The position numbers and the translations under genes are program-made. The notes beneath the pieces were generated by a model. The model saw nothing but the letters and a program-made list of their open reading frames with translations. It had not been told where the DNA came from and made no database searches. From Spisula solida (taxonomy: Eukaryota; Mollusca; Bivalvia; Venerida; Mactridae), in contig OX365955.1 in NCBI GenBank assembly GCA_947247005.1, forward strand, positions 6,024,001 to 6,088,000: a stretch of 64,000 nucleotides of DNA, written 5' to 3'. Every line of letters begins with the position of its first letter. The stretch's first letter is position 1. Of this stretch, positions 1-64,000 are shown one piece after another.

Positions 1-66
1 GTATCTACCTAATATACAATTAAATTTAAGCAGAACCGGGCATGTGTGAAAAAGGTTTTGTTCTTA

Positions 67-1944
67 GGGCCATATTCACATCCTCTCCTCCACTCTCACT
101 CACTGAGTTAATCCAAATTTAATTATCGTTTCGTCCGTGCGTTTGAGTGTGAACTCGACCTAACTAGAAATTGGTATTCACAACGGTAAGTGTAGCTGGA
201 GTTGACTCGACTGAGTGAGGAATTTTCGAGGGAGCGAAACGTCGACTTGACCTCGACTCCAACCACACTCAATGGAATGTAAGTGAATACCAAAGTTAGT
301 CACTAACTAAAATAGACAATCCACTATAGGAAGAAGAATTTGAGGAGATGGTTATACCTCTTAGAAATGTCCCAGATCATGAGCAATTCCTTAGAAAGCA
401 TGGATAATGTGAAATTATTGTAAAACTTCCATAGCTACACTCAAATGTGGTTACGTGCATACCGATTTAGCGTATGAATGTTGAAGTAATAAAACTATTG
501 TATTTTCAAATTAAATTAGACAACAAATTCTTACGATCGTGTGGGTTTGATAAATATATTACCATAACTATTTTATTTATAATTTGTTATCTAAAAGTAT
601 ATTATTTGGACAAACAAAGTTACTGTAATAAGTGTATAAAGTAGCTGGAATTAAAATTTAGTCATCTTACCGCGATGTCAATTCAATGCATGCTATTTAT
701 ATATGGAGCATAACAATGAAATTATATCATTTTTATTCCTTGCCATATCATTATTTTTAATTCCGTCCAGTGTTGATATGAAGATAACTGAACTATTTCA
801 ATGAAGAAAAAAACGTGCTAACTTGCAACACATACCGATGATGTGCATTATTTTTTCTTATTTGCAACCATTCATGAGTCCAAGTGCCGCCTCGATAGCC
901 TACTGTTAGAGCGTCCGCTTCGAATGTGGGAAGCACCGGGTTCCATCCGGGGTCACTTCACGCTAAAAACGAAATGGTATTAGTATTTCTCTTGTAAGAT
1001 GTCTAGCGTAATAAGCGAATGCTGGCTTCTCTTATGTTTATCGATTCCATTGTGACAATGGATAAACTCGGACATGAGGTGTCGAGGATGGTTAATATTA
1101 GTTCAAGGTTGGACCAACTTGTTTCATAATCAACCTAAAACCAAGAGCCATAATATGTAAATTATATTTTATACATGTCGCTTATTAAATGACATTCTAG
1201 GAATTATGGCTTTCTAGTTGTCGGGCTTCCCCGGAACGGTCTGAACGAAGTACGTGTAGTAATAAGTTTACAAAATCATCTGACAAGCTGCTTATAAAAG
1301 TAAACTAAGTTCATCTCATCTGACTTCTAAATTATTGACATGCAATTATCTGCTTGACGGTCGGTGGAATTAATATTGACGTGATATACTATTTAATATT
1401 GAGTCCATGCCGAAAACATACGGCATTTCGTATGGTGTATTCTTCGATATGATCATCCTTTATTCATTTAAAACTCGTACGCATTGTCTTGCATAAATGT
1501 TTTGTAAATATATACGTTCATTTAACGTTAATTACATCGAAGTTTTATGTTAACTGATCCACTATCATCATTACAATAATCATACTCTCTATTTGTGATT
1601 ATTCAAATGAAGGTTTCATTTGAGCGAGTTCAAGGAAATAATAAAGAATGTAGCAAAAAAAATCATCAAAATTATAATTTGACTGTGTTAGTATACATTA
1701 CGAAAATGCATCGAAACCCAACCAACCAATTCAATAATAAAGCACAGATTGTTTGTACAGTGTAATATCCTAACGTATATTATAACGGTCACACACTCAG
1801 GAAAGTCGAGGGTGAGTTACCCATGTGAATACCAAATCTCCACTCGACCTTCACTAACTCGACCGTCACTCCAGCTACACTTGAGGCTACCTTAGGTTAG
1901 TGTGAGTCGAGTTGGAGTGAAGGACCGACATGTGAATATGGGCC
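67..1944 (+). mobile_element. Non-autonomous TIR DNA transposon, copy 1
   Basis: The two ends are inverted: the left end starts GGGCCATATTCACAT and the right end finishes ATGTGAATATGGGCC. The ends are rich in GAGT/ACTC-type words (for example CTCCAGCTACACTT and AGTGTAGCTGGAGT). The body is nearly colinear with the second copy at 2607-4405. No long ORF survives; the short coding-like stretch seen at 2836 in copy 2 is broken here. No clear target-site duplication is visible at this copy. Superfamily is uncertain; the GGGCC end and the 3-bp duplication at copy 2 would fit PIF/Harbinger. Confidence 0.7.
884..957 (+). repeat. tRNA-like SINE head inside TIR element copy 1
   Basis: The stretch has an A-box-like word (TAGCCTACTGTTAGAGCG) and, about 35 bases on, a B-box-like word (GGGTTCCATCCGG), spaced as in a tRNA-derived pol III promoter. 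It occupies the same position in copies 1, 2 and 3 of the host element, so it was present before those copies arose. It does not fold as an intact tRNA. Confidence 0.5.
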
Positions 1945-2010
1945 TCAGACTTATTCATAAATCAGTTTCACCTTCTATCATATGGTCGTCAGCAAATACT
2001 GTAAAAAAAA

Positions 2011-2253
2011 GTGTACGCTTCCACGGCAGTTCGAAGGCTGACATATAGAGAATTTCAAAACAAGGCAACATGTAGATACTGCAAAACAGAAACTGTAGAC
2101 ATAAACTTACATCTCTTGGCACAATGTATGTATACTCGCCGTAAAAAAGTTGCACTCATACAGAGCATAACACACGTCTGTGGAGAAACTATAGGGACCT
2201 TTATAGACACAGCTGATAGTGAGTCCTTTACCCAATATTGGTTTAATGCCTGA
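2011..2253 (+). pseudogene. LINE (non-LTR retrotransposon) 3' end fragment
   Basis: An 80-codon open frame contains C-x2-C (residues 21-24) followed by H-L-L-A-x-C, the pattern of the zinc-binding tail that follows reverse transcriptase in many animal non-LTR elements. There is no reverse transcriptase upstream: an in-frame stop lies just before the fragment. It sits between two transposon copies and is best read as a dead 3' remnant. The assignment rests on this pattern alone. Confidence 0.4.
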
Positions 2254-2606
2254 TTGCCCGTATTATATTCATTATCCCATGACTTGCAATTATTAAGCTT
2301 TCTTGAGCTATCAATTAAATACACTCGGCAAAACTTATAAGTACACACTTGTTTATTTGCCGATAGCTCGGTCAATACGTGTTTGATCGTGCTGAAAATT
2401 TCAACATATGTAGACTGGATATGTAGAATTACAATATAATCGATGTTTTTAACATCTGATTAAAATTGTCACAAGCAGAATAAACTAATGATGACATCAG
2501 CAGAATCTAAAAAAACACAATAATGCAGTGTGTTCATCGGGCGATTGTCAGGTTGCTAATGCACATATGGCCCCTCTGCGTTGATACAGTACGGTTTCAA
2601 GTCTAT

Positions 2607-4405
2607 GGGCCATATTCACATCCTCTCCTCCACTCTCACTCACTGAGTTAATCCATATTTAATTATCGTTTCGTCCGTGCGTTTGAATGTTAACTCGACC
2701 TTACTAGAAATTGGTATTCACAACGGTAAGTGTAGCTGGAGTTGACTCGACTGAGTGAGGAATTTTCGAGGGAGCGAAACGTCGACTTGAGCTTGACTCC
2801 AACTAAACTCAATGGAATGTAAGTGAATACCTAAAATGGACAATCCACTCGAGGTAGAAGAATTTGAGGAGATGATTTTACCTTTTAGAATTGTCCCGAA
2901 GAGGAGCAATTCCTTAGAAAGCATGGATAGTGTTAAATTCTTTGGAAAGTTCCCCCAGCTACACTCAAAGGTGGTTACGTGCATACCGATTAAGCGCACG
3001 AATGTTGAACAAATAAAGTTATTGTATTTTCAAATTAAATAAGACAACAAATTCATATGATCGTGTGGGTTGATAAATAAATTACCATAAATATAAATTT
3101 ATTTATAATTTGTTATCTAAAAGTATATTATTTCGACAAATACAGTTACTGTAATAAGTGTATTAGTATCTGGAATTAAAATTTAGTCATCTTACCGCGA
3201 TGTTAAATAAATGCATGCTATTTATATATGGAGCGTAACTATGAAATTTATACACTTACACAATTTACAAACTTACAACTCATACCGATGATGTGCATTA
3301 TTTTTTTCTTATTTGCAATCATTCATGAGTCAACGTGCGGCCTCGATAGCCTGCTGTTAGAGCGTCCGCTTCGAGTGTGGGAAGTCCCATGTTCGATCCA
3401 GGGTCACTACTTGCTAAAAACGAAATGGTATTAGAATGTCCCTTGCAAAATGTCTAGCATAATAAGCGAAAGCTGGCTTCTCTTATGTATATCAATATCA
3501 TTGTGATGATGAATGAAATCGGGCATGAGGTGTCGAGAATGGTTAATATTAGGTCAAGGTTGTATCAACTTGTTTCATAATCAACCTAAAACCAAGAAGT
3601 TCATGCATAAGCTATAATATTTATTATGTTTTATACATGTCGCTCATTAAATGAAATTCTAGGAATTATGGCTTTCTAGTTGTTGGGCTTCTCCGGAACG
3701 GTCTGGACGATGTATGTGTAGTAATTAGTTTACGAAATCATCTGACAGTGAAGCTGCTTATAAAAGTAAACTGAATTCATCTCATCTGACTTCTAAATTA
3801 TTAACATGATATTACCTGCTTGACGGTCGGTGGAATTTATATTGACGTGATATGAGGCATTTGGTAAGGCGTCTTCTTCGATATGAGCATCCTTTATTCA
3901 TTTAAAACTCGTTCGCATTGTCTTGCATAAATGTTTTCTTGGAATATATCATTGAAAATATATACGTTCATGTAACGTTAATTTCATCGAAGTTTTATGT
4001 TAACTGATCTCTATTATCTTTACAATAATCATACTCTCTATTTGTGATTATTCAAATGAAGGTTTTATGTGAGCGAGTTCAAAGAAATATAAAGAATGTA
4101 GCATAAAAACCATCAAAATTATAGTTTGACTTTGTTAGTACATTTGTATACATGTATATTAGATAAATGCATCGAAACCCAACCAACTAATTCAATAATA
4201 AAGCACAGATTGTTTGTACAGTGTAATATCCTAACGTATATTATACCGGTCACCCACTCAGGAAAGTCGAGGGTGAGTTACCCATGTGAATACCAAATCT
4301 CCACTCGACCTTCACTAACTCGACCGTCACTCCAGCTACACTTGAGGCTACCTTAGGTTAGTGTAAGTCGAGTTGGAGTGGAGGACCGACATGTGAATAT
4401 GGGCC
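2607..4405 (+). mobile_element. Non-autonomous TIR DNA transposon, copy 2
   Basis: This has the same ends as copy 1 (GGGCCATATTCACAT and its reverse). The flanks are CTAT on the left and TATGA on the right, consistent with a 3-bp TAT target duplication. It contains a 68-codon open frame (2836-3042, starting MDNPLEVEEFEEM) that is broken in copy 1 and is not recognised, and the tRNA-like SINE head at 3337-3410. It is inserted inside the TA-flanked MITE at 2322-4862. Confidence 0.7.
3337..3410 (+). repeat. tRNA-like SINE head inside TIR element copy 2
   Basis: This is the best preserved of the tRNA-like heads: TAGCCTGCTGTTAGAGCG (A-box region) and TGTTCGATCCAGG (B-box region). The tail that follows, running to about 3595, is related to the SINE at 59930-60156. 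Confidence 0.5.
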
Positions 4406-5149
4406 TATGATTCTCTCACGGACACAGTAATAAAGAAAAGAATGATAGGAACAAGCCAAATTTAGGTTTAGAAATATCGACTTCGGATAAAAAATGTAAT
4501 TTGGGACATGGTTAACTCCCCTTGACTATAACAAAAACTTTTGTTTTTAAAAGTAAAAAAACACCATTTTGTTGTTTGAAAAATCGAATTATTTTGTGTT
4601 TTTTTAATTTGACAATAAATCTTAAATTTAAATTTACCTTACATAAAATAATTTGCACATACGCGTCAATTTCACGGCCATTTTACGGTTTTTGACGTTT
4701 CATGGTTCAATGAACCGCTGTATTTAATTTTGAAAAAAAAACTTTATTTATCCAGTCCTTTGATAGTCAATACCTTGTACACAAAATTTCCTGCAAAAAT
4801 GATAAAAAATAAAAAAGTTATAATGATAAAACGACGTGTGTACTTATAAGTTTTGCCGAGTGTACATACATGATATTTGTACATCACACGCACGTAAACA
4901 AAGTGAGAACGCATAAAGCTTAGTTCGAAATAATTAGTTAACTAGAAAGCATGTTCACTAATAGTAGACACAAAGCAATGACATAACATGTATTTGTAAA
5001 ATGTGTTTGTTCCATATTATATTATTCCTATGCATTCTCTATCTTTATATTTCACATGTGCTTTGTATATTAATGTTGTTCTCTATCAATTATCACTATT
5101 TCTATTGTTCATAAAATGAATGTATACATCACTGTAAACGTATAATTTA

Positions 5150-5755
5150 TCCTTTCCGCTACCACGATTTTTTTTGGGGGGGGGGGGGCTATGAGAAATT
5201 CATATGGTCCCTATACCCCGTCCCTGAGACACTATTGACTTGCAGCACTGATAAAAACTCGATACATCCGGATGCTACACACATACCCCAAACCGGAAGT
5301 AGGAAAAATTGTCATCATTTCGACTAAAGGTCACCGGAAGTGACGATGTGACGGTGACCCTTGCGCGAAAAACTTCTTTTTTTATAGCTTGACAGGCCTA
5401 CTTTTTGGCCCCTTTAGGGCATTGATCCCGGCCCCTTTTGTCTACCCTTATATCCCTTCTATAGAAAAATAAAAACTTTTTGGCGCTAAATGTTAATGCA
5501 ATTCCACAGGGAATCGTACCGCAATGGTTGGTAGGACCAGTAATTTCAGTTTTGTAAAATCTACGTTCAAAGCCCTCTTTAAAGGGGTCCAGCGGGCCCA
5601 ATAACCTGTGCACGACCCTGGGACCGTAATATCCTTTAGTCTGGGATGCCTGTGTACCCATGGCAGCAAAATTCACGAATTTAGGTCGAAAACTACGGAA
5701 GGGAAAATGGCCATACCAGCGAGTCTGAATTAGTACGCTATGGTAGCGGAAAGGA
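5150..5755. mobile_element. TIR element with TA flanks and a G-run
   Basis: The ends TCCTTTCCGCTACCA (left) and its reverse TGGTAGCGGAAAGGA (right) are each flanked by TA, a Tc1/mariner-like signature. A run of T then G lies just inside the left end (about 5168-5188). A 92-codon minus-strand open frame at 5398-5676 lies wholly inside the element. It resembles no family I recognise and may be chance. Confidence 0.6.
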
Positions 5756-5773
5756 TATATTCTACCTCGCGCA

Positions 5774-6013
5774 GATTGTCCATTTTAGTTGGTGACTAAC
5801 TTTGGTATTCACAAACATTCGATTGAGTGTGGTTGGAGTCGACGTTTCGCTCCCTCGAAAATTCCTCACTCAGTCGAGTCAACTCCAGCTACACTTACCG
5901 TTGTGAATACCAATTTCTAGTTAGGACGAGTTTATACTCAAACGCACGGACTAAACGATAATTAAAGTTGGATTAACTCAGTGAGAGTGGAGGAGAGGAT
6001 GTGAATATGGCCC
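5774..6013 (-). mobile_element. Inverted 5' end of the GGGCC TIR element (copy 3, rearranged)
   Basis: The stretch is the reverse complement of the first ~250 bases of the elements at 67 and 2607 and ends GTGAATATGGCCC. The body sequence of the same family continues in the opposite (plus) orientation from about 6041 to 6960. Copy 3 is therefore internally rearranged. Confidence 0.65.
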
Positions 6014-6040
6014 TGAATCTTCGAAATTCATCGTCATTAT

Positions 6041-6960
6041 GCACTCAAATGGGGTTACTTGAATACCAATTTAGAGCACGAATGTTGAACTAATAAAGTT
6101 ATTGTATTATCAAATTAAATTAAACAACTAATATATAAGAAAGTGTGTGTTGATTAATATGCAACCACAAATATACATTTATTTATAAGTTGATATCTAA
6201 AAGTATATTATTTGGACAAATAAAGTTACTGTAATACGTGTATAAAGTATCTGGAATTAAAATGTAGACATCGTACCGGGATGTTAATTTAATGCATGGT
6301 ATTTATATGTGGAGCATTACCATGGAATCATATTGCTTTTATTCTTTACCATAGCATTGTTCTAATACCGTCCAGTGTTGATATAAGGATGACTGAAATA
6401 CTAAGTATTTCAATGAAAAACAAAACGTGCTAACTTGCAACACATACCGATTATGTGCATTATTTCTTTCTTATTTTCAATCATTCATGAGTCAAAGTTC
6501 CGCCAAAGATAGCCTAGCTCAGAGTGCGGGAAGCACCAGGTTCAATCCGGGGTCACTACGAAATAGTATTAATATTTTCCTTGCAATAATGTCCAGCATA
6601 ATAAGCGAAAGCTGTCTTCTCTTCTCTTATTATATATAGTAATGACGGGAAGAAAGGGAATTTCAAAGCTCTGTATTTTGTGATATAATTTCTTAGGTCT
6701 GTGGTCTGTACGATGTACGGTGCAGTAATGAGTTTGCAAAATTATCTACAGTGAATCTGCCTACAAAAGTAAACTGAGTTCATCTCTGACTTCTAAATTA
6801 TTAACATGACATAACCTGCTTGGCGGTCGGTGGAATTCATATGGATGTGATATAATATTAAATACTGAGTTCACTCCGAAAACATAATTATTTTGTCTTC
6901 TTCGATATTTGCACCTTTATTCATTTAAAACTCGTATGATTGTCTTGCTTAAATGTTTTG
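6041..6960 (+). mobile_element. Body of TIR element copy 3, spanning the start of duplicated segment A
   Basis: This is colinear with 2950-3950 of copy 2, including a deleted version of the tRNA-like SINE head (about 6490-6560). From 6133 onward the sequence is repeated at 26741, so the left edge of the A/B duplication lies inside a transposon. A 70-codon open frame (6427-6639) runs through the SINE head and is not a gene. Confidence 0.6.
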
Positions 6961-7209
6961 TTGGAATGGATTTACAGAAACTTAAAATTTAGACGATTTT
7001 TTCGCTGCAAACGACCTATAACAAGTCTAAAACGGTGAATTAGGCCAAGTAAACAAATATTTGGCTTCATTGGATATTCATATGTCATTATGTGAAATTT
7101 CGTGTTAATAAATGCATTGTTAAAAAATATTAATCAACTAGGAATTGTGTTCACAGTCGTTTTTCGTAATCTCATGAGTGTTCCTCTCGAGTGAGTTTCG
7201 GCATTTTAT

Positions 7210-7425
7210 GTGTTTTTCAAGATGAACAGTTATGCCGATTTTGATGATTGGCGCGTGAATTCTGGTCCAAATGCATTGCACGTGCAAAAATGTATTATTA
7301 CGCAATACACAGAATGCAAAACAAAGTTAATAAACCAATACCCAGCTGCATCTCTTAATTATGTATCGGTATGCGAAATGTCAGGTGAATACATGCATTT
7401 TTCACAATACGGGAATGAAATATAA
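7210..7425 (+). other. Unrecognised 71-codon open frame (copy A)
   Basis: The frame starts MFFKMNSYADFDDW and has an ordinary amino-acid composition with several Cys and Tyr. In copy B (27708-28010) the same reading frame is open further upstream but is cut by a 139-bp MITE. I see no domain, signal peptide or convincing splice sites. It could be an old exon, a transposon-derived fragment or chance. Confidence 0.2.
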
Positions 7426-7886
7426 ACTGGCGGGTTAGAACTTTTGTGGGAGTGTATGTTGTGTTTAACAAACGAAGCAGATTTATGCAACAATCCCAGA
7501 GAAAACCGCATGCACCAGAACAGTCATGGGGAAGTATAGCACGGAGAATTTGACCTGATTCCTACATGTATGCATGAATATAAATAAGTTCTTGTGTTGA
7601 AAATATAAAATTCCGCGAGCAAATCGTGCAAGATCACTTCTTTGGATCTGTGTTGGTAATTCACCTAGAGCATCTTCGTGATACCTCCCGCTTACGAAAA
7701 CATACAAGTGGAATAATAAATATAGACAATATATCAGCTGTTAATTAAAGGTCGAGTTGAGTTGTGTCAAATTCTCCTTACTATATTACTGCAAACAACT
7801 GGCAACATTGCAGTACAGTATTCCACAAGCAACAGATGATATTGCAAAAAGTAAATTAATAACCAGTGATACTTTGTTGATCATAC

Positions 7887-7892
7887 TTTATT
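7887..7892 (-). terminator. Candidate distal AATAAA polyadenylation signal, U1A copy A
   Basis: AATAAA on the minus strand, about 2.06 kb past the U1A stop. An ATTGCAC U1A-binding word lies about 45 nt upstream in the transcript direction (7936-7942). The counterpart in copy B is 33353-33358. Use of this site is inferred only. Confidence 0.3.
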
Positions 7893-8246
7893 GAAAATCA
7901 CCAAAAACATACAAATAGTGACATATTTCCGTAGTGTGCAATGGATATTCGTCTTTATATAAGTATACTCAAATGCAAAAGTGTGCACTTTTTAAATTTT
8001 GGTTATTGTACAAGGTATCTAGCAGCAACAGTTGTTATGGTGACCGTGAAATGGTTCAGGGATGACTTAATCAATGTGGTACGTATATTTGATCGAGACA
8101 TCCTAATATTTGGCCGAGTATTGTTACCACTACGGCAAACATAGACCGTATGATATATCATCACAATAATATCCAAAATCAAAAGTGCACTTTTTTTGCA
8201 TTCAAGTATATTTAAACATTATTTTTGAAAGACAAGCTCAACAGAC

Positions 8247-8323
8247 TTTAATTGCAAAGTCCATTAACAATCTTACAAGAAGTATATAGTGCAATGTCTA
8301 TCCATTCTGTTTCACTGTGCAAT
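8247..8323 (-). promoter_or_regulatory. Candidate U1A autoregulatory polyadenylation element, copy A
   Basis: On the minus strand two exact ATTGCAC words (8317-8323, then 8289-8295) lie 28 nt apart, followed 37 nt later by ATTAAA (8247-8252). ATTGCAC is the loop sequence U1A recognises in U1 snRNA. In vertebrates two such boxes just upstream of the poly(A) signal of U1A's own mRNA let the protein block polyadenylation. Here the first box can sit in a loop closed by ATCCAT pairing with ATGGAT. The site lies about 1.6 kb past the stop, so it needs a long 3' UTR. Confidence 0.45.
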
Positions 8324-8756
8324 GATGGATTAGAACTAACACTTCCAGTAAGACATTAAATTATTAATACAAACGCTTCACATGAAACAAACACTACTGT
8401 GAAGTGTTTTAAACACTGTCAAGCATTCAGAGATCAGCATTATAGTTCAAACACTGCTGAGTATTCTGAACACAACAGAGCATCTCAAACACCAGAGAAT
8501 AGTAAATACCCAGGTAAATACAAATAGTCAATAATCCAGAAACACTTATAAGGTAACTTCCGCAGTGCTCACAAGTTAATCAATTGACACAAACTTGTGG
8601 ATCAGTGGCATGGATCACTTGGAAGAAACTAGGAACTCATGTACTTCAAATTACAAATGAAACTTCAATAGTTGAATTGACCACATGATTTCTAACCAGG
8701 ATCCAGAGATGATACTTTTGCTACACAAATTGTACCACTGGGATTTACTAACATTA

Positions 8757-8950
8757 ACAAGAGATGTTTGTAAAACACATATGCCCCCATTGCAGCTCAA
8801 TAGTCAGAAATGGTAAAGGTCACAATGACCTTGACCTTTGACATCAAAGTCCTAGGACAAAGCATTCTTGAGTTATTGAACGGAAACCATTTGGTCTACA
8901 GACCGACATGTGCAAAACAATATACCCCCTCATCAAAGATGGGGGGCATA
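8757..8950 (+). mobile_element. ACAAGAGATGTTTG-family element (copy A, U1A 3' region)
   Basis: It starts ACAAGAGATGTTTGTAAAAC, carries ATGCCCCC near the left and GGGGGGCAT near the right (subterminal inverted repeats), and has the core word AAGGTCACAATGACCTTGAC. It is a short member of the family seen at 17750-18463 and 53497-53755. The same element is present in copy B at 34226-34419, so it predates the duplication. Confidence 0.6.
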
Positions 8951-9953
8951 CTCACAAAACAGAACACAGTGGACGTAAATATCAACCAAATGTTAGATGA
9001 CCGAGGAGCGCTTAGGACAATTGTAAGTTTTTAATGGCTCCCCAACGTAAAATTACAACGAGGCATATTAAAATTTAACAGTATTATGCATAATTTGCTT
9101 CTAGGTGTAAGTTTAACTGTACGTTATCAGTCTGATGAAATTTGATATAAGAGGAACATAATACACACTGATTAAGCGAAAGAATATATTTAGGCTAGCT
9201 TCCATTGTTTAAGTGCTTGAAGCCCCATTAAGACCTAAACGGCTATTTTCAAAAAGCATTAACTTGGTAACCCTTCTGCAGAATGATGCATTCGGAGCAC
9301 TTTAGTTGAGCCCCAAAGGTGGAAAACACCATAAGATGGAAAAAAACAGAGTGTACAGTCTCCTGTTGGTCTGTAGAAAAAATAATGTATTGTAAACTAA
9401 ACAATAATGCAAGATTTATAGTCTAAGGGAAGCAACTCTAGCAAAATTAGTATTTTGTCTTCAATACATGATACCAAGACAGTTAACACCCAAATGTAAA
9501 ATGTGTGTAAGGGAGACGACTCAAATAATGGAATCAAACTTGACCAACAAACATTACAGTTGTTAAAATGATGTGCAGCTCCATCGTGCAATGGTCTAAC
9601 ATTTGGCTTATATGATGGGGGAAATATACAAATGTATTTTGATCCAATCAATACAGGCACATGCAGCTACAAGAGACAGGTTTGAGACTAGCGCTGCTAC
9701 TTAAATGAAAATGCTCTTTATAAGAAACATCAATGTTTAAATTCCATCAACAATCTTAAAGTAAAGTAGTTTGATTTTTACATTCAATGTTTGTTGTGCT
9801 TTAATGTTATTTGTAAACATTTTTTTAGTTTTATACGGCCGCCGATTCACAACACCCGTTATAAATTAAAGAAATAGCTAAACTTAAACCATATCTCTTC
9901 TAGCTACAAAAGTAACCCATTTGCAAATTACAAAATATGAATGAATAGTGAGA

Positions 9954-12900
9954 CTATTTCTTGGCAAACGAGATTTTCATGGCGTTACTTGGCGTAATCT
10001 TGAAGCCTTGAAGGGCATCTTTAGCAGCAGCAGAATAGGTCTCGATTTCAAACTCAACAAAAGCAATATCATGTCTTCCTGGAACCAGTCGCACTTCCTT
10101 GAAACCAGGGAATCTGAAATTAATAAAAGTTTATCATATAAGTATATAAATACAACAGAAATGCATGACCGAATGTGTGGTACAAGAACCAAGATTAACC
10201 GAACTCCCTTATGTCCATACATGATATATTTGTGAAGAGTAGGACAATTTCATTAATTACTAGCATTATTATGTTTCAACTTAGTTCTAGATACTTTGTT
10301 TGTTTTATGTCTCAATCAAATTTACTCTCGGATAGATAGCACATTTTATGGTAAACAAAAGAACTTAAATTGCTGGATATTCTATGAATTTGACAGACCA
10401 GGAGAGGTTATCATTAGGTTTACGATAATTGTTGTAAGGCTGGCATAACATTGATCGAAAACCTAATAAGCTTCTGGTTATTGGCCCTAGAAGCTTATCA
10501 CAAATTAGTCAAGATAACAGAACTTACTGATTGAACAGCATGGACAACATCATCTCATTGGTCTCTTCTGGTAGATTTGTCAAGAACAAGATTTGGTTTG
10601 GCGGTTGTTCTGGTATACTAGCAGGTGCCGCCGGTGGAGCGCCGGTAGATGGTGGAGCTGGAACATACATAGACATATAATATTACATCACTGTAAACAA
10701 TAACCACTGTCAACATAAATATACCTGGTACCAGTATATAAATAACACATAGCTTTGAGGGTAACAGTAAAAATGTTGGCCCTCTGAAAGTACTGTTACG
10801 CTAGGCCAAAGTAGTTTCAGAGGGCTGACATTTTTACTGTTACCCACAAAGCTATGTGTTATTTACTTTATAACCCCAAACTTTTTTCAAGAAAATACTG
10901 AAAAAAAATTACTTTCACCCTGTGACAGTAAAAAAATGTTCAAGAAAATACTGTTAAAAATTTACTATCACCCTGAGACAGTAAAAAATGTTCAGTCAAG
11001 TGGTACCATGGACGTTACAGTAAAATGTTCCCAGTTTGCCTTTGGGAAATTAAAATTACTAAAAAAGTGAGGGGTAATATTATATTAATATGAAATGGGA
11101 GAGTGATAGGAAATAAATGCTGTCTGAATCGCTTATAGGTCAACAAAACTGAATGCCAGGGCTGTCCATAAATTGTAATGTAGCCACTGGCCAGTAATTG
11201 AGGTAGTCAGTAGTACTTTGGTGTGTACAATGTGGTTTTTTCGTTTACCTGTCATTCCACTAGTAATTTCCTATTATTGTAAAAATTTGGCTATAACACT
11301 TAATAGCAAGATGATTTTATTACTGATATACGAGTAGACAAAAGTTTACCTTGTGTTGGTGCTGGTTGTTGTACTACAGGCTGTACAGGTTGGCTAGCTT
11401 GTTCTCTAGCTGCTCTCTCTCTAAAATCATAAACAGCGAGGAGATAAGTTTACATTACATGTAATTAGTAATATCCCAACTTCATTCTAATGCATACAAA
11501 TTAGGACTGAGATGATTACTTGGTTAACAAGTCACTAAAATTTGCAAGCAATACAGAAGTCCCCTACCGGTTTGAAGCCATGACCTTTAAACTATGTTCA
11601 ATGTGTCTGTTGCCATAGCAACCACAGTCTTTGTCAGAATCAAAAAATATTTAGATGGGCATAATCTCCTCATTGGTTCCTACCCACATACCAAGTTTCC
11701 TAAACATAGCTTGGAAACAGTTTAGAGTAATGGCAGGATCCAGATTATTGACAGACGGACAGCAAACCTACCTCCGGGTGAAAACTGGTAGGGGACTAAT
11801 TAGATACTATTTAAATACTTGGTGAAAGCAGTTTCAATTAACAAAACTGCTAATCATTCAATTATGGGAAACATTTGCCCCATCTCCATGGTATACAAGA
11901 GACTGCAGAACATGTCTTCAACAAGAACTAGAATTCCCTGTAGCTGCTTAGAATAAAGTACACATACCTGGCTGCGTTTGCTTGACCTCGCTTCCTCTTC
12001 ATTTTTTCAACAGGCACTTCTTCATCTTTCTTTTGTTTCTTCGGACGTTCCACAAATGTTCCTTTCATTTTAGCCACCATGTCTGAATCCTTCTTAGAAT
12101 ACTGGATTCTCTAAAGTGACCATAAAAATACAAATTTTAATCAGTTCTAATTGTATTAATGTAATGCAACATATCACACCTGAAACTTTGATTGAAATGA
12201 GTGGTGAAGTCTAATTTTTGTTCTTTAATTGTGTTATATACTCAGCAGTTTTGTATAGATTTTGTAAGATTGGTACCATGATTAGCCAAGAATGAATCAC
12301 ATTCTCATGGCGAGTGAAAAGAATAGAAAACAAATGTGATCAACATATAAGTCCAGGGGTCCATCTGAGACATAATGCCAAATCCTAAAAAGAAGTTGCA
12401 AGACTGTTTCGGGTGCCATTAATTCACATCCCTACACCAAAACTTGTGTCAAACATTGTTCAATAGTTAAAATTTGGTTTATGAAATAATTCAAATTTCA
12501 AATGACCACAACTTGGAATTTTTTCATCAAATAACATTGATTTTCAGCAGAAAAGTTAATTATTTCTAGTGCAGCAAATCCAAATTTCCTGATTATTCCG
12601 GAATTGTAAGGCTCCTAAATATATACATCATTGTAACTTACCACCTTTGGTTAAAAATATTCTATCTTACCATAGGTTTGTCATAAAATGGAAATCCCTG
12701 CATGGATCTTAGTGCATTAGTACTACTGTTAATATCCTTAAATATAACAAACGCCTGTCCTCTCATCTTCAATGTTTTCAATGCTACAATATCCAATATC
12801 TGTCCAAACTGTGAGAAGATTGCGTACAATGATTTCTTGAGTTCTGAAAAAAACAATAACAATTTTTAAAAAACATTCAATATTGTTAAATTTAGGTCCC

Positions 12901-15642
12901 ACTGTTCAACAGTATTTCAGTCACACATATATAAAGCCTACGTATTTTACCACGATAAGTTCATGCTCAGGCCAGTGATTTTTCTAGAACAAAATTAAAC
13001 AGCCTGTGCCTTTAAAATTGGGAAAGTTTAGCGCAACAATTCGTGAAATTGGGAATTATTAAAAAAAGATTGTTTTGGTTAAAAGTAGAGATGGCAACGA
13101 GTACTAAAATCGGTACTCGGGTACTCGGTCATTCTTCCGATCGAGTACTCGGAAAACTATAAATGTGAATGATATTTGGGACACAGAAATGTTGTAATGT
13201 AAACGTGCGTGTTCAACATCAAATAGAACATCGTATATGCCCGTCCGTTCTGTTCAGTTGATGGTCAATTCTAGATCGGTAGAAGAATGTTGAAACAATA
13301 AAAACTAATAACAAGAGGGCCCATAGGGCCCTAGGTCGCTCACCTGTTGTGCTGTGCAGACAATACCATTGAAGATTGATTCACAAAATTCAATGTTATG
13401 CAATAGAGGCTTCATTTGTGAAAATTGGATTATTAGGATGTTTGACGCATCATTATACATTTTTGAACAGCACATGATCAACATTAAAGGTCCTAGCTTG
13501 AAAAAAGTGAAAGTAGGTCACTAGGTCAATATTAAGGTCTAATTTCAATTTGGTACGTAAAACTATGCATTTGGTCAAAATTTGAAGCCTGTAGCTTGGA
13601 AACTGTGAAAGTAGGTCACTAGGTCAATATCAAGGTCAAAGTTCATTTTGGTTCGTAAAACTATGCATGTGTTCCAAATTTGAAGGTCGTAGCTTGAAAA
13701 ATGTGAAAGTATGTCACTAGGTCAATATCAAGGTCAAAGTTCATTTTGGTTTGTAAAACTATGCATGTGTTCCAAATTTGAAGGTCGTAGCTTGAGAAAT
13801 GTGAAAGTAGGTCACTAGGTCAATATCAAGGTCAAAGTTCATTTTGGTTTGTAAACTATGCATGTGTTCCAAATTTGAAGGTCGTAGCTTGAGAAATGTG
13901 AAAGTAGGTCACTAGGTCAATTTCAAGGTCAAAGTTCATTTGGGTTCGTAAAACTATGCATGTATTCCAAATTTCGTAATAGCCGTAGCTTAAAAAATGT
14001 GAAGAAGATTAGGTTAAAATTGTGACCTCACGTGTGTTCACAAGCTTTTTCAATGATTTGGCCTTGTGACCTAGTTATTGACCCCAGATGACCCAATATC
14101 AAACTTGACCTAGATTTTATAGAGATGATCATTGTGACCAAGATTCATAAAGATAAGGTCAAAATTGTGATCTCTAGTGTGTTCACAAGCTTTTTCAATG
14201 ATTTGGCCTTGTGACCTAGTTTTTGACCCCAGATGACCCAATATCGAACTTGATCTAGATTTTATAGAGATGATCATTATGATTAAGTTTCATAAAGATT
14301 AGGCTCAAATTGCGACCTCTAGTGTGTTCACAAGCTTTTTCAATGATTTGGCCTCGTGACCTAGTTTTTAACCCCAGATGACCCAATATCGAACTTGACC
14401 TAGATTTTATAGAGATGATCATTGTGATCAAGTTTCATAAAGATTAGGCTCAAATTGTGACCTCTAATGTGTTCACAAGGTTTTCCTTTGATTTGGCCTA
14501 GTGACCTAGTTTTTGACCCCAGATGACCCAATATCGAACTTGACCTAGATTGTATGAAGATGATCATTGTGATCAAGTTTCATATTGATCAGGCTAAATT
14601 TGTGACCTATAGTGTGTTCACAAGCAATTGTGAACGGACGGACGACGGACGAAGAGCGATCACAAAAGCTCACCTTGTCACTTTGTGACAGGTGAGCTAA
14701 AAAGAACAACAATACAGTGTAAATGCAGTATAACCTATAGTCAATAACGCTAGAAATTAGAATAATAACACATAAACAACTAAAGGGGGAATACTCTTAT
14801 CAACCGGTGACATAGTAATATTTACACAGCGTGACGCATGCGAGTTATCGTTCTTCTATATACCCTTGAGAACGATTATAATTTCAAGTAATATTTTATT
14901 AATTTCTTCATCGAATGTCATACCCAATAAATAATAACCGCCAATTAAACATCGATGACAATTAATCGGATTGATGTCAACAAAAGAACACTCAGCTACG
15001 TGCAATTAGCGACCGCGTAAGCGATTAAGGATTGGTGACACGTTGTTAATTGTAATTTTAGTTGACCAGATAACACTTGGACACGTTCTGTACAAGACAG
15101 GATTAACAATTTTTTTTTTTGTCCGAGTACTCGAATACTGATTTTGATATTCGATAATCGGACCTTTGAACGAGTACCCGAGTACTCAGGTACTCGTTGC
15201 CATCCCTAGTTAAAAGTGTTCATATTTTGCTCTTTTCTACTGACAATACTCTAGTCCTTTGTAGCAACGACTTTTGCAAGTTTGAAAATCTATTGTTTTG
15301 ACTTTAAAACAGCTTTGAAACCAGCCATTAAAGGGAGAAAATATGCATACTTTTTGGGAAAAATATGATTTTTTGGGAAAAAATGGAAGTTCTTTTGCTA
15401 GGGTAGGCCTGTATTCGGCCCTAAAAATAGCCCAAAAAAATCACTGCAGGCAAACTAAAATTGTTGAATAAGATGCTTTCACAAGGTATGCAATATTTTT
15501 GTTTAATTAAGATCTTAATAATTCAATCTACAAATTCATTGGCACACCTTGGTATGTTGGATAGTGAAATATTCTTACCATCTTTTTTAATCTTCTCATT
15601 CAAATTGTTGATGTAAATGGTATGATTCGGACGGATATCCAT
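9954..15642 (-). CDS. SNRPA: U1 snRNP A / U2 B'' protein (U1A), copy A
   Basis: This is a nuclear spliceosomal RNA-binding protein that holds stem-loop II of U1 snRNA; in many invertebrates a single protein also serves U2 (snf). Coding exons, in transcript order on the minus strand: 15642-15579, 12843-12671, 12110-11968, 11420-11350, 10657-10528, 10113-9954. All junctions are GT-AG with matching phase, giving 246 codons. RRM1 has RNP2 IYINNL (9-14) and RNP1 RGQAFVIF (49-56). Tyr10, Asn12, Asn13, Lys47, Arg49, Gln51 and Phe53 match the RNA-contacting residues of human U1A. A Gln/Pro/Ala linker (about 128-172) leads to RRM2 (RNP2 LFLTNL 174-179; RNP1 around 208-215), ending KISFAKK. The Met of MDIRPNHT is used because the same exon's acceptor lies 12 nt upstream of it, so an upstream non-coding exon is expected. 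Compared with copy B, residues 217 and 220 are Ile and Tyr instead of Thr and Gln. Confidence 0.93.
10741..10864. repeat. Long near-perfect hairpin in a U1A intron, copy A
   Basis: The left arm (10741-10789) starts AATAACACATAGCTTTG and the right arm (about 10815-10864) ends CAAAGCTATGTGTTATT. The arms of about 50 bp are almost fully complementary around a loop of about 25 bases. This is the fold-back shape of a short MITE and would form a strong hairpin in the U1A pre-mRNA. It is also present in copy B at 36211-36334. Confidence 0.75.
11558..11797 (-). mobile_element. AGTCCCCTACCGG-family element in a U1A intron, copy A
   Basis: The ends AGTCCCCTACCGG and CTGGTAGGGGACT are inverted. The body (AAACTGTTTCCAAGC..., GGTTGCTATGGC on the reverse strand) matches the larger copy in a VPS26 intron at 60157-60650. 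Homology continues outside the left end to an ACAAGT word, so the true terminus may lie there. Confidence 0.65.
13086..15208. mobile_element. hAT-like non-autonomous transposon, copy A (with nested insertion)
   Basis: The ends TAGAGATGGCAACGAGTAC and GTACTCGTTGCCATCCCTA are inverted repeats, flanked by an exact 8-bp duplication GTTAAAAG (13078-13085, 15209-15216), the hAT signature. The interior repeats the word GAGTACTCGGGTACTCG. No transposase is present. An ACAAGAGGG-family element (13311-14698) is nested inside. The uninterrupted version in copy B is 804 bp. Confidence 0.85.
13311..14698 (+). mobile_element. ACAAGAGGG-family tandem-repeat element nested in hAT copy A
   Basis: It starts ACAAGAGGGCCCATAGGGCC and ends GACAGGTGAGCT, with TCGCTCACCTG near the start forming a subterminal inverted repeat with the end. 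The core is a degenerate tandem array of about 85-120 bp units carrying GTGACCTAGTTTTTGACC and GACCCAATATCGAACTTGAC. A GGACGGACGACGGACG stretch lies before the 3' end. Copy B holds the empty site (around 38785), with no obvious target duplication, which would fit Helitron-like insertion; this is inference. Confidence 0.7.
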
Positions 15643-16035
15643 GCTTGCTTCAGTCTGAAGAGAGAGAAAATATGTATGAAATTATAAATATTTGTAATTA
15701 ATAGAGTCTCTATATCTAAACTTCCAAGTCCACATTATAAACTGTTCTTCTGTTGATACTAAGTGTGCAAGACCTGCTACGATGCTATGCAGAATAATTG
15801 TCGTAATTTTTTTGGGCACTATCAAACTATAAAATATGTGAAGTAAAAGTGGGTTTGTTTGCATTAAAAATGCTGCCATGTTTAAGCGGTGTGGCCTGCA
15901 TGTATGCAGCAGTACGAGTTTTCTCGGAATTGGTTCGTTGATGCATGATGTGTACAATATTTTGCGAGTGTTGGGCATAAATCAATCGGTAATAGATAAA
16001 ATAATAAGATAAAGATTAAGAGCTTCGACTCACAC

Positions 16036-16300
16036 CTGTTGCAAATGTTCCAGAACCCGGGCGACTCGCAACTCCTAAAACCTGTTTTCCAGCCACCGAG
16101 TCTCGTCGGTAATCTGTATATCATGCTTAATTGTTCAGTGTTAAATATAGGACAATTGATAGAAATATTAAAATACATGCAAAGTGGAAGCCAGTCTTCG
16201 ACTTTCAGTGCCAGCAGAATTAAACGAGGTCACCGGATTCTAACAGGTGCGCGTCGAAGCTATTATTATGCTTTTTTAAAGCAGTTTACTCACTGGTCGG
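16036..16300 (-). other. Possible 5' non-coding exon and promoter region of U1A, copy A
   Basis: On the minus strand a donor-like GCAACAG|GTGTGAGT ends at 16036, upstream of the acceptor of the first coding exon (15655). The sequence is kept in copy B (43212-43440, donor CAG|GTGCGAGT). Exon start and promoter elements cannot be fixed by eye. Confidence 0.3.
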
Positions 16301-16365
16301 GCCAATAAAAGTATCATTTAAGTTAGTAACGTATATTATTAAAAGCGTCATCGAGAGGTTTAATA

Positions 16366-17744
16366 ACAAGAGGGCCCAAAGGGCCATAGGTCGCTCACCT
16401 GTCGAACTTGACCTAGATTTTGTTGAGATGGTCATTGTGACCAAGTTTTATACAGATTAGGCCAATATTGTGACCTCTAGTGACTACACAAGGTTTTTAT
16501 ATGATTGACCTAATGACCTACTTTTTTACCCCAGATGACCCAATATCGAACTTGACCTAGATTTTGTTGAGATAATCATTGTGACCAAGTTTCTTAAAGA
16601 TCAAGCCAAAACTGTGACCTCTAGTGACTACACAAGGTTTTTTTATTATTTGACCTTGTGACCTAGTTTTTTACCCGGATCACCCAATATCAAACTTGAT
16701 CTAGATTTTTTTGAGATGATCATTGTGACCGAGTTTCATAAAGATTAGACCAAAATTGTGACCTCTAGTGACTATGCAAGGTTTTTCTATGATTTGACAA
16801 TGTGACCTAGTTTTTGACCCAAGATGACCCAATATTGAACTTGACCTAGATTTTGTTGTTATGAACATTGTAAACAAGTTTTGTAACAATCAGGTAAAAA
16901 CTGTGACCTCTAGTGACTACGCAAGGTTTTTCTATGATTTGACCTAGTGACCTAGTTTTTGACCCCAGATGACCCAATATCAAACTTGACCTAGATTTTG
17001 TTGTGTTGATCATTGTGACCAAGTTTCGTAAAGATTATGCTAAAACTGTGACCTCTAGTGACTACACAAGGTTTTTCTATGATTTGACCTTGTGACCTAG
17101 TTTTTGACCCCGGATGACCCAATATCAAACTTGACCTAGATTTTGTTGAGATGATCATTGTGACCAAGTTTCATAAAGATTAGGCCAAAATTGTGACCTC
17201 TAGTGACTACACAAGGATTTTCTATGATTTTACCTTGTGACCTAGTTTTTGACCCCGGATGACCCAATATCGAACTTGACCTAGATTTTGTTGAAATGAT
17301 CATTGTGACTAAGTTTCATAAATATTAAATCAAAATTTTGACCTCTAGTGACTACACAAGGTTTTTCTATGATTTGACCTTGTGACCTAGTTTTTGACCC
17401 CGGATGACCCAATATCGAACTTGACCTAGATTTTGTTAGGATGATCATTGTGATTAAGTTTCAAAAATATTACGTCAAAATTGTGACCTCTAGTGACTAC
17501 ACAAGGTTTTTCTATAATTTGACCTAGTGACCTAGTTTTTGACGCCAGATGACCCAATATCGAAGTTGGCCTAGATTTTGTTGAGATGATCATTGTGACC
17601 AAGTTTCATAAGGATTAGGCTAAAATTGTGACCTCTAGTGTCTACACAAGCCAATTGTTGACGGACGGACGACGGACGGACGGACTGACGACGGATGAAG
17701 AGTGATCACAAAAGCTCACTCTGTCACTTTGTGACAGGTGAGCT
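16366..17744 (+). mobile_element. ACAAGAGGG-family tandem-repeat element
   Basis: The family is that of 13311-14698. It holds roughly ten degenerate units of GTGACCTCTAGTGACTACAC / GATGATCATTGTGACCAAG and ends with the ACGGACGGACGACGG stretch and GACAGGTGAGCT. The empty site is in copy B near 43540. It abuts the next element at 17750 with only an A-run between them. Confidence 0.7.
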
Positions 17745-17749
17745 AAAAA

Positions 17750-18463
17750 ACAAGAGATGTTTGTAAAACACGTATGACCCCATGGCAGCCCAATAGTCAG
17801 AAATGGGAAGGTCACAGTGACCTTGACCTTTGACCTCAAAATCAATAGGGGTCATCTACTGTTGCTGTCCAACCTCCATGTAAAGTTTGAAGATACTAGG
17901 TCAAAGCGTTTTCGAGTTATTGAACGGAAACCATTTTAATAGTCAGAAAGAGTAAAGGTCACAGTGACCATGACCTTTGACCTACTGACCTCAAAGTCAA
18001 TAGGGGTCATCTACTGTTGCTGATCATCCTCCATGTAAAGTTTGAAGATCCTAGGTCAAAGCCTTCTTGAGTTATTGAACAGAAACCATTGAAATAGTCA
18101 GAAATAGTAAAGGACACAATGACCTTGACCTTTGACCTACTGACCTCAAAATCAATAGGGGCCATCTACTGTTGCTGACCAACATCCATGTAAAGTTTGA
18201 AGATCCTAGGTCAAAGCGTTCTTTAGTTATTGAATGGAAACCATTTAAATAGTCAGAAATAGTAAAGGTCACAATGACCTTGACCTTTGACCTACTGACC
18301 TCAAAATCAATAGGGGTCATCTACTGATGCTGACCAACCTTCATGTAAATTTTGAAGATCCTAGGTCAAAGTGTTCTTGAGTTATTGAACGGAAACCATT
18401 TTATACGACCGACAGACAGACATGTGCAAAGCAATATACCCCCTCATCAAAGATAGGGGGCAT
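17750..18463 (+). mobile_element. ACAAGAGATGTTTG-family element, full-length-like
   Basis: It starts ACAAGAGATGTTTGTAAAAC and ends ATAGGGGGCAT. It contains four tandem units of about 150 bp, each with AAGGTCACAATGACCTTGAC, GGGGTCATCTACTGTTGCTG and TTATTGAACGGAAACCATTT. It is absent from copy B at the matching position. Confidence 0.7.
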
Positions 18464-20007
18464 AAAAAGCATTTGAACAATTTGACACATTGATGATTGA
18501 ACAAGTGCTTGTTCAAATTGTTAACAAAAGTTAATCAAGTAAAATGGGGTGGGCCTAAAGCTGTGCACGCTCTGTGCGGACGTACTGTTTACATCCGGTT
18601 GTCGCATACGCTAAGAGTAGATTAAGTTTGTTAGTGTTTATATCATTTATCAATGAATCAAATGGATAGAGCTAACCCATGGGCTCAGGGGGATACATGT
18701 ATTTGTAGAAGACTGATCAGCATACAAAATGTTGCAGTATAAATGCCAACACCTATCCCAAGCTTCTAGTAGCTAAATATTGCAAGTATTAGTGAAGTAT
18801 AGACAAATCATGACATTTTCATGATTTTATACAATATCATCATTTTTATGTATCTACTAAGAGTGCTATGACGGATTTTTAATTTGTTGTGATTGATATA
18901 TGAGATATATTAATACATTTAATATCGTAAGTTGGCCTTTTCAAAGTACGTATTGTGTACGTTTCGACTTTGAGTAGGGTACATTTTGGTAGAGGTACGA
19001 AACTTTCATCACCTACAAAAACAAGATTGAGAAACTAATTTGGAAAATACGGACACACACATTAATTTAGCGATAATTTAATATTTCTACGATATATACT
19101 TTATGATCATATGCGTTATTGAGTATGATTCAAACGGATTGACTTAGCGGCTTTGTCTACTTACCGGCGGATTTTTGTTGATAAACGTACCGGATACGGT
19201 GCGACGTGAGAATAACACTTTCCGTGTTGTTATTTTTTTACTTTTTTTTTCATATTTACCCCATTTACTACAATTTTTGTCCTCTCTAGTGATATTTATA
19301 ATATTTTTCACCTAATATAAAATAAAATTAAAGAAAAAAGGACACTTTTGTCGTCATTTTTTTTCTCATATTAACGAGACTTACAAACGTTATTTGGACG
19401 CCATTTTTATTGAAATCTGTAGGAGGAGGGACCAAATTTCATTAAAATGGTGATTTTTTCTTCACTCATATTTATGCGTGTTTGATTAATGATGTTTCCC
19501 GCAAGAACAAAGTGTACATAAGTTGTTTGTCGCATTGTCATTGTTGTAATTAATATCGTTTGTGTAAGAAAATCGTTCTATTGCACCGAAAATGAACAAG
19601 ATTCGGCTGTCAAAAACATGACAATAACATTAATTACTAACATTTTGATTTTATTATATTTTGATATCTATTGCACACTTTTCTTACAGTTAAACGTGAC
19701 TGTGCTTAAGTGATGATTGTTATGCAAAATGTTAGATCAACCCTGTATGAAAGAAGACCAGATGGTCTAACTTGTTCTAGAGACTAGACTCTAGGTCTAG
19801 TTTCTGTTTTGTCAGGATTGACCACTGAGTTGACTGACAGGAAATGCTAAGAAATAATTATGAAAATCATTGATACTAGTTGTGCTGCCCTTCATCTTTG
19901 TCTCTAGACGTACTATCGTATTCATTGATAAGTCCAAATCATAGTTCAATGTTTATTTTGTTTGATATCGACTTTAAGGTTAGGAACCACCAAATAGATT
20001 AGTTCAA
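18464..20007. other. Duplicated non-coding stretch, no gene seen (copy A)
   Basis: The sequence is present in both copies (B: 43551-45827) with few differences apart from one transposon insertion in B. I see no open frame, splice-site chain or structured RNA. It may hold upstream regulatory sequence of U1A, but nothing shows this. Confidence 0.5.
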
Positions 20008-20015
20008 TGTAAAGT

Positions 20016-20785
20016 CACAAACACTTGGGGTCTGGACCAAGCCTCCCTCTCGCTACGCGCCTGGAAATATTTTTATATATTTATTATATATCCAGACCCA
20101 TTCAGTAATCACATTTGTTGGATGTATTTGATATTAATACAAACATCTACGTAATTCCCCTACTGCTTAAATAACACAAAGATAGAAAAATTAATCGTGT
20201 ATAACTTGTTTTGCCACTTTCCCGTATATTTCTAGTGCCCTTCGTTCAAAAACAAAATTTGCGAGGAAGTTTGCAATTGTCAAATTTTCCACCGCGCACA
20301 TGATCTTTCAACAATTTGAATGGTGGTTCCCAGTCTGATACATAAGAACCGCGGCATACTTTCGTATTGATCTGTCGGGAAGAAATCATCGAAAGATTAT
20401 GTGCGTGGCGTGTTTTGAGTTGAAATTGCCAACTTTCTCGCAAATTGTGGAGGCAGGGGCGGAGATCAGTTTCTGTCACTATCATCATCGTGAAGAGTAA
20501 TGTGTACTTGACCGAAGGACACCAAATATAGGTGGGAAAGTTGCACACTGAGTTAAACACAAACCAATATTCGAGGATGGTGTGCAAGAAATTTCAGTCA
20601 AACATTTTATCTTTGTGTTTTTTAAGCTAGAGAGGCATTTACAAATATTTTTTATTTGTCCCCGATACGTTTAATGCCCGTAATGTTTGTGTGATTAATG
20701 AATGGGTCTGGGTATATAATGTTGATGATTAAAATATATCCAGGTGCGCAGCTGGGGGGCGGGGTCCAGACCCCAAGTGTCTGTG
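20016..20785. mobile_element. hAT-like non-autonomous transposon, 770 bp
   Basis: The 23-bp terminal inverted repeats, starting CACAAACACTTGGGGTC, differ at one base. They are flanked by an exact 8-bp duplication TGTAAAGT (20008-20015, 20786-20793). A 113-codon minus-strand open frame (20246-20587) lies inside and is not recognised. Copy B keeps only the left ~545 bp (45836-46380). Confidence 0.85.
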
Positions 20786-20793
20786 TGTAAAGT

Positions 20794-22086
20794 GACAATG
20801 GCCAGGCTCAAATGTCAACAAGTTTTAGTCTATGGCCACCTGGCACACATATACCATCTTAAAGAATGTTTAAGCTTCTAAGTTATACAATAAAAAGGGG
20901 GGTCATGTATCTTCTAAGAAGCATGAATTTCGAAAATGACCCAATTTTGACGCTCGGAAATTCTGCATCGTGTGTCATCTTGACCCTCGATAAAATTGGC
21001 CTGTGCGTCACTCAGGTGTTCAAAAATCATATATATATATGGCAAATGCTTTATTGTAGCCTCGAGCGAATTTTCTGGTGGCAGGAAATCTCAACTAATA
21101 GTGCGTGCGTGTCATTTAAACATCAGACAAGCCGACAGACCACCCGTCGTCGTATAATCCGCTAATTATCGAGTGACACCTATCGCCCTTCTAGAAACAA
21201 TATTATAATTGATACAACTTACAAGGCTGTCAAAATTAAGCCCCGCCTACAAATGGGTTTAATTGGATAAAAAATGATAGATCTACTAAATTATTAAATT
21301 AATATGCTTACAGGAGCACGTGTGCGCTGATTATATCCATATTATGTTACGACTGACGAGTAATTAAAAAGTCACAATTTGACGATCCGTGAAAGCGGCA
21401 ACTTGAACGATAATCCAAAGGCCTAAACGAAATTTTAAATCTGATCAATACATATCTTTTACACTAAAAATTAAATTAAAAGTAAACAAAATGCATATTT
21501 GACTTACTAGACAGGCCTAGACACCAACTATTTTGGCCACTGGTCCGACAGGGCAAAAGCGCCAAATTTGTAAATAGGACAGTTACTGGTCCTTTAGAAT
21601 TTTCGCTGGTCCTTCTGGATTTTTACTGGTCGCGGACCAGTGTTAGTGTCAAGCCCTGCTAGAATATATGCCAATACATATTCACACGTGACGTGACGAC
21701 GACTGTGTTCTGCAGTCGTGTCGAGTTTTAACGAATGTCATCAGTTATGCCGATGACAGCGCTGGTATATAATGATCTTTTAAGACATTCTAAGGTTATT
21801 TAGCGTATCTTCAAGAGTTAAAATGCATTAATAACGACAAATGGTCAAAAGTACGAAGTCGGTGATAACCTTGAGTAGCGCAATTTCGGATATCGCATAA
21901 TTTCCTGATACGTTGGTTTTAGGTTGAATATTGGTTACTCTCTGGTAAATAAGCACAACACACAAGTTTAAAATAATGCCATTCATTGCTTAGTATGATA
22001 TGTCATCTGTTAAGTATAAAATACATTGCATATCAAGCCTACTGGAATTATAAAGAAACAAAAAATTTTCTGTTAGATTTTTAATT
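20794..22086. other. Copy A-specific stretch without a recognised gene
   Basis: The 99-codon open frame at 20866-21165 shows no known motif, and its codon pattern does not persuade me. The stretch also carries the ACTGGTCC repeat at 21512-21658. In copy B the matching place holds repetitive sequence instead (46381-49846). Confidence 0.4.
21512..21658 (-). repeat. ACTGGTCC short inverted-repeat element
   Basis: This is one of three copies of a roughly 150-bp element whose ends (CAGGCCTAGACACCAAC and its partner GTGTCAAGCCCTG) are imperfect inverted repeats, with several ACTGGTCC/GGACCAGT words inside. The others are at 41176-41322 and, in a VPS26 intron, 50806-50960. Confidence 0.65.
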
Positions 22087-22488
22087 TAGTACCGGGTAAG
22101 AATAATTTTACATTGTCATATTATGTGGAGACCAATAGTATTGTAGATCACTTGATTGTCGAGAGGAAGTCCTTCAAGAATAACAAGATGTTGAACATCA
22201 ATAATTATACAGTACATGCTAATATATGACTCACACACAATACTAATAATAATAATTTAGAATTAAAGACATTCCATTACTGGTACGGTTTTATTTCGAC
22301 GGATTAAATATTTTGACTCTTGGAATTTGGGGGTCAAGAGTCATTTTGACTCTTGGAAATTAGGGGTCAAGAGTCATGACTCTTGGGTTTTGAAACCTAG
22401 TGAAAGCCCTGGGACTCTTCGAGTGTATCACCATTTGGGCCGCTTATGTATTTAGTGGTTCCTTACCTTAAGCTAAAAATGCTAACTT
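22087..22488 (+). repeat. Right end of duplicated segment, copy A
   Basis: Nearly identical to 49847-50246. It includes a small tandem repeat with GACTCTTGGAATTTGGGGGT / AGGGGTCAAGAGTC. Homology stops at GCTAACTT in both copies. Confidence 0.75.
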
Positions 22489-23251
22489 TTATTTTCTAAT
22501 GATGTTTAAAAATGTTCCTTGAGATAACCGAAGGCCCTAGCTTACACAACATTAAACGCGATAGGGGAGGTAAGAATGCTAGCGCGCGAGATAAAGGCGG
22601 TCGGTTAGCATTTTAGACTGTCTCTCGCAAACGGAAGAAGTTGTTTCATTCGTCAAGTAAGTACAGCCTACAATCGTTAAAATAACTGCTTATACGATTA
22701 AAGTACTTGTTTTAAACAAGGAAAACTGTCTTTTAAACACATTATTGGCGTAGGTAAACAAAGAAATCAACTTTCGATGCTAATTTGCATCATAAAGCTT
22801 GATAAACGAAGCGTATCCAAATTTGTTCGTACCCAAATTGTCAACAACAAACAATCCAACCAACCATTTGTTGTGAATTAATTATCAACAATCATTCTGT
22901 GTTAGATGACCATGTTAATTGATCACAACTGTCTACTGCTGGTTTGTCAATACAGATCTCCGTGAAAAAATATGAGAATTGACCAAAATACAAACAATGT
23001 AACTTTTCATGAGGGCTTTTATGATTATTTATAAGAAAGTTTTTTTGGAAAAAAAAGACATAACAAGACCGAAGAAGTGACAGATGTCCCAAGACCCTTC
23101 AAAGAACCCTCATATCCAGTTAAGGTCTGTGTTGGTTGACCCGCGTTTAACAAAGTTTCTGTCGTGTCGATCGGTATTCATCTGTCGCTCTGCTGTGACT
23201 GTCCATTACAGTATGTAGCTGTCATGTGACCTCCGGTGTGATGCCATCATA
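22489..23251. other. Unique-looking stretch between the copies, no gene seen
   Basis: No credible coding frame. A donor-like GTAAGT follows TTCGTCAA near 22655 in a locally GC-richer patch, so an unplaced 5' exon is possible but unsupported. Confidence 0.3.
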
Positions 23252-24257
23252 AGAGCTGTCATTGACCTAAGCGGTATCGACAATATTTTTAACCAATCGA
23301 TTATCGATTCACAATTTAGAATATTCACCATATCGACATTACTGGTTAAAACCCGTTGTCTGGGATTACGGAATTAATTGAGCGATAATGTGCGAGATAT
23401 TCTGAATGTACGTCAGGGGGGAAACTGATATAGCGTATAGAGCAACTAGGTACAAAAATCGCGATTATTTTAGCCAAAAGATAAGAATTTGAATAAAGTC
23501 TTACTTGAACACATTGACAACATTATTTTACGACCTCGCTGACAATATTTTTGCCTCAATAATATGTTTAACTTGAAAAATGCATGTATTTTCTCACCAT
23601 CGGTATAGAGCTTCGAAAGCGACAGTGTAGAATAAAATGCAATATTTCAAATATTGAACATTTTTTCAGATAATTCTTGCTAAAGTTTATAAAATTAAGA
23701 TGTTTAATGATAATGTGCAATAATTGTTTTATATGTTTTTCATGTTTAAACGTTGAAAATGAAAAAAATATACTCTCCTCCCACTATACCGCTTATTGCT
23801 CGCTAACCCCCTGACCGTGAAATTCCGGATCCAGAAAATTGGGTTTTAATTACCGAGTAATGTCGATATCGAGAACCGCTACCTGGGTAAATGAATGGAA
23901 CCACCGAAAAATCATTTTCCTGCACAAAACAGTCCCTCTGTTAAAATGTAAGTTCACAAATTGTAAAAATGGGTCAAGTCTAAACTCTAACCAAAGGTGC
24001 TATCTCAAAGCAGTATATATACCCAACATGTACAGTGTAGAATGGCTAAAAAGGGATCATTGACTGAAAGGCCTGTTTCTTGTTCGTCTATTATAGGACT
24101 CCAACATTTTGCTAAGAAGGAGTCCTGGGACTCCTACTTCAAAATCCTACCAAGAACCCTGTCTATATGTGTAACTGTATAACGATGTATCGCCGATGCT
24201 TGTCTTCCTATATATTGGAATCATCGATATGCCTTGGGTCGTATCAATGACAGCTCT
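23252..24257. mobile_element. Probable TIR element, about 1 kb
   Basis: AGAGCTGTCATTGA at the left and its exact reverse complement TCAATGACAGCTCT at the right are followed inward by further imperfect inverted pairing. An internal block (about 23320-23470) is repeated in diverged form at 24390-24545. No transposase is seen. Short open frames at 23839-24182 are not gene-like. Confidence 0.45.
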
Positions 24258-24619
24258 AGTCGTCATTCAAGAAAACGCTAAAAACACACTGTTCTTAAAA
24301 CCATATTCTGGCTCATTATCATTTTGATTCCTTAGGGGTCTCCTAAAAGGTAGTTCAGTTATAACTGCAGATACAGTTTGTCACTGACCATATCAACATT
24401 ACAGGATAAAACCCGTTTTCCAGTATAACAGAATTAATTTAACAGCAATGTGCGAGAAATTCTGAATCTAATACTTTTTGACAGGGGGGTGGCTGCATTA
24501 AGCGAATAGAGCAACTAGGTACAATAATCGCGATTATTTTTGCAAAAAAGGAAGATTATGTGAAGTCTATATAGTTACATTGTGACTCACTGAACTTATG
24601 TAATGCTTAACTTTTACTC

Positions 24620-25527
24620 CGGCACTTGGGGTAATGTGCGTGTGGACTGGCCATACGGCTTACAAAGACGCATCGCCATCAACAGCCATTTCTCTGTAAC
24701 TTGCATGTAGAATTTCATGGAACTTAATCAAAATAAATATGAACAACTATACAGTACTTTGATGATGCCTGTCAGGTGTTTTTCCTTTGACAGTCATTTA
24801 CCTTGATTTATTAAATATTTCTGTCTGTCCTTCCGTCTGCAGCCATTTTTCTACTAACTGGTACATTTTTAAGCAACAAAAAATAAAAAAGTCATGATGC
24901 CCGTCAAGTTTGTTTAAGTTGGTCAATTTTCCTTAGGAGTTATTACCCTTAATTTACAGTATAATTCACTCTGACTGTCCATTCGCATTCCTTTCTTTGT
25001 AACTAGCTTGTAGAATTTCATGAAACATAAAATGAATATGAGCACCCAATTACTGTGATGATGACTGTCATTATTGGTAAATTTTCCTTAGAGTTATTGC
25101 CCTTGATTTGTTGAAAAATGTCATCCACCAGTCCATTTGCATTCAGTTCTTTGTAATTAGCTGGAAGAATTTCATGTAACTTAAAATGAATATGAACACA
25201 CATTCTGTGTGTCAATTTTCTTGAGTTGTCACCCTTGATTTATTGAAGAATTACCTCTGCCCGTCCTTTCCTAGTCAGTTCTTTGTAACTAGCCGGTAAA
25301 ATTACATGAAACTTAAAACGAAAATGAATGCTCACACTAAGATGATGCCAGTCAAGTTTTGTTATTGGACAATTTTCTTTAGAGTTATTGCCCTTGATTT
25401 AATGAATAATTCACTCTGCCCGTCCATTCACATTCATTTCTTTGTAAATAGCTGGCTGCTGGTATGATTTCATGAAACTTAAAATGAATAGGAACGCTCA
25501 TACTGTGATGATGTCCGTCAAGTTTTA
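24620..25527. repeat. Degenerate tandem repeat, period about 150 bp
   Basis: About five units each carry GAATTTCATGAAACTTAAAATG-like words, TAGAGTTATTGCCCTTGAT and TCTTTGTAACTAGCTGG. The units differ by small indels. This is typical of a tandem-repeat element core; no coding function. Confidence 0.6.
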
Positions 25528-26556
25528 AGCTCACCTGAGCACTCGTGAAAATGTTTTACCTAATCTACATGAAACTTGGTCACAATGTTTGTCGCTTTGC
25601 AATCTAGGTAAAGTGCGTAACTGGGTCATCTGGGGTCAAAAACTATGTCACATCAAATTAAAACCTTGTTTACGCTCTAGTAGTGATGGGACATCGGTTG
25701 CAAATCATAATCGATCATCAGCTAGAATCGACTGGCACTTCCAATGCGATTTTCCCGATTAATAATCGGCAGAACAGGGACTGAATATGCAGTGTACTAA
25801 TGCATGTTTTCCTACTTCCCAAGTCGCGAAAAAAGGTGACAAAGGGAAAAACAATGATTTTCGGTAGACGTTTTACTATCTAAGTTTGAACAACTTCTTT
25901 GAATTGGTTCTAACAGGCATCCAATTGGTTCAAACTTCCATGCTTTGAAATTTTCCTAGCAATTTTTGATTAAATAAGTCTTGTTTTACATTTTGTTATA
26001 TTTATCCGATGATCGATTATGGATGAATGACATCGATCATCGGAATCGGCTGACTTCTGCACACCACTAATCGATGTTATCCGATAATCGGTACATCACT
26101 TCGCTCTAGAGGTCACATTTTTTATGTTATATTAATGACACTTGGCCACAATGTGTAGCTTTATGAAATCTGGGTAACTGGGTCTCCTGGCGTCAAAAAC
26201 TAGGTCACATGGTCACATCAAAGAAAAACCTTGTTAGCACTCTAGAGGTCACATTTTTACCTAATCTATATGAAACTTGGACATAATGTTTGTCGCTTTG
26301 AAATCTAAGTCAAGTATGTAACTGGGTCATCTTGGGTAAAAAACTAGGTCACATCAATTTTAAACCTTGTTTACGCTCTAGAGGTCACATTTTTTATGTT
26401 ATATTAATGACACTTGGCCACAATGTGTAGCTTTATGAAATCTAGGTCTAGTTCATAAATAGGTCATCTGGGGTCAAAAACTAGGTCACCAGGTCACTGA
26501 TTCTGCCTAAACTGCTGGTCATATGGTGAGCGCTTTAGAGCCAATGGTCATCTTGT
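25528..26556 (-). mobile_element. ACAAGATG...GTGAGCT element (reverse orientation) with nested hAT
   Basis: On the minus strand it starts ACAAGATGACCATTGGCTC, has GCGCTCACC near the start, and ends GCTCAGGTGAGCT. This is the same end plan as the ACAAGAGGG family. Units contain ACTGGGTCATCTGGGGTC and CGCTCTAGAGGTCAC. It is split by the hAT-like element at 25681-26101. Confidence 0.6.
25681..26101. mobile_element. hAT-like MITE, 421 bp
   Basis: The inverted ends TAGTGATGGGACATCGG and CCGATAATCGGTACATCACTT are flanked by an exact 8-bp duplication CGCTCTAG (25673-25680, 26102-26109). The neighbouring tandem unit provides the uninterrupted target word GCTCTAGAGGTCAC. Confidence 0.8.
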
Positions 26557-28003
26557 TGTATTAGTCAATTTTCCTTGAGTTATTAAAACTCTATCTGAAT
26601 TTCATGAAATGTAGAATAAATACAAACTGTATGAACAACCATACTGTGAAGATGCCCCTCACTAATAACTGTAATGAGTTATTTTGATATAGTATCAATG
26701 GATGATTGAATCCCCTTTAGGCAATGCCTTAGTTCATATTATATAAGAAAGTGTGTTGATTAATATGCAACCACAAATATACATTTATTTATAAGTTGAT
26801 ATCTAAAAGTATATTATTTGGACAAATAAAGTTACTGTAATACGTGTATAAAGTATCTGGAATTAAAATGTTGACATCGTACCGGGATGTTAATTTAATG
26901 CATGGTATTTATATGTGGAGCATTACCATGGAATCATATTGCTTTTATTCTTTACCATAGCATTGTTCTAATACCGTCCAGTGTTGATATAAGGATGACT
27001 GAAATACTAAGTATTTCAATGATAAACAAAACGTGCTAACTTGCAACACATACCGATTATGTGCATTATTTCTTTCTTATTTTCAATCATTCATGAGTCA
27101 AAGTTCCGCCAAAGATAGCCTAGCTCAGAGTGCGGGAAGCACCAGGTTCAATCCGGGGTCACTACGAAATAGTATTAATATTTTCCTTGCAATAATGTCC
27201 AGCATAATAAGCGAAAGCTGTCTTCTCTTCTCTTATTATATATAGTAATGACGGGAAGAAAGGGAATTTCAAAGCTCTGTATTTTGTGATATAATTTCTT
27301 AGGCCTGTGGTCTGTACGATGTACGGTGCAGTAATGAGTTTGCAAAATTATCTACAGTGAATCTGCCTACAAAAGTAAACTGAGTTCATCTCTGACTTCT
27401 AAATTATTAACATGACCTAACCTGCTTGGCGGTCGGTGGAATTCATATGGATGTGATATGATACTAAATACTGAGTTCACTCCGAAAACATAATTATTAT
27501 GTCTTCTTCCATATTTGCACCTTTATTCATTTAAAACTCGTATGATTGTCTTGCTTAAATGTTTTGTTGGAATGGATTTACAGAAACTTAAAATTTAGAC
27601 GATTTTTTCGCTGCAAACGACCTATAACAAGTCTAAAACGGTGAATTAGGCCAAGTAAACAAATATTTGGCTTCATTGGATATTCATATGTCATTATGTG
27701 AAATTTCGTGTTAATAAATGCATTGTTAAAAAATATTAATCAATTAGGAATTGTGTTCACAGTCGTTTTTTGTAATCTCATGAGTGTTCCTCTCGAGTCA
27801 GTTTCGGCATTTTATGTGTTTTTCAAGATGAACAGTTATGCCGATTTTGATGATTGGCGCGTGAATTCTGGTCCAAATGCATTGCACGTGCAAAAATGTA
27901 TTATTACGCAATACACAGAATGCAAAACAGAGTTAATAAACCAATACCCAGCTGCATCTCTTAATCATGTATCGGTATGCGAAATGTCAGGTGAATACAT
28001 GCA

Positions 28004-28142
28004 TGGGTGAAAGTTAGAATTTCTGAAAAACCTGAAATCTTCAAAAATTGCCTATTTATATAGGGAAAGTAAAGAAAAACAAACTTTTTGTTACACTCAA
28101 AAACCTGAAATTCAGGCATATGCCTGAAAACTTTCACCCATG
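28004..28142. mobile_element. 139-bp hAT-like MITE, copy B only
   Basis: The ends TGGGTGAAAG and CTTTCACCCATG are inverted, and the flanks repeat TACATGCA (27996-28003, 28143-28150). Copy A has the single, uninterrupted TACATGCATTTTT, so the insertion is directly demonstrated. The duplication is 8 bp, or 6 bp if CA/TG belongs to the ends. Confidence 0.85.
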
Positions 28143-28438
28143 TACATGCATTTTTCACAATACGGGAATGAAATATAAACTGGCGGGTTAGAACTTTTGT
28201 GGGAGTGTATGTTGTGTTTAACAAACGAAGCAGATTTATGCAACAATCCCAGAGAAAACCGCATGCACTCAGAACAGTCATGGGGAAGTATAGCACGGAG
28301 AATTTGACCTGATTCCTACCTGTATGCATGAATATAAATAAGTTCTTGTGTTGAAAATATAAAATTCCGCGAGCAAATCGTGCAAGATCACTTCTTTGGA
28401 TCTGTGTTGGTAATTCACCTACTGCATCTTCGTGATAC

Positions 28439-29236
28439 TGTAATGCGGCATTTTCAGGCCATTTTTGTGTGTAAGTTTTTGAGGACATTTTGTAAATATA
28501 TTTAGTGTTTTGTATTCTTTAAATTGATATTTTGTACAAATTAGAAAGAGAAAGAAAATAGGAAATGAACAGTAATGTATGAAACAAAGAAGGATAGAAA
28601 CAGATAAAGTATCACGCTGACAACATCTGATAATTCTACTTGAAATATTTTTATCACCTTTTACAGACTTTACAATTATGCAAATTTCACTTCTGCAGGC
28701 TTAACGATTAGATTATCAGGGTACTAAGTTGTATCTGGCAATTTTATTAGATACTTATATGTAATATAGATATGACTGATGACACGATTATTGTATATTC
28801 CGAATTAACTAATCGATTAAGTACAGATCTTACGTCACATAGGAACGCGGTCTGTTTAGGTAAAGCAGATGTCCGAAAGTTTACGCCCACATTTATGATT
28901 GGTTGATGATAACTTGCATAAACTGTATGAAATTATTTGATTGGCTAAAACAGAAGACTCACACACTGTAGTCGACGTTCTGTAGAGATTTTGGAGGTAT
29001 TCGAACTTGGTTTTCCAAGCTGAACGTATCAATGGTTTTCCATTAGAATTCAATTACGCAGTTAAAATTATATTTGTTTGGATTTTACCAACACTGACTA
29101 TATCTTGTTCTTATATTATTGTTGATTGTGGACTTGTGAGAATTCTCACGCGCAAAATACAAAGTTTGGAAATCCGAACAGTCGTTAGTTCTACTTTATT
29201 CCAACAACAGTGAATGCCGGAAAACCGTGCATAACA
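28439..29236 (+). repeat. 5' LTR, 798 bp
   Basis: TG...CA ends with TGT/ACA terminal inversion. It matches the 3' LTR except near 28614, 29212 and 29224. Short open frames inside it (28856-29053 minus, 29007-29213 plus) recur only because the LTR is duplicated. Confidence 0.93.
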
Positions 29237-29353
29237 TATGGTGGACAGAAACCGGGTACCGATATATTCATTCTGGACTTTCACAGCTTAGCGAGTGTTA
29301 TTCACTAGAGAATAATTTCCCATACAGAAGAAGCGTTTATATTCAACAGAAAT

Positions 29354-30322
29354 ATGGTTGGACAAAATTTACAGTGTAAGAGGTGTGGACATAATCATTT
29401 TGGACAGTGTCACGCATGGAATGCAAAATGCAATCGTTGTAACAGAATTGGGCATTTTGCTCGTATGTGCACCGTGAGAACAGAAAAATCGGTGAGAACA
29501 AAACAACGGGACCTAGAGCGCATGACAAACTTCATCAGACGAAAGACCGCAGAGTCGCTTCCATTCCACAACATCGACAATGATGAACTACCCACGTGTC
29601 TTGACAAACACCAAGCAATGAAAGACAACTACAAAGAACGTATGCACTATATAGCTAATTTACACACAAATGCACAAACGCAAAATGTCAAACTTGAATT
29701 GAAGGTCGGTGAACTAAAACAACAAGTACATAATGAACAACGTCGTCGCCAAGCAATAGAACAAGACAAGAACAGAATTGACTATGATAGTTCAAAACTC
29801 AAATCACAGTTAGAATCATACTCAGACCGGATTGGTGATTTGGAATGTAAGAATGCACGTTTGGTCGAAGAAAACAACGTTTTGGTGTCCAACATGCGAC
29901 AAAATAAGATAGAATTTGCTCAATTAAATAAGCAAATAATGGAGATGACCGCAAAGTCAAAACGTGATGATGAATTCATCGATGAATACAATAAATTTTG
30001 TGAAAAATTATCTAATTTTTCACTTCAACTACGAAAGCAATACCAATCCGCAAAAATAGAACTGATTAACACTGTAAGCCAGATGTACAAGGGCAACAAT
30101 GACAGGCCGCCGAGACCATGTCGGGAATTTAATTGCAGAAAATGCGGCAGTGATGTTTATCACCGTTTCCAAAACTGTTTTGCGAAAAACAACAAATGTG
30201 AGATATGTGGAAAAACTAATCATTTTGCAGCCGTCTGTGATGATAATGTGACATCTTTCGAGGCAGGCTCTTTTATTGACTGTGTAAACAGACAATCATT
30301 TTATCAGAAACATTTTGGATAA
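29354..30322 (+). CDS. Gag-like protein with paired zinc knuckles at both ends
   Basis: This 322-residue protein is the only coding region of the LTR element. The start is Met at 29354, 118 bp past the LTR. The N-terminus has a short knuckle C8-x2-C11-x3-H15-x3-C19 and a canonical CCHC knuckle C26-x2-C29-x4-H34-x4-C39. The middle (about 85-245) is rich in Glu, Lys, Gln and Leu and looks like a long coiled coil. The C-terminus repeats the pairing: C261-x2-C264-x5-H270-x4-C275 and C282-x2-C285-x4-H290-x4-C295. CCHC knuckles bind nucleic acid in retroelement nucleocapsids, so a role in packaging RNA is expected. I recognise no capsid fold or major homology region. An intact frame together with near-identical LTRs suggests it could still be expressed. 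A captured host zinc-knuckle gene is an alternative. Confidence 0.85.
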   Translation: MVGQNLQCKRCGHNHFGQCHAWNAKCNRCNRIGHFARMCTVRTEKSVRTKQRDLERMTNFIRRKTAESLPFHNIDNDELPTCLDKHQAMKDNYKERMHYIANLHTNAQTQNVKLELKVGELKQQVHNEQRRRQAIEQDKNRIDYDSSKLKSQLESYSDRIGDLECKNARLVEENNVLVSNMRQNKIEFAQLNKQIMEMTAKSKRDDEFIDEYNKFCEKLSNFSLQLRKQYQSAKIELINTVSQMYKGNNDRPPRPCREFNCRKCGSDVYHRFQNCFAKNNKCEICGKTNHFAAVCDDNVTSFEAGSFIDCVNRQSFYQKHFG

Positions 30323-32333
30323 TTATGTAAATTGTGTGTATTGAATGGTAAATATTAATTTCAAATAATTTAAAGTACCCATCAATAATTTAGTCAATTT
30401 TAGAATGTACACGAATGATGAAATGTTACCTACAAATTGATAAATGAACATTTTGTGCAACAGAATACTGAAAAATTTACATGTGACATTATATTGCGAA
30501 GTTATATTGTGATATTTACATTAAACAAATTATAGAAAGGACAGTATAGAGATCTACCATACAGTTGACTTATGAACTCATACGTACAATTCTACATATT
30601 TGAAAATATGAATACTGGTTGTTTTACACAAGTGTCCATTGAAGACAAGTAAATATGATGAATACTGAATTCTGTTTGTAAAAAAAAAATTGTATGTTGT
30701 ATATATGATATTGAAATCTTACTTTTGTATGTATACATTTTGCAGTTGTTGCTTAAAAGAGATGATTGTTATACAGAGGTTGATGTATAAAACATTTAAT
30801 TTGTTGTTTGCTGCATATATGGCAGATTGAAACATAGTTTTCAGCTTATTGAGGATATTTTTATTATAGAACAGTAGAATTGACATAAAATACTTGCAGA
30901 AAATAGACGTATGAGCCAATATCAAATTTGAGCAGATTTTCTGTCTTTTTAAATTTTGATTTGATTTCAGCTCTTTAATACAGAAATTTAGCACTAATAA
31001 TTGATAATGACAGTAAAATCTAGTAATTCGACACAAAAGACCAGACATATATTGCATATTTAGCTCTTTACAGCATCTGATGTACCCAATTTGTCCTTGC
31101 TGTTACGTGTCTTTTGTCCCTAAAACATCATGAAAAGCCCTTTTTGAATACTGTACAACATAAGTATTATTCTTTTTAAGCATGTAAGCTTAATATCAGC
31201 ATCCAATGTTTCCAAATTTGAATAAAATAGACTGTTTATAACAATAACATGTGTTTGTTGAGGCTTTGAACTTTGTCTCTCACATTGATGTCCTTGCTGT
31301 TACAGTGTAATAATTCAACATGTACAACCTTAAACACTTATGATAAAATGCGGGAAAATAGTCGACAATGATTAAGTATTTACATTTAAATGAAGGATAA
31401 AATCGTTAAAGAGCAGTTGTAATTTTTATGAACAAAATGTGAAGTTTCATCAATGCAAGTAAAATAGTTTTTTCAATTTGTGTCCTTAATGTTACACACA
31501 TTACGCAATTACCCAATACCGTAATTATTAAATAGATATTACCTACCGATGTCAAATATTGGTATATTTATCATTTTGATTGAAAACAGATGAATGGTTG
31601 TAGGATTTTATGGTATTTATACAAGAGAAAGCAAATACGTCCTTGCAGTAACAGTCCTTAAAATAACGCTCAATAATGTAATCAGCATGAAGTAAAAGTG
31701 TTTCTGCAAAAGCATATCGGTTCTGTATGAGTTTTCTAAACGATTACTTGTTAAAAATTACTCGTTTGATTATCCCGTCATAAAACCTTTGCATATACTT
31801 CAATATTAAATTGTAGATTGTATGTGCAAATCTGACGACATGTTTAACAGTGTTTGTTCATTTTTGTTATTGCAAGGACATAACTTGTTACATGTACATA
31901 AATGACTGACCATATATCTTAAAGTGATATAACACATATTTTAAAATCACAAACAATTAAAAACCTATATTGGAAGTTAAAAACTACTAAGATACAGAAT
32001 GAAGTTATGTATAATATTTTTTAAAAGATAGTTCTAATTTTACACAGTTTTATTTTCGTTACAGCAAGGACACCACCATGTCTTCTGTAAGCAATTTATA
32101 TACAAGCAAACACCTTTTAAGGGTTAGAAACGATCTTATGCTCATTCAGATGTATCAGCAAATACTATTATTGGTGTTTGTGATAAAAATTATGACATTG
32201 TATTTTTTACAAATTGACCCATTAAAAACTGCCCAAATTTGATATTAGCTCGTATAAGGTAATAAATTCCATTAGAGAATATTACTTAAGTCTTTAAGCG
32301 TATTTATGCAACTTCATAGGAATGAAGTTAATT
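30323..32333 (+). other. Non-coding internal region of the LTR element with a recurring motif
   Basis: About 2 kb of AT-rich sequence where pol would normally lie, without a coding frame. It holds GTCCTTGCTGTTAC at 31093 and 31290, variants at 31492 and 31639, and inverted versions at about 31865 and 32058. The 112-codon minus-strand open frame at 30719-31057 has no features of a gene. Confidence 0.6.
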
Positions 32334-32344
32334 AGGAGGGGGAG
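32334..32344 (+). other. Polypurine tract of the LTR element
   Basis: AGGAGGGGGAG lies four bases before the 3' LTR, the normal place for the plus-strand primer of reverse transcription. Confidence 0.75.
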
Positions 32345-32348
32345 TAAG

Positions 32349-33146
32349 TGTAATGCGGCATTTTCAGGCCATTTTTGTGTGTAAGTTTTTGAGGACATTT
32401 TGTAAATATATTTAGTGTTTTGTATTCTTTAAATTGATATTTTGTACAAATTAGAAAGAGAAAGAAAATAGGAAATGAACAGTAATGTATGAAACAAAGA
32501 AGGATAGAAACAGATAAAGTATCTCGCTGACAACATCTGATAATTCTACTTGAAATATTTTTATCACCTTTTACAGACTTTACAATTATGCAAATTTCAC
32601 TTCTGCAGGCTTAACGATTAGATTATCAGGGTACTAAGTTGTATCTGGCAATTTTATTAGATACTTATATGTAATATAGATATGACTGATGACACGATTA
32701 TTGTATATTCCGAATTAACTAATCGATTAAGTACAGATCTTACGTCACATAGGAACGCGGTCTGTTTAGGTAAAGCAGATGTCCGAAAGTTTACGCCCAC
32801 ATTTATGATTGGTTGATGATAACTTGCATAAACTGTATGAAATTATTTGATTGGCTAAAACAGAAGACTCACACACTGTAGTCGACGTTCTGTAGAGATT
32901 TTGGAGGTATTCGAACTTGGTTTTCCAAGCTGAACGTATCAATGGTTTTCCATTAGAATTCAATTACGCAGTTAAAATTATATTTGTTTGGATTTTACCA
33001 ACACTGACTATATCTTGTTCTTATATTATTGTTGATTGTGGACTTGTGAGAATTCTCACGCGCAAAATACAAAGTTTGGAAATCCGAACAGTCGTTAGTT
33101 CTACTTTATTCCAACAACAGTAAATGCCGGAAATCCGTGCATAACA
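32349..33146 (+). repeat. 3' LTR, 798 bp
   Basis: Direct repeat of 28439-29236 at a constant offset of 3,910 with three substitutions and no indels seen. It is followed at once by the target duplication ATAC. Confidence 0.93.
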
Positions 33147-33352
33147 ATACCTCCCGCTTACGAAAACATACAAGTGGAATAATAAATATAGACAATATAT
33201 CAGCTGTTAATTAAAGGTCGAGTTGAGTTGTGTCAAATTCTCCTTACTATATTACTGCAAACAACTGGCAACATTGCAGTACAGTATTCCACAAACAACA
33301 GATGATATTGCAAAAAGTAAATTAATAACCAGTGATACTTTGTTGATCATAC

Positions 33353-33358
33353 TTTATT
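33353..33358 (-). terminator. Candidate distal AATAAA polyadenylation signal, U1A copy B
   Basis: Counterpart of 7887-7892, with the ATTGCAC word at 33402-33408 again about 45 nt upstream in the transcript direction. Confidence 0.3.
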
Positions 33359-33712
33359 GAAAATCACCAAAAACATACAAATAGTGACATATTTCCGTAG
33401 TGTGCAATGGATATTCGTCTTTATATAAGTATACTCAAATGCAAAAGTGTGCACTTTTTAAATTTTGATTATTGTACAAGGTATCTAGCAGTAACAGTTG
33501 TTATGGTGACCGTGAAATGGTTCAGGGATGACTTAATCAATGTGGTAGGTATATTTGATCGAGACATCCTAATATTTGGCCGAGTATTGTTACCACTACG
33601 GCAAACATAGACCGTAAGATATATCATCACAATAATATCCAAAATCAAAAGTGCACTTTTTTTGCATTCAAGTATATTTAAACATTATTTTTGAAAGACA
33701 AGCTCAACAGAC

Positions 33713-33789
33713 TTTAATTGCAAAGTCCATTAACAATCTTACAAGAAGTATATAGTGCAATGTCTATCCATTCTGTTTCATTGTGCAAT
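33713..33789 (-). promoter_or_regulatory. Candidate U1A autoregulatory polyadenylation element, copy B
   Basis: The two ATTGCAC boxes (33783-33789 and 33755-33761) and the following ATTAAA (33713-33718) keep the spacing of copy A, as does the ATCCAT/ATGGAT stem around the first box. One base between the boxes differs from copy A. A further single box is at 35054-35060. Confidence 0.45.
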
Positions 33790-34225
33790 GATGGATTAGA
33801 ACTAACACTTCCAGTAAGACATTAAATTATTAATACAAACGCTTCACATGAAACAAACACTACTGTGAAGTGTTTTAAACACTGTCAAGCATTCAGAAAT
33901 CAGCATTATAGTACACTGCTGAGTATTCTGAACACAACACAGCATCTCAAACACCGGAGAATAGTAAATACCCAGGTAAATACAAATAGTCATTAATCCA
34001 GACTCCAGAGACACTTGTAAGGTAACTTCCGCAGTGCTCACAAGTTAATCAATTGACACAAACTTGTGGATCAGTGGCATGGATCACTTGGAAGAAACTA
34101 GGAACTCATGTACTTCAAATTACAAATGAAACTTCAATAGTTGAATTGACCACATGATTTCTAACCAGGATCCAGAGATGATACTTTTGTTACACAAATT
34201 GTACCACTGGGATTTACTAACATTA

Positions 34226-34419
34226 ACAAGAGATGTTTGTAAAACACATATGCCCCCATTGCAGCTCAATAGTCAGAAATGGTAAAGGTCACAATGACCT
34301 TGACCTTTGACATCAAAATCCTAGGACAAAGCATTCTTGAGTTATTGAACGGAAACCATTTGGTCTACAGACCGACATGTGCAAAACAATATACCCCCTC
34401 ATCAAAGATGGGGGGCATA
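34226..34419 (+). mobile_element. ACAAGAGATGTTTG-family element (copy B)
   Basis: Counterpart of 8757-8950, at the same place in the U1A 3' region. Confidence 0.6.
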
Positions 34420-35422
34420 CTCACAAAACAGAACACAGTGGACGTAAATATCAACCAAATGTTAGATGACCGAGGAGCGCTTAGGACAATTGTAAGTTTT
34501 TAATGGCTCCCCAACGTAAAATTACAACGAGGCATATTAAAATTTAACAGTATTATGCATAATATGCTTCTAGGTGTAAGATTAACTTCACGTTATCAGT
34601 CTGATGAAATTTGATATAAGAGGAACATCATACACACTGATTAAGCGAAAGAATATATTTAGGCTAGCTTCCATTGTTTAAGTGCTTGAAGCCCCATTAA
34701 GACCTAAACGGCTATTTTCAAAAAACAATAACTTGGTAACCCTTCTGCAGAATGATGCATTCGGAGCACTTTAGTTGAGCCCCAAAGGTGGAAAACACCA
34801 TAAGATGGAAAAAACAGAGTGTACAGTCTCCTGTTGGTCTGTAGAAAAAATAATGTATTGTAAACTAAACAATAATGCAAGATTTATAGTCTAAGGGAAG
34901 CAACTCTAGCAAAATTAGTATTTTGTCTTCAATACATGATACCAAGACAGTTAACACCCAAATGTAAAATGTGTGTAAGGGAGACGACTCAAATAATGGA
35001 ATCAAACTTGCCCAACAAACATTACAGTTGTTAAAATGATGTGCAGCTCCATCGTGCAATGGTCTAACATTTGGCTTATATGATGGGGGAAATATACAAA
35101 TGTATTTTGATCCAATCAATACAGGCACATGCAGCTACAAGAGACAGGTTTGAGACTAGCGCTGCTACTTAAATGAAAATGCTCTTTATAAGAAACATCA
35201 ATGTTTAAATTCCATCAACAATCTTAAAGTAAAGTAGTTTGATTTTTACATTCAATGTTTGTTGTGCTTTAATGTTATTTGTCAACATTTTTTTTAGTTT
35301 TATACGGCCGCCGATTCACAACACCCGTTATAAATTAAAGAAATAGCTAAACTTGAACCATATCTCTTCTAGCTACAAAAGTAACCCATTTGCAAATTAC
35401 AAAATATGAATGAATAGTGAGA

Positions 35423-38400
35423 CTATTTCTTGGCAAACGAGATTTTCATGGCGTTACTTGGCGTAATCTTGAAGCCTTGAAGGGCATCTTTAGCAGCAGC
35501 AGACTGGGTCTCGGTTTCAAACTCAACAAAAGCAATATCATGTCTTCCTGGAACCAGTCGCACTTCCTTGAAACCAGGGAATCTGAAATTAATAAAAGTT
35601 TATCATATAAGTATATAAATACAACAGAAATGCATGACCGAATGTGTGGTACAAGAACCAAGATTAACCGAACTCCCATATGTCCATACATGATATATTT
35701 GTGAAGAGAAGGACAATATCATTAATTACTAGCATTATTATGTTTCAACTTAGTTCTAGATACTTAGTTTGTTTTATGTCTCAATCAAATTTACTCTCGG
35801 ATAGATAGCACATTTTATGGTAAACAAAAGAACTTAAATTGCTGGATATTCTATGAATTTGACAGACCAGGAGAGGTTATCATTAGGTTTACGATAATTG
35901 TTGTAAGGCTGGCATAACATTGATCGAAAACCTTATAAAGCTTCAGGTTATTGGCCCTAGAAGCTTATCACACATTAGTCAAGATAACAGAACTTACTGA
36001 TTGAACAGCATGGACAACATCATCTCATTGGTCTCTTCTGGTAGATTTGTCAAGAACAAGATTTGGTTTGGTGGTTGTTCTGGTATACTAGCAGGTGCTG
36101 CCGGTGGAGCGCCGGTAGATGGTGGAGCTGGAACATACATAGACATATAATATTACATCACTGTAAACAATAACCACTGTCAACATAAATATACCTGGTA
36201 CCAGTATATAAATAACACATAGCTTTGAGGGTAACAGTAAAAATGTTGGCCCTCGGAAAGTACTGTTACCCTAGGCCAAAGTAGTTTCAGAGGGCTGACA
36301 TTTTTACTGTTACCCACAAAGCTATGTGTTATTTACTTTATAACCCCAAACTTTTTTCAAGAAAATACTGAAAAAAATTTACTTTCACCCTGTGACAGTA
36401 AAAAAATGTTCAAGAAAATACTGTTAAAAATTTACTATCACCCTGAGACAGTAAAAAATGTTCAGTCAAGTGGTACCATGGACGTTACAGTAAAATGTTC
36501 CCAGTTTGCCTTTGGGAAATTAAAATTACTAAAAAAGTGAGGGGTAATATTATATTAATATGAAATGGGAGAGTGATAGGAAATAAATGCTGTCTGAATC
36601 GCTTATAGGTCAACAAAACTGAATGCCAGGGCTGTCCATAAATTGTAATGTAGCCACTGGCCAGTAATTGTGGTAGTCAGTAGTACTTTGGTGTGTACAA
36701 TGTGGTTTTTTCGTTTACCTGTCATTCCACCAGTAATTTCCTATTATTGTAAAAATTTGGCTATAACACTTAACAGCAAGATGATTTTATTACTGATATA
36801 CGAGTAGACAAAAGTTTACCTTGTGTTGGTGCTGGTTGTTGTACTACAGGCTGTACAGGTTGGCTAGCTTGTTCTCTAGCTGCTCTCTCTCTAAAATCAT
36901 AAACAGCGAGGAGATAAGTTTACATTACATGTAATTAGTAATATCCCAACTTCATTCTAATGCATACAAATTAGGACTGAGATGATTACTTGGTTAACAA
37001 GTCACTAAAATTTGCAAGCAATACAGAAGTCCCCTACCGGTTTGAAGCCATGACCTTTAAACTATGTTCAATGTGTCTGTTGCCATAGCAACCACAGTCT
37101 TTGTCAGAATCAAAAAATATTTAGATGGGCATAATCTCCTTATTGGTTCCTACCCACATACCAAGTTTCCTAAACATAGCTTGGAAACAGTTTAGAGTAA
37201 TGGCAGGATCCAGATTATTGACAGACGGACAGCAAACCTACCTCCGGGTGAAAACTGGTAGGGGACTAATTAGATACTATTTAAATACTTGGTGAAAGCA
37301 GTTTCAATTAACAAAACTGCTAATCATTCAATTATGGGAAACATTTGCCCCATCTCCATGGTATACAAGAGACTGCAGAACATGTCTTCAACAAGAACTA
37401 GAATTCCCTGTAGCTGCTTAGAATAAAGTACACATACCTGGCTGCGTTTGCTTGACCTCGCTTCCTCTTCATTTTTTCAACAGGCACTTCTTCATCTTTC
37501 TTTTGTTTCTTCGGACGTTCCACAAATGTTCCTTTCATTTTAGCAACCATGTCTGAATCCTTCTTAGAATACTGGATTCTCTAAAGTGACCATAAAAATA
37601 CAAATTTTAATCAGTTCAAATTGTATTAATGTAATGCAACATATCACACCTGAAACTTTGATTGAAATGAGTGGTGAAGTCTAATTTTTGTTCTTTAATT
37701 GTGTTATATACTCAGCAGTTTTGTATAGATTTTGTAAGATTGGTACCATGATTAGCCAAGAATGAATCACATTCTCATGGCGAGTGAAAAGAATAGAAAA
37801 CAAATGTGATCAACATATAAGTCCAGGGGTCCATCTGAGACATAATGCCAAATCCTAGACTGTTTCGGGTGCCATTAATTCACATCCCTACACCAAAACT
37901 TGTGTCAAACATTGTTCAATAGTTAAAATTTGGTTTATGAAATAATTCAAATTTCAAATGACCACAACTTGGTCAAAACTTTGATTTTTTTCATAAAATA
38001 ACATTGATTTTCAGTAGAAAAGTTAATTATTTCTAGTGCAGCAAATCCAAATTTCCTGATTATTCCGGAATTGTAAGACTCCTAACTATAAACATCATTG
38101 TAACTTACCACCTTTGGTTAAAAATATTCTATCTTACCATAGGTTTGTCATAAAATGGAAATCCCTGCATGGATCTTAGTGCATTAGTACTACTGTTAAT
38201 ATCCTTAAATATAACAAACGCCTGTCCTCTCATCTTCAATGTTTTCAATGCTACAATATCCAATATCTGTCCAAACTGTGAGAAGATTGCGTACAATGAT
38301 TTCTTGAGTTCTGAAAAAAACAATAACAATTTTTAAAAAACATTCAATATTGTTAAATTTAGGTCCCACTGTTCAACAGTATTTCAGTCACACATATATA

Positions 38401-39788
38401 AAGCCTACGTATTTTACCACGATAAGTTCATGCTCAGGCCAGTGATTTTTCTAGAACAAAATTAAACAGCCTGTGCCTTTAAAATTGGGAAAGTTTAGCG
38501 CAACAATTCGTGAAATTGGGAATTATTAAATATGATTGTTTTGGTTAAAAGTAGAGATGGCAACGAGTACTAAAATCGGTACTCGGGTACTCGGTCATTC
38601 TTCCGATCGAGTACTCGGGTACTCGGAAAACTATAAATGTGAATGATATTTGGGACACAGAAATGTTGCAATGTAAACGTGCGTGTTCAACATCAAATAG
38701 AACATCGTATATGCCCGTCCGTTCTGTTCAGTTGATGGTCAATTCTAGATCGGTAGAAGAATGTTGAACCAATAAAAACTAATAAAAAGAACAACAATAC
38801 AGTGTAAATGCAGTATAAACTATAGTCAATAACGCTAGAAATTAGAATAATAACACATAAACAACTAAAGGGGGAATACTCTTATCAACCGGTGACATAG
38901 TAATATTTACACAGCGTGACGCATGCGAGTTATCGTTCTTTTATATACGCTTGAGAACGATTATAATTTCAAGTAATATTTTATTAATTTCTTCATCGAA
39001 TGTCATACCCAATAAATAATAACCGCCAATTAAACATCGATGACAATTAATCGGATTGATGTCAACAAAAGAACACCAAGCTACGTGTCATAAACAAATT
39101 AACAGACGATGATTGACAGGTCAGTGTTGGATATTACCCTTCAGGCTTGCAATTAGCGACCGCGTAAGCGATTAAGGATTGGTGACACGTTGTTAATTGT
39201 AATTTTAGTTGACCAGATAACACTTGGACACGTTCTGTACAAGACAGGATTAACAATTTTTTTTTTTGTCCGAGTACTCGAATACTGATTTTGATATTCG
39301 ATAATCGGACCTTTGAACGAGTACCCGAGTACTCGGGTACTCGTTGCCATCCCTAGTTAAAAGTGTTCATATTTTGCTCTTTTCTACTGATAATACTCTA
39401 GTCCTTTGTAGCAACGACTTTTGCAAGTTTGAAAATCTATTGTTTTGACTTTAAAACAGCTTTGAAACCAGCAATTAAAGGGAGAAAATATGCATACTTT
39501 TTGGGAAAAATATGATTTTTTGGGAAAAAATGGAAGTTCTTTTGCTAGGGTAGGCCTGTATTCGGCCCTAAAAATAGCCCAAAAAATCACTGCAAGCAAA
39601 CTCAAATTGTTGAATAAGATGCTTTCACAAGGTATGCAATATTTTTGTTTAATTAAGATCTTAATAATTCAATCTGCAAATTCATTGGCACAACTTGATA
39701 TGTTGGATAGTGAAATATTCTTACCATCTTTTTTAATCTTCTCATTCAAATTGTTGATGTAAATGGTATGATTCGGACGGATATCCAT
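35423..39788 (-). CDS. SNRPA: U1 snRNP A / U2 B'' protein (U1A), copy B
   Basis: Second complete copy of the spliceosomal U1A/U2B'' gene. Coding exons in transcript order on the minus strand: 39788-39725, 38310-38138, 37580-37438, 36890-36820, 36127-35998, 35582-35423. All are GT-AG with the same phases and lengths as copy A, giving 246 codons. Both RRMs are intact. RRM2 has Thr217 and Gln220 (codons at 35513-35515 and 35504-35506). Gln is what human U1A and fly snf carry at the equivalent of 220, so copy B looks ancestral and copy A derived. Other coding differences seen are synonymous. Its 5' flank was later split by a 3-kb insertion, which leaves the coding exons untouched. Confidence 0.93.
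36211..36334. repeat. Long near-perfect hairpin in a U1A intron, copy B
   Basis: Same fold-back as 10741-10864, with a few loop and arm substitutions. Pairing is kept. Confidence 0.75.
37028..37267 (-). mobile_element. AGTCCCCTACCGG-family element in a U1A intron, copy B
   Basis: Counterpart of 11558-11797, predating the duplication. Confidence 0.65.
38552..39355. mobile_element. hAT-like non-autonomous transposon, 804 bp, copy B
   Basis: Uninterrupted version of the element at 13086, with the same TAGAGATGGCAACGAGTAC end and the 8-bp duplication GTTAAAAG (38544-38551, 39356-39363). It holds about 68 bp (around 39085-39150) that copy A lacks, and lacks the nested ACAAGAGGG element. Confidence 0.87.
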
Positions 39789-40297
39789 GGTTGCTTCAGT
39801 CTGAAGAGAGAGAAAATATGTATGAAATTATAAATATTTGTAATTAATAGACTCTCTATATTTAAACTTTAAGTCCACATTATAAACTGTTCTTCTCTTG
39901 ATACTAAGTGTGCAAGACCTGCTACGATGCTATGCAGAATAATTGTCATAATTTTTTTGGGCACTATCAAACTATAAACTAGAACTGTCGCCATTCGGCA
40001 GACTAATATACCCCCCGCGTGGCAAAATCATTGCAGCTAATTCTTTTTTTATGCACATCTACATGTTGAGGTTGTTCATCTGTTAAAGTTTGAAGAAAAT
40101 GCTGCAAAAACTGTAGGAGAAGTTGCGTCCACAAGAACTATTCACTGCAATTCAATATTAATTTGATAATTGGCCTCCGGCCATAACACATATACAAATA
40201 CATGAAATAATAGACATACAACAGCATTGACATGGCATGATATAGTTATGGATGTTTACATATGTACAACAACAACATTGCTAAGGCTGCACTTAAA

Positions 40298-40615
40298 ATA
40301 TTCTTGGTTTCCCCATCCCGACCCTAGCAGATTTAGAATGGGTAGGTAGGTAGGGTAAATTTTTTTTTTGGAATTGTTTCAGTATGATAGTTAATGGTCT
40401 AGACATACAAATAATGAAATTTAGAATTAACTCTAAGGTGAAAACCAACTAAGATTTAATGGTAAGAAAGAAGCCAGCAAACAAAAAAATAAACTTTTCA
40501 CTTCCAATTTTTAATAAAATAAATATTATTTCAATTTGGGCAATAAAATATTTTGGGTAGGGCCCTTTTTAATCGGGTAGGTAGGGGATGGGGAAACAAA
40601 CAATATTTTATTTTA
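40298..40615. mobile_element. Fold-back MITE-like element
   Basis: ATATTCTTGGTTTCCCCATC at the left pairs with GATGGGGAAACAAACAATAT at the right. GGTAGGTAGGG words lie near both ends. No coding content. Confidence 0.5.
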
Positions 40616-40847
40616 GGCCTAATAAACCCACCTGTTAATAATATGTTAATTCATCTATACAGTGTTTCCTTTTTTCAAAAGCAAAGTAAACAAACATTGC
40701 AAGGTTTCTTACGGTATGTATAGATAAACCATGTTTTTTGAGCCGTGACTAATTTATGCAGCAAAGTTGATTCACCCTAAAAGGGTATGCATATATATCC
40801 AATAACAACATAAGTTAAATAAGTAGTTTCTGTTAGTAACTCAATAC

Positions 40848-40917
40848 GTGCCCCAATGGATACGGCGATGTCTTATAAGACTTACTTTTACAGGTTCGAT
40901 CCTTGGTATGATCACTT
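40848..40917 (+). repeat. tRNA-derived sequence (SINE or tRNA pseudogene)
   Basis: CCCCAATGGATACGGCG resembles an A-box/D-arm and CAGGTTCGATCCTTG is a good B-box. The acceptor arms do not pair and no intact cloverleaf forms, so it is not a working tRNA. Confidence 0.4.
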
Positions 40918-41175
40918 TTTATATATTTTTTTCAAATCGCTTGTTCAAGTAATATTACATAAGAAAGTTTCCTAAAATGTATTTAATAATGAGCGATTTA
41001 TTAGTCAAAATTAAGTGTCGTTAGTCATAGTAACAGCGTGTAACTATAAACGTGTAATGACTTCAACTAGTTAACATACTGGTGAAGATGTTGGTATGAT
41101 AATGAATATTTAATATGGCTCGTATTAAATACCTTATACAGAAAGTTTGCAAGGAGTTCATAATTTATATAATAT

Positions 41176-41322
41176 CAGGGCTCGACACTAACACTGGTCC
41201 GAGACCAGTAAAAATCCAGAAGGACCAGCGAAAATTCTAAAGGACCAGTAACTGTCCTATTTACAAATTTGGCGCTTTTGCCCTGTCGGACCAGTGGCCA
41301 AAATAGTTGGTGTCTAGGCCTG
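41176..41322 (+). repeat. ACTGGTCC short inverted-repeat element
   Basis: Close relative of 21512-21658 (opposite strand) and 50806-50960; most of the sequence is shared with the first. Confidence 0.65.
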
Positions 41323-41705
41323 AATATACATGTAGTATATGCGTCTTTTAACTTTGACACAAACAATGGCGTTAGCTAATGCAATAAACGGTCTTCAAGC
41401 AACCGCTATAAGATATCCAAATGCATCATCCTACTCAGAGACAGACAAAACTGACAGGTTGTCAACCAACACACCAAGTGAAGTCGAAACTTATTGACAC
41501 GAGTTTAAGTATTGCATTCAGTAAAAGATAAATTAGTACTGGACCCGAGGAAAAAAATGAAATAAAAACAGCGAAGCATGAAAAACCATTACAGATACAA
41601 TGCAAAGTCAAAATAATTATTTAAAAAATGGCTTTAACAATGTCTTCATATTCTTGACGAAAATGAAACAAAATAAATGAAGTGAGAAAAATAGTGCAGT
41701 TATCA

Positions 41706-41770
41706 GGGCTTGAACCCGCATGTCTAAGGTTGACAATTAAGCTCTCTACCGATTGAGCCAGCGATACTGA
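41706..41770 (-). repeat. tRNA-like sequence
   Basis: On the minus strand TGGCTCAATCGGTAGAGAGC (D-arm/A-box-like) is followed by GCGGGTTCAAGCCC (T-arm/B-box). The T stem is imperfect and the acceptor stem does not pair. It is a SINE head or tRNA pseudogene. Confidence 0.4.
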
Positions 41771-41976
41771 CAATATCAGGTCAAGCAAATATATATATTA
41801 ACGCATTTTAAGGTATCCCAACCAGGTATATTCACACACCATGACTAAATAGTGTAATCTCCCGTCACGGCTCAAAACTCGTGGTTGATCTATACATTCT
41901 TATCACTCATCAATAATACAAACTTATAATGTAGGATGTATATTGTATAGAGCATAAAAGTACAAAGGGCCATAAT

Positions 41977-42470
41977 TAGGGGTGGGGCGATGCATCGAAA
42001 TATCAATGCATTGCGATTCCGAGTGTCCCGATAGTATGGATCGATAGAAAAGTCTCGATCCAATAACTATCGCCGATAATTAGCTCAACTATCGATAGTT
42101 TCCTTTTTATAAATAAAGTTTATTATTAATTTAAAACAACTTCCAGTTTCGTTAAAAAACTAGTTGTAAATAACCACATGCATCAAAACAGCCACAATGG
42201 ACCAATATAGCCTTAATTTTATTAATCGATTTCTGTCAAATTTATTTTAAATCATTTCCACAAACAGTAGATTTGTATGTTGTACAACAAAGTGATATCT
42301 TACACAGTGCAAATTTGCATCGACAAGTTAATCTCTGGTTTTCAAATCTTGGCAATAACTATTGCAATAGTATCGCAATAGTTTCCAGCAATACAATAGT
42401 ATCGCAATAGTACTTTCAGCAATAGCAATAGTATTGCAATAGTCAAAATCGGGCTCAATAGTCACCCCTA
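41977..42470. mobile_element. hAT-like MITE, 494 bp
   Basis: The inverted ends TAGGGGTG and its partner CACCCCTA are flanked by an exact 8-bp duplication GCCATAAT (41969-41976, 42471-42478). It interrupts the core repeat unit GGGCCATAATTCTGTC, which gives the empty site nearby. The interior has CAATAGTATCGCAATAG repeats. Confidence 0.85.
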
Positions 42471-42479
42471 GCCATAATT

Positions 42480-42935
42480 CTGTCAAAAATTGTCGCAGCG
42501 TAAATTCTTTCCTTTATGCGCATCTTCATGTTGAGGTTGTTTATTCATCTATTAAAGTTTGAAAGAAATGCTGCAAAAACTGTAAGAGGAGTTGTGTCCA
42601 CAAGAACTGTTCACTATATATTGTAGTGCATAAAAGTACAAAGGGCCATAATTCTGTCAAAAATTGTCGCAGCGTAAAGTCTTTCCCTTATGCACATCTA
42701 CATGTTGAGGTTGTTCATCTATTAAAGTTTGAAGGAAATGCTGCAAAAACTGTAGGAGGAGTTGCGTCCACAAGAAACTATAGTGCATAAAAGTACAAAG
42801 GGCCATAATTCTGTCCAAAATTGTTGCAGCGCAAATTCTTTCTTTTATGCACATCTACATGTTGAGGTTGTTCATCTGTAAAAGTTTGAAGGAAATGCTG
42901 CAAAAACTGTAGAAGGAGTTGCGTCCACAAGAATG
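42480..42935 (+). repeat. Tandem repeat, three units of about 150 bp
   Basis: Each unit carries AAATTGTCGCAGCGTAAA, CATCTACATGTTGAGGTTG and AACTGTAGGAGGAGTTGCG. This is the core of the 3-kb insertion. Confidence 0.75.
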
Positions 42936-43881
42936 CGTCTACGGACGGACAGACAAGCTGGATCCAGTATACGCCCCCTTACAACTCGTTGTGCGGGGGG
43001 TATAAATGTGTGAAGTAAAAGTGGGTTTGTTTACATTAAAAAATGCCACCTTGTTTAAGCGGTGTGGCTAAAACCTGCATGTATGCAGTACAAGTTTTCT
43101 CGGAATTGGTTCGTTGATGCATGATGTGTACAATATTTTGCGAGTGTTGGGCATAAATCAATCGGTAATAGATAAAATAATAAGATAAAGATTAAGAGCT
43201 TCGACTCGCACCTGTTGCAAATGTTCCAGAACCCGGGCGACTCGCAACTCCTAAAACCTGTTTTCCAGCCACTGAGTCTCGTCGGTAATCTGTATATCAT
43301 GCTTAATTGTTCAGTGTTAAATATAGGACAATTGATAGAAATATTAAAATACATGCAAAGTGGAAGCCAGTCTTCGACTTTCAGTGCCAGCAGAATTAAA
43401 CGAGGTCACTGGATTCTAACAGGTGCGCGTTGAAGCTATTATTATGCTTTTTTAAAGCAGTTTAATCACTGGTCGGACCCATAAAAGTATCATTCAAGTA
43501 AGTAAAGTATATTATTAAAAGCGTCATCGAGAGGTTTAATAAAAAAAGCATTTGAACAATTTGACACATTGATGATTGAATGAATGCTTGTTCAAATTGT
43601 TAACAAAAGTTAATTGAGTAAAATGGGGTGGGCCTAAAGCTGTGCACGCTCTGTGTGGACATACTGTTTACATCCCGTTGTCGCATACGCTAAGAGTAGA
43701 AGTTTGTTAGTGTTTGGATCATTTATCAATGAATCAAATGGATAGAGCTAACCCATGGGCTCAGTGGGGATACATGTATTTGCAGAAGACAGATCAGCAT
43801 ACAAAATGTTGCAGTATAAATGCCAAAACCTATCCCAAGACCAAGCTTCTAGTATCTAAATATTGCAAGTAGACAAATCAT

Positions 43882-44619
43882 TAGTCCCAACAGAGACCAA
43901 ACGTATCATTTCATTACATTACATTACGTTAGGTCTCACCGGGCCCCAAGTACTTGTATGTAGCACTTTGCGACACGATTCTTTGTCGCTGTTTGGTGAC
44001 CGATTATGAGCCCTAAAAAGCAATACAAAGTAAAGGCACACCACACATGGCTTCATTAATGCCTTTTCTATCATTGAAAACGAATGATTGCATGAACACT
44101 AACCTCATTGATACATAAATTATTCCTGTTTCATTTCACTACTGAAATTTCCTTATTTACGCCATCGAAGCCGTGGAACAGAGCCGATGTATTCCGAAAG
44201 TTGTTGTTCTGACATTTGTAAGAATTTTGATTGGACAAAAAGTGGCTATAACTAAAACCCAGCATCCGGACTAAAAGTAGGCCTACATTAAAGTCTGTCA
44301 AGAACGACTACTCTGTACCGAATAATTATTTCGTCTAGGACGAATTTGTCAACTGTAGGTAACTTTCGTTTTTAAAACGGAAGTGAATCGCGACAGAAGT
44401 CAGACAAACATTTCATCTAATATTGGTTGTGTAAAGGTGTGTTTAACGCCGTTTTTTGTACTTTATGATTTAAATAAGCTTTACTGCGGTCGATTCAACT
44501 GTTTAATTCCGAATAAGTAGTTCAATTCGGAAACAAAATTTTGCTAAAGACAGCTAAGTTCAAAACTATGAGACTCTATAGTACTGTGGAACGTACGTAG
44601 AGTCTTATTTATGGGACTA
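43882..44619. mobile_element. 738-bp TIR element with 9-bp target duplication, copy B only
   Basis: The ends TAGTCCCA / TGGGACTA are inverted. ACAAATCAT flanks both sides (43873-43881, 44620-44628), and copy A has a single ACAAATCAT near 18823. A 9-bp duplication would fit Mutator-like elements, but the short ends leave the class open. Confidence 0.75.
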
Positions 44620-44628
44620 ACAAATCAT

Positions 44629-45827
44629 GGCAAATTTATGAATGTTATTTACAAGACATTTTCATGATTTTATACAAGATCATCACCTACTAAGAGTGCT
44701 ATGACGGATTTTTAATTTGTTTTGATTGATATATGAGCTATATTATTACATTTAATATCGTAAGTTGGCCTTTTCAAAGTACGTATTGTGTACGTTTCGA
44801 CTTTGAGTAGGGTACATTTTGGTAGAGGTACGAAACTTTCATCTCCTACAAAAACAAGATTGAGAAACTAATTTGGAAAATACGGATACACATATTAATT
44901 TAGCGATAATATAATATTTCTACGATATATACTTTATGATCATAGGCGTTATTGAGTATGATTCAAACGGATTGACTTAGCGGCTTTGTCTACTTACCGG
45001 CGGATTTTTGTTGATAAACGTACCGGATACGGTGCGACGTGAGAATAACACCTTCCGTGTTGTTATTTTTTTTACTTTTTTTCATATTTACCCCATTTTC
45101 TACAAATTTTGTCCTCTTTAGTGATATTATAATATTTTTCACCTAATATAAAATAAAATTAAAGAAAAAAGGACCCTTTTGCGTCATTTTTTTTCCTCAT
45201 ATTAACGAGACTTGCAAACGTTATTTGGACGCCATTTTTATCGAAATCTGTAGGAGGAGGGACCAAATTTCATTAAAATGGTGATTTTTTCTTCACTCAT
45301 ATTTATGCGTGTTTGATTAATGATGTTTCCCGCAAGAACGAAGTGTACATAAGTTGTTTGTCGCATTGTCATTGCTGTAATTAAAATCGTTTGTGTAAGA
45401 AAATCGTTCTATTGCACCGAAAATGAACAAGATTCGGCTGTCAAAAACATGACAATAACATTAATTACTAACATTTTGATTTTATTATATTTTAATATCT
45501 ATTGCACACTTTTCTTATAGATAATAGACTGTGCTTAAGTGATGATTGTTATGCAAAATGTTAGATCAACCCTGTATGAAAGAAGACCAGATGGTCTAAC
45601 TTGTTCTAGACTCTAGGTCTAGTTTCTGTTTTGTCAGGACTGGCCACTGAGTCGACTGACAGGAAATGCTAAGAAATAATTATGAAAATCATTGATACTA
45701 GTTGTGCTGCCCTTCATCTTTGTCTCTAGAGGTACAATCATATGCATTGATAAGTCCAAATCATAGTTGTTTATTTTGTTTGATATCGACTTTAAGGTTA
45801 GGAACCACCAAATAGATTCAAGTTCAA
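44629..45827. other. Duplicated non-coding stretch, no gene seen (copy B)
   Basis: Counterpart of 18826-20007. No coding frame or RNA recognised. Confidence 0.5.
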
Positions 45828-45835
45828 TGTAAAGT

Positions 45836-46380
45836 CACAAACACTTGGGGTCTGGACCAAGCCTCCCTCTCGCTAGGTGCTTGGAAATATTTTTATATAT
45901 TTATTATATATCCAGACCCATTCAGTTATCACATTTGTTGGATGTAATTGATATTAAAAATAATTAATACAAACATCTACGTAATTCCCCTACTGCTTAA
46001 ATAACACAAAAATAAAAAAGATAGAAAAATTAATCGTGTATAACTTGTTTTGCCACTTTCCCGTATATTTCTAGTGCACTTCGTTCAAAAACAAATTAAT
46101 CGGTACGATGACTAAGTCACTATACTGACAATACTCGATCAGCACTCTTGTCGACAAAATTTGCGAGAAAGTTTGCAATTGTCAACTAATTTTCCACCGC
46201 GCACATAATCTTTCGACAATTTGAATGGTGGTTCCCAGTCTGATACATAAGAACCGTGTCGGGCGTTGAACGTTGGACCTAAATGAGGCATTCCGCGGCA
46301 TACTTTCGTATTGATCCGGCGGGAAGACATCATCGAAAGATTATGTGCGTGGCGTGTTTTGAGTTGAAAATTGCCAACTT
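45836..46380. mobile_element. Truncated hAT-like transposon (left part), copy B
   Basis: Same left end and flank (TGTAAAGT then CACAAACACTTGGGG) as the complete element at 20016-20785. The right third is lost where the repeats at 46381 begin. Confidence 0.75.
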
Positions 46381-46848
46381 TTAATTATTTCCCTTAGATT
46401 GATTTAATTTGAGCATTTCTTGTCCGGAGGATAACTTTGTCACTATGAGGTTGAATGACTTGAAACTTGGTATGCATGTTTCTTACCAAAAGTCCAAGTG
46501 CAGTACACAAGAACCGTTAATCTACCTTGTGCCATTTTTCAATTTTTTCCCTTTGATTGATTTTATAAGCATTTCTTGTCCGTGGCATAACTTTGTCACC
46601 ATAACTATTAATGACTCAAAAATAGGAATGCATGTTTCTTTGCTGTGACATGAAGTGCAGTGCGCAAGAATCATAACTCCCTTCAGATTGATTTTATCAG
46701 GACATTTTTTTGTCCAGAGCATCGCTTTGTCGTTTTTAGTTCAGATGACTAGAGAACTCTTGTGAGTCTGATATGTAGCCCAATACTGGATAGTTTTCCA
46801 TGACAAATTTGCATTTCGTCAGGCGACACTTGCGACTCGCGGAGCTTT
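46381..46848. repeat. Tandem-repeat element remnant ending AGGCGACAC...CGGAGC
   Basis: The units of about 140 bp contain CATTTCTTGTCCG, ATAACTTTGTCACC and GGTATGCATGTTTCTTAC. The end (CAGGCGACACTTGCGACTCG) matches the end of the larger element at 47271-49838, so this is a second, 5'-truncated copy. Confidence 0.55.
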
Positions 46849-47270
46849 TATTACTGCCTGAAACTTCTTTTCTATGCCACAAATGGACAGTGCCACATTA
46901 AGGAAAGTAAACCGGTCAGCCAGCAATTGCAAATTTGCATATCTTTCGCCGATGCAAAGGAAGCATGTAAACCGGCAAAATAGTTCTCTAGTTACTCTAC
47001 GACACGTTGAAAATCTGTAATATTGAGCACTACTCTTTATGAACTGTTACATTATAGTTTATTAGGTTTGATTAATCAGTCAGTGGCTTAGCCAGCAATA
47101 CAGACGTATGCACATGAGTAACATTAATTTGTACAGCAGGAATATAATATGGCAAAAATGGCATTAAAGTCCCAAATTTCACAGTCCTGAGGACCCCTAA
47201 CCATAAGAACCAACTTCAAGGCTTATGCGCCTGTCCGTAGTATCTGCTTTTACACGTATCTGAATTATTG
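46849..47270. other. Non-coding spacer between two copies of the same element
   Basis: No open frame or repeat recognised. Confidence 0.4.
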
Positions 47271-47924
47271 TGTCGCCTGAAAAGGCGACATATAGGTGTT
47301 ACTTTGGCGGCGGCGGCGGCTGCGGCGTCACAAATTGCTTGTCCGGAGCATAACTTTGTGACCATTAGTTCAAATGACTCAAGATTTGGTATGCATGTTT
47401 CTTACATCAGGCCGAAGTGCAGTGCGCAAGAACCATAACTCAACCTGTCATAGGTTTTGAATAACTTCCCTTTGATTGATTTTATTAGAGCATTTCTTGT
47501 CCGGAGCATAACTTTGTCACCTTAAGTTCAAATGACTCAAGATTTGGTATGCATGTTTCTTACAATAAGCCGAAGTGCAGTGCGCAAGAACCATAACTCA
47601 GAGTGAGCTTTTGTGATCACACTTCGTCCGTCGTCCGTCTGTCCGTCCGTCCGTCAACAATTGGGTTGTGTCCTCTCTAGAGGTCACAATTTTGGCCTAA
47701 TCTTTATGAAACTTGGTCACAATGATCATCTCAACAAAAGCTCACTAGGTCAAATTATAGAAAAACCTTGTGTAGTCACCAGAGGTTACAATTTCAACTT
47801 AATCTTTATGAAACTTTGTCAAAATGATCATGTCAACAAAATCTAGGTCACGTTCGATTTTGGGTCATCTGGGGTCAAAAACAAAGTCACAATGTCAATT
47901 ACAAAAATCACAATGTCAATTGAT

Positions 47925-47964
47925 ATTTTTCTGAGGGTCGTGGGTTCAAACCCCACTGGAGCCG

Positions 47965-47998
<34 letters not shown>

Positions 47999-48060
47999 TG
48001 TTTAGGTATTGTTTTGTCTTTATAACATGTATTTGTACAGTTATATGGAGGAAAATATTT
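47925..48060 (+). repeat. SINE 3' part with long T-run
   Basis: GGGTCGTGGGTTCAAACCCC (B-box/T-arm-like) is followed by a run of about 26 T and TTTAGGTATTGTTTTGTCTT. A fuller copy is at 48595-48785. Confidence 0.5.
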
Positions 48061-48594
48061 TGTTTAAATTATAGGTCAAATCATAAACCTTGTGTAGTCA
48101 TCAGAGGTTACAATTTCAACTTTATCTTTATGGAACTTTGTCATAATGATCCTGTCAACAAAATCTAGGTCAAGTTCGATTTTGGGTCATCTGGGGTCAA
48201 AAACAAGGTCACACTGTCAATTGACATTTTCTACTCTTCAATTGCCTCGCCCGAAACTGCATCGTGTCTAGGCTCTGCATTGTATATAAAACGTGTGTGT
48301 GTTAAAAGAATGACTTGTATTATATATTTATACTCTCGCACTATCAGTTTATCATACTGATTGTAACAAATTAATAATGACCAGTGTGTAGAACCATAAA
48401 ATATTTAAACCTCAGACCGTGTGTGTACTCATTTAAACCTTTCAACATGTAGTCTTCATGGTCAATAAACTCTCTGCTGTAACTCTCTCTGTATACATAC
48501 AAGTAAACTTTCATCAACCAATGAAAATGTGTATCAGGGTTCACAGCAGTTTTGTAAAGGTCAAATATCAAAATATTCTAGTATTTTAAGCAGG

Positions 48595-48785
48595 GTGTAA
48601 ATTGTAATGGTTAAGAGGAAATCAAAGCGCTGTAGGGAGCGTAGACATTTCCTGAGGGTCGTGGGTTCAAACCCCACTGGAACCATAATTTTTATTTTTT
48701 TAAGTATTTAGGTATTGTTTTGTCTTCATGGCATGTATTTGTACAGTTATATGGAGGAAAATATTTTGTTTAAATTATAGGTCAA
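48595..48785 (+). repeat. SINE with tRNA-like head
   Basis: An upstream part GGAAATCAAAGCGCTGTAGG is followed by GGGTCGTGGGTTCAAACCCC and the same tail as at 47925. The sequences following both copies also match, so the host unit was probably duplicated with the SINE inside. Confidence 0.5.
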
Positions 48786-48806
48786 ATCATAGAAAAACCT
48801 TGTGTA

Positions 48807-49020
48807 TAACTCTAGCGCGATAAATTGCAATACAAAAACAAACACAAAATCCGCTATATTTATCGTTTCTGAATATTTAAGAGCATGCAAACTTTATATG
48901 TTGTGCCAAATGTTTGAATGCTTTCAATGGTAAGCGTTACGGTCCTTGATTTTAATCCATAACAAAAATATAGGCAATATTGTGTTTGTTTTTGTACTGC
49001 AATTTATCGCGTTGGAGTTA
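48807..49020. mobile_element. 214-bp Tc1/mariner-type MITE
   Basis: The imperfect terminal inverted repeats of about 40 bp (starting TAACTCTAGCGCGATAAATT) are flanked by TA on both sides. It interrupts the unit CCTTGTGTAGTCACC, which occurs uninterrupted nearby. Confidence 0.8.
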
Positions 49021-49846
49021 TAGTCACCAGAGGTTACAATTTCAACTTAATCTTTATGAAACTTTGTCACAATGATCATGTCAACAAAATCTAGGCCAAA
49101 ATCGATTTTGGGTCATCTGTGGTCAAAAACAAGGTCACATGGTCAAATCATTAAAAAATTTGCAATAGAGGCTGAATTTCCTTAAATTTTATTCAGAAAA
49201 TGTGTAGGGTCACCATAGGGGTGTGCATGCACAAGTACGACAGGTGAGCGACCCAGGGCCCTTTGGGCCCTCTTGTATTAGAGCATTTCTTGTCTGGAGC
49301 ATAACTTTGTCACCTTAAGTTCAAATGACTCAAGATTTGGTATGGTATGGTATGGTATGGTATGTTTCTTGCAATAAGCCGAAGTGCAGTGCGCAAGAAC
49401 CATAACTCTACCTGTCATAGTTTTTGAATTATTTGCCTTTGATTAATTTTATTTGAGCATTTCTTGTCCGGCGGATAACTTTGTCACCAAGAGGTTGAAT
49501 GACTTGAAATTTGGTATGCATGTTTCTTACCAAAAGTCCAAGTGCAGTACACAAGAATTGTAACTCTACCTTGTGCCATTTTTGATTTTTGTCCCTTTGA
49601 TTGATTTTATAAGCATTTCTTGTCCGTGGCATAACTTTGTCACCATAAGTATTAATGACTCCAAGATAGGTATGCATGTTTCTTGCTGTGACATTTTTTT
49701 GTCCAGTGCATCACTTTGTCGTTTTTAGTTCAGATGATTAGAGAACTCTTGTGAGTCGATATGTAACCCAATAGTGGATAGTTTTTCATGACAAATGTGC
49801 ATGTCGTCAGGCGACACATGCGACTCGCGGAGCTTTTATTAATTTA

Positions 49847-50246
49847 GTACCGGGTAAGAATAATTTTACATTGTCATATTATGTGGAGACCAATAGTATT
49901 GTAGATCACTTGATTGTCGAGAGGAAGTCCTTCAAGAATAACAAGATGTTGAACATCAATAATTATACAGTACATGCTAATATATGACTCACACACAATA
50001 CTAATAATAATAATTTAGAATTAAAGACATTCCATTACTGGTACGGTTTCATTTCGACCGATTAAATATTTTGACTCTTGGAATTTGGGGGTCAAGAGTC
50101 ATTTTGACTCTTGGAAATTAGGGGTCAAGAGTCATGACTCTTGGGTTTTGAAACCTAGTGAAAGCCCTGGGACTCTTCGAGTGTATCACCATTTGGGCCG
50201 CTTATGTATTTAGTGGTTCCTTACCTTAAGCTAAAAATGCTAACTT
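49847..50246 (+). repeat. Right end of duplicated segment, copy B
   Basis: Nearly identical to 22087-22488. It ends 107 bp before the first recognised VPS26 exon. Confidence 0.75.
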
Positions 50247-50353
50247 GGTATGGTACTGTTATTTATAATATTAAAACTGTTTGAAAAGATTTCTGATCAA
50301 CATACTAACTTATCTAATATTAGATAATGAACAATTGACTTATTTAATTTCAG

Positions 50354-53300
50354 AGTTTCTTTGGTTTCGGCCAAAGTGCCGAAGTTGACATTGTCTTAGA
50401 TGGACAAGAATCAAGGAAAACTGCTGAAATAAAAACAGAGGAGGGAAAGAAAGAAAGATACTATTTATATTATGATGGAGAGACTGTATCTGGAAAGGTA
50501 ACAGCTTACCAATAGGGTGGGCGATAACCATAAAACATGGCGATGCGGTTTATTGCGATTTATGCCAACCCCAGTCTGCCAAATTAGCACTTGTCCTGTT
50601 GTAATTTGTTGATTCAGACAAGTTTCTTCTGCAGGAAATATGTATAAAGGAAACCTATTAAATTTTGCTGACAAATTCAGAATCAGACAAGTAGTTGAAT
50701 AATTGATTGGGAAATTACCATGTGAAAGGTTTATACTTTCATCAACTGAAAGATTTAAGAACCCAAAAAGTTCTTTTTAGTGCAGATTGGAAAATAGTAT
50801 TTAGTCAGAGCTTGACACTAACACTGGTCCGCTGGTCCGAGACCAGTGAAAATTCTGGAGGATCAGTGAAAATTCTGGAGGACCAGTAACTGTCCTACTT
50901 ACAAATTGGGCACTTTTGCCCTGTTGGACCAGTGGCCAAAATAGTAAGTGTCTAGGCCTGTTAGTTGCATATTTTTGTAATTAAAAAAGCTTATCAGTAC
51001 ATTTCTAAGCAATACTGTTTGAAGGTGCCCCTATGGTGATATTTGGTGAATTAATCCATGTTTGTTTTTCAGGTGAATGTAAATTTAAAGAAAGCTGGAA
51101 GTAAAATGGAACACCAAGGCATAAAAATAGAATTTATTGGTCAAATTGGTAAGCTGAAGATGAATTGTTTTAACAATTTTTTTATACCAGGAATTTATTT
51201 ACAATTTTGACGGCTTAAATTTTGGTCCCATTCCCCTGCCAAAGAGTATGTTTTTTCCCATGAAAACTTTCCTTCCCTATTTTGGGATTCAATTTGATTA
51301 TGAGCTGCTTATACTTCAAATTGTGTATACATTGTCTTGGTTCCGAATGTTTGAACCACATTTTGATGCTCAACTGATTGCATGGTTTAGAACATAACTT
51401 AGAACATTATAACTGCCCTATTCTAGAAGTAAAGTATCTTCCTACTGGGAATTTCACTGCAGTTATGACCTAATCTTTAAGAAACCCTGCCACAATGCTT
51501 GTAACCATAAAATCTAAGCTATGTTTGATACAGGGTCACATGGTGTCAAAACTTAGGTCACGCCAGAATGATCTTGCTACATGTAATTGAACCAAACATT
51601 AAATTGTAAGGTTAGTGCTTTAGAGTCAAATTGCACTCTTTACTTACAAATAAATTATAAATCTTTTGAAACTAAATGTATTGAAGGTGACATTTGGAGA
51701 CGCAGAAGCAACATTTTACATGTAGTTAGTATTTTCCTTTTCAGAGTTGTATTATGATAGAGGCAATCATCATGAGTTCACATCATTAGTCAAAGAACTT
51801 GCAAGACCTGGAGAAATGTCACAAAACACAAGCTATAATTTTGAATTTCAACAAGTGGAAAAACCATATGAATCTTATACTGGTGCTAATGTACGGCTGA
51901 GGTAAAGTAGCTTATGTTGTTATATTGTACTGTAAAATCACATATTTTCGTGGGTATTAAATTTCATGGATTTTGATAACAATGCATTTTCGTAGGGGGG
52001 TCGAAAATTTCCGGACTACAGAACATTAAAGGGTATAACCCATGTCTCAATTTGAGAGGTTGATTAATCGTCAGCATGTGTTACTCGGCAAGTGGGGCAA
52101 TTGACTGTGTGTGTTCAAACTTTTAAAAGTTTCAGTGATAAGCATGTATTTTCATGACAAGTATTACTGAAATGATTATCATGCCCCCTAAGCAGAAATG
52201 GGGGTATGATTCTTTGCAATATATTCAAATTTTGTTGCCATCTTAGAAGCATCACTTATTTATGGTCATTATTGGCAATGTGTTGTTATTTTTATCTGAT
52301 TTGAGGCAAAATTTTCTCTAAAAAGTAACATTTTATTCATATTTGTGTGTTGATTTATAAATTTGTCCATAAGTTAAGTATATTGTTTTTACCATGTCTT
52401 AATCGTGATTGTACAGCACTTTTGAATGTGTATATACATGAAAAAAGGGCTATATAAATATGGTATAATAATAATAATAGTATTTCAAAAATGTTTTTAA
52501 TCTTAAAATTTCAAACAGAGGGAGATAGGGATTCATAATTTGTATTGAAGCTATTTCAATGGTATTTAAATTTGAAGGCTTATATACAATGATTTTCAAA
52601 GTTCCCCTATTTTCCTCTTTTTGACATAATTTTCCCCTTTTGGAGACCCAACATAATTCTGTTAGAGATGAAAAAAACTTTTGGTTTGAAAACCAATGAT
52701 CAAGGATAAAATTTCCATATTTCTTGTACATAACTAATTTATTTAATGCTAAAAGTTTAATTCCAAAAATCTTAAAATCTCGTTTTGAATGCTTTTAATT
52801 TCAGATATTTCTTGCGAGTGACAATAGTTAAACGGTTGAGTGATTATGTTAAAGAACAGGATATAGTGGTCCATACATTATCTCAATATCCAGAAATGAA
52901 TTCCAGTATAAAGATGGAAGTGGGCATAGAAGATTGTTTACATATAGAATTTGAATATAACAAATCAAAGTAAGTCAGTTTCTGAGCTAGAAATATGTTG
53001 CCGTGGCCAGTAATGGTCAAAATCCTCTACAAATTAGTTAGCTTTTGAGCTAGCAATATGTTGCCAACACGAGTTACGGTCAAAATCCTCTGACGAAGTA
53101 CTTAGCTACAGCACAAAAATTGTAAGGTTGATCATGTCCAGCTGTGACAAGAAAACGGCCTCCACAATTCCAGCCGCTGTGTACTTGTTTTTGTTCACTG
53201 TTTTTGTGAGTTTTAACATCTTTGTTGTGTAATTATGGTTTGAGATTTGGTCAAACACCAAATTTTTCAGCTGTTATTGTTGCTAAAAGCATGTACTGCA

Positions 53301-56300
53301 GCAGTGCTCAACTTGGGAGATGTACATGTAGGAGTCAGGGATATCGTGTCTGATGTCTTATCAGGCAGTCCAGTATTTGAGTCTGGCTTAGACTGCGTGG
53401 TGTTTGATCAAAAGACAAGTACTGGTTAGTTTCCCAGCAAGGGGTTAGTAGTTGTAAAAACATGAGGTGCTAACTACAACTGCATGTGTTTATTATTATA
53501 CCCCACATCTTTGATGAAATGTATATTGCTTTGCACATTTCGGCCAGTAGGTCAATCTGTCTGTCAAAATGGTTTTGATCAATAACTCAAGAACGGTTGG
53601 GTCCAGAATCTTCGAATGTTAGAGGAGGTTGTACTCCATTCATCAGTATTGATTTTGAGGTCAGTAGGTCAAAGGTCAAGGTCGCTATGACTTTTCACAT
53701 TACTGACTATGTGACTGCCATAAGGGCATGCATGTTTTACAAACATCATTGTTATTGTAGAAAATACATTATAAATGCTAGTAATGAATAGAATATAGAA
53801 GTATTTTCTTTTGTTAATAAGATACCACTTGAAAGATGTGATAGTCGGCAAGATATATTTCTTGCTTGTACGGATAAAAATACGCTACATGGAATTAGCG
53901 ATAGTACGACGAGAAGTGACTGGAGCAGGTGGTTATATAATAGTCCTGTACAGCCTCTATACGATGGTCACTTTTCACCTATGATAGCAGGGCACGTATT
54001 CACACAAATCTTAATTCAATTTTTGTTTTATTTAATTCAATTTGATATTTTGTAAAGAAATTTTCTTAGATTAAAAACATTTCACTTAGAAATAGCAAAA
54101 TATCAATTCTTACTGATTCATAGTGCAATACTTACAGACAAAAAATCTGTATAAGACAAAGACTACCAACTGGTAGGGTACTTTTACAAAAATCTTTGAA
54201 AATTATTCAACAAACTTGGAAAATAAGTTTTTCTTGAAAAAAACTGTTTAAGAATTTTTGTGAATATTGGCCCAGGAGTTATATAAAAAAGTAACAGTTG
54301 CCTAAATCATATGAAATTGCAAGTTTTAAATTTTTTTAATTGACTATAAATTTATAATCATGGATTATTTATAACCATTTTGACTAAATGTCAGAATTTG
54401 TTTCTGTTACAAAATTCTTAAATAGCTTGAGTCAAGCATGCTGTATTCTCACAGCTGTTGATAGATTTAGATTATAAAATGAGCAAAGAATGACTGTTGT
54501 TGAAAGGTGTCCATTGTTTGGAGGTTACTGTTTATAGAGGGTCTGCATTAGTTCAGGCTGTTGTCTTGTCAGTAAATTGTTGTTTGTGTATTTTTAGAAT
54601 TTACTTGGTGTATATATAGCTATGCTTTTACTTTACTTATTATTTCCTTCAATATATGTGTATGACTTCAATAATGCCATAGTAACTTTGTAAACTTAGA
54701 TTTGAACAATGAGGCAATGGATCATTAACAGTTGAATTTATCGTACCATTTTACTACTTGTTTCTAAAGTAAAAATCTGACCTCAAAAAAGTTCACACTT
54801 TTGAAACAACATAATTAGAAAAATGGTAAGAATACATGCTTATAAGGGTACCATTTTATTCATCAAATATTGTTGATATTTGTAATTCAAGATTGCATTC
54901 TTTATACTTTTCTGATAACAATTTTGAAAAGAAAGCTTTTAAAAATAGGTGCACATCTTTTGGAACTCAGTAAACTATGGATGAAAATCCATTCTTTGAC
55001 CCCATCAAGACTAAAGTCTATTTGGAGATATGGACAGCTATGTAATGTCAGCTGTTTTTGAATTGCCTAACATCTTAACAAAAAGTCATTGACAGAGTTA
55101 GTATGAAGACATTTTGAAGAATTACACTGCATTGTTTATCTTAGTTTTTGAATATATTGGTATACTTGTATGTTAGCAGTTGTTCTAGGACCTAGATACT
55201 GATACACGCCCGAATCGATGAACAATTTTCTTTTGAAACAAGAATTAAATCTGCTGTATTGGGTTTGAGCAAACCTTAGAACAGTTTTATTTGATTGTAA
55301 AAGCCCCACTTTGGATATTGTAATATGTAATACTAGTAGTCTTTTTTTGTATTAGCAAGTGTGGAAATTAATTTAACATAGCATGGTGAAAATAATGATG
55401 CATTGAATATATTGTATTCATTCTATCAACAAGGCTCAAATATGCAAGTATACCAAGGATATTATTCACAACATTTTAAGCAAAAACTGTTAGACTTTGA
55501 AGTGGAAAATTTATGTGGGAGATATCAGAAGGTCGTAAGTACTACTTTCAAACTTATAAGCCTCGTGCATATTTGAAATCTGCATCTCAAGGCGCTTCTT
55601 ATGAGCCTATTTTCATGTAAATCGGAAGTGGTCATGTTGACCGAAGTGAAGTTTAAAAGGCTTGTTTTTCCATAAGTAAAGAGTTGTTTTCAGACAGTTT
55701 TTTCTTGTTTTCTCAAAATATTGATTTTGTACTTACAACCTTCTAATTCTAAGGCAGCGATATGTGTCATATGAATTATAAACTTAAGTGTACATGTCTA
55801 AGCTTTCCATTAAGTTGTTTTTATAAATTACCGACCCTGGTTTTAGGTTAGCTTTTATCCCTTACTGGTACTACATAGGAAAGACTTCTTGTCACAAAAA
55901 CAGTGTAGAAAAAAAACCTTTGAACATTTCAAGTCAAGTCTGACTAACAATCTTAAAATGTTGTGGAATACTGTTATCATTTTAGAATGCATTCACTGTA
56001 GAAATGTGTGCACTATGGTAGTTTTAAGTTGATCTATTATTGAGCCGAGCATAAAATACCTGTGTTTCCATTCTACCAACCATGACTTTACCTGTGTGTG
56101 CCTTCTGCATAACGTGGAAGTTAATCTGCCAGGTTCAGTGATTTCCCAGAATTAGTGAGGGGAGACCTAATGATTTAGTGCTAGACTGTCTTGATAGGAG
56201 TATATCACAAAGTTTGTCAGCGCTTGTTCTCCTTAACCATTGGTAAGATTTCAATTAAACTTGAATAGTTTGTTTCATGCCCTTTTAGGAAATTTAAGTG

Positions 56301-59300
56301 ATAGTTATATGAACATTGCCAAAGTTATGGTCTTTATGGGTGACATACCCTTCAAGTTTTCAGTCAACTTTGCCTAAAACTTGCCTGAAACCGGAAGGTT
56401 AGTGTTGTGTTGTTTTGGATTGGATGAGAAAAGACAGGTAATTTATACAAGGCCCAGCTTTAGTCGTTGTTGTTGTGGAGATTTGATCGTCTTGTCCTTG
56501 TGAACAGGTATCATTTAAAGGATGTGATAGTGGGAAAGATCTACTTTCTACTGGTGAGAATAAAAATCAAACATATGGAGATACAGATTATAAAAAGAGA
56601 GAGTACAGGAACAGGTATTCATTCCTTGCCATTATTCATTACTGTAAACCTAGAAATTATTTCACGCGATTTAGTTTCGCCGAGTTCGCGATTGGTAGAA
56701 ATTTGCGAAATTAAGTCTCCGTGAAATTAATATGGACATTGCAGGAAACTTATAAATGCAAAAACTTGTAGTCGTGAATATGCTGACGATCAGCAAAATG
56801 CGAAAGTTAGTATTTGCGAAGTAAATTGTTTTATAGTATTCATTATGTTACGAGTCTACTGTTGATCACTTGATATTCTTGTGATCTTTATTTCATGAAT
56901 TTCGGTAACAGAATTATTTCGCAGTTTTATGAATTTGCAGTTGAATGTTCTACATGTATTATGGGTTTTCATGTTAGGAAAGTATTTTTACGTTTTCATG
57001 TTACTGTTCATGTTAATATTGATATGTGAAAAACTCTATTTGCGAATAATAGCACAGGTAAAAAACCATAATAACCATGCGGACCATAAAGCTAGCAAAT
57101 TTGAACTTTCAGACATTTTGCATGCGGAAATACTAGCGTAATTGTCGATTTCTCAGAATGATGTAAATTTGTCAATATTTCCAAGTTGCCATAAGTTAAC
57201 CACTTATAAAGTCTTTCAATACCCATTGTCATTGTTGCTTTTAATCATGGACAATCTACGACAGTCTTGGGATAAAAATATTTATAAAAAACAACTGTAG
57301 TATGTAATCTATAACCAAGGCTCTTTGAAAAGTTTTTAAACTTGTCAGTCCGAATTGGTGAAATAAGTGAATGATCCTCTTCGTCTAGTAGAATAATACA
57401 GGATTTTCTGTCAGTCCTAGTAAAATTTTGTCAGTCAAGACTAGCGGACTGACAGTTTTCGCAAAGCTTGATAACCTTAGATTATTTTGACCGAAACTTT
57501 TGAGAAAGAAAATAAGTACATGAACAAGTATCTATTCATTAGTGATTCTGTGTCTGATGTAGATGTTGCATCATGCAGGGAACTTTCAAAATTTTAGACA
57601 GGGAGTTATATATGTATAAGCGTAGCCGTATGCTTTTCTTGGTTTTGTTTGTAGATTACTTGTGTTGTCGTCTTGTCTAGTTGTTTTGTTTTATTTTGGC
57701 AGTTTTTAATGTATGGATTATTGGTCCAGTCCATTGTATATGTGTGTGCTTTAATTCTAGTGAACTTTTAACATATTTTGAATGTATACCTAAATGTTTC
57801 GTTGGTACATGTATTATAATATAAAGGATACATAATTTATGTTTATACTTAAATTAAGCATAGATTTTAACTGTCTTTAAAATTTGTTCATGAATTTGTG
57901 AATTCATATTTCTCTGCTAAAATATACTAAATACATGCCAGATCTCCCGCATTATGCGTGAGTCTCATGCATTTGAGACTCTAGTCAGGCATGATCAGGG
58001 CCAATTGATCAAATCTCATGTATTTCTAGGGCATACTGGAACCTGACATTTTTTGTTTACATTATGAAAATGACCACAAATATAAGTTTAAATTGCTTCA
58101 TGAAGCATGCATGGTATTGTCATCATAGTAAAATAAGTGAAAACTGCATACAAATCTCCCTCATTTAAATGAAATCTCTTGCATTTCCATCACCAATCTC
58201 ACGTAAAGGGGTCTGCTAAACATGGCATGTATGATACTATCTTGAACCCTGCTGCTTTAGTCTAATGGTTAAATTGAGAAATTACTGGGAGAATGGGAGC
58301 ATGTAGGTTTGACCAATTAACCAAATAAAATGATATTGGTATAGCTCCAGTGTGCGGTCCTCTATATTTTATATGAAGGGTAATTCTAGGACTGATTGGC
58401 CCAGTGTACAGATAATATGACTGGTTACACTGCAGGGCACTATTACGGAAATTGTAAACTTACAATCAAATTTAAATTGTTCATACTTTGTTTACAATTA
58501 TTAAGTGTGGTAAATGGAGCTGCAATACTAATAATGATTCAATTACTGAACCCCGACAAACCATATCCGTCACTAATTGGCAGTTGTTATAGAATTATAA
58601 AGAATTTAAATTTGAGCCTAACTTTGAGATTTTCGTAAGTGCTTTAAACAGTAGCCATATGACTACCGTAACTATAAAGTCTGGATCCTCACCATCTACA
58701 TAAAGTACCTTTTGCTACATTTTGTGATAAATCAGTTGGTGTCATATACTTTAACATTTGTTGGTCGGTTGGTCTATAGGTCAGTAAACTAAGTGGTTTC
58801 TACAATAATTAAAAATTTAAAGAATTGACAAAGCTATGGTCATTTGAAGTTCCATAATCTGAAATTTAATAATAAAACAATGTTTGAAACCTAGTTGAGG
58901 TGTAGCGATGTGTGCTAATGGCATCCGAAACAAACTTGCAACTTGTTTTCATTATGCCTCAGTAGAACCCCTGTATTTACTTATTGATTTGATGTATTAC
59001 AGGTCCAAACACATTCAATGAGAATGAAACTATAGCAAAATACGAGATCATGGACGGTGCTCCAGTAAGAGGCAAGTATTCCACCTTTCCACAAGTTTGT
59101 CTCTGCTTGTTCTCCTCTCACTGCTCAGATTTCAATTTAACTTCTCAAGAATACTAAGTTGGTACCAAGCCTAGTTGTGCATATTGTCAGGAATTTTAGG
59201 TCAGGTTATATTTGCTAGAGTTATGGCCCTTAGTGGGATTCATACATTTACCCTTCTTGTTATCTTTAAACTTTCTTCATCTTTATTACAGGAGAGTCAA

Positions 59301-61380
59301 TACCAATCCGGCTGTTCCTCAGTGGGTATGAGTTAACGCCAACCATGAGAGATATAAATAAAAAGTTTAGTGTTAGGTATTACTTGAACCTCGTTCTTGT
59401 CGATGAAGAAGAAAGACGATATTTCAAACAACAGGTACATTTCAATTGTAATTGTATTGTAACTGTTCATTGAGGATTCATTCTGGTTGAGTATTATAGG
59501 GAGACATGTTGATTTTGTGATGGAAGTCTTGATGGCTTTTGTTAAGTTTGTCCGCGTTTGTTCTCCTTAACCACTGACCCAATTTTAATAAGACTCCTTA
59601 CTTGGGTCTAAGAAAGATCATTTTAAGTCAGACAGGGTAGGCAGCACTCAACTTAACCAACCGAGCACAGAAAAAATTATAAACACACAAGGCACAATGG
59701 CCAACTGAACCAACCTAGCACAGAAAACATAAAACACATACAAGGCACAAGGCACAAGCCTACTTATGCATATTGACAGGATGATTTATGAGTTATGGCC
59801 CTTTGTTAAAGACAAATGTTTTTGTGTCAAATACCCCCGTTGTCCACCACCACTGCTGGGAGATGGTTAGTCTTGCTAAATGGTTTAATACTGTTCTTGT
59901 TCATCCTCATAATTATACTGAGGTACAATCGACAGCTTAGTTTAGAGAGTCTGCTTTAAGTGTAGTAGGTCCTGGGTTTGATCTCAGGTTGCTCCATACC
60001 AAAAATGAAATAAAAATGGTACCAGTTGTTCCCTTGGTTGACATTCAGCTTTAAAGGAAAGCTGATTTGTCTCTCTCATACACTCGTGGGGAGGTTTGCC
60101 ATCAGGAATGAAGTGTTGAGAATGATTAAATTAAATAAAAGTTGGAAAAACTTGTTAGTCCCCTACCGGTTTTTGACCGGAGGGGACTATAGGTATGCCC
60201 TCCATCAGTCAGTCAGTCAGTCAGTCAGTCAGTCAGTCAGTCAGTCAGTCAGTCAGTCAGTCAGTCAGTCAGTCAGTCAGTCAGTCAGTCAGTCAGTCAG
60301 TCAGTCAGTCGTCAAAAAATCTGGATCCTGACATAACTCAAACAGTTTCCAAGCTTAGTTTATGAAACTTGGTATGTGGATAGGGGGCAATAAGGGGATT
60401 ATGCACGTCTAAAAAGATTTTGATTCTGACAAAAATTGTGGTTGCTATGGCGACAGAAAGAGTGAAAATATGCCCAAATCTGGATCCTGTCATAACTCAA
60501 ACAGTTTCCAAGCTAAGTTTATGAAACTTGGTATGTGGATAGGGGGCAATAAGGGGATTATGCACGTCTAAAAAGATTTTGATTCTGACAAAAATTGTGG
60601 TTGCTATGGCAACAGAAACATTGAAAATGGCTTAAAACTGGTAGGGGACTTCTGTATTGCTTGCAATTCTTAATTACTTGTTTCTCAATTGATGTAAAAT
60701 AAATTATAGTATAATCTAACGAATTACTAGGTTTTGTTTCCTGATCATGGAGATCTGTGTGAAAGGTGAATACTTTGTCTTGTGAGTTAAGAGTTCTGTG
60801 TAGTTGAGTGAGGAGAATGCAGAGATATGAACCTGATCCTCAAACCCTCTATTAGCATCATTGACAGTTGATTTCTTCTCTATATTTAACTTAAGATGTT
60901 TGTTTTTATAAGCGAAAAGCATTATGACTACACATGAAGCTGTAACATCATTGATCATTGTAAACAATGATGCACTTGTGGCAAATTGAAATAATGCAAC
61001 AAATTATGTCTAAATTAGTGTATGGGAGAGACATATTAATTTTGTGCTGGACATCTATATGGATGGATGTCACTAAGTTTGTCACTGGTCCAATTTCAAT
61101 GAAACTTCACATGAATACTTGGTACCTAGCCTAGTTGTGCATATTGCCAGGAATTAAGGGTCTGATGACCTTGTGTCGAAAACCTGTCTTGTTGATTTCA
61201 GATATATTCAAAAACGATCAATTGTATTTGTAGGAAATCACAGTGTTCCGCAAAGCAGACAAACAAAGGAAGCCGGCTGCTGGCTACCAGACACATCGAT
61301 CAATGATGCAGCATAACCCTTCCTCTCCACCTCAGAGCGACCCCGAACCAAACACAGAAAGCAAGGAAGAAAAAGAATGA
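50354..61380 (+). CDS. VPS26: Retromer subunit VPS26 (VPS26B-like), 5' exon missing
   Basis: VPS26 is the arrestin-fold subunit of the retromer core (with VPS35 and VPS29) that sorts cargo from endosomes to the Golgi or cell surface. Exons: 50354-50497, 51073-51148, 51745-51901, 52805-52969, then 53822-53928 or 56508-56614 (alternatives), 59003-59071, 59292-59434, 61234-61380 with TGA. Phases join without error. The first exon found starts at Ser2 (SFFGFGQSAEV), so the initiator Met should lie on an upstream exon that I could not place. With that Met the length is 336 residues, the same as human VPS26B. Conserved blocks include GQIELYYDRGNHHEF (N-terminal arrestin lobe), KMEVGIEDCLHIEFEYNKSK, and APVRGESIPIRLFL to RYYLNLVLVDEE (C-terminal lobe that binds VPS35). 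The Ser/Pro/Glu-rich tail is poorly conserved, as usual. The intron after 59071 has a GC donor. Confidence 0.95.
50806..50960 (+). repeat. ACTGGTCC short inverted-repeat element in a VPS26 intron
   Basis: Third copy of the family at 21512 and 41176, more diverged and with a small internal duplication (GTGAAAATTCTGGAGGA twice). Confidence 0.65.
53497..53755 (-). mobile_element. ACAAGAGATGTTTG-family element in a VPS26 intron, diverged
   Basis: It reads in reverse: GATGTTTGTAAAACATGC at the plus-strand right side, and AGATGTGGGGTATAAT at the left. It includes TTGACCTTTGACCTACTGAC-like and TTGAGTTATTGATC words. It lies just before the alternative exon 6a. Confidence 0.55.
53822..53928 (+). CDS. 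VPS26: VPS26 alternative exon 6a
   Basis: The 107-nt exon is bounded by AATAAG| and |GTGGTT. It has the same phases as exon 6b and encodes 35 whole codons. The first 20 residues (from YHLKDV) are identical to those of 6b, yet 14 of those 20 codons use a different synonymous form. The last 15 residues differ at eight positions (6a RYMELAIVRREVTGA; 6b KHMEIQIIKRESTGT). Including both exons, or neither, would shift the frame because 107 is not a multiple of three. The 6a ending recalls human VPS26A (HMEL), the 6b ending human VPS26B (KHMEI). Confidence 0.88.
53929..56507 (+). other. VPS26 intron between alternative exons
   Basis: 2.58 kb of AT-rich sequence with no further exon or transposon ends that I can define. 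Any selector sequences controlling exon choice would be expected here or in the intron before 6a, but none is evident by eye. Confidence 0.5.
56508..56614 (+). CDS. VPS26: VPS26 alternative exon 6b
   Basis: 107 nt, acceptor GAACAG| and donor |GTATTC. This is the version closest to VPS26B of vertebrates (KHMEI, KRE-TGTG). It joins in frame to the upstream exon ending 52969 and to 59003. Exon 6a lies 2.58 kb upstream. Confidence 0.92.
56615..59002 (+). other. VPS26 intron, no gene seen
   Basis: Small open frames at 56929-57141 and 58396-58638 lack support. The stretch around 56640-56850 with TTCGCG/CGCGAA words looks like a decayed repeat. A weak relative of the ACTGGTCC repeat (CAGTCCGAATTGG... 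CGGACTGACAG) lies near 57345-57450. Confidence 0.4.
59072..59073 (+). other. GC splice donor (GC-AG intron) in VPS26
   Basis: The exon ends GTAAGAG and the intron starts GCAAGT, the best match to the known GC-donor consensus. The frame-keeping join gives ...PVRG|ES. The nearest GT (CCA|GTAAGA, seven bases upstream) would break the frame. Confidence 0.85.
59930..60156 (+). repeat. tRNA-derived SINE in a VPS26 intron
   Basis: CAGCTTAGTTTAGAGAGTCTG (A-box region) and CTGGGTTTGATCTCAGG (B-box region) are followed by a tail (GGTACCAGTTGTTCCC, TGTTGAGAATGATTAA) related to the tails of the SINEs at 957-1130 and 3410-3595. Confidence 0.5.
60157..60650 (+). mobile_element. AGTCCCCTACCGG-family element with a (TCAG)n array
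   Basis: The inverted ends AGTCCCCTACCGG / CTGGTAGGGGACT enclose a (TCAG)n run and two tandem ~130-bp units (TCTGGATCCTG, AACAGTTTCCAAGC, TTGGTATGTGGATAGGGGGC). The family also occurs in the U1A intron in both copies. Confidence 0.75.
60205..60310 (+). repeat. (TCAG)n microsatellite
   Basis: About 26 perfect units of TCAG. The open frame crossing it (60026-60331, repeating Ser-Val-Ser-Gln) is an artefact of the repeat. Confidence 0.95.
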
Positions 61381-62690
61381 AATATGTCGTATATATATCA
61401 TACACATGAGTCATTATATTCATTTTGCATGGAAAAACAGAAGATAACAAACACATGGGATGTTGCAATATGCTGGAGCCGCCATGGATAAAGTTGTGTA
61501 GTAAAGTAGCTCTAGTGAGAGAACAGTGTTCAAACCAACAATACGAGGAACACCCAGTGTGCAACTTTGTTATTTTTGAGAATGTTAACCAAAACGTAAA
61601 TGCAATATCATACGTGACTTCTACTATATTCACATTCTAGGGAGAGGACACACGTATGCCTCGTAAAGTCATCATTCACAAGGTTTCCACTTCAACTGAA
61701 CAGTCATCTTACTTACTGAATTTTTTATTCATGAACTCAAATATTTGTTATTGACCCAAACCACAGTTTGTGATTTAAACATTCATAAACTCATAAAGCT
61801 AGGTTTTGATTTTCTGGAATTGTCAGGTTTTGGAAAATCTGAAGCTTAAGATGCCGAGTGTTTAGAACCGTCTTTGTAGATTATTCATGTCACATGCATA
61901 TTATATACCCTTTTCCTAATTACCCAATTACTGGTGATACTTGAAAATATGTTGTATCAGTAATTCCGGGGTGCAGAAATGAGCCGGCAGGGGCAAAATT
62001 CACGGGTTATTTGGTCATACTTGTCAGCTACTTTTTGTCACTTTCTTCTTTGTTTCTTTGAGATTTCAAACCAACTGCCTACTTTTGAAGATTAACTGGC
62101 TACGTGAAAACATTTCTACACCCCTGTAATTCGAGCATAGCAGTAAGAAGCGGGTTAATTTTATTTGGATAATAATACAGGATTTTTAGTTCCATTTAAC
62201 TTGGGGAGACAAACATTTTTTTCTCTCTTCATCCAGTTATCACATATTTTTGTCTGCTCAGTAACTCGTCCACCCCTGTATAGATCCTCAAATAATTTAG
62301 TGTATCTGTTCACTTCTTTTGAGATGATAGGCAGATTGTAAAAGAAACATAACTCTACCTTCTATTGTCCTTTGTTTTATATCTGTGTCAGATGCATGGT
62401 TTTGTGAATTACAATTACTTAGCACAAATGTTCACCACATTGAAGTTATATGCAGAGTGAAAGAACCATAACTCTACCGTATTATTTTTAAAGCTAATGT
62501 CCTATTGTTATGCCTGCTCAATTTCTCATCAACCACAACTTAGCACGGAAATGTTCACTACAATGCAATGATAGACAGAACAAGAGAAACATAACTTTAC
62601 CTACTGTATTGTGTTATAAATTGCCCTTTGTTTGTTTATATCTAACCATGGTCATGGTGTGTTATTGTGGTAATTTTCACTTAAATATGT
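61381..62690 (+). other. VPS26 3' UTR and flank
   Basis: Sequence follows the stop codon without another gene. No canonical AATAAA occurs before the element at 62692, so the mRNA end cannot be placed. Overlapping open frames at 61238-61640 are shadows of the last exon and its flank. Confidence 0.4.
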
Positions 62691-62691
62691 A

Positions 62692-63454
62692 CAGTCTAAC
62701 TTGTATTAAGCGACCACCCTTGGGAAGGTCTGAAAACGGTCGCTTAACGGAATGGTCGATTAACGCAAATGGTATAAACATCGAGTGTAATTAACGAATT
62801 TCCGATTTTAGGCTCTTCGAATACTATTCAACTTCAATTGATAAACATTAGTGTGTAAATAAGTTTTATGACGAGTCTATACTTGAATGCGTCGTCTTCA
62901 TAAACATTTCAATTTATCAATTTTAATAAACTTACTCATATATTACACAATTCAATTAATGTAAGTCAGTTTTGCTTACACTCGAAGAACAAAAAACAGA
63001 ATAGACGGGTTTTAACCCATTTCAAATTGATGGTGACAACAAGCTGATTGCAGCAAAAGATATAACAATTAATCCGTAATAATTTGTGTAATCGGATTAA
63101 AAAGCATCTGCATGACATGCTCTGCGGACACAATGGTGATTATCAATGCTGTTAATTGAGGTCCAGTTAACAAAAGACAAACAAAAAAAGTGTGAAAAAC
63201 AATGATTTATGACGAGATATAAAGTAATTAACAACATGTCACTACAGACGACCAGTGTTTTTTTTAATATTTTCGGTCGCTAAATCAAATTTGACCAATC
63301 AATTATAGTGCATAAATAGTGGTCGTTGGTCGCGTTAGACAAAAGCCGCTTAATACAATGGGAAAATAGAACAAATGCGATCGGTAGGAGTTTAAACCGG
63401 TCGTTTAAGACAAAGGTCGCTTAATACGCGTGGTCGCTAGTACAAGTTAGACTG
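62692..63454. mobile_element. TIR element of 763 bp, Tc1/mariner-pogo-like
   Basis: The terminal inverted repeats start CAGTCTAACTTGTA and continue as imperfect repeats (TTAAGCGACCAC against GTGGTCGCTAG). TA flanks both ends. TTAAGCGACC words recur inside. The CAGT start with TA duplication is typical of Tc1/mariner and pogo relatives. No transposase. Confidence 0.75.
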
Positions 63455-63456
63455 TA

Positions 63457-64000
63457 TATGTCTGTGAAATTAATTTATTCAACATTTGTGTTCAATTGTT
63501 TTTCTGGTTTTTTTTCAACTTTTTATTGATATTTCAACATTGGACTTATTAGAGTGTGTTGAATTATGGAAAATAGAACATGAAAATGCATCAGATCCTT
63601 GTAATGCAGTGTTATAAAAGATGTTAAAAGTCTTTAAAACATTTATCATAAGCTGGGACCCTACACGTTCCTGTCGTAAGTTATTATTCCTTAGCTCATC
63701 TATGTGAAGGCAATGTAGAGCTGTACTGCCTACCTCAATGTTGGCATTGGTTGCAGCTTTTTCATGAGGACCAGTATCGAGATCCTATTGAGATATTTTG
63801 ACCTGCAATCTAATTATGTCTTGACTATCAACATCATTCTGTATCAGAGTATTTAATCTTCTTAGCTCCTTGTTTTCATTTTTTGATCAGATTTTTGTCC
63901 CGTTTTTATCTTAGAGATTTTAGTGTGCAAGTACATGTACCAGTGCCGCCCCTGTACATATTTTATACACACTTCACGTGGGTCTTCCTAGTCACCATCC
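63457..64000. other. Window end, nothing recognised
   Basis: AT-rich sequence without a coding frame or identifiable repeat. Confidence 0.4.

Follow-up and report, generated by a model that had tools for sequence, protein, structure and literature searches.

In this study, we describe two adjacent, homologous exons, 6a and 6b, in the VPS26 gene of the clam Spisula solida, located in a stretch of 64,000 nucleotides (the window). Our reading, to which we assign a probability of roughly 0.87, is that VPS26 is a single-copy mollusc gene carrying an ancient tandem exon duplication whose products are spliced in a mutually exclusive manner.

Results

The coding exons of the gene that we located (Table 1) begin at residue 2, and the exon with the start codon lies upstream of 50354. 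Translation of the spliced gene yields a product of 336 residues with either 6a or 6b, and the 6a isoform matches the VPS26 profile (PF03643) over residues 6-281 with 457.7 bits against a cut-off of 27. In the 932-Mb bivalve assembly, PF03643 gave seven matches, six of them in this gene and one elsewhere; the latter is a VPS26C homologue (E 9.6e-20 to human VPS26C). One VPS26A/B-type gene was found in the assembly, with two copies of exon 6, namely 6a and 6b. Duplication of the whole gene, or of a larger part of it in tandem, was rejected, as tblastn with the whole protein gave no other match in the window below E 0.9. Therefore, exon 6 alone appears to be duplicated.

Table 1. Features of the VPS26 gene in the Spisula solida window.
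Feature	Position	Strand	Basis
VPS26 coding exon, residues 2-49	50354..50497	+	tblastn to VPS26, splice sites, open frame
VPS26 coding exon	51073..51148	+	tblastn, splice sites, open frame
VPS26 coding exon	51745..51901	+	tblastn, splice sites, open frame
VPS26 coding exon 5' of the alternative pair, donor GTAAGT	52805..52969	+	tblastn, splice sites, frame
Alternative exon 6a, 107 nt: YHLKDVIVGKIYFLLVRIKIRYMELAIVRREVTGA	53822..53928	+	translation, splice sites, homologous 6a peptides in nine other molluscs
Intron separating 6a and 6b, 2579 nt	53929..56507	+	splice sites
Alternative exon 6b, canonical version, 107 nt: YHLKDVIVGKIYFLLVRIKIKHMEIQIIKRESTGT	56508..56614	+	translation, splice sites; groups with other spiralian sequences
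VPS26 coding exon 3' of the pair, GC donor	59003..59071	+	tblastn, splice sites, open frame
VPS26 coding exon	59292..59434	+	tblastn, splice sites, open frame
Final VPS26 coding exon, stop codon 61378-61380	61234..61380	+	splice sites, open frame

A preliminary description of this DNA had reported two tandem exons of equal length in one phase, both under selection at the protein level, and on these points our analysis agrees with it. Each exon is preceded by AG and followed by GT. Read in the frame that exon 52805-52969 imposes, the two exons agree at all 20 positions from residue 183 to 202 although 14 of the 20 codons differ, and they encode different residues at 8 of the 15 positions from 203 to 217. 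Synonymous differences between the exons are saturated, with a replacement divergence of 0.17 over the whole exon. When the 16 nucleotide differences of the 20 codons were placed at random over them, the peptide was never left unchanged (0 of 200,000 placements). Most of the replacements that did occur are mild; two of them, for instance, are K to R. Alignment of 52970-54500 with 55601-57500 confined direct similarity to the exons themselves (53811-53930 and 56498-56616), and a recent duplication was rejected on this ground.

The proposal that the exons are mutually exclusive also held up at the level of frame logic. The two are homologous, adjacent and internal, and the frame is open with either alone; inclusion of both leads to a stop at codon 221 and skipping of both to a stop at codon 188, each ahead of further exon junctions. 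Since 107 nt leaves a remainder of 2 on division by 3, protein is expected from single-choice mRNAs only. We infer that exon 52805-52969 is spliced to 6a or to 6b and then onward to 59003-59071, that the choice is regulated, and that mRNAs with both exons or neither, having an early stop and later junctions, would be removed by nonsense-mediated decay. The stop at codon 221 could also suggest a poison exon, with 6a included beside 6b to turn the gene off. Such an exon would have no need of a conserved peptide, yet 6a has been kept at the protein level while its synonymous sites became saturated, and 6a on its own gives a full protein; we give this explanation very little credence.

Three means of enforcing exclusive splicing were considered, and two of them were rejected. 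Steric hindrance needs a very short intron, and the 2579 nt between 6a and 6b are too long. The U12-type donor consensus is /RTATCCTT, and incompatibility of U2 and U12 sites was discarded given that the pair's donors are GTGGTT and GTATTC and its acceptors AG. As to pairing between intron RNAs, complementarity of the flanking introns over their whole length was no better than in shuffled sequence: for the three intron pairs, 2, 8 and 20 of 40 dinucleotide shuffles reached the observed ungapped score, and the duplex energy of whole introns 52970-53821 and 53929-56507 was equalled by 19 of 32 shuffles.

Several other features of the region were recorded. A 25-nt inverted repeat (53185-53209 with 55892-55916; 88%, blastn E 7e-4) consists of a T-rich and an A-rich arm and, as a lead, would loop out 6a if paired. 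TGCATG lies about 90 nt 5' of 6a (53729-53734), where GCATG occurs twice in 300 nt against 0.45 expected; because GCATG is found 15 times between 50354 and 61380, we make no claim about a splicing factor. By a rough donor-matrix score, which we treat as a lead, 6b (0.88) and 6a (2.04) have the two lowest of eight donors, the next being 2.33. The 6a acceptor is the sole one of nine to end in AAG, the others ending in CAG or TAG.

The preliminary description had made its reading depend on an open 6a in related species, and open-frame 6a-type peptides are indeed present in relatives. Among 205 fetched homologous proteins, clustered at 90%, the peptide RYMELAIV[RK]RExTGAG occurs in ten annotated proteins from nine other mollusc species, both bivalve and gastropod. 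Seven of these contain 6a alone: Crassostrea virginica X2, Haliotis rubra X2, Biomphalaria glabrata X4, Babylonia areolata X2 and X3 (on contigs unequal in size), and the proteins of Patella caerulea and Batillaria attramentaria. In the gene models of Nucella lapillus, Tegillarca granosa and Mya arenaria, 6a is followed by 6b, which gives the exon order 6a-6b for gastropods as well as bivalves. That nine further species have this exon's peptide refutes decay of a duplicate, or an error of assembly, as the origin of 6a; its open frame, two splice sites and saturated synonymous change also speak against this idea, and nothing was found in its favour. The annotated isoforms of other molluscs point to transcripts with one exon of the pair at a time. 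Annotated isoform models usually rest on RNA-seq; the isoform labels here are automatic annotation and may not concern exon 6, as Dreissena X1 and Aplysia X2 are 6b. No species among the 205 homologues had a 6a-only beside a 6b-only protein, as expected from clustering at 90%.

In the Nucella, Tegillarca and Mya proteins (P0002, P0003 and P0192), shifted splice sites bring in both exons, and exclusivity may therefore not be strict. If such joint inclusion were real, VPS26 would carry a duplicated hairpin, and in the window 4 of 70 shifted-site combinations do keep the frame open when each GT in the 120 nt that start at the 6a donor is paired with the usual 6b acceptor or with an AG up to 120 nt ahead of it. 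However, the linkers joining 6a to 6b, 10 to 19 residues long, are unrelated among the three species, the plain splice sites are incompatible in frame, the seven other 6a proteins have 6a alone, and a gene-finder forced to take both exons would yield exactly such models. We therefore regard joint inclusion as highly improbable.

At seven of the eight positions that set it apart, 6a has the same residue in Spisula, three further bivalves and gastropods of six genera, the one exception being R211K in Babylonia X3; residue 214 is the one that varies freely. Among the four species that have 6a as well as 6b, compared over 36 residues, 6a differs from 6a at 0-1 positions, 6b from 6b at 0-2, and 6a from 6b at 6-8. 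Y204, a mark of 6a, recurs elsewhere (P0111 and P0114, with RYMEVAIIKRE; P0068; P0073; a second land-snail version), and single residues are therefore not diagnostic of 6a. This constancy bears on whether splicing might be exclusive and the two proteins nonetheless equivalent, the pair being kept for regulation or by history and its changes nearly neutral. The mostly conservative nature of the changes fits that explanation, as does the outgroup form, which has L207 and A208 as in 6a and K203, H204, I210 and K211 as in 6b. Neutral drift, however, would not hold seven of eight residues constant across molluscs, and we consider equivalence unlikely.

In a tree of the exon peptides, all 11 of the 6a type from molluscs group together in a single clade (ultrafast bootstrap 96), and the exon duplication is therefore older than the bivalve-gastropod split. 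An isoform of the nemertean Lineus is sister to this clade with support of 80. A208 in 6a is the ancestral state, and Q208 is found in all named non-6a spiralian sequences sampled (molluscan 6b, three annelids, a brachiopod, a bryozoan, a flatworm and the nemertean Tubulanus), although Q208 is a weak mark because vertebrate VPS26A and some other proteins also have it. On the contrast between A208 and Q208, the duplication may even go back to the spiralian root, 6a having been lost or left unannotated elsewhere.

Discussion

The preliminary description had likened the 6a/6b differences in part to those between vertebrate VPS26A and VPS26B. This did not survive comparison: the parallel extends to one of eight positions, residue 207 (L/I). 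Of the 37 residues compared, 6a has 9 that depart from VPS26A and 8 that depart from VPS26B; it is thus not nearer to VPS26A, and we rejected it as a VPS26A-like form. The resemblance of 6b to VPS26B (2 differences over 37 residues) reflects the closeness of both to the ancestral state. Both vertebrates and the clam would have two VPS26 versions in one animal, from separate genes in the former and from one gene with two exons in the latter. Passages of PMC10987540 state, citing another study, that VPS26A and VPS26B differ in cargo selection through the C-terminal region, and report SHIP164 binding as a VPS26B-only trait mapped to residues 1-160, a region outside exon 6.

A low-confidence model places the swapped residues 203-217 in the C-terminal arrestin lobe, which binds VPS35, with a strand at 202-214 lying alongside strand 188-195. 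Exon 6 also encodes L197 and R199, which were mutated in a solved VPS26B structure and are unchanged between 6a and 6b; mutation of these residues reportedly weakens VPS35 binding. Because the swapped residues share both lobe and exon with this pair, we tentatively suggest that 6a might tune the seating of VPS26 on VPS35 and the neighbouring site for sorting nexin and cargo, with the fold kept. Since the changes are mostly mild, any functional effect may be small. More doubtful still is the wider proposal of a regulated isoform switch in the retromer core that predates the mollusc-nemertean split, with 6a retromer differing in its behaviour towards VPS35, sorting nexins or cargo.

Retromer diversity is usually attributed to paralogous genes (VPS26A/B/C) and adaptors. 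Another retromer subunit, mammalian VPS29, reportedly has more than one isoform (PMC12260524), and is alike in this respect. Tandem duplicated, mutually exclusive exons are a known kind of event, and our literature search found no description of the VPS26 6a/6b pair. As presented in parts of Martinez-Gomez et al. 2022 (PMC9741552), tandem duplicated exon substitutions likewise involve adjacent homologous internal exons of ancient origin, with conservative changes and isoforms identical except for one segment; that work covers 236 human events, and VPS26 has no occurrence in its main text. Sections of a study of coq-2 exons 6a/6e in helminths, annelids and molluscs (eLife 2020, PMC7434440) describe a similar pairing of a canonical with a lineage-specific invertebrate exon, common to several phyla, molluscs included. 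There, a metabolic switch was tied to the exons by RNA-seq and by exon removal in C. elegans, whereas the VPS26 pair is known from sequence.

Given how little 6a varies among other bivalves and snails, it is probable that these animals produce two kinds of retromer coat from a single VPS26 gene. The exon swap is a natural experiment in which eight mostly conservative changes in one segment were retained by selection. Held since before the bivalve-gastropod split, the swapped residues mark this part of VPS26 as having a role on which selection can act, one that is directly testable with two proteins differing at eight positions. Altogether, the pair offers a concrete case of coat diversity likely made by splicing, in an animal with one VPS26A/B-type gene.

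Structure of the VPS26 gene and its alternative exons

The VPS26 gene was located by tblastn, with human VPS26A as query. Splice sites and reading frame give nine exons, counting both alternatives; a first exon, which would carry the start codon or more, was not located. One intron, following the exon after the alternative pair, has a GC donor (GAG/GCAAGT), and the adjoining GT (CCA/GTAAGA), as read from the sequence, would move VPS26 out of frame. The last intron carries two tandem repeats (see table). A PF03643 search of the assembly (931,988,947 bases, 36 contigs) gave seven matches, six in this gene and one, a VPS26C homologue, on another contig; exon 6 sequence was found in two copies, both in this gene.

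Exons 6a and 6b are the tandem alternatives encoding residues 183-217. The preliminary description had given them 107 nt each in the same phase, with residues 183-202 identical (20/20) and 14 of those 20 codons changed, and with 8 of the 15 residues at 203-217 different; these counts were all reproduced. The first part holds 16 nucleotide differences (2, 0 and 14 at codon positions 1, 2 and 3) and the last part 20 (9, 4 and 7); when the 16 were placed at random, the peptide was kept in 0 of 200,000 trials. Synonymous change is saturated across the whole exon, with replacement divergence of 0 at residues 182-202, 0.50 at 203-217 and 0.17 overall. Since similarity in direct orientation between the two neighbourhoods is limited to the exons themselves, the duplication is not recent.

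Features of the window
Feature	Position	Strand	Remark
VPS26 gene	50354-61380	+	
Upstream flanking exon	52805-52969	+	
Exon 6a	53822-53928	+	
Exon 6b	56508-56614	+	
Downstream flanking exon	59003-59071	+	GC donor at 59071/59072
Inverted repeat around 6a	53185-53209, 55892-55916		25 nt, 88%
TCAG tetranucleotide array	60205-60314		about 28 copies
159-bp unit, twice	60317-60628		
5.6-kb segment, twice	7681-13316, 33147-38790		98.2% identity
Repeated block	6129-7398, 26737-28004		
Repeated block	15001-15833, 39148-39978		
Repeated block	28439-29236, 32349-33146		
U1A/U2B''-like last RRM part	~10094-9957, ~35563-35426	-	one in each 5.6-kb copy
412-bp repeat	22078-22488, 49835-50246		99.3% identity
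Series of tandem arrays	13487-18401		units 98, 145, 155 bp

Probable control of splicing

With either exon alone, VPS26 has 336 residues; with both, translation stops at codon 221, and with neither, at codon 188. The reading frame would thereby enforce exclusivity, the wrong products stopping early with later exon junctions remaining. An early stop with exon junctions downstream is the usual trigger of mRNA decay. Steric crowding cannot enforce exclusion, because the intron between 6a and 6b is 2579 nt long, and no U12-type donor was present among the donors inspected in the pair. Both donors look weak by a rough matrix score, as expected if the choice is made by regulators. The inverted repeat flanking 6a has a T-rich and an A-rich arm, and its pairing would loop 6a out; it is a lead to which a whole-intron pairing analysis gave no statistical backing.

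Distribution, age and ancestral state

We pooled 205 homologues from the best 120 matches of each of three protein searches: residues 196-240 of the 6a form against 5.8 billion proteins (1077 matches), the full 6b form (5376) and the double-exon part of P0002, a Nucella protein (3681). The 6a mark, RYMELAIV[RK]RExTGAG, appears in 10 of the 205, from nine mollusc species (bivalves Crassostrea, Tegillarca and Mya; gastropods Patella, Haliotis, Babylonia, twice, Nucella, Batillaria and Biomphalaria), counts that are lower bounds: clustering of the database at 90% identity merges the two isoforms of one gene, which differ at 8 of 336 residues, into a single entry, so that an entry without 6a is uninformative. 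In four of the nine species the mark stands under isoform number X2, X3 or X4. Since 6b forms likewise bear such numbers (Dreissena X1, Aplysia X2), the numbering by itself is no proof that exon 6 is what differs.

In P0002 and its counterparts from Tegillarca (P0003) and Mya (P0192), 6a precedes 6b, and the linkers between them are unrelated and 19, 10 and 18 residues long. These proteins are probably gene-finder products bridging both exons, and they show that 6a lies before 6b in all three genera. Babylonia areolata has two VPS26 proteins (P0006 and P0010) on contigs of different length; as both have 6a-type exons, the pair may have outlasted a gene duplication there. A second version of VPS26, with KYMELQVIKRETTGSG, occurs in the land snails Bradybaena (P0052, P0138) and Arion (P0026); it may be a paralogue's 6b or an altered 6a.

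Among the four species with both exons, Spisula included, peptides differ over 36 residues by 0-1 within 6a, 0-2 within 6b and 6-8 between them. Maximum-likelihood analysis of 48 exon peptides, hand-picked from the window and the named homologues, gave a tree that is weak inside because most of the 36 columns are invariant. In it, the 11 molluscan 6a peptides form one clade (ultrafast bootstrap 96), sister to isoform X2 of the nemertean Lineus longissimus (KYMELAIVKRETTGSG; support 80), and 6b peptides group with annelid, brachiopod and other sequences. Tree and distances therefore place the duplication before the bivalve-gastropod split, more than 500 million years ago, and, judging from the peptides, perhaps before the mollusc-nemertean split as well. 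Part of the link to Lineus may be convergence, because Y204 arose elsewhere too (homologues P0111, P0114, P0068 and P0073, and the second version in Bradybaena and Arion).

Hemichordates, sea urchin and cnidarians of the set have the form KHMELAIIKRETTG[ST]G, and most arthropods KHMEIAIIKRETTGSG. Relative to the outgroup form, 6a carries K203R, H204Y, I210V, K211R and S/T217A, plus T214V in the window, and 6b mainly A208Q. On this comparison the derived isoform is 6a, and 6b is canonical.

The proposed likeness to vertebrate VPS26A and VPS26B was not sustained. Five of the eight positions separating 6a from 6b also differ between VPS26A and VPS26B, and only residue 207, where L is the outgroup state, has the same pair of states; with one parallel in eight, the clam pair is no mimic. 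By residue distance, 6a lies 9 from VPS26A and 8 from VPS26B, and 6b lies 6 and 2.

Place in the protein

The exon segment is modelled, at low confidence, as a strand (202-214) alongside strand 188-195. By their titles, structures of mouse VPS26B exist with L197S/R199E and with R240S/G241A/E242S. Their residue numbering fits clam VPS26, and the mutants were reportedly made to disturb VPS35 binding. One study describes binding of the VPS26 C-terminal lobe to the VPS35 N terminus (PMC9636581). Taken with Leneva et al. (PMC7990337), this assigns the alternative exon to the VPS35/SNX3 lobe rather than the dimer lobe. Partner contact by any of the eight side chains is putative.

Other features of the window

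The 5.6-kb repeat and its surrounding blocks look like a young segmental duplication. Of the two stretches resembling the last RRM part of U1A/U2B'' spliceosomal proteins, the first matches U1-A (E 3.3e-19) and the second was seen in a tblastn search only. The 46 residues matched no Pfam family, and the two copies are candidate genes. About 100 nt separate the end of the second 412-bp copy from the first VPS26 exon found.

Relation to known exon pairs

Judging by the titles and matched passages of the papers listed, we found no earlier description of the VPS26 pair, nor, in the literature searched, any paper on VPS26 with a mutually exclusive exon or exon duplication; in a sea-hare ageing study mentioning VPS26 and splicing, the matched passages do not concern exon 6. 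Both isoforms are already present in public automatic annotations. Mutually exclusive tandem exons are a well-defined class (PMC9741552), and a coq-2 pair is common to molluscs, annelids and helminths (PMC7434440). The clam VPS26 pair, real, old and unusually clean, is probably a further case in this known class of exon pairs.
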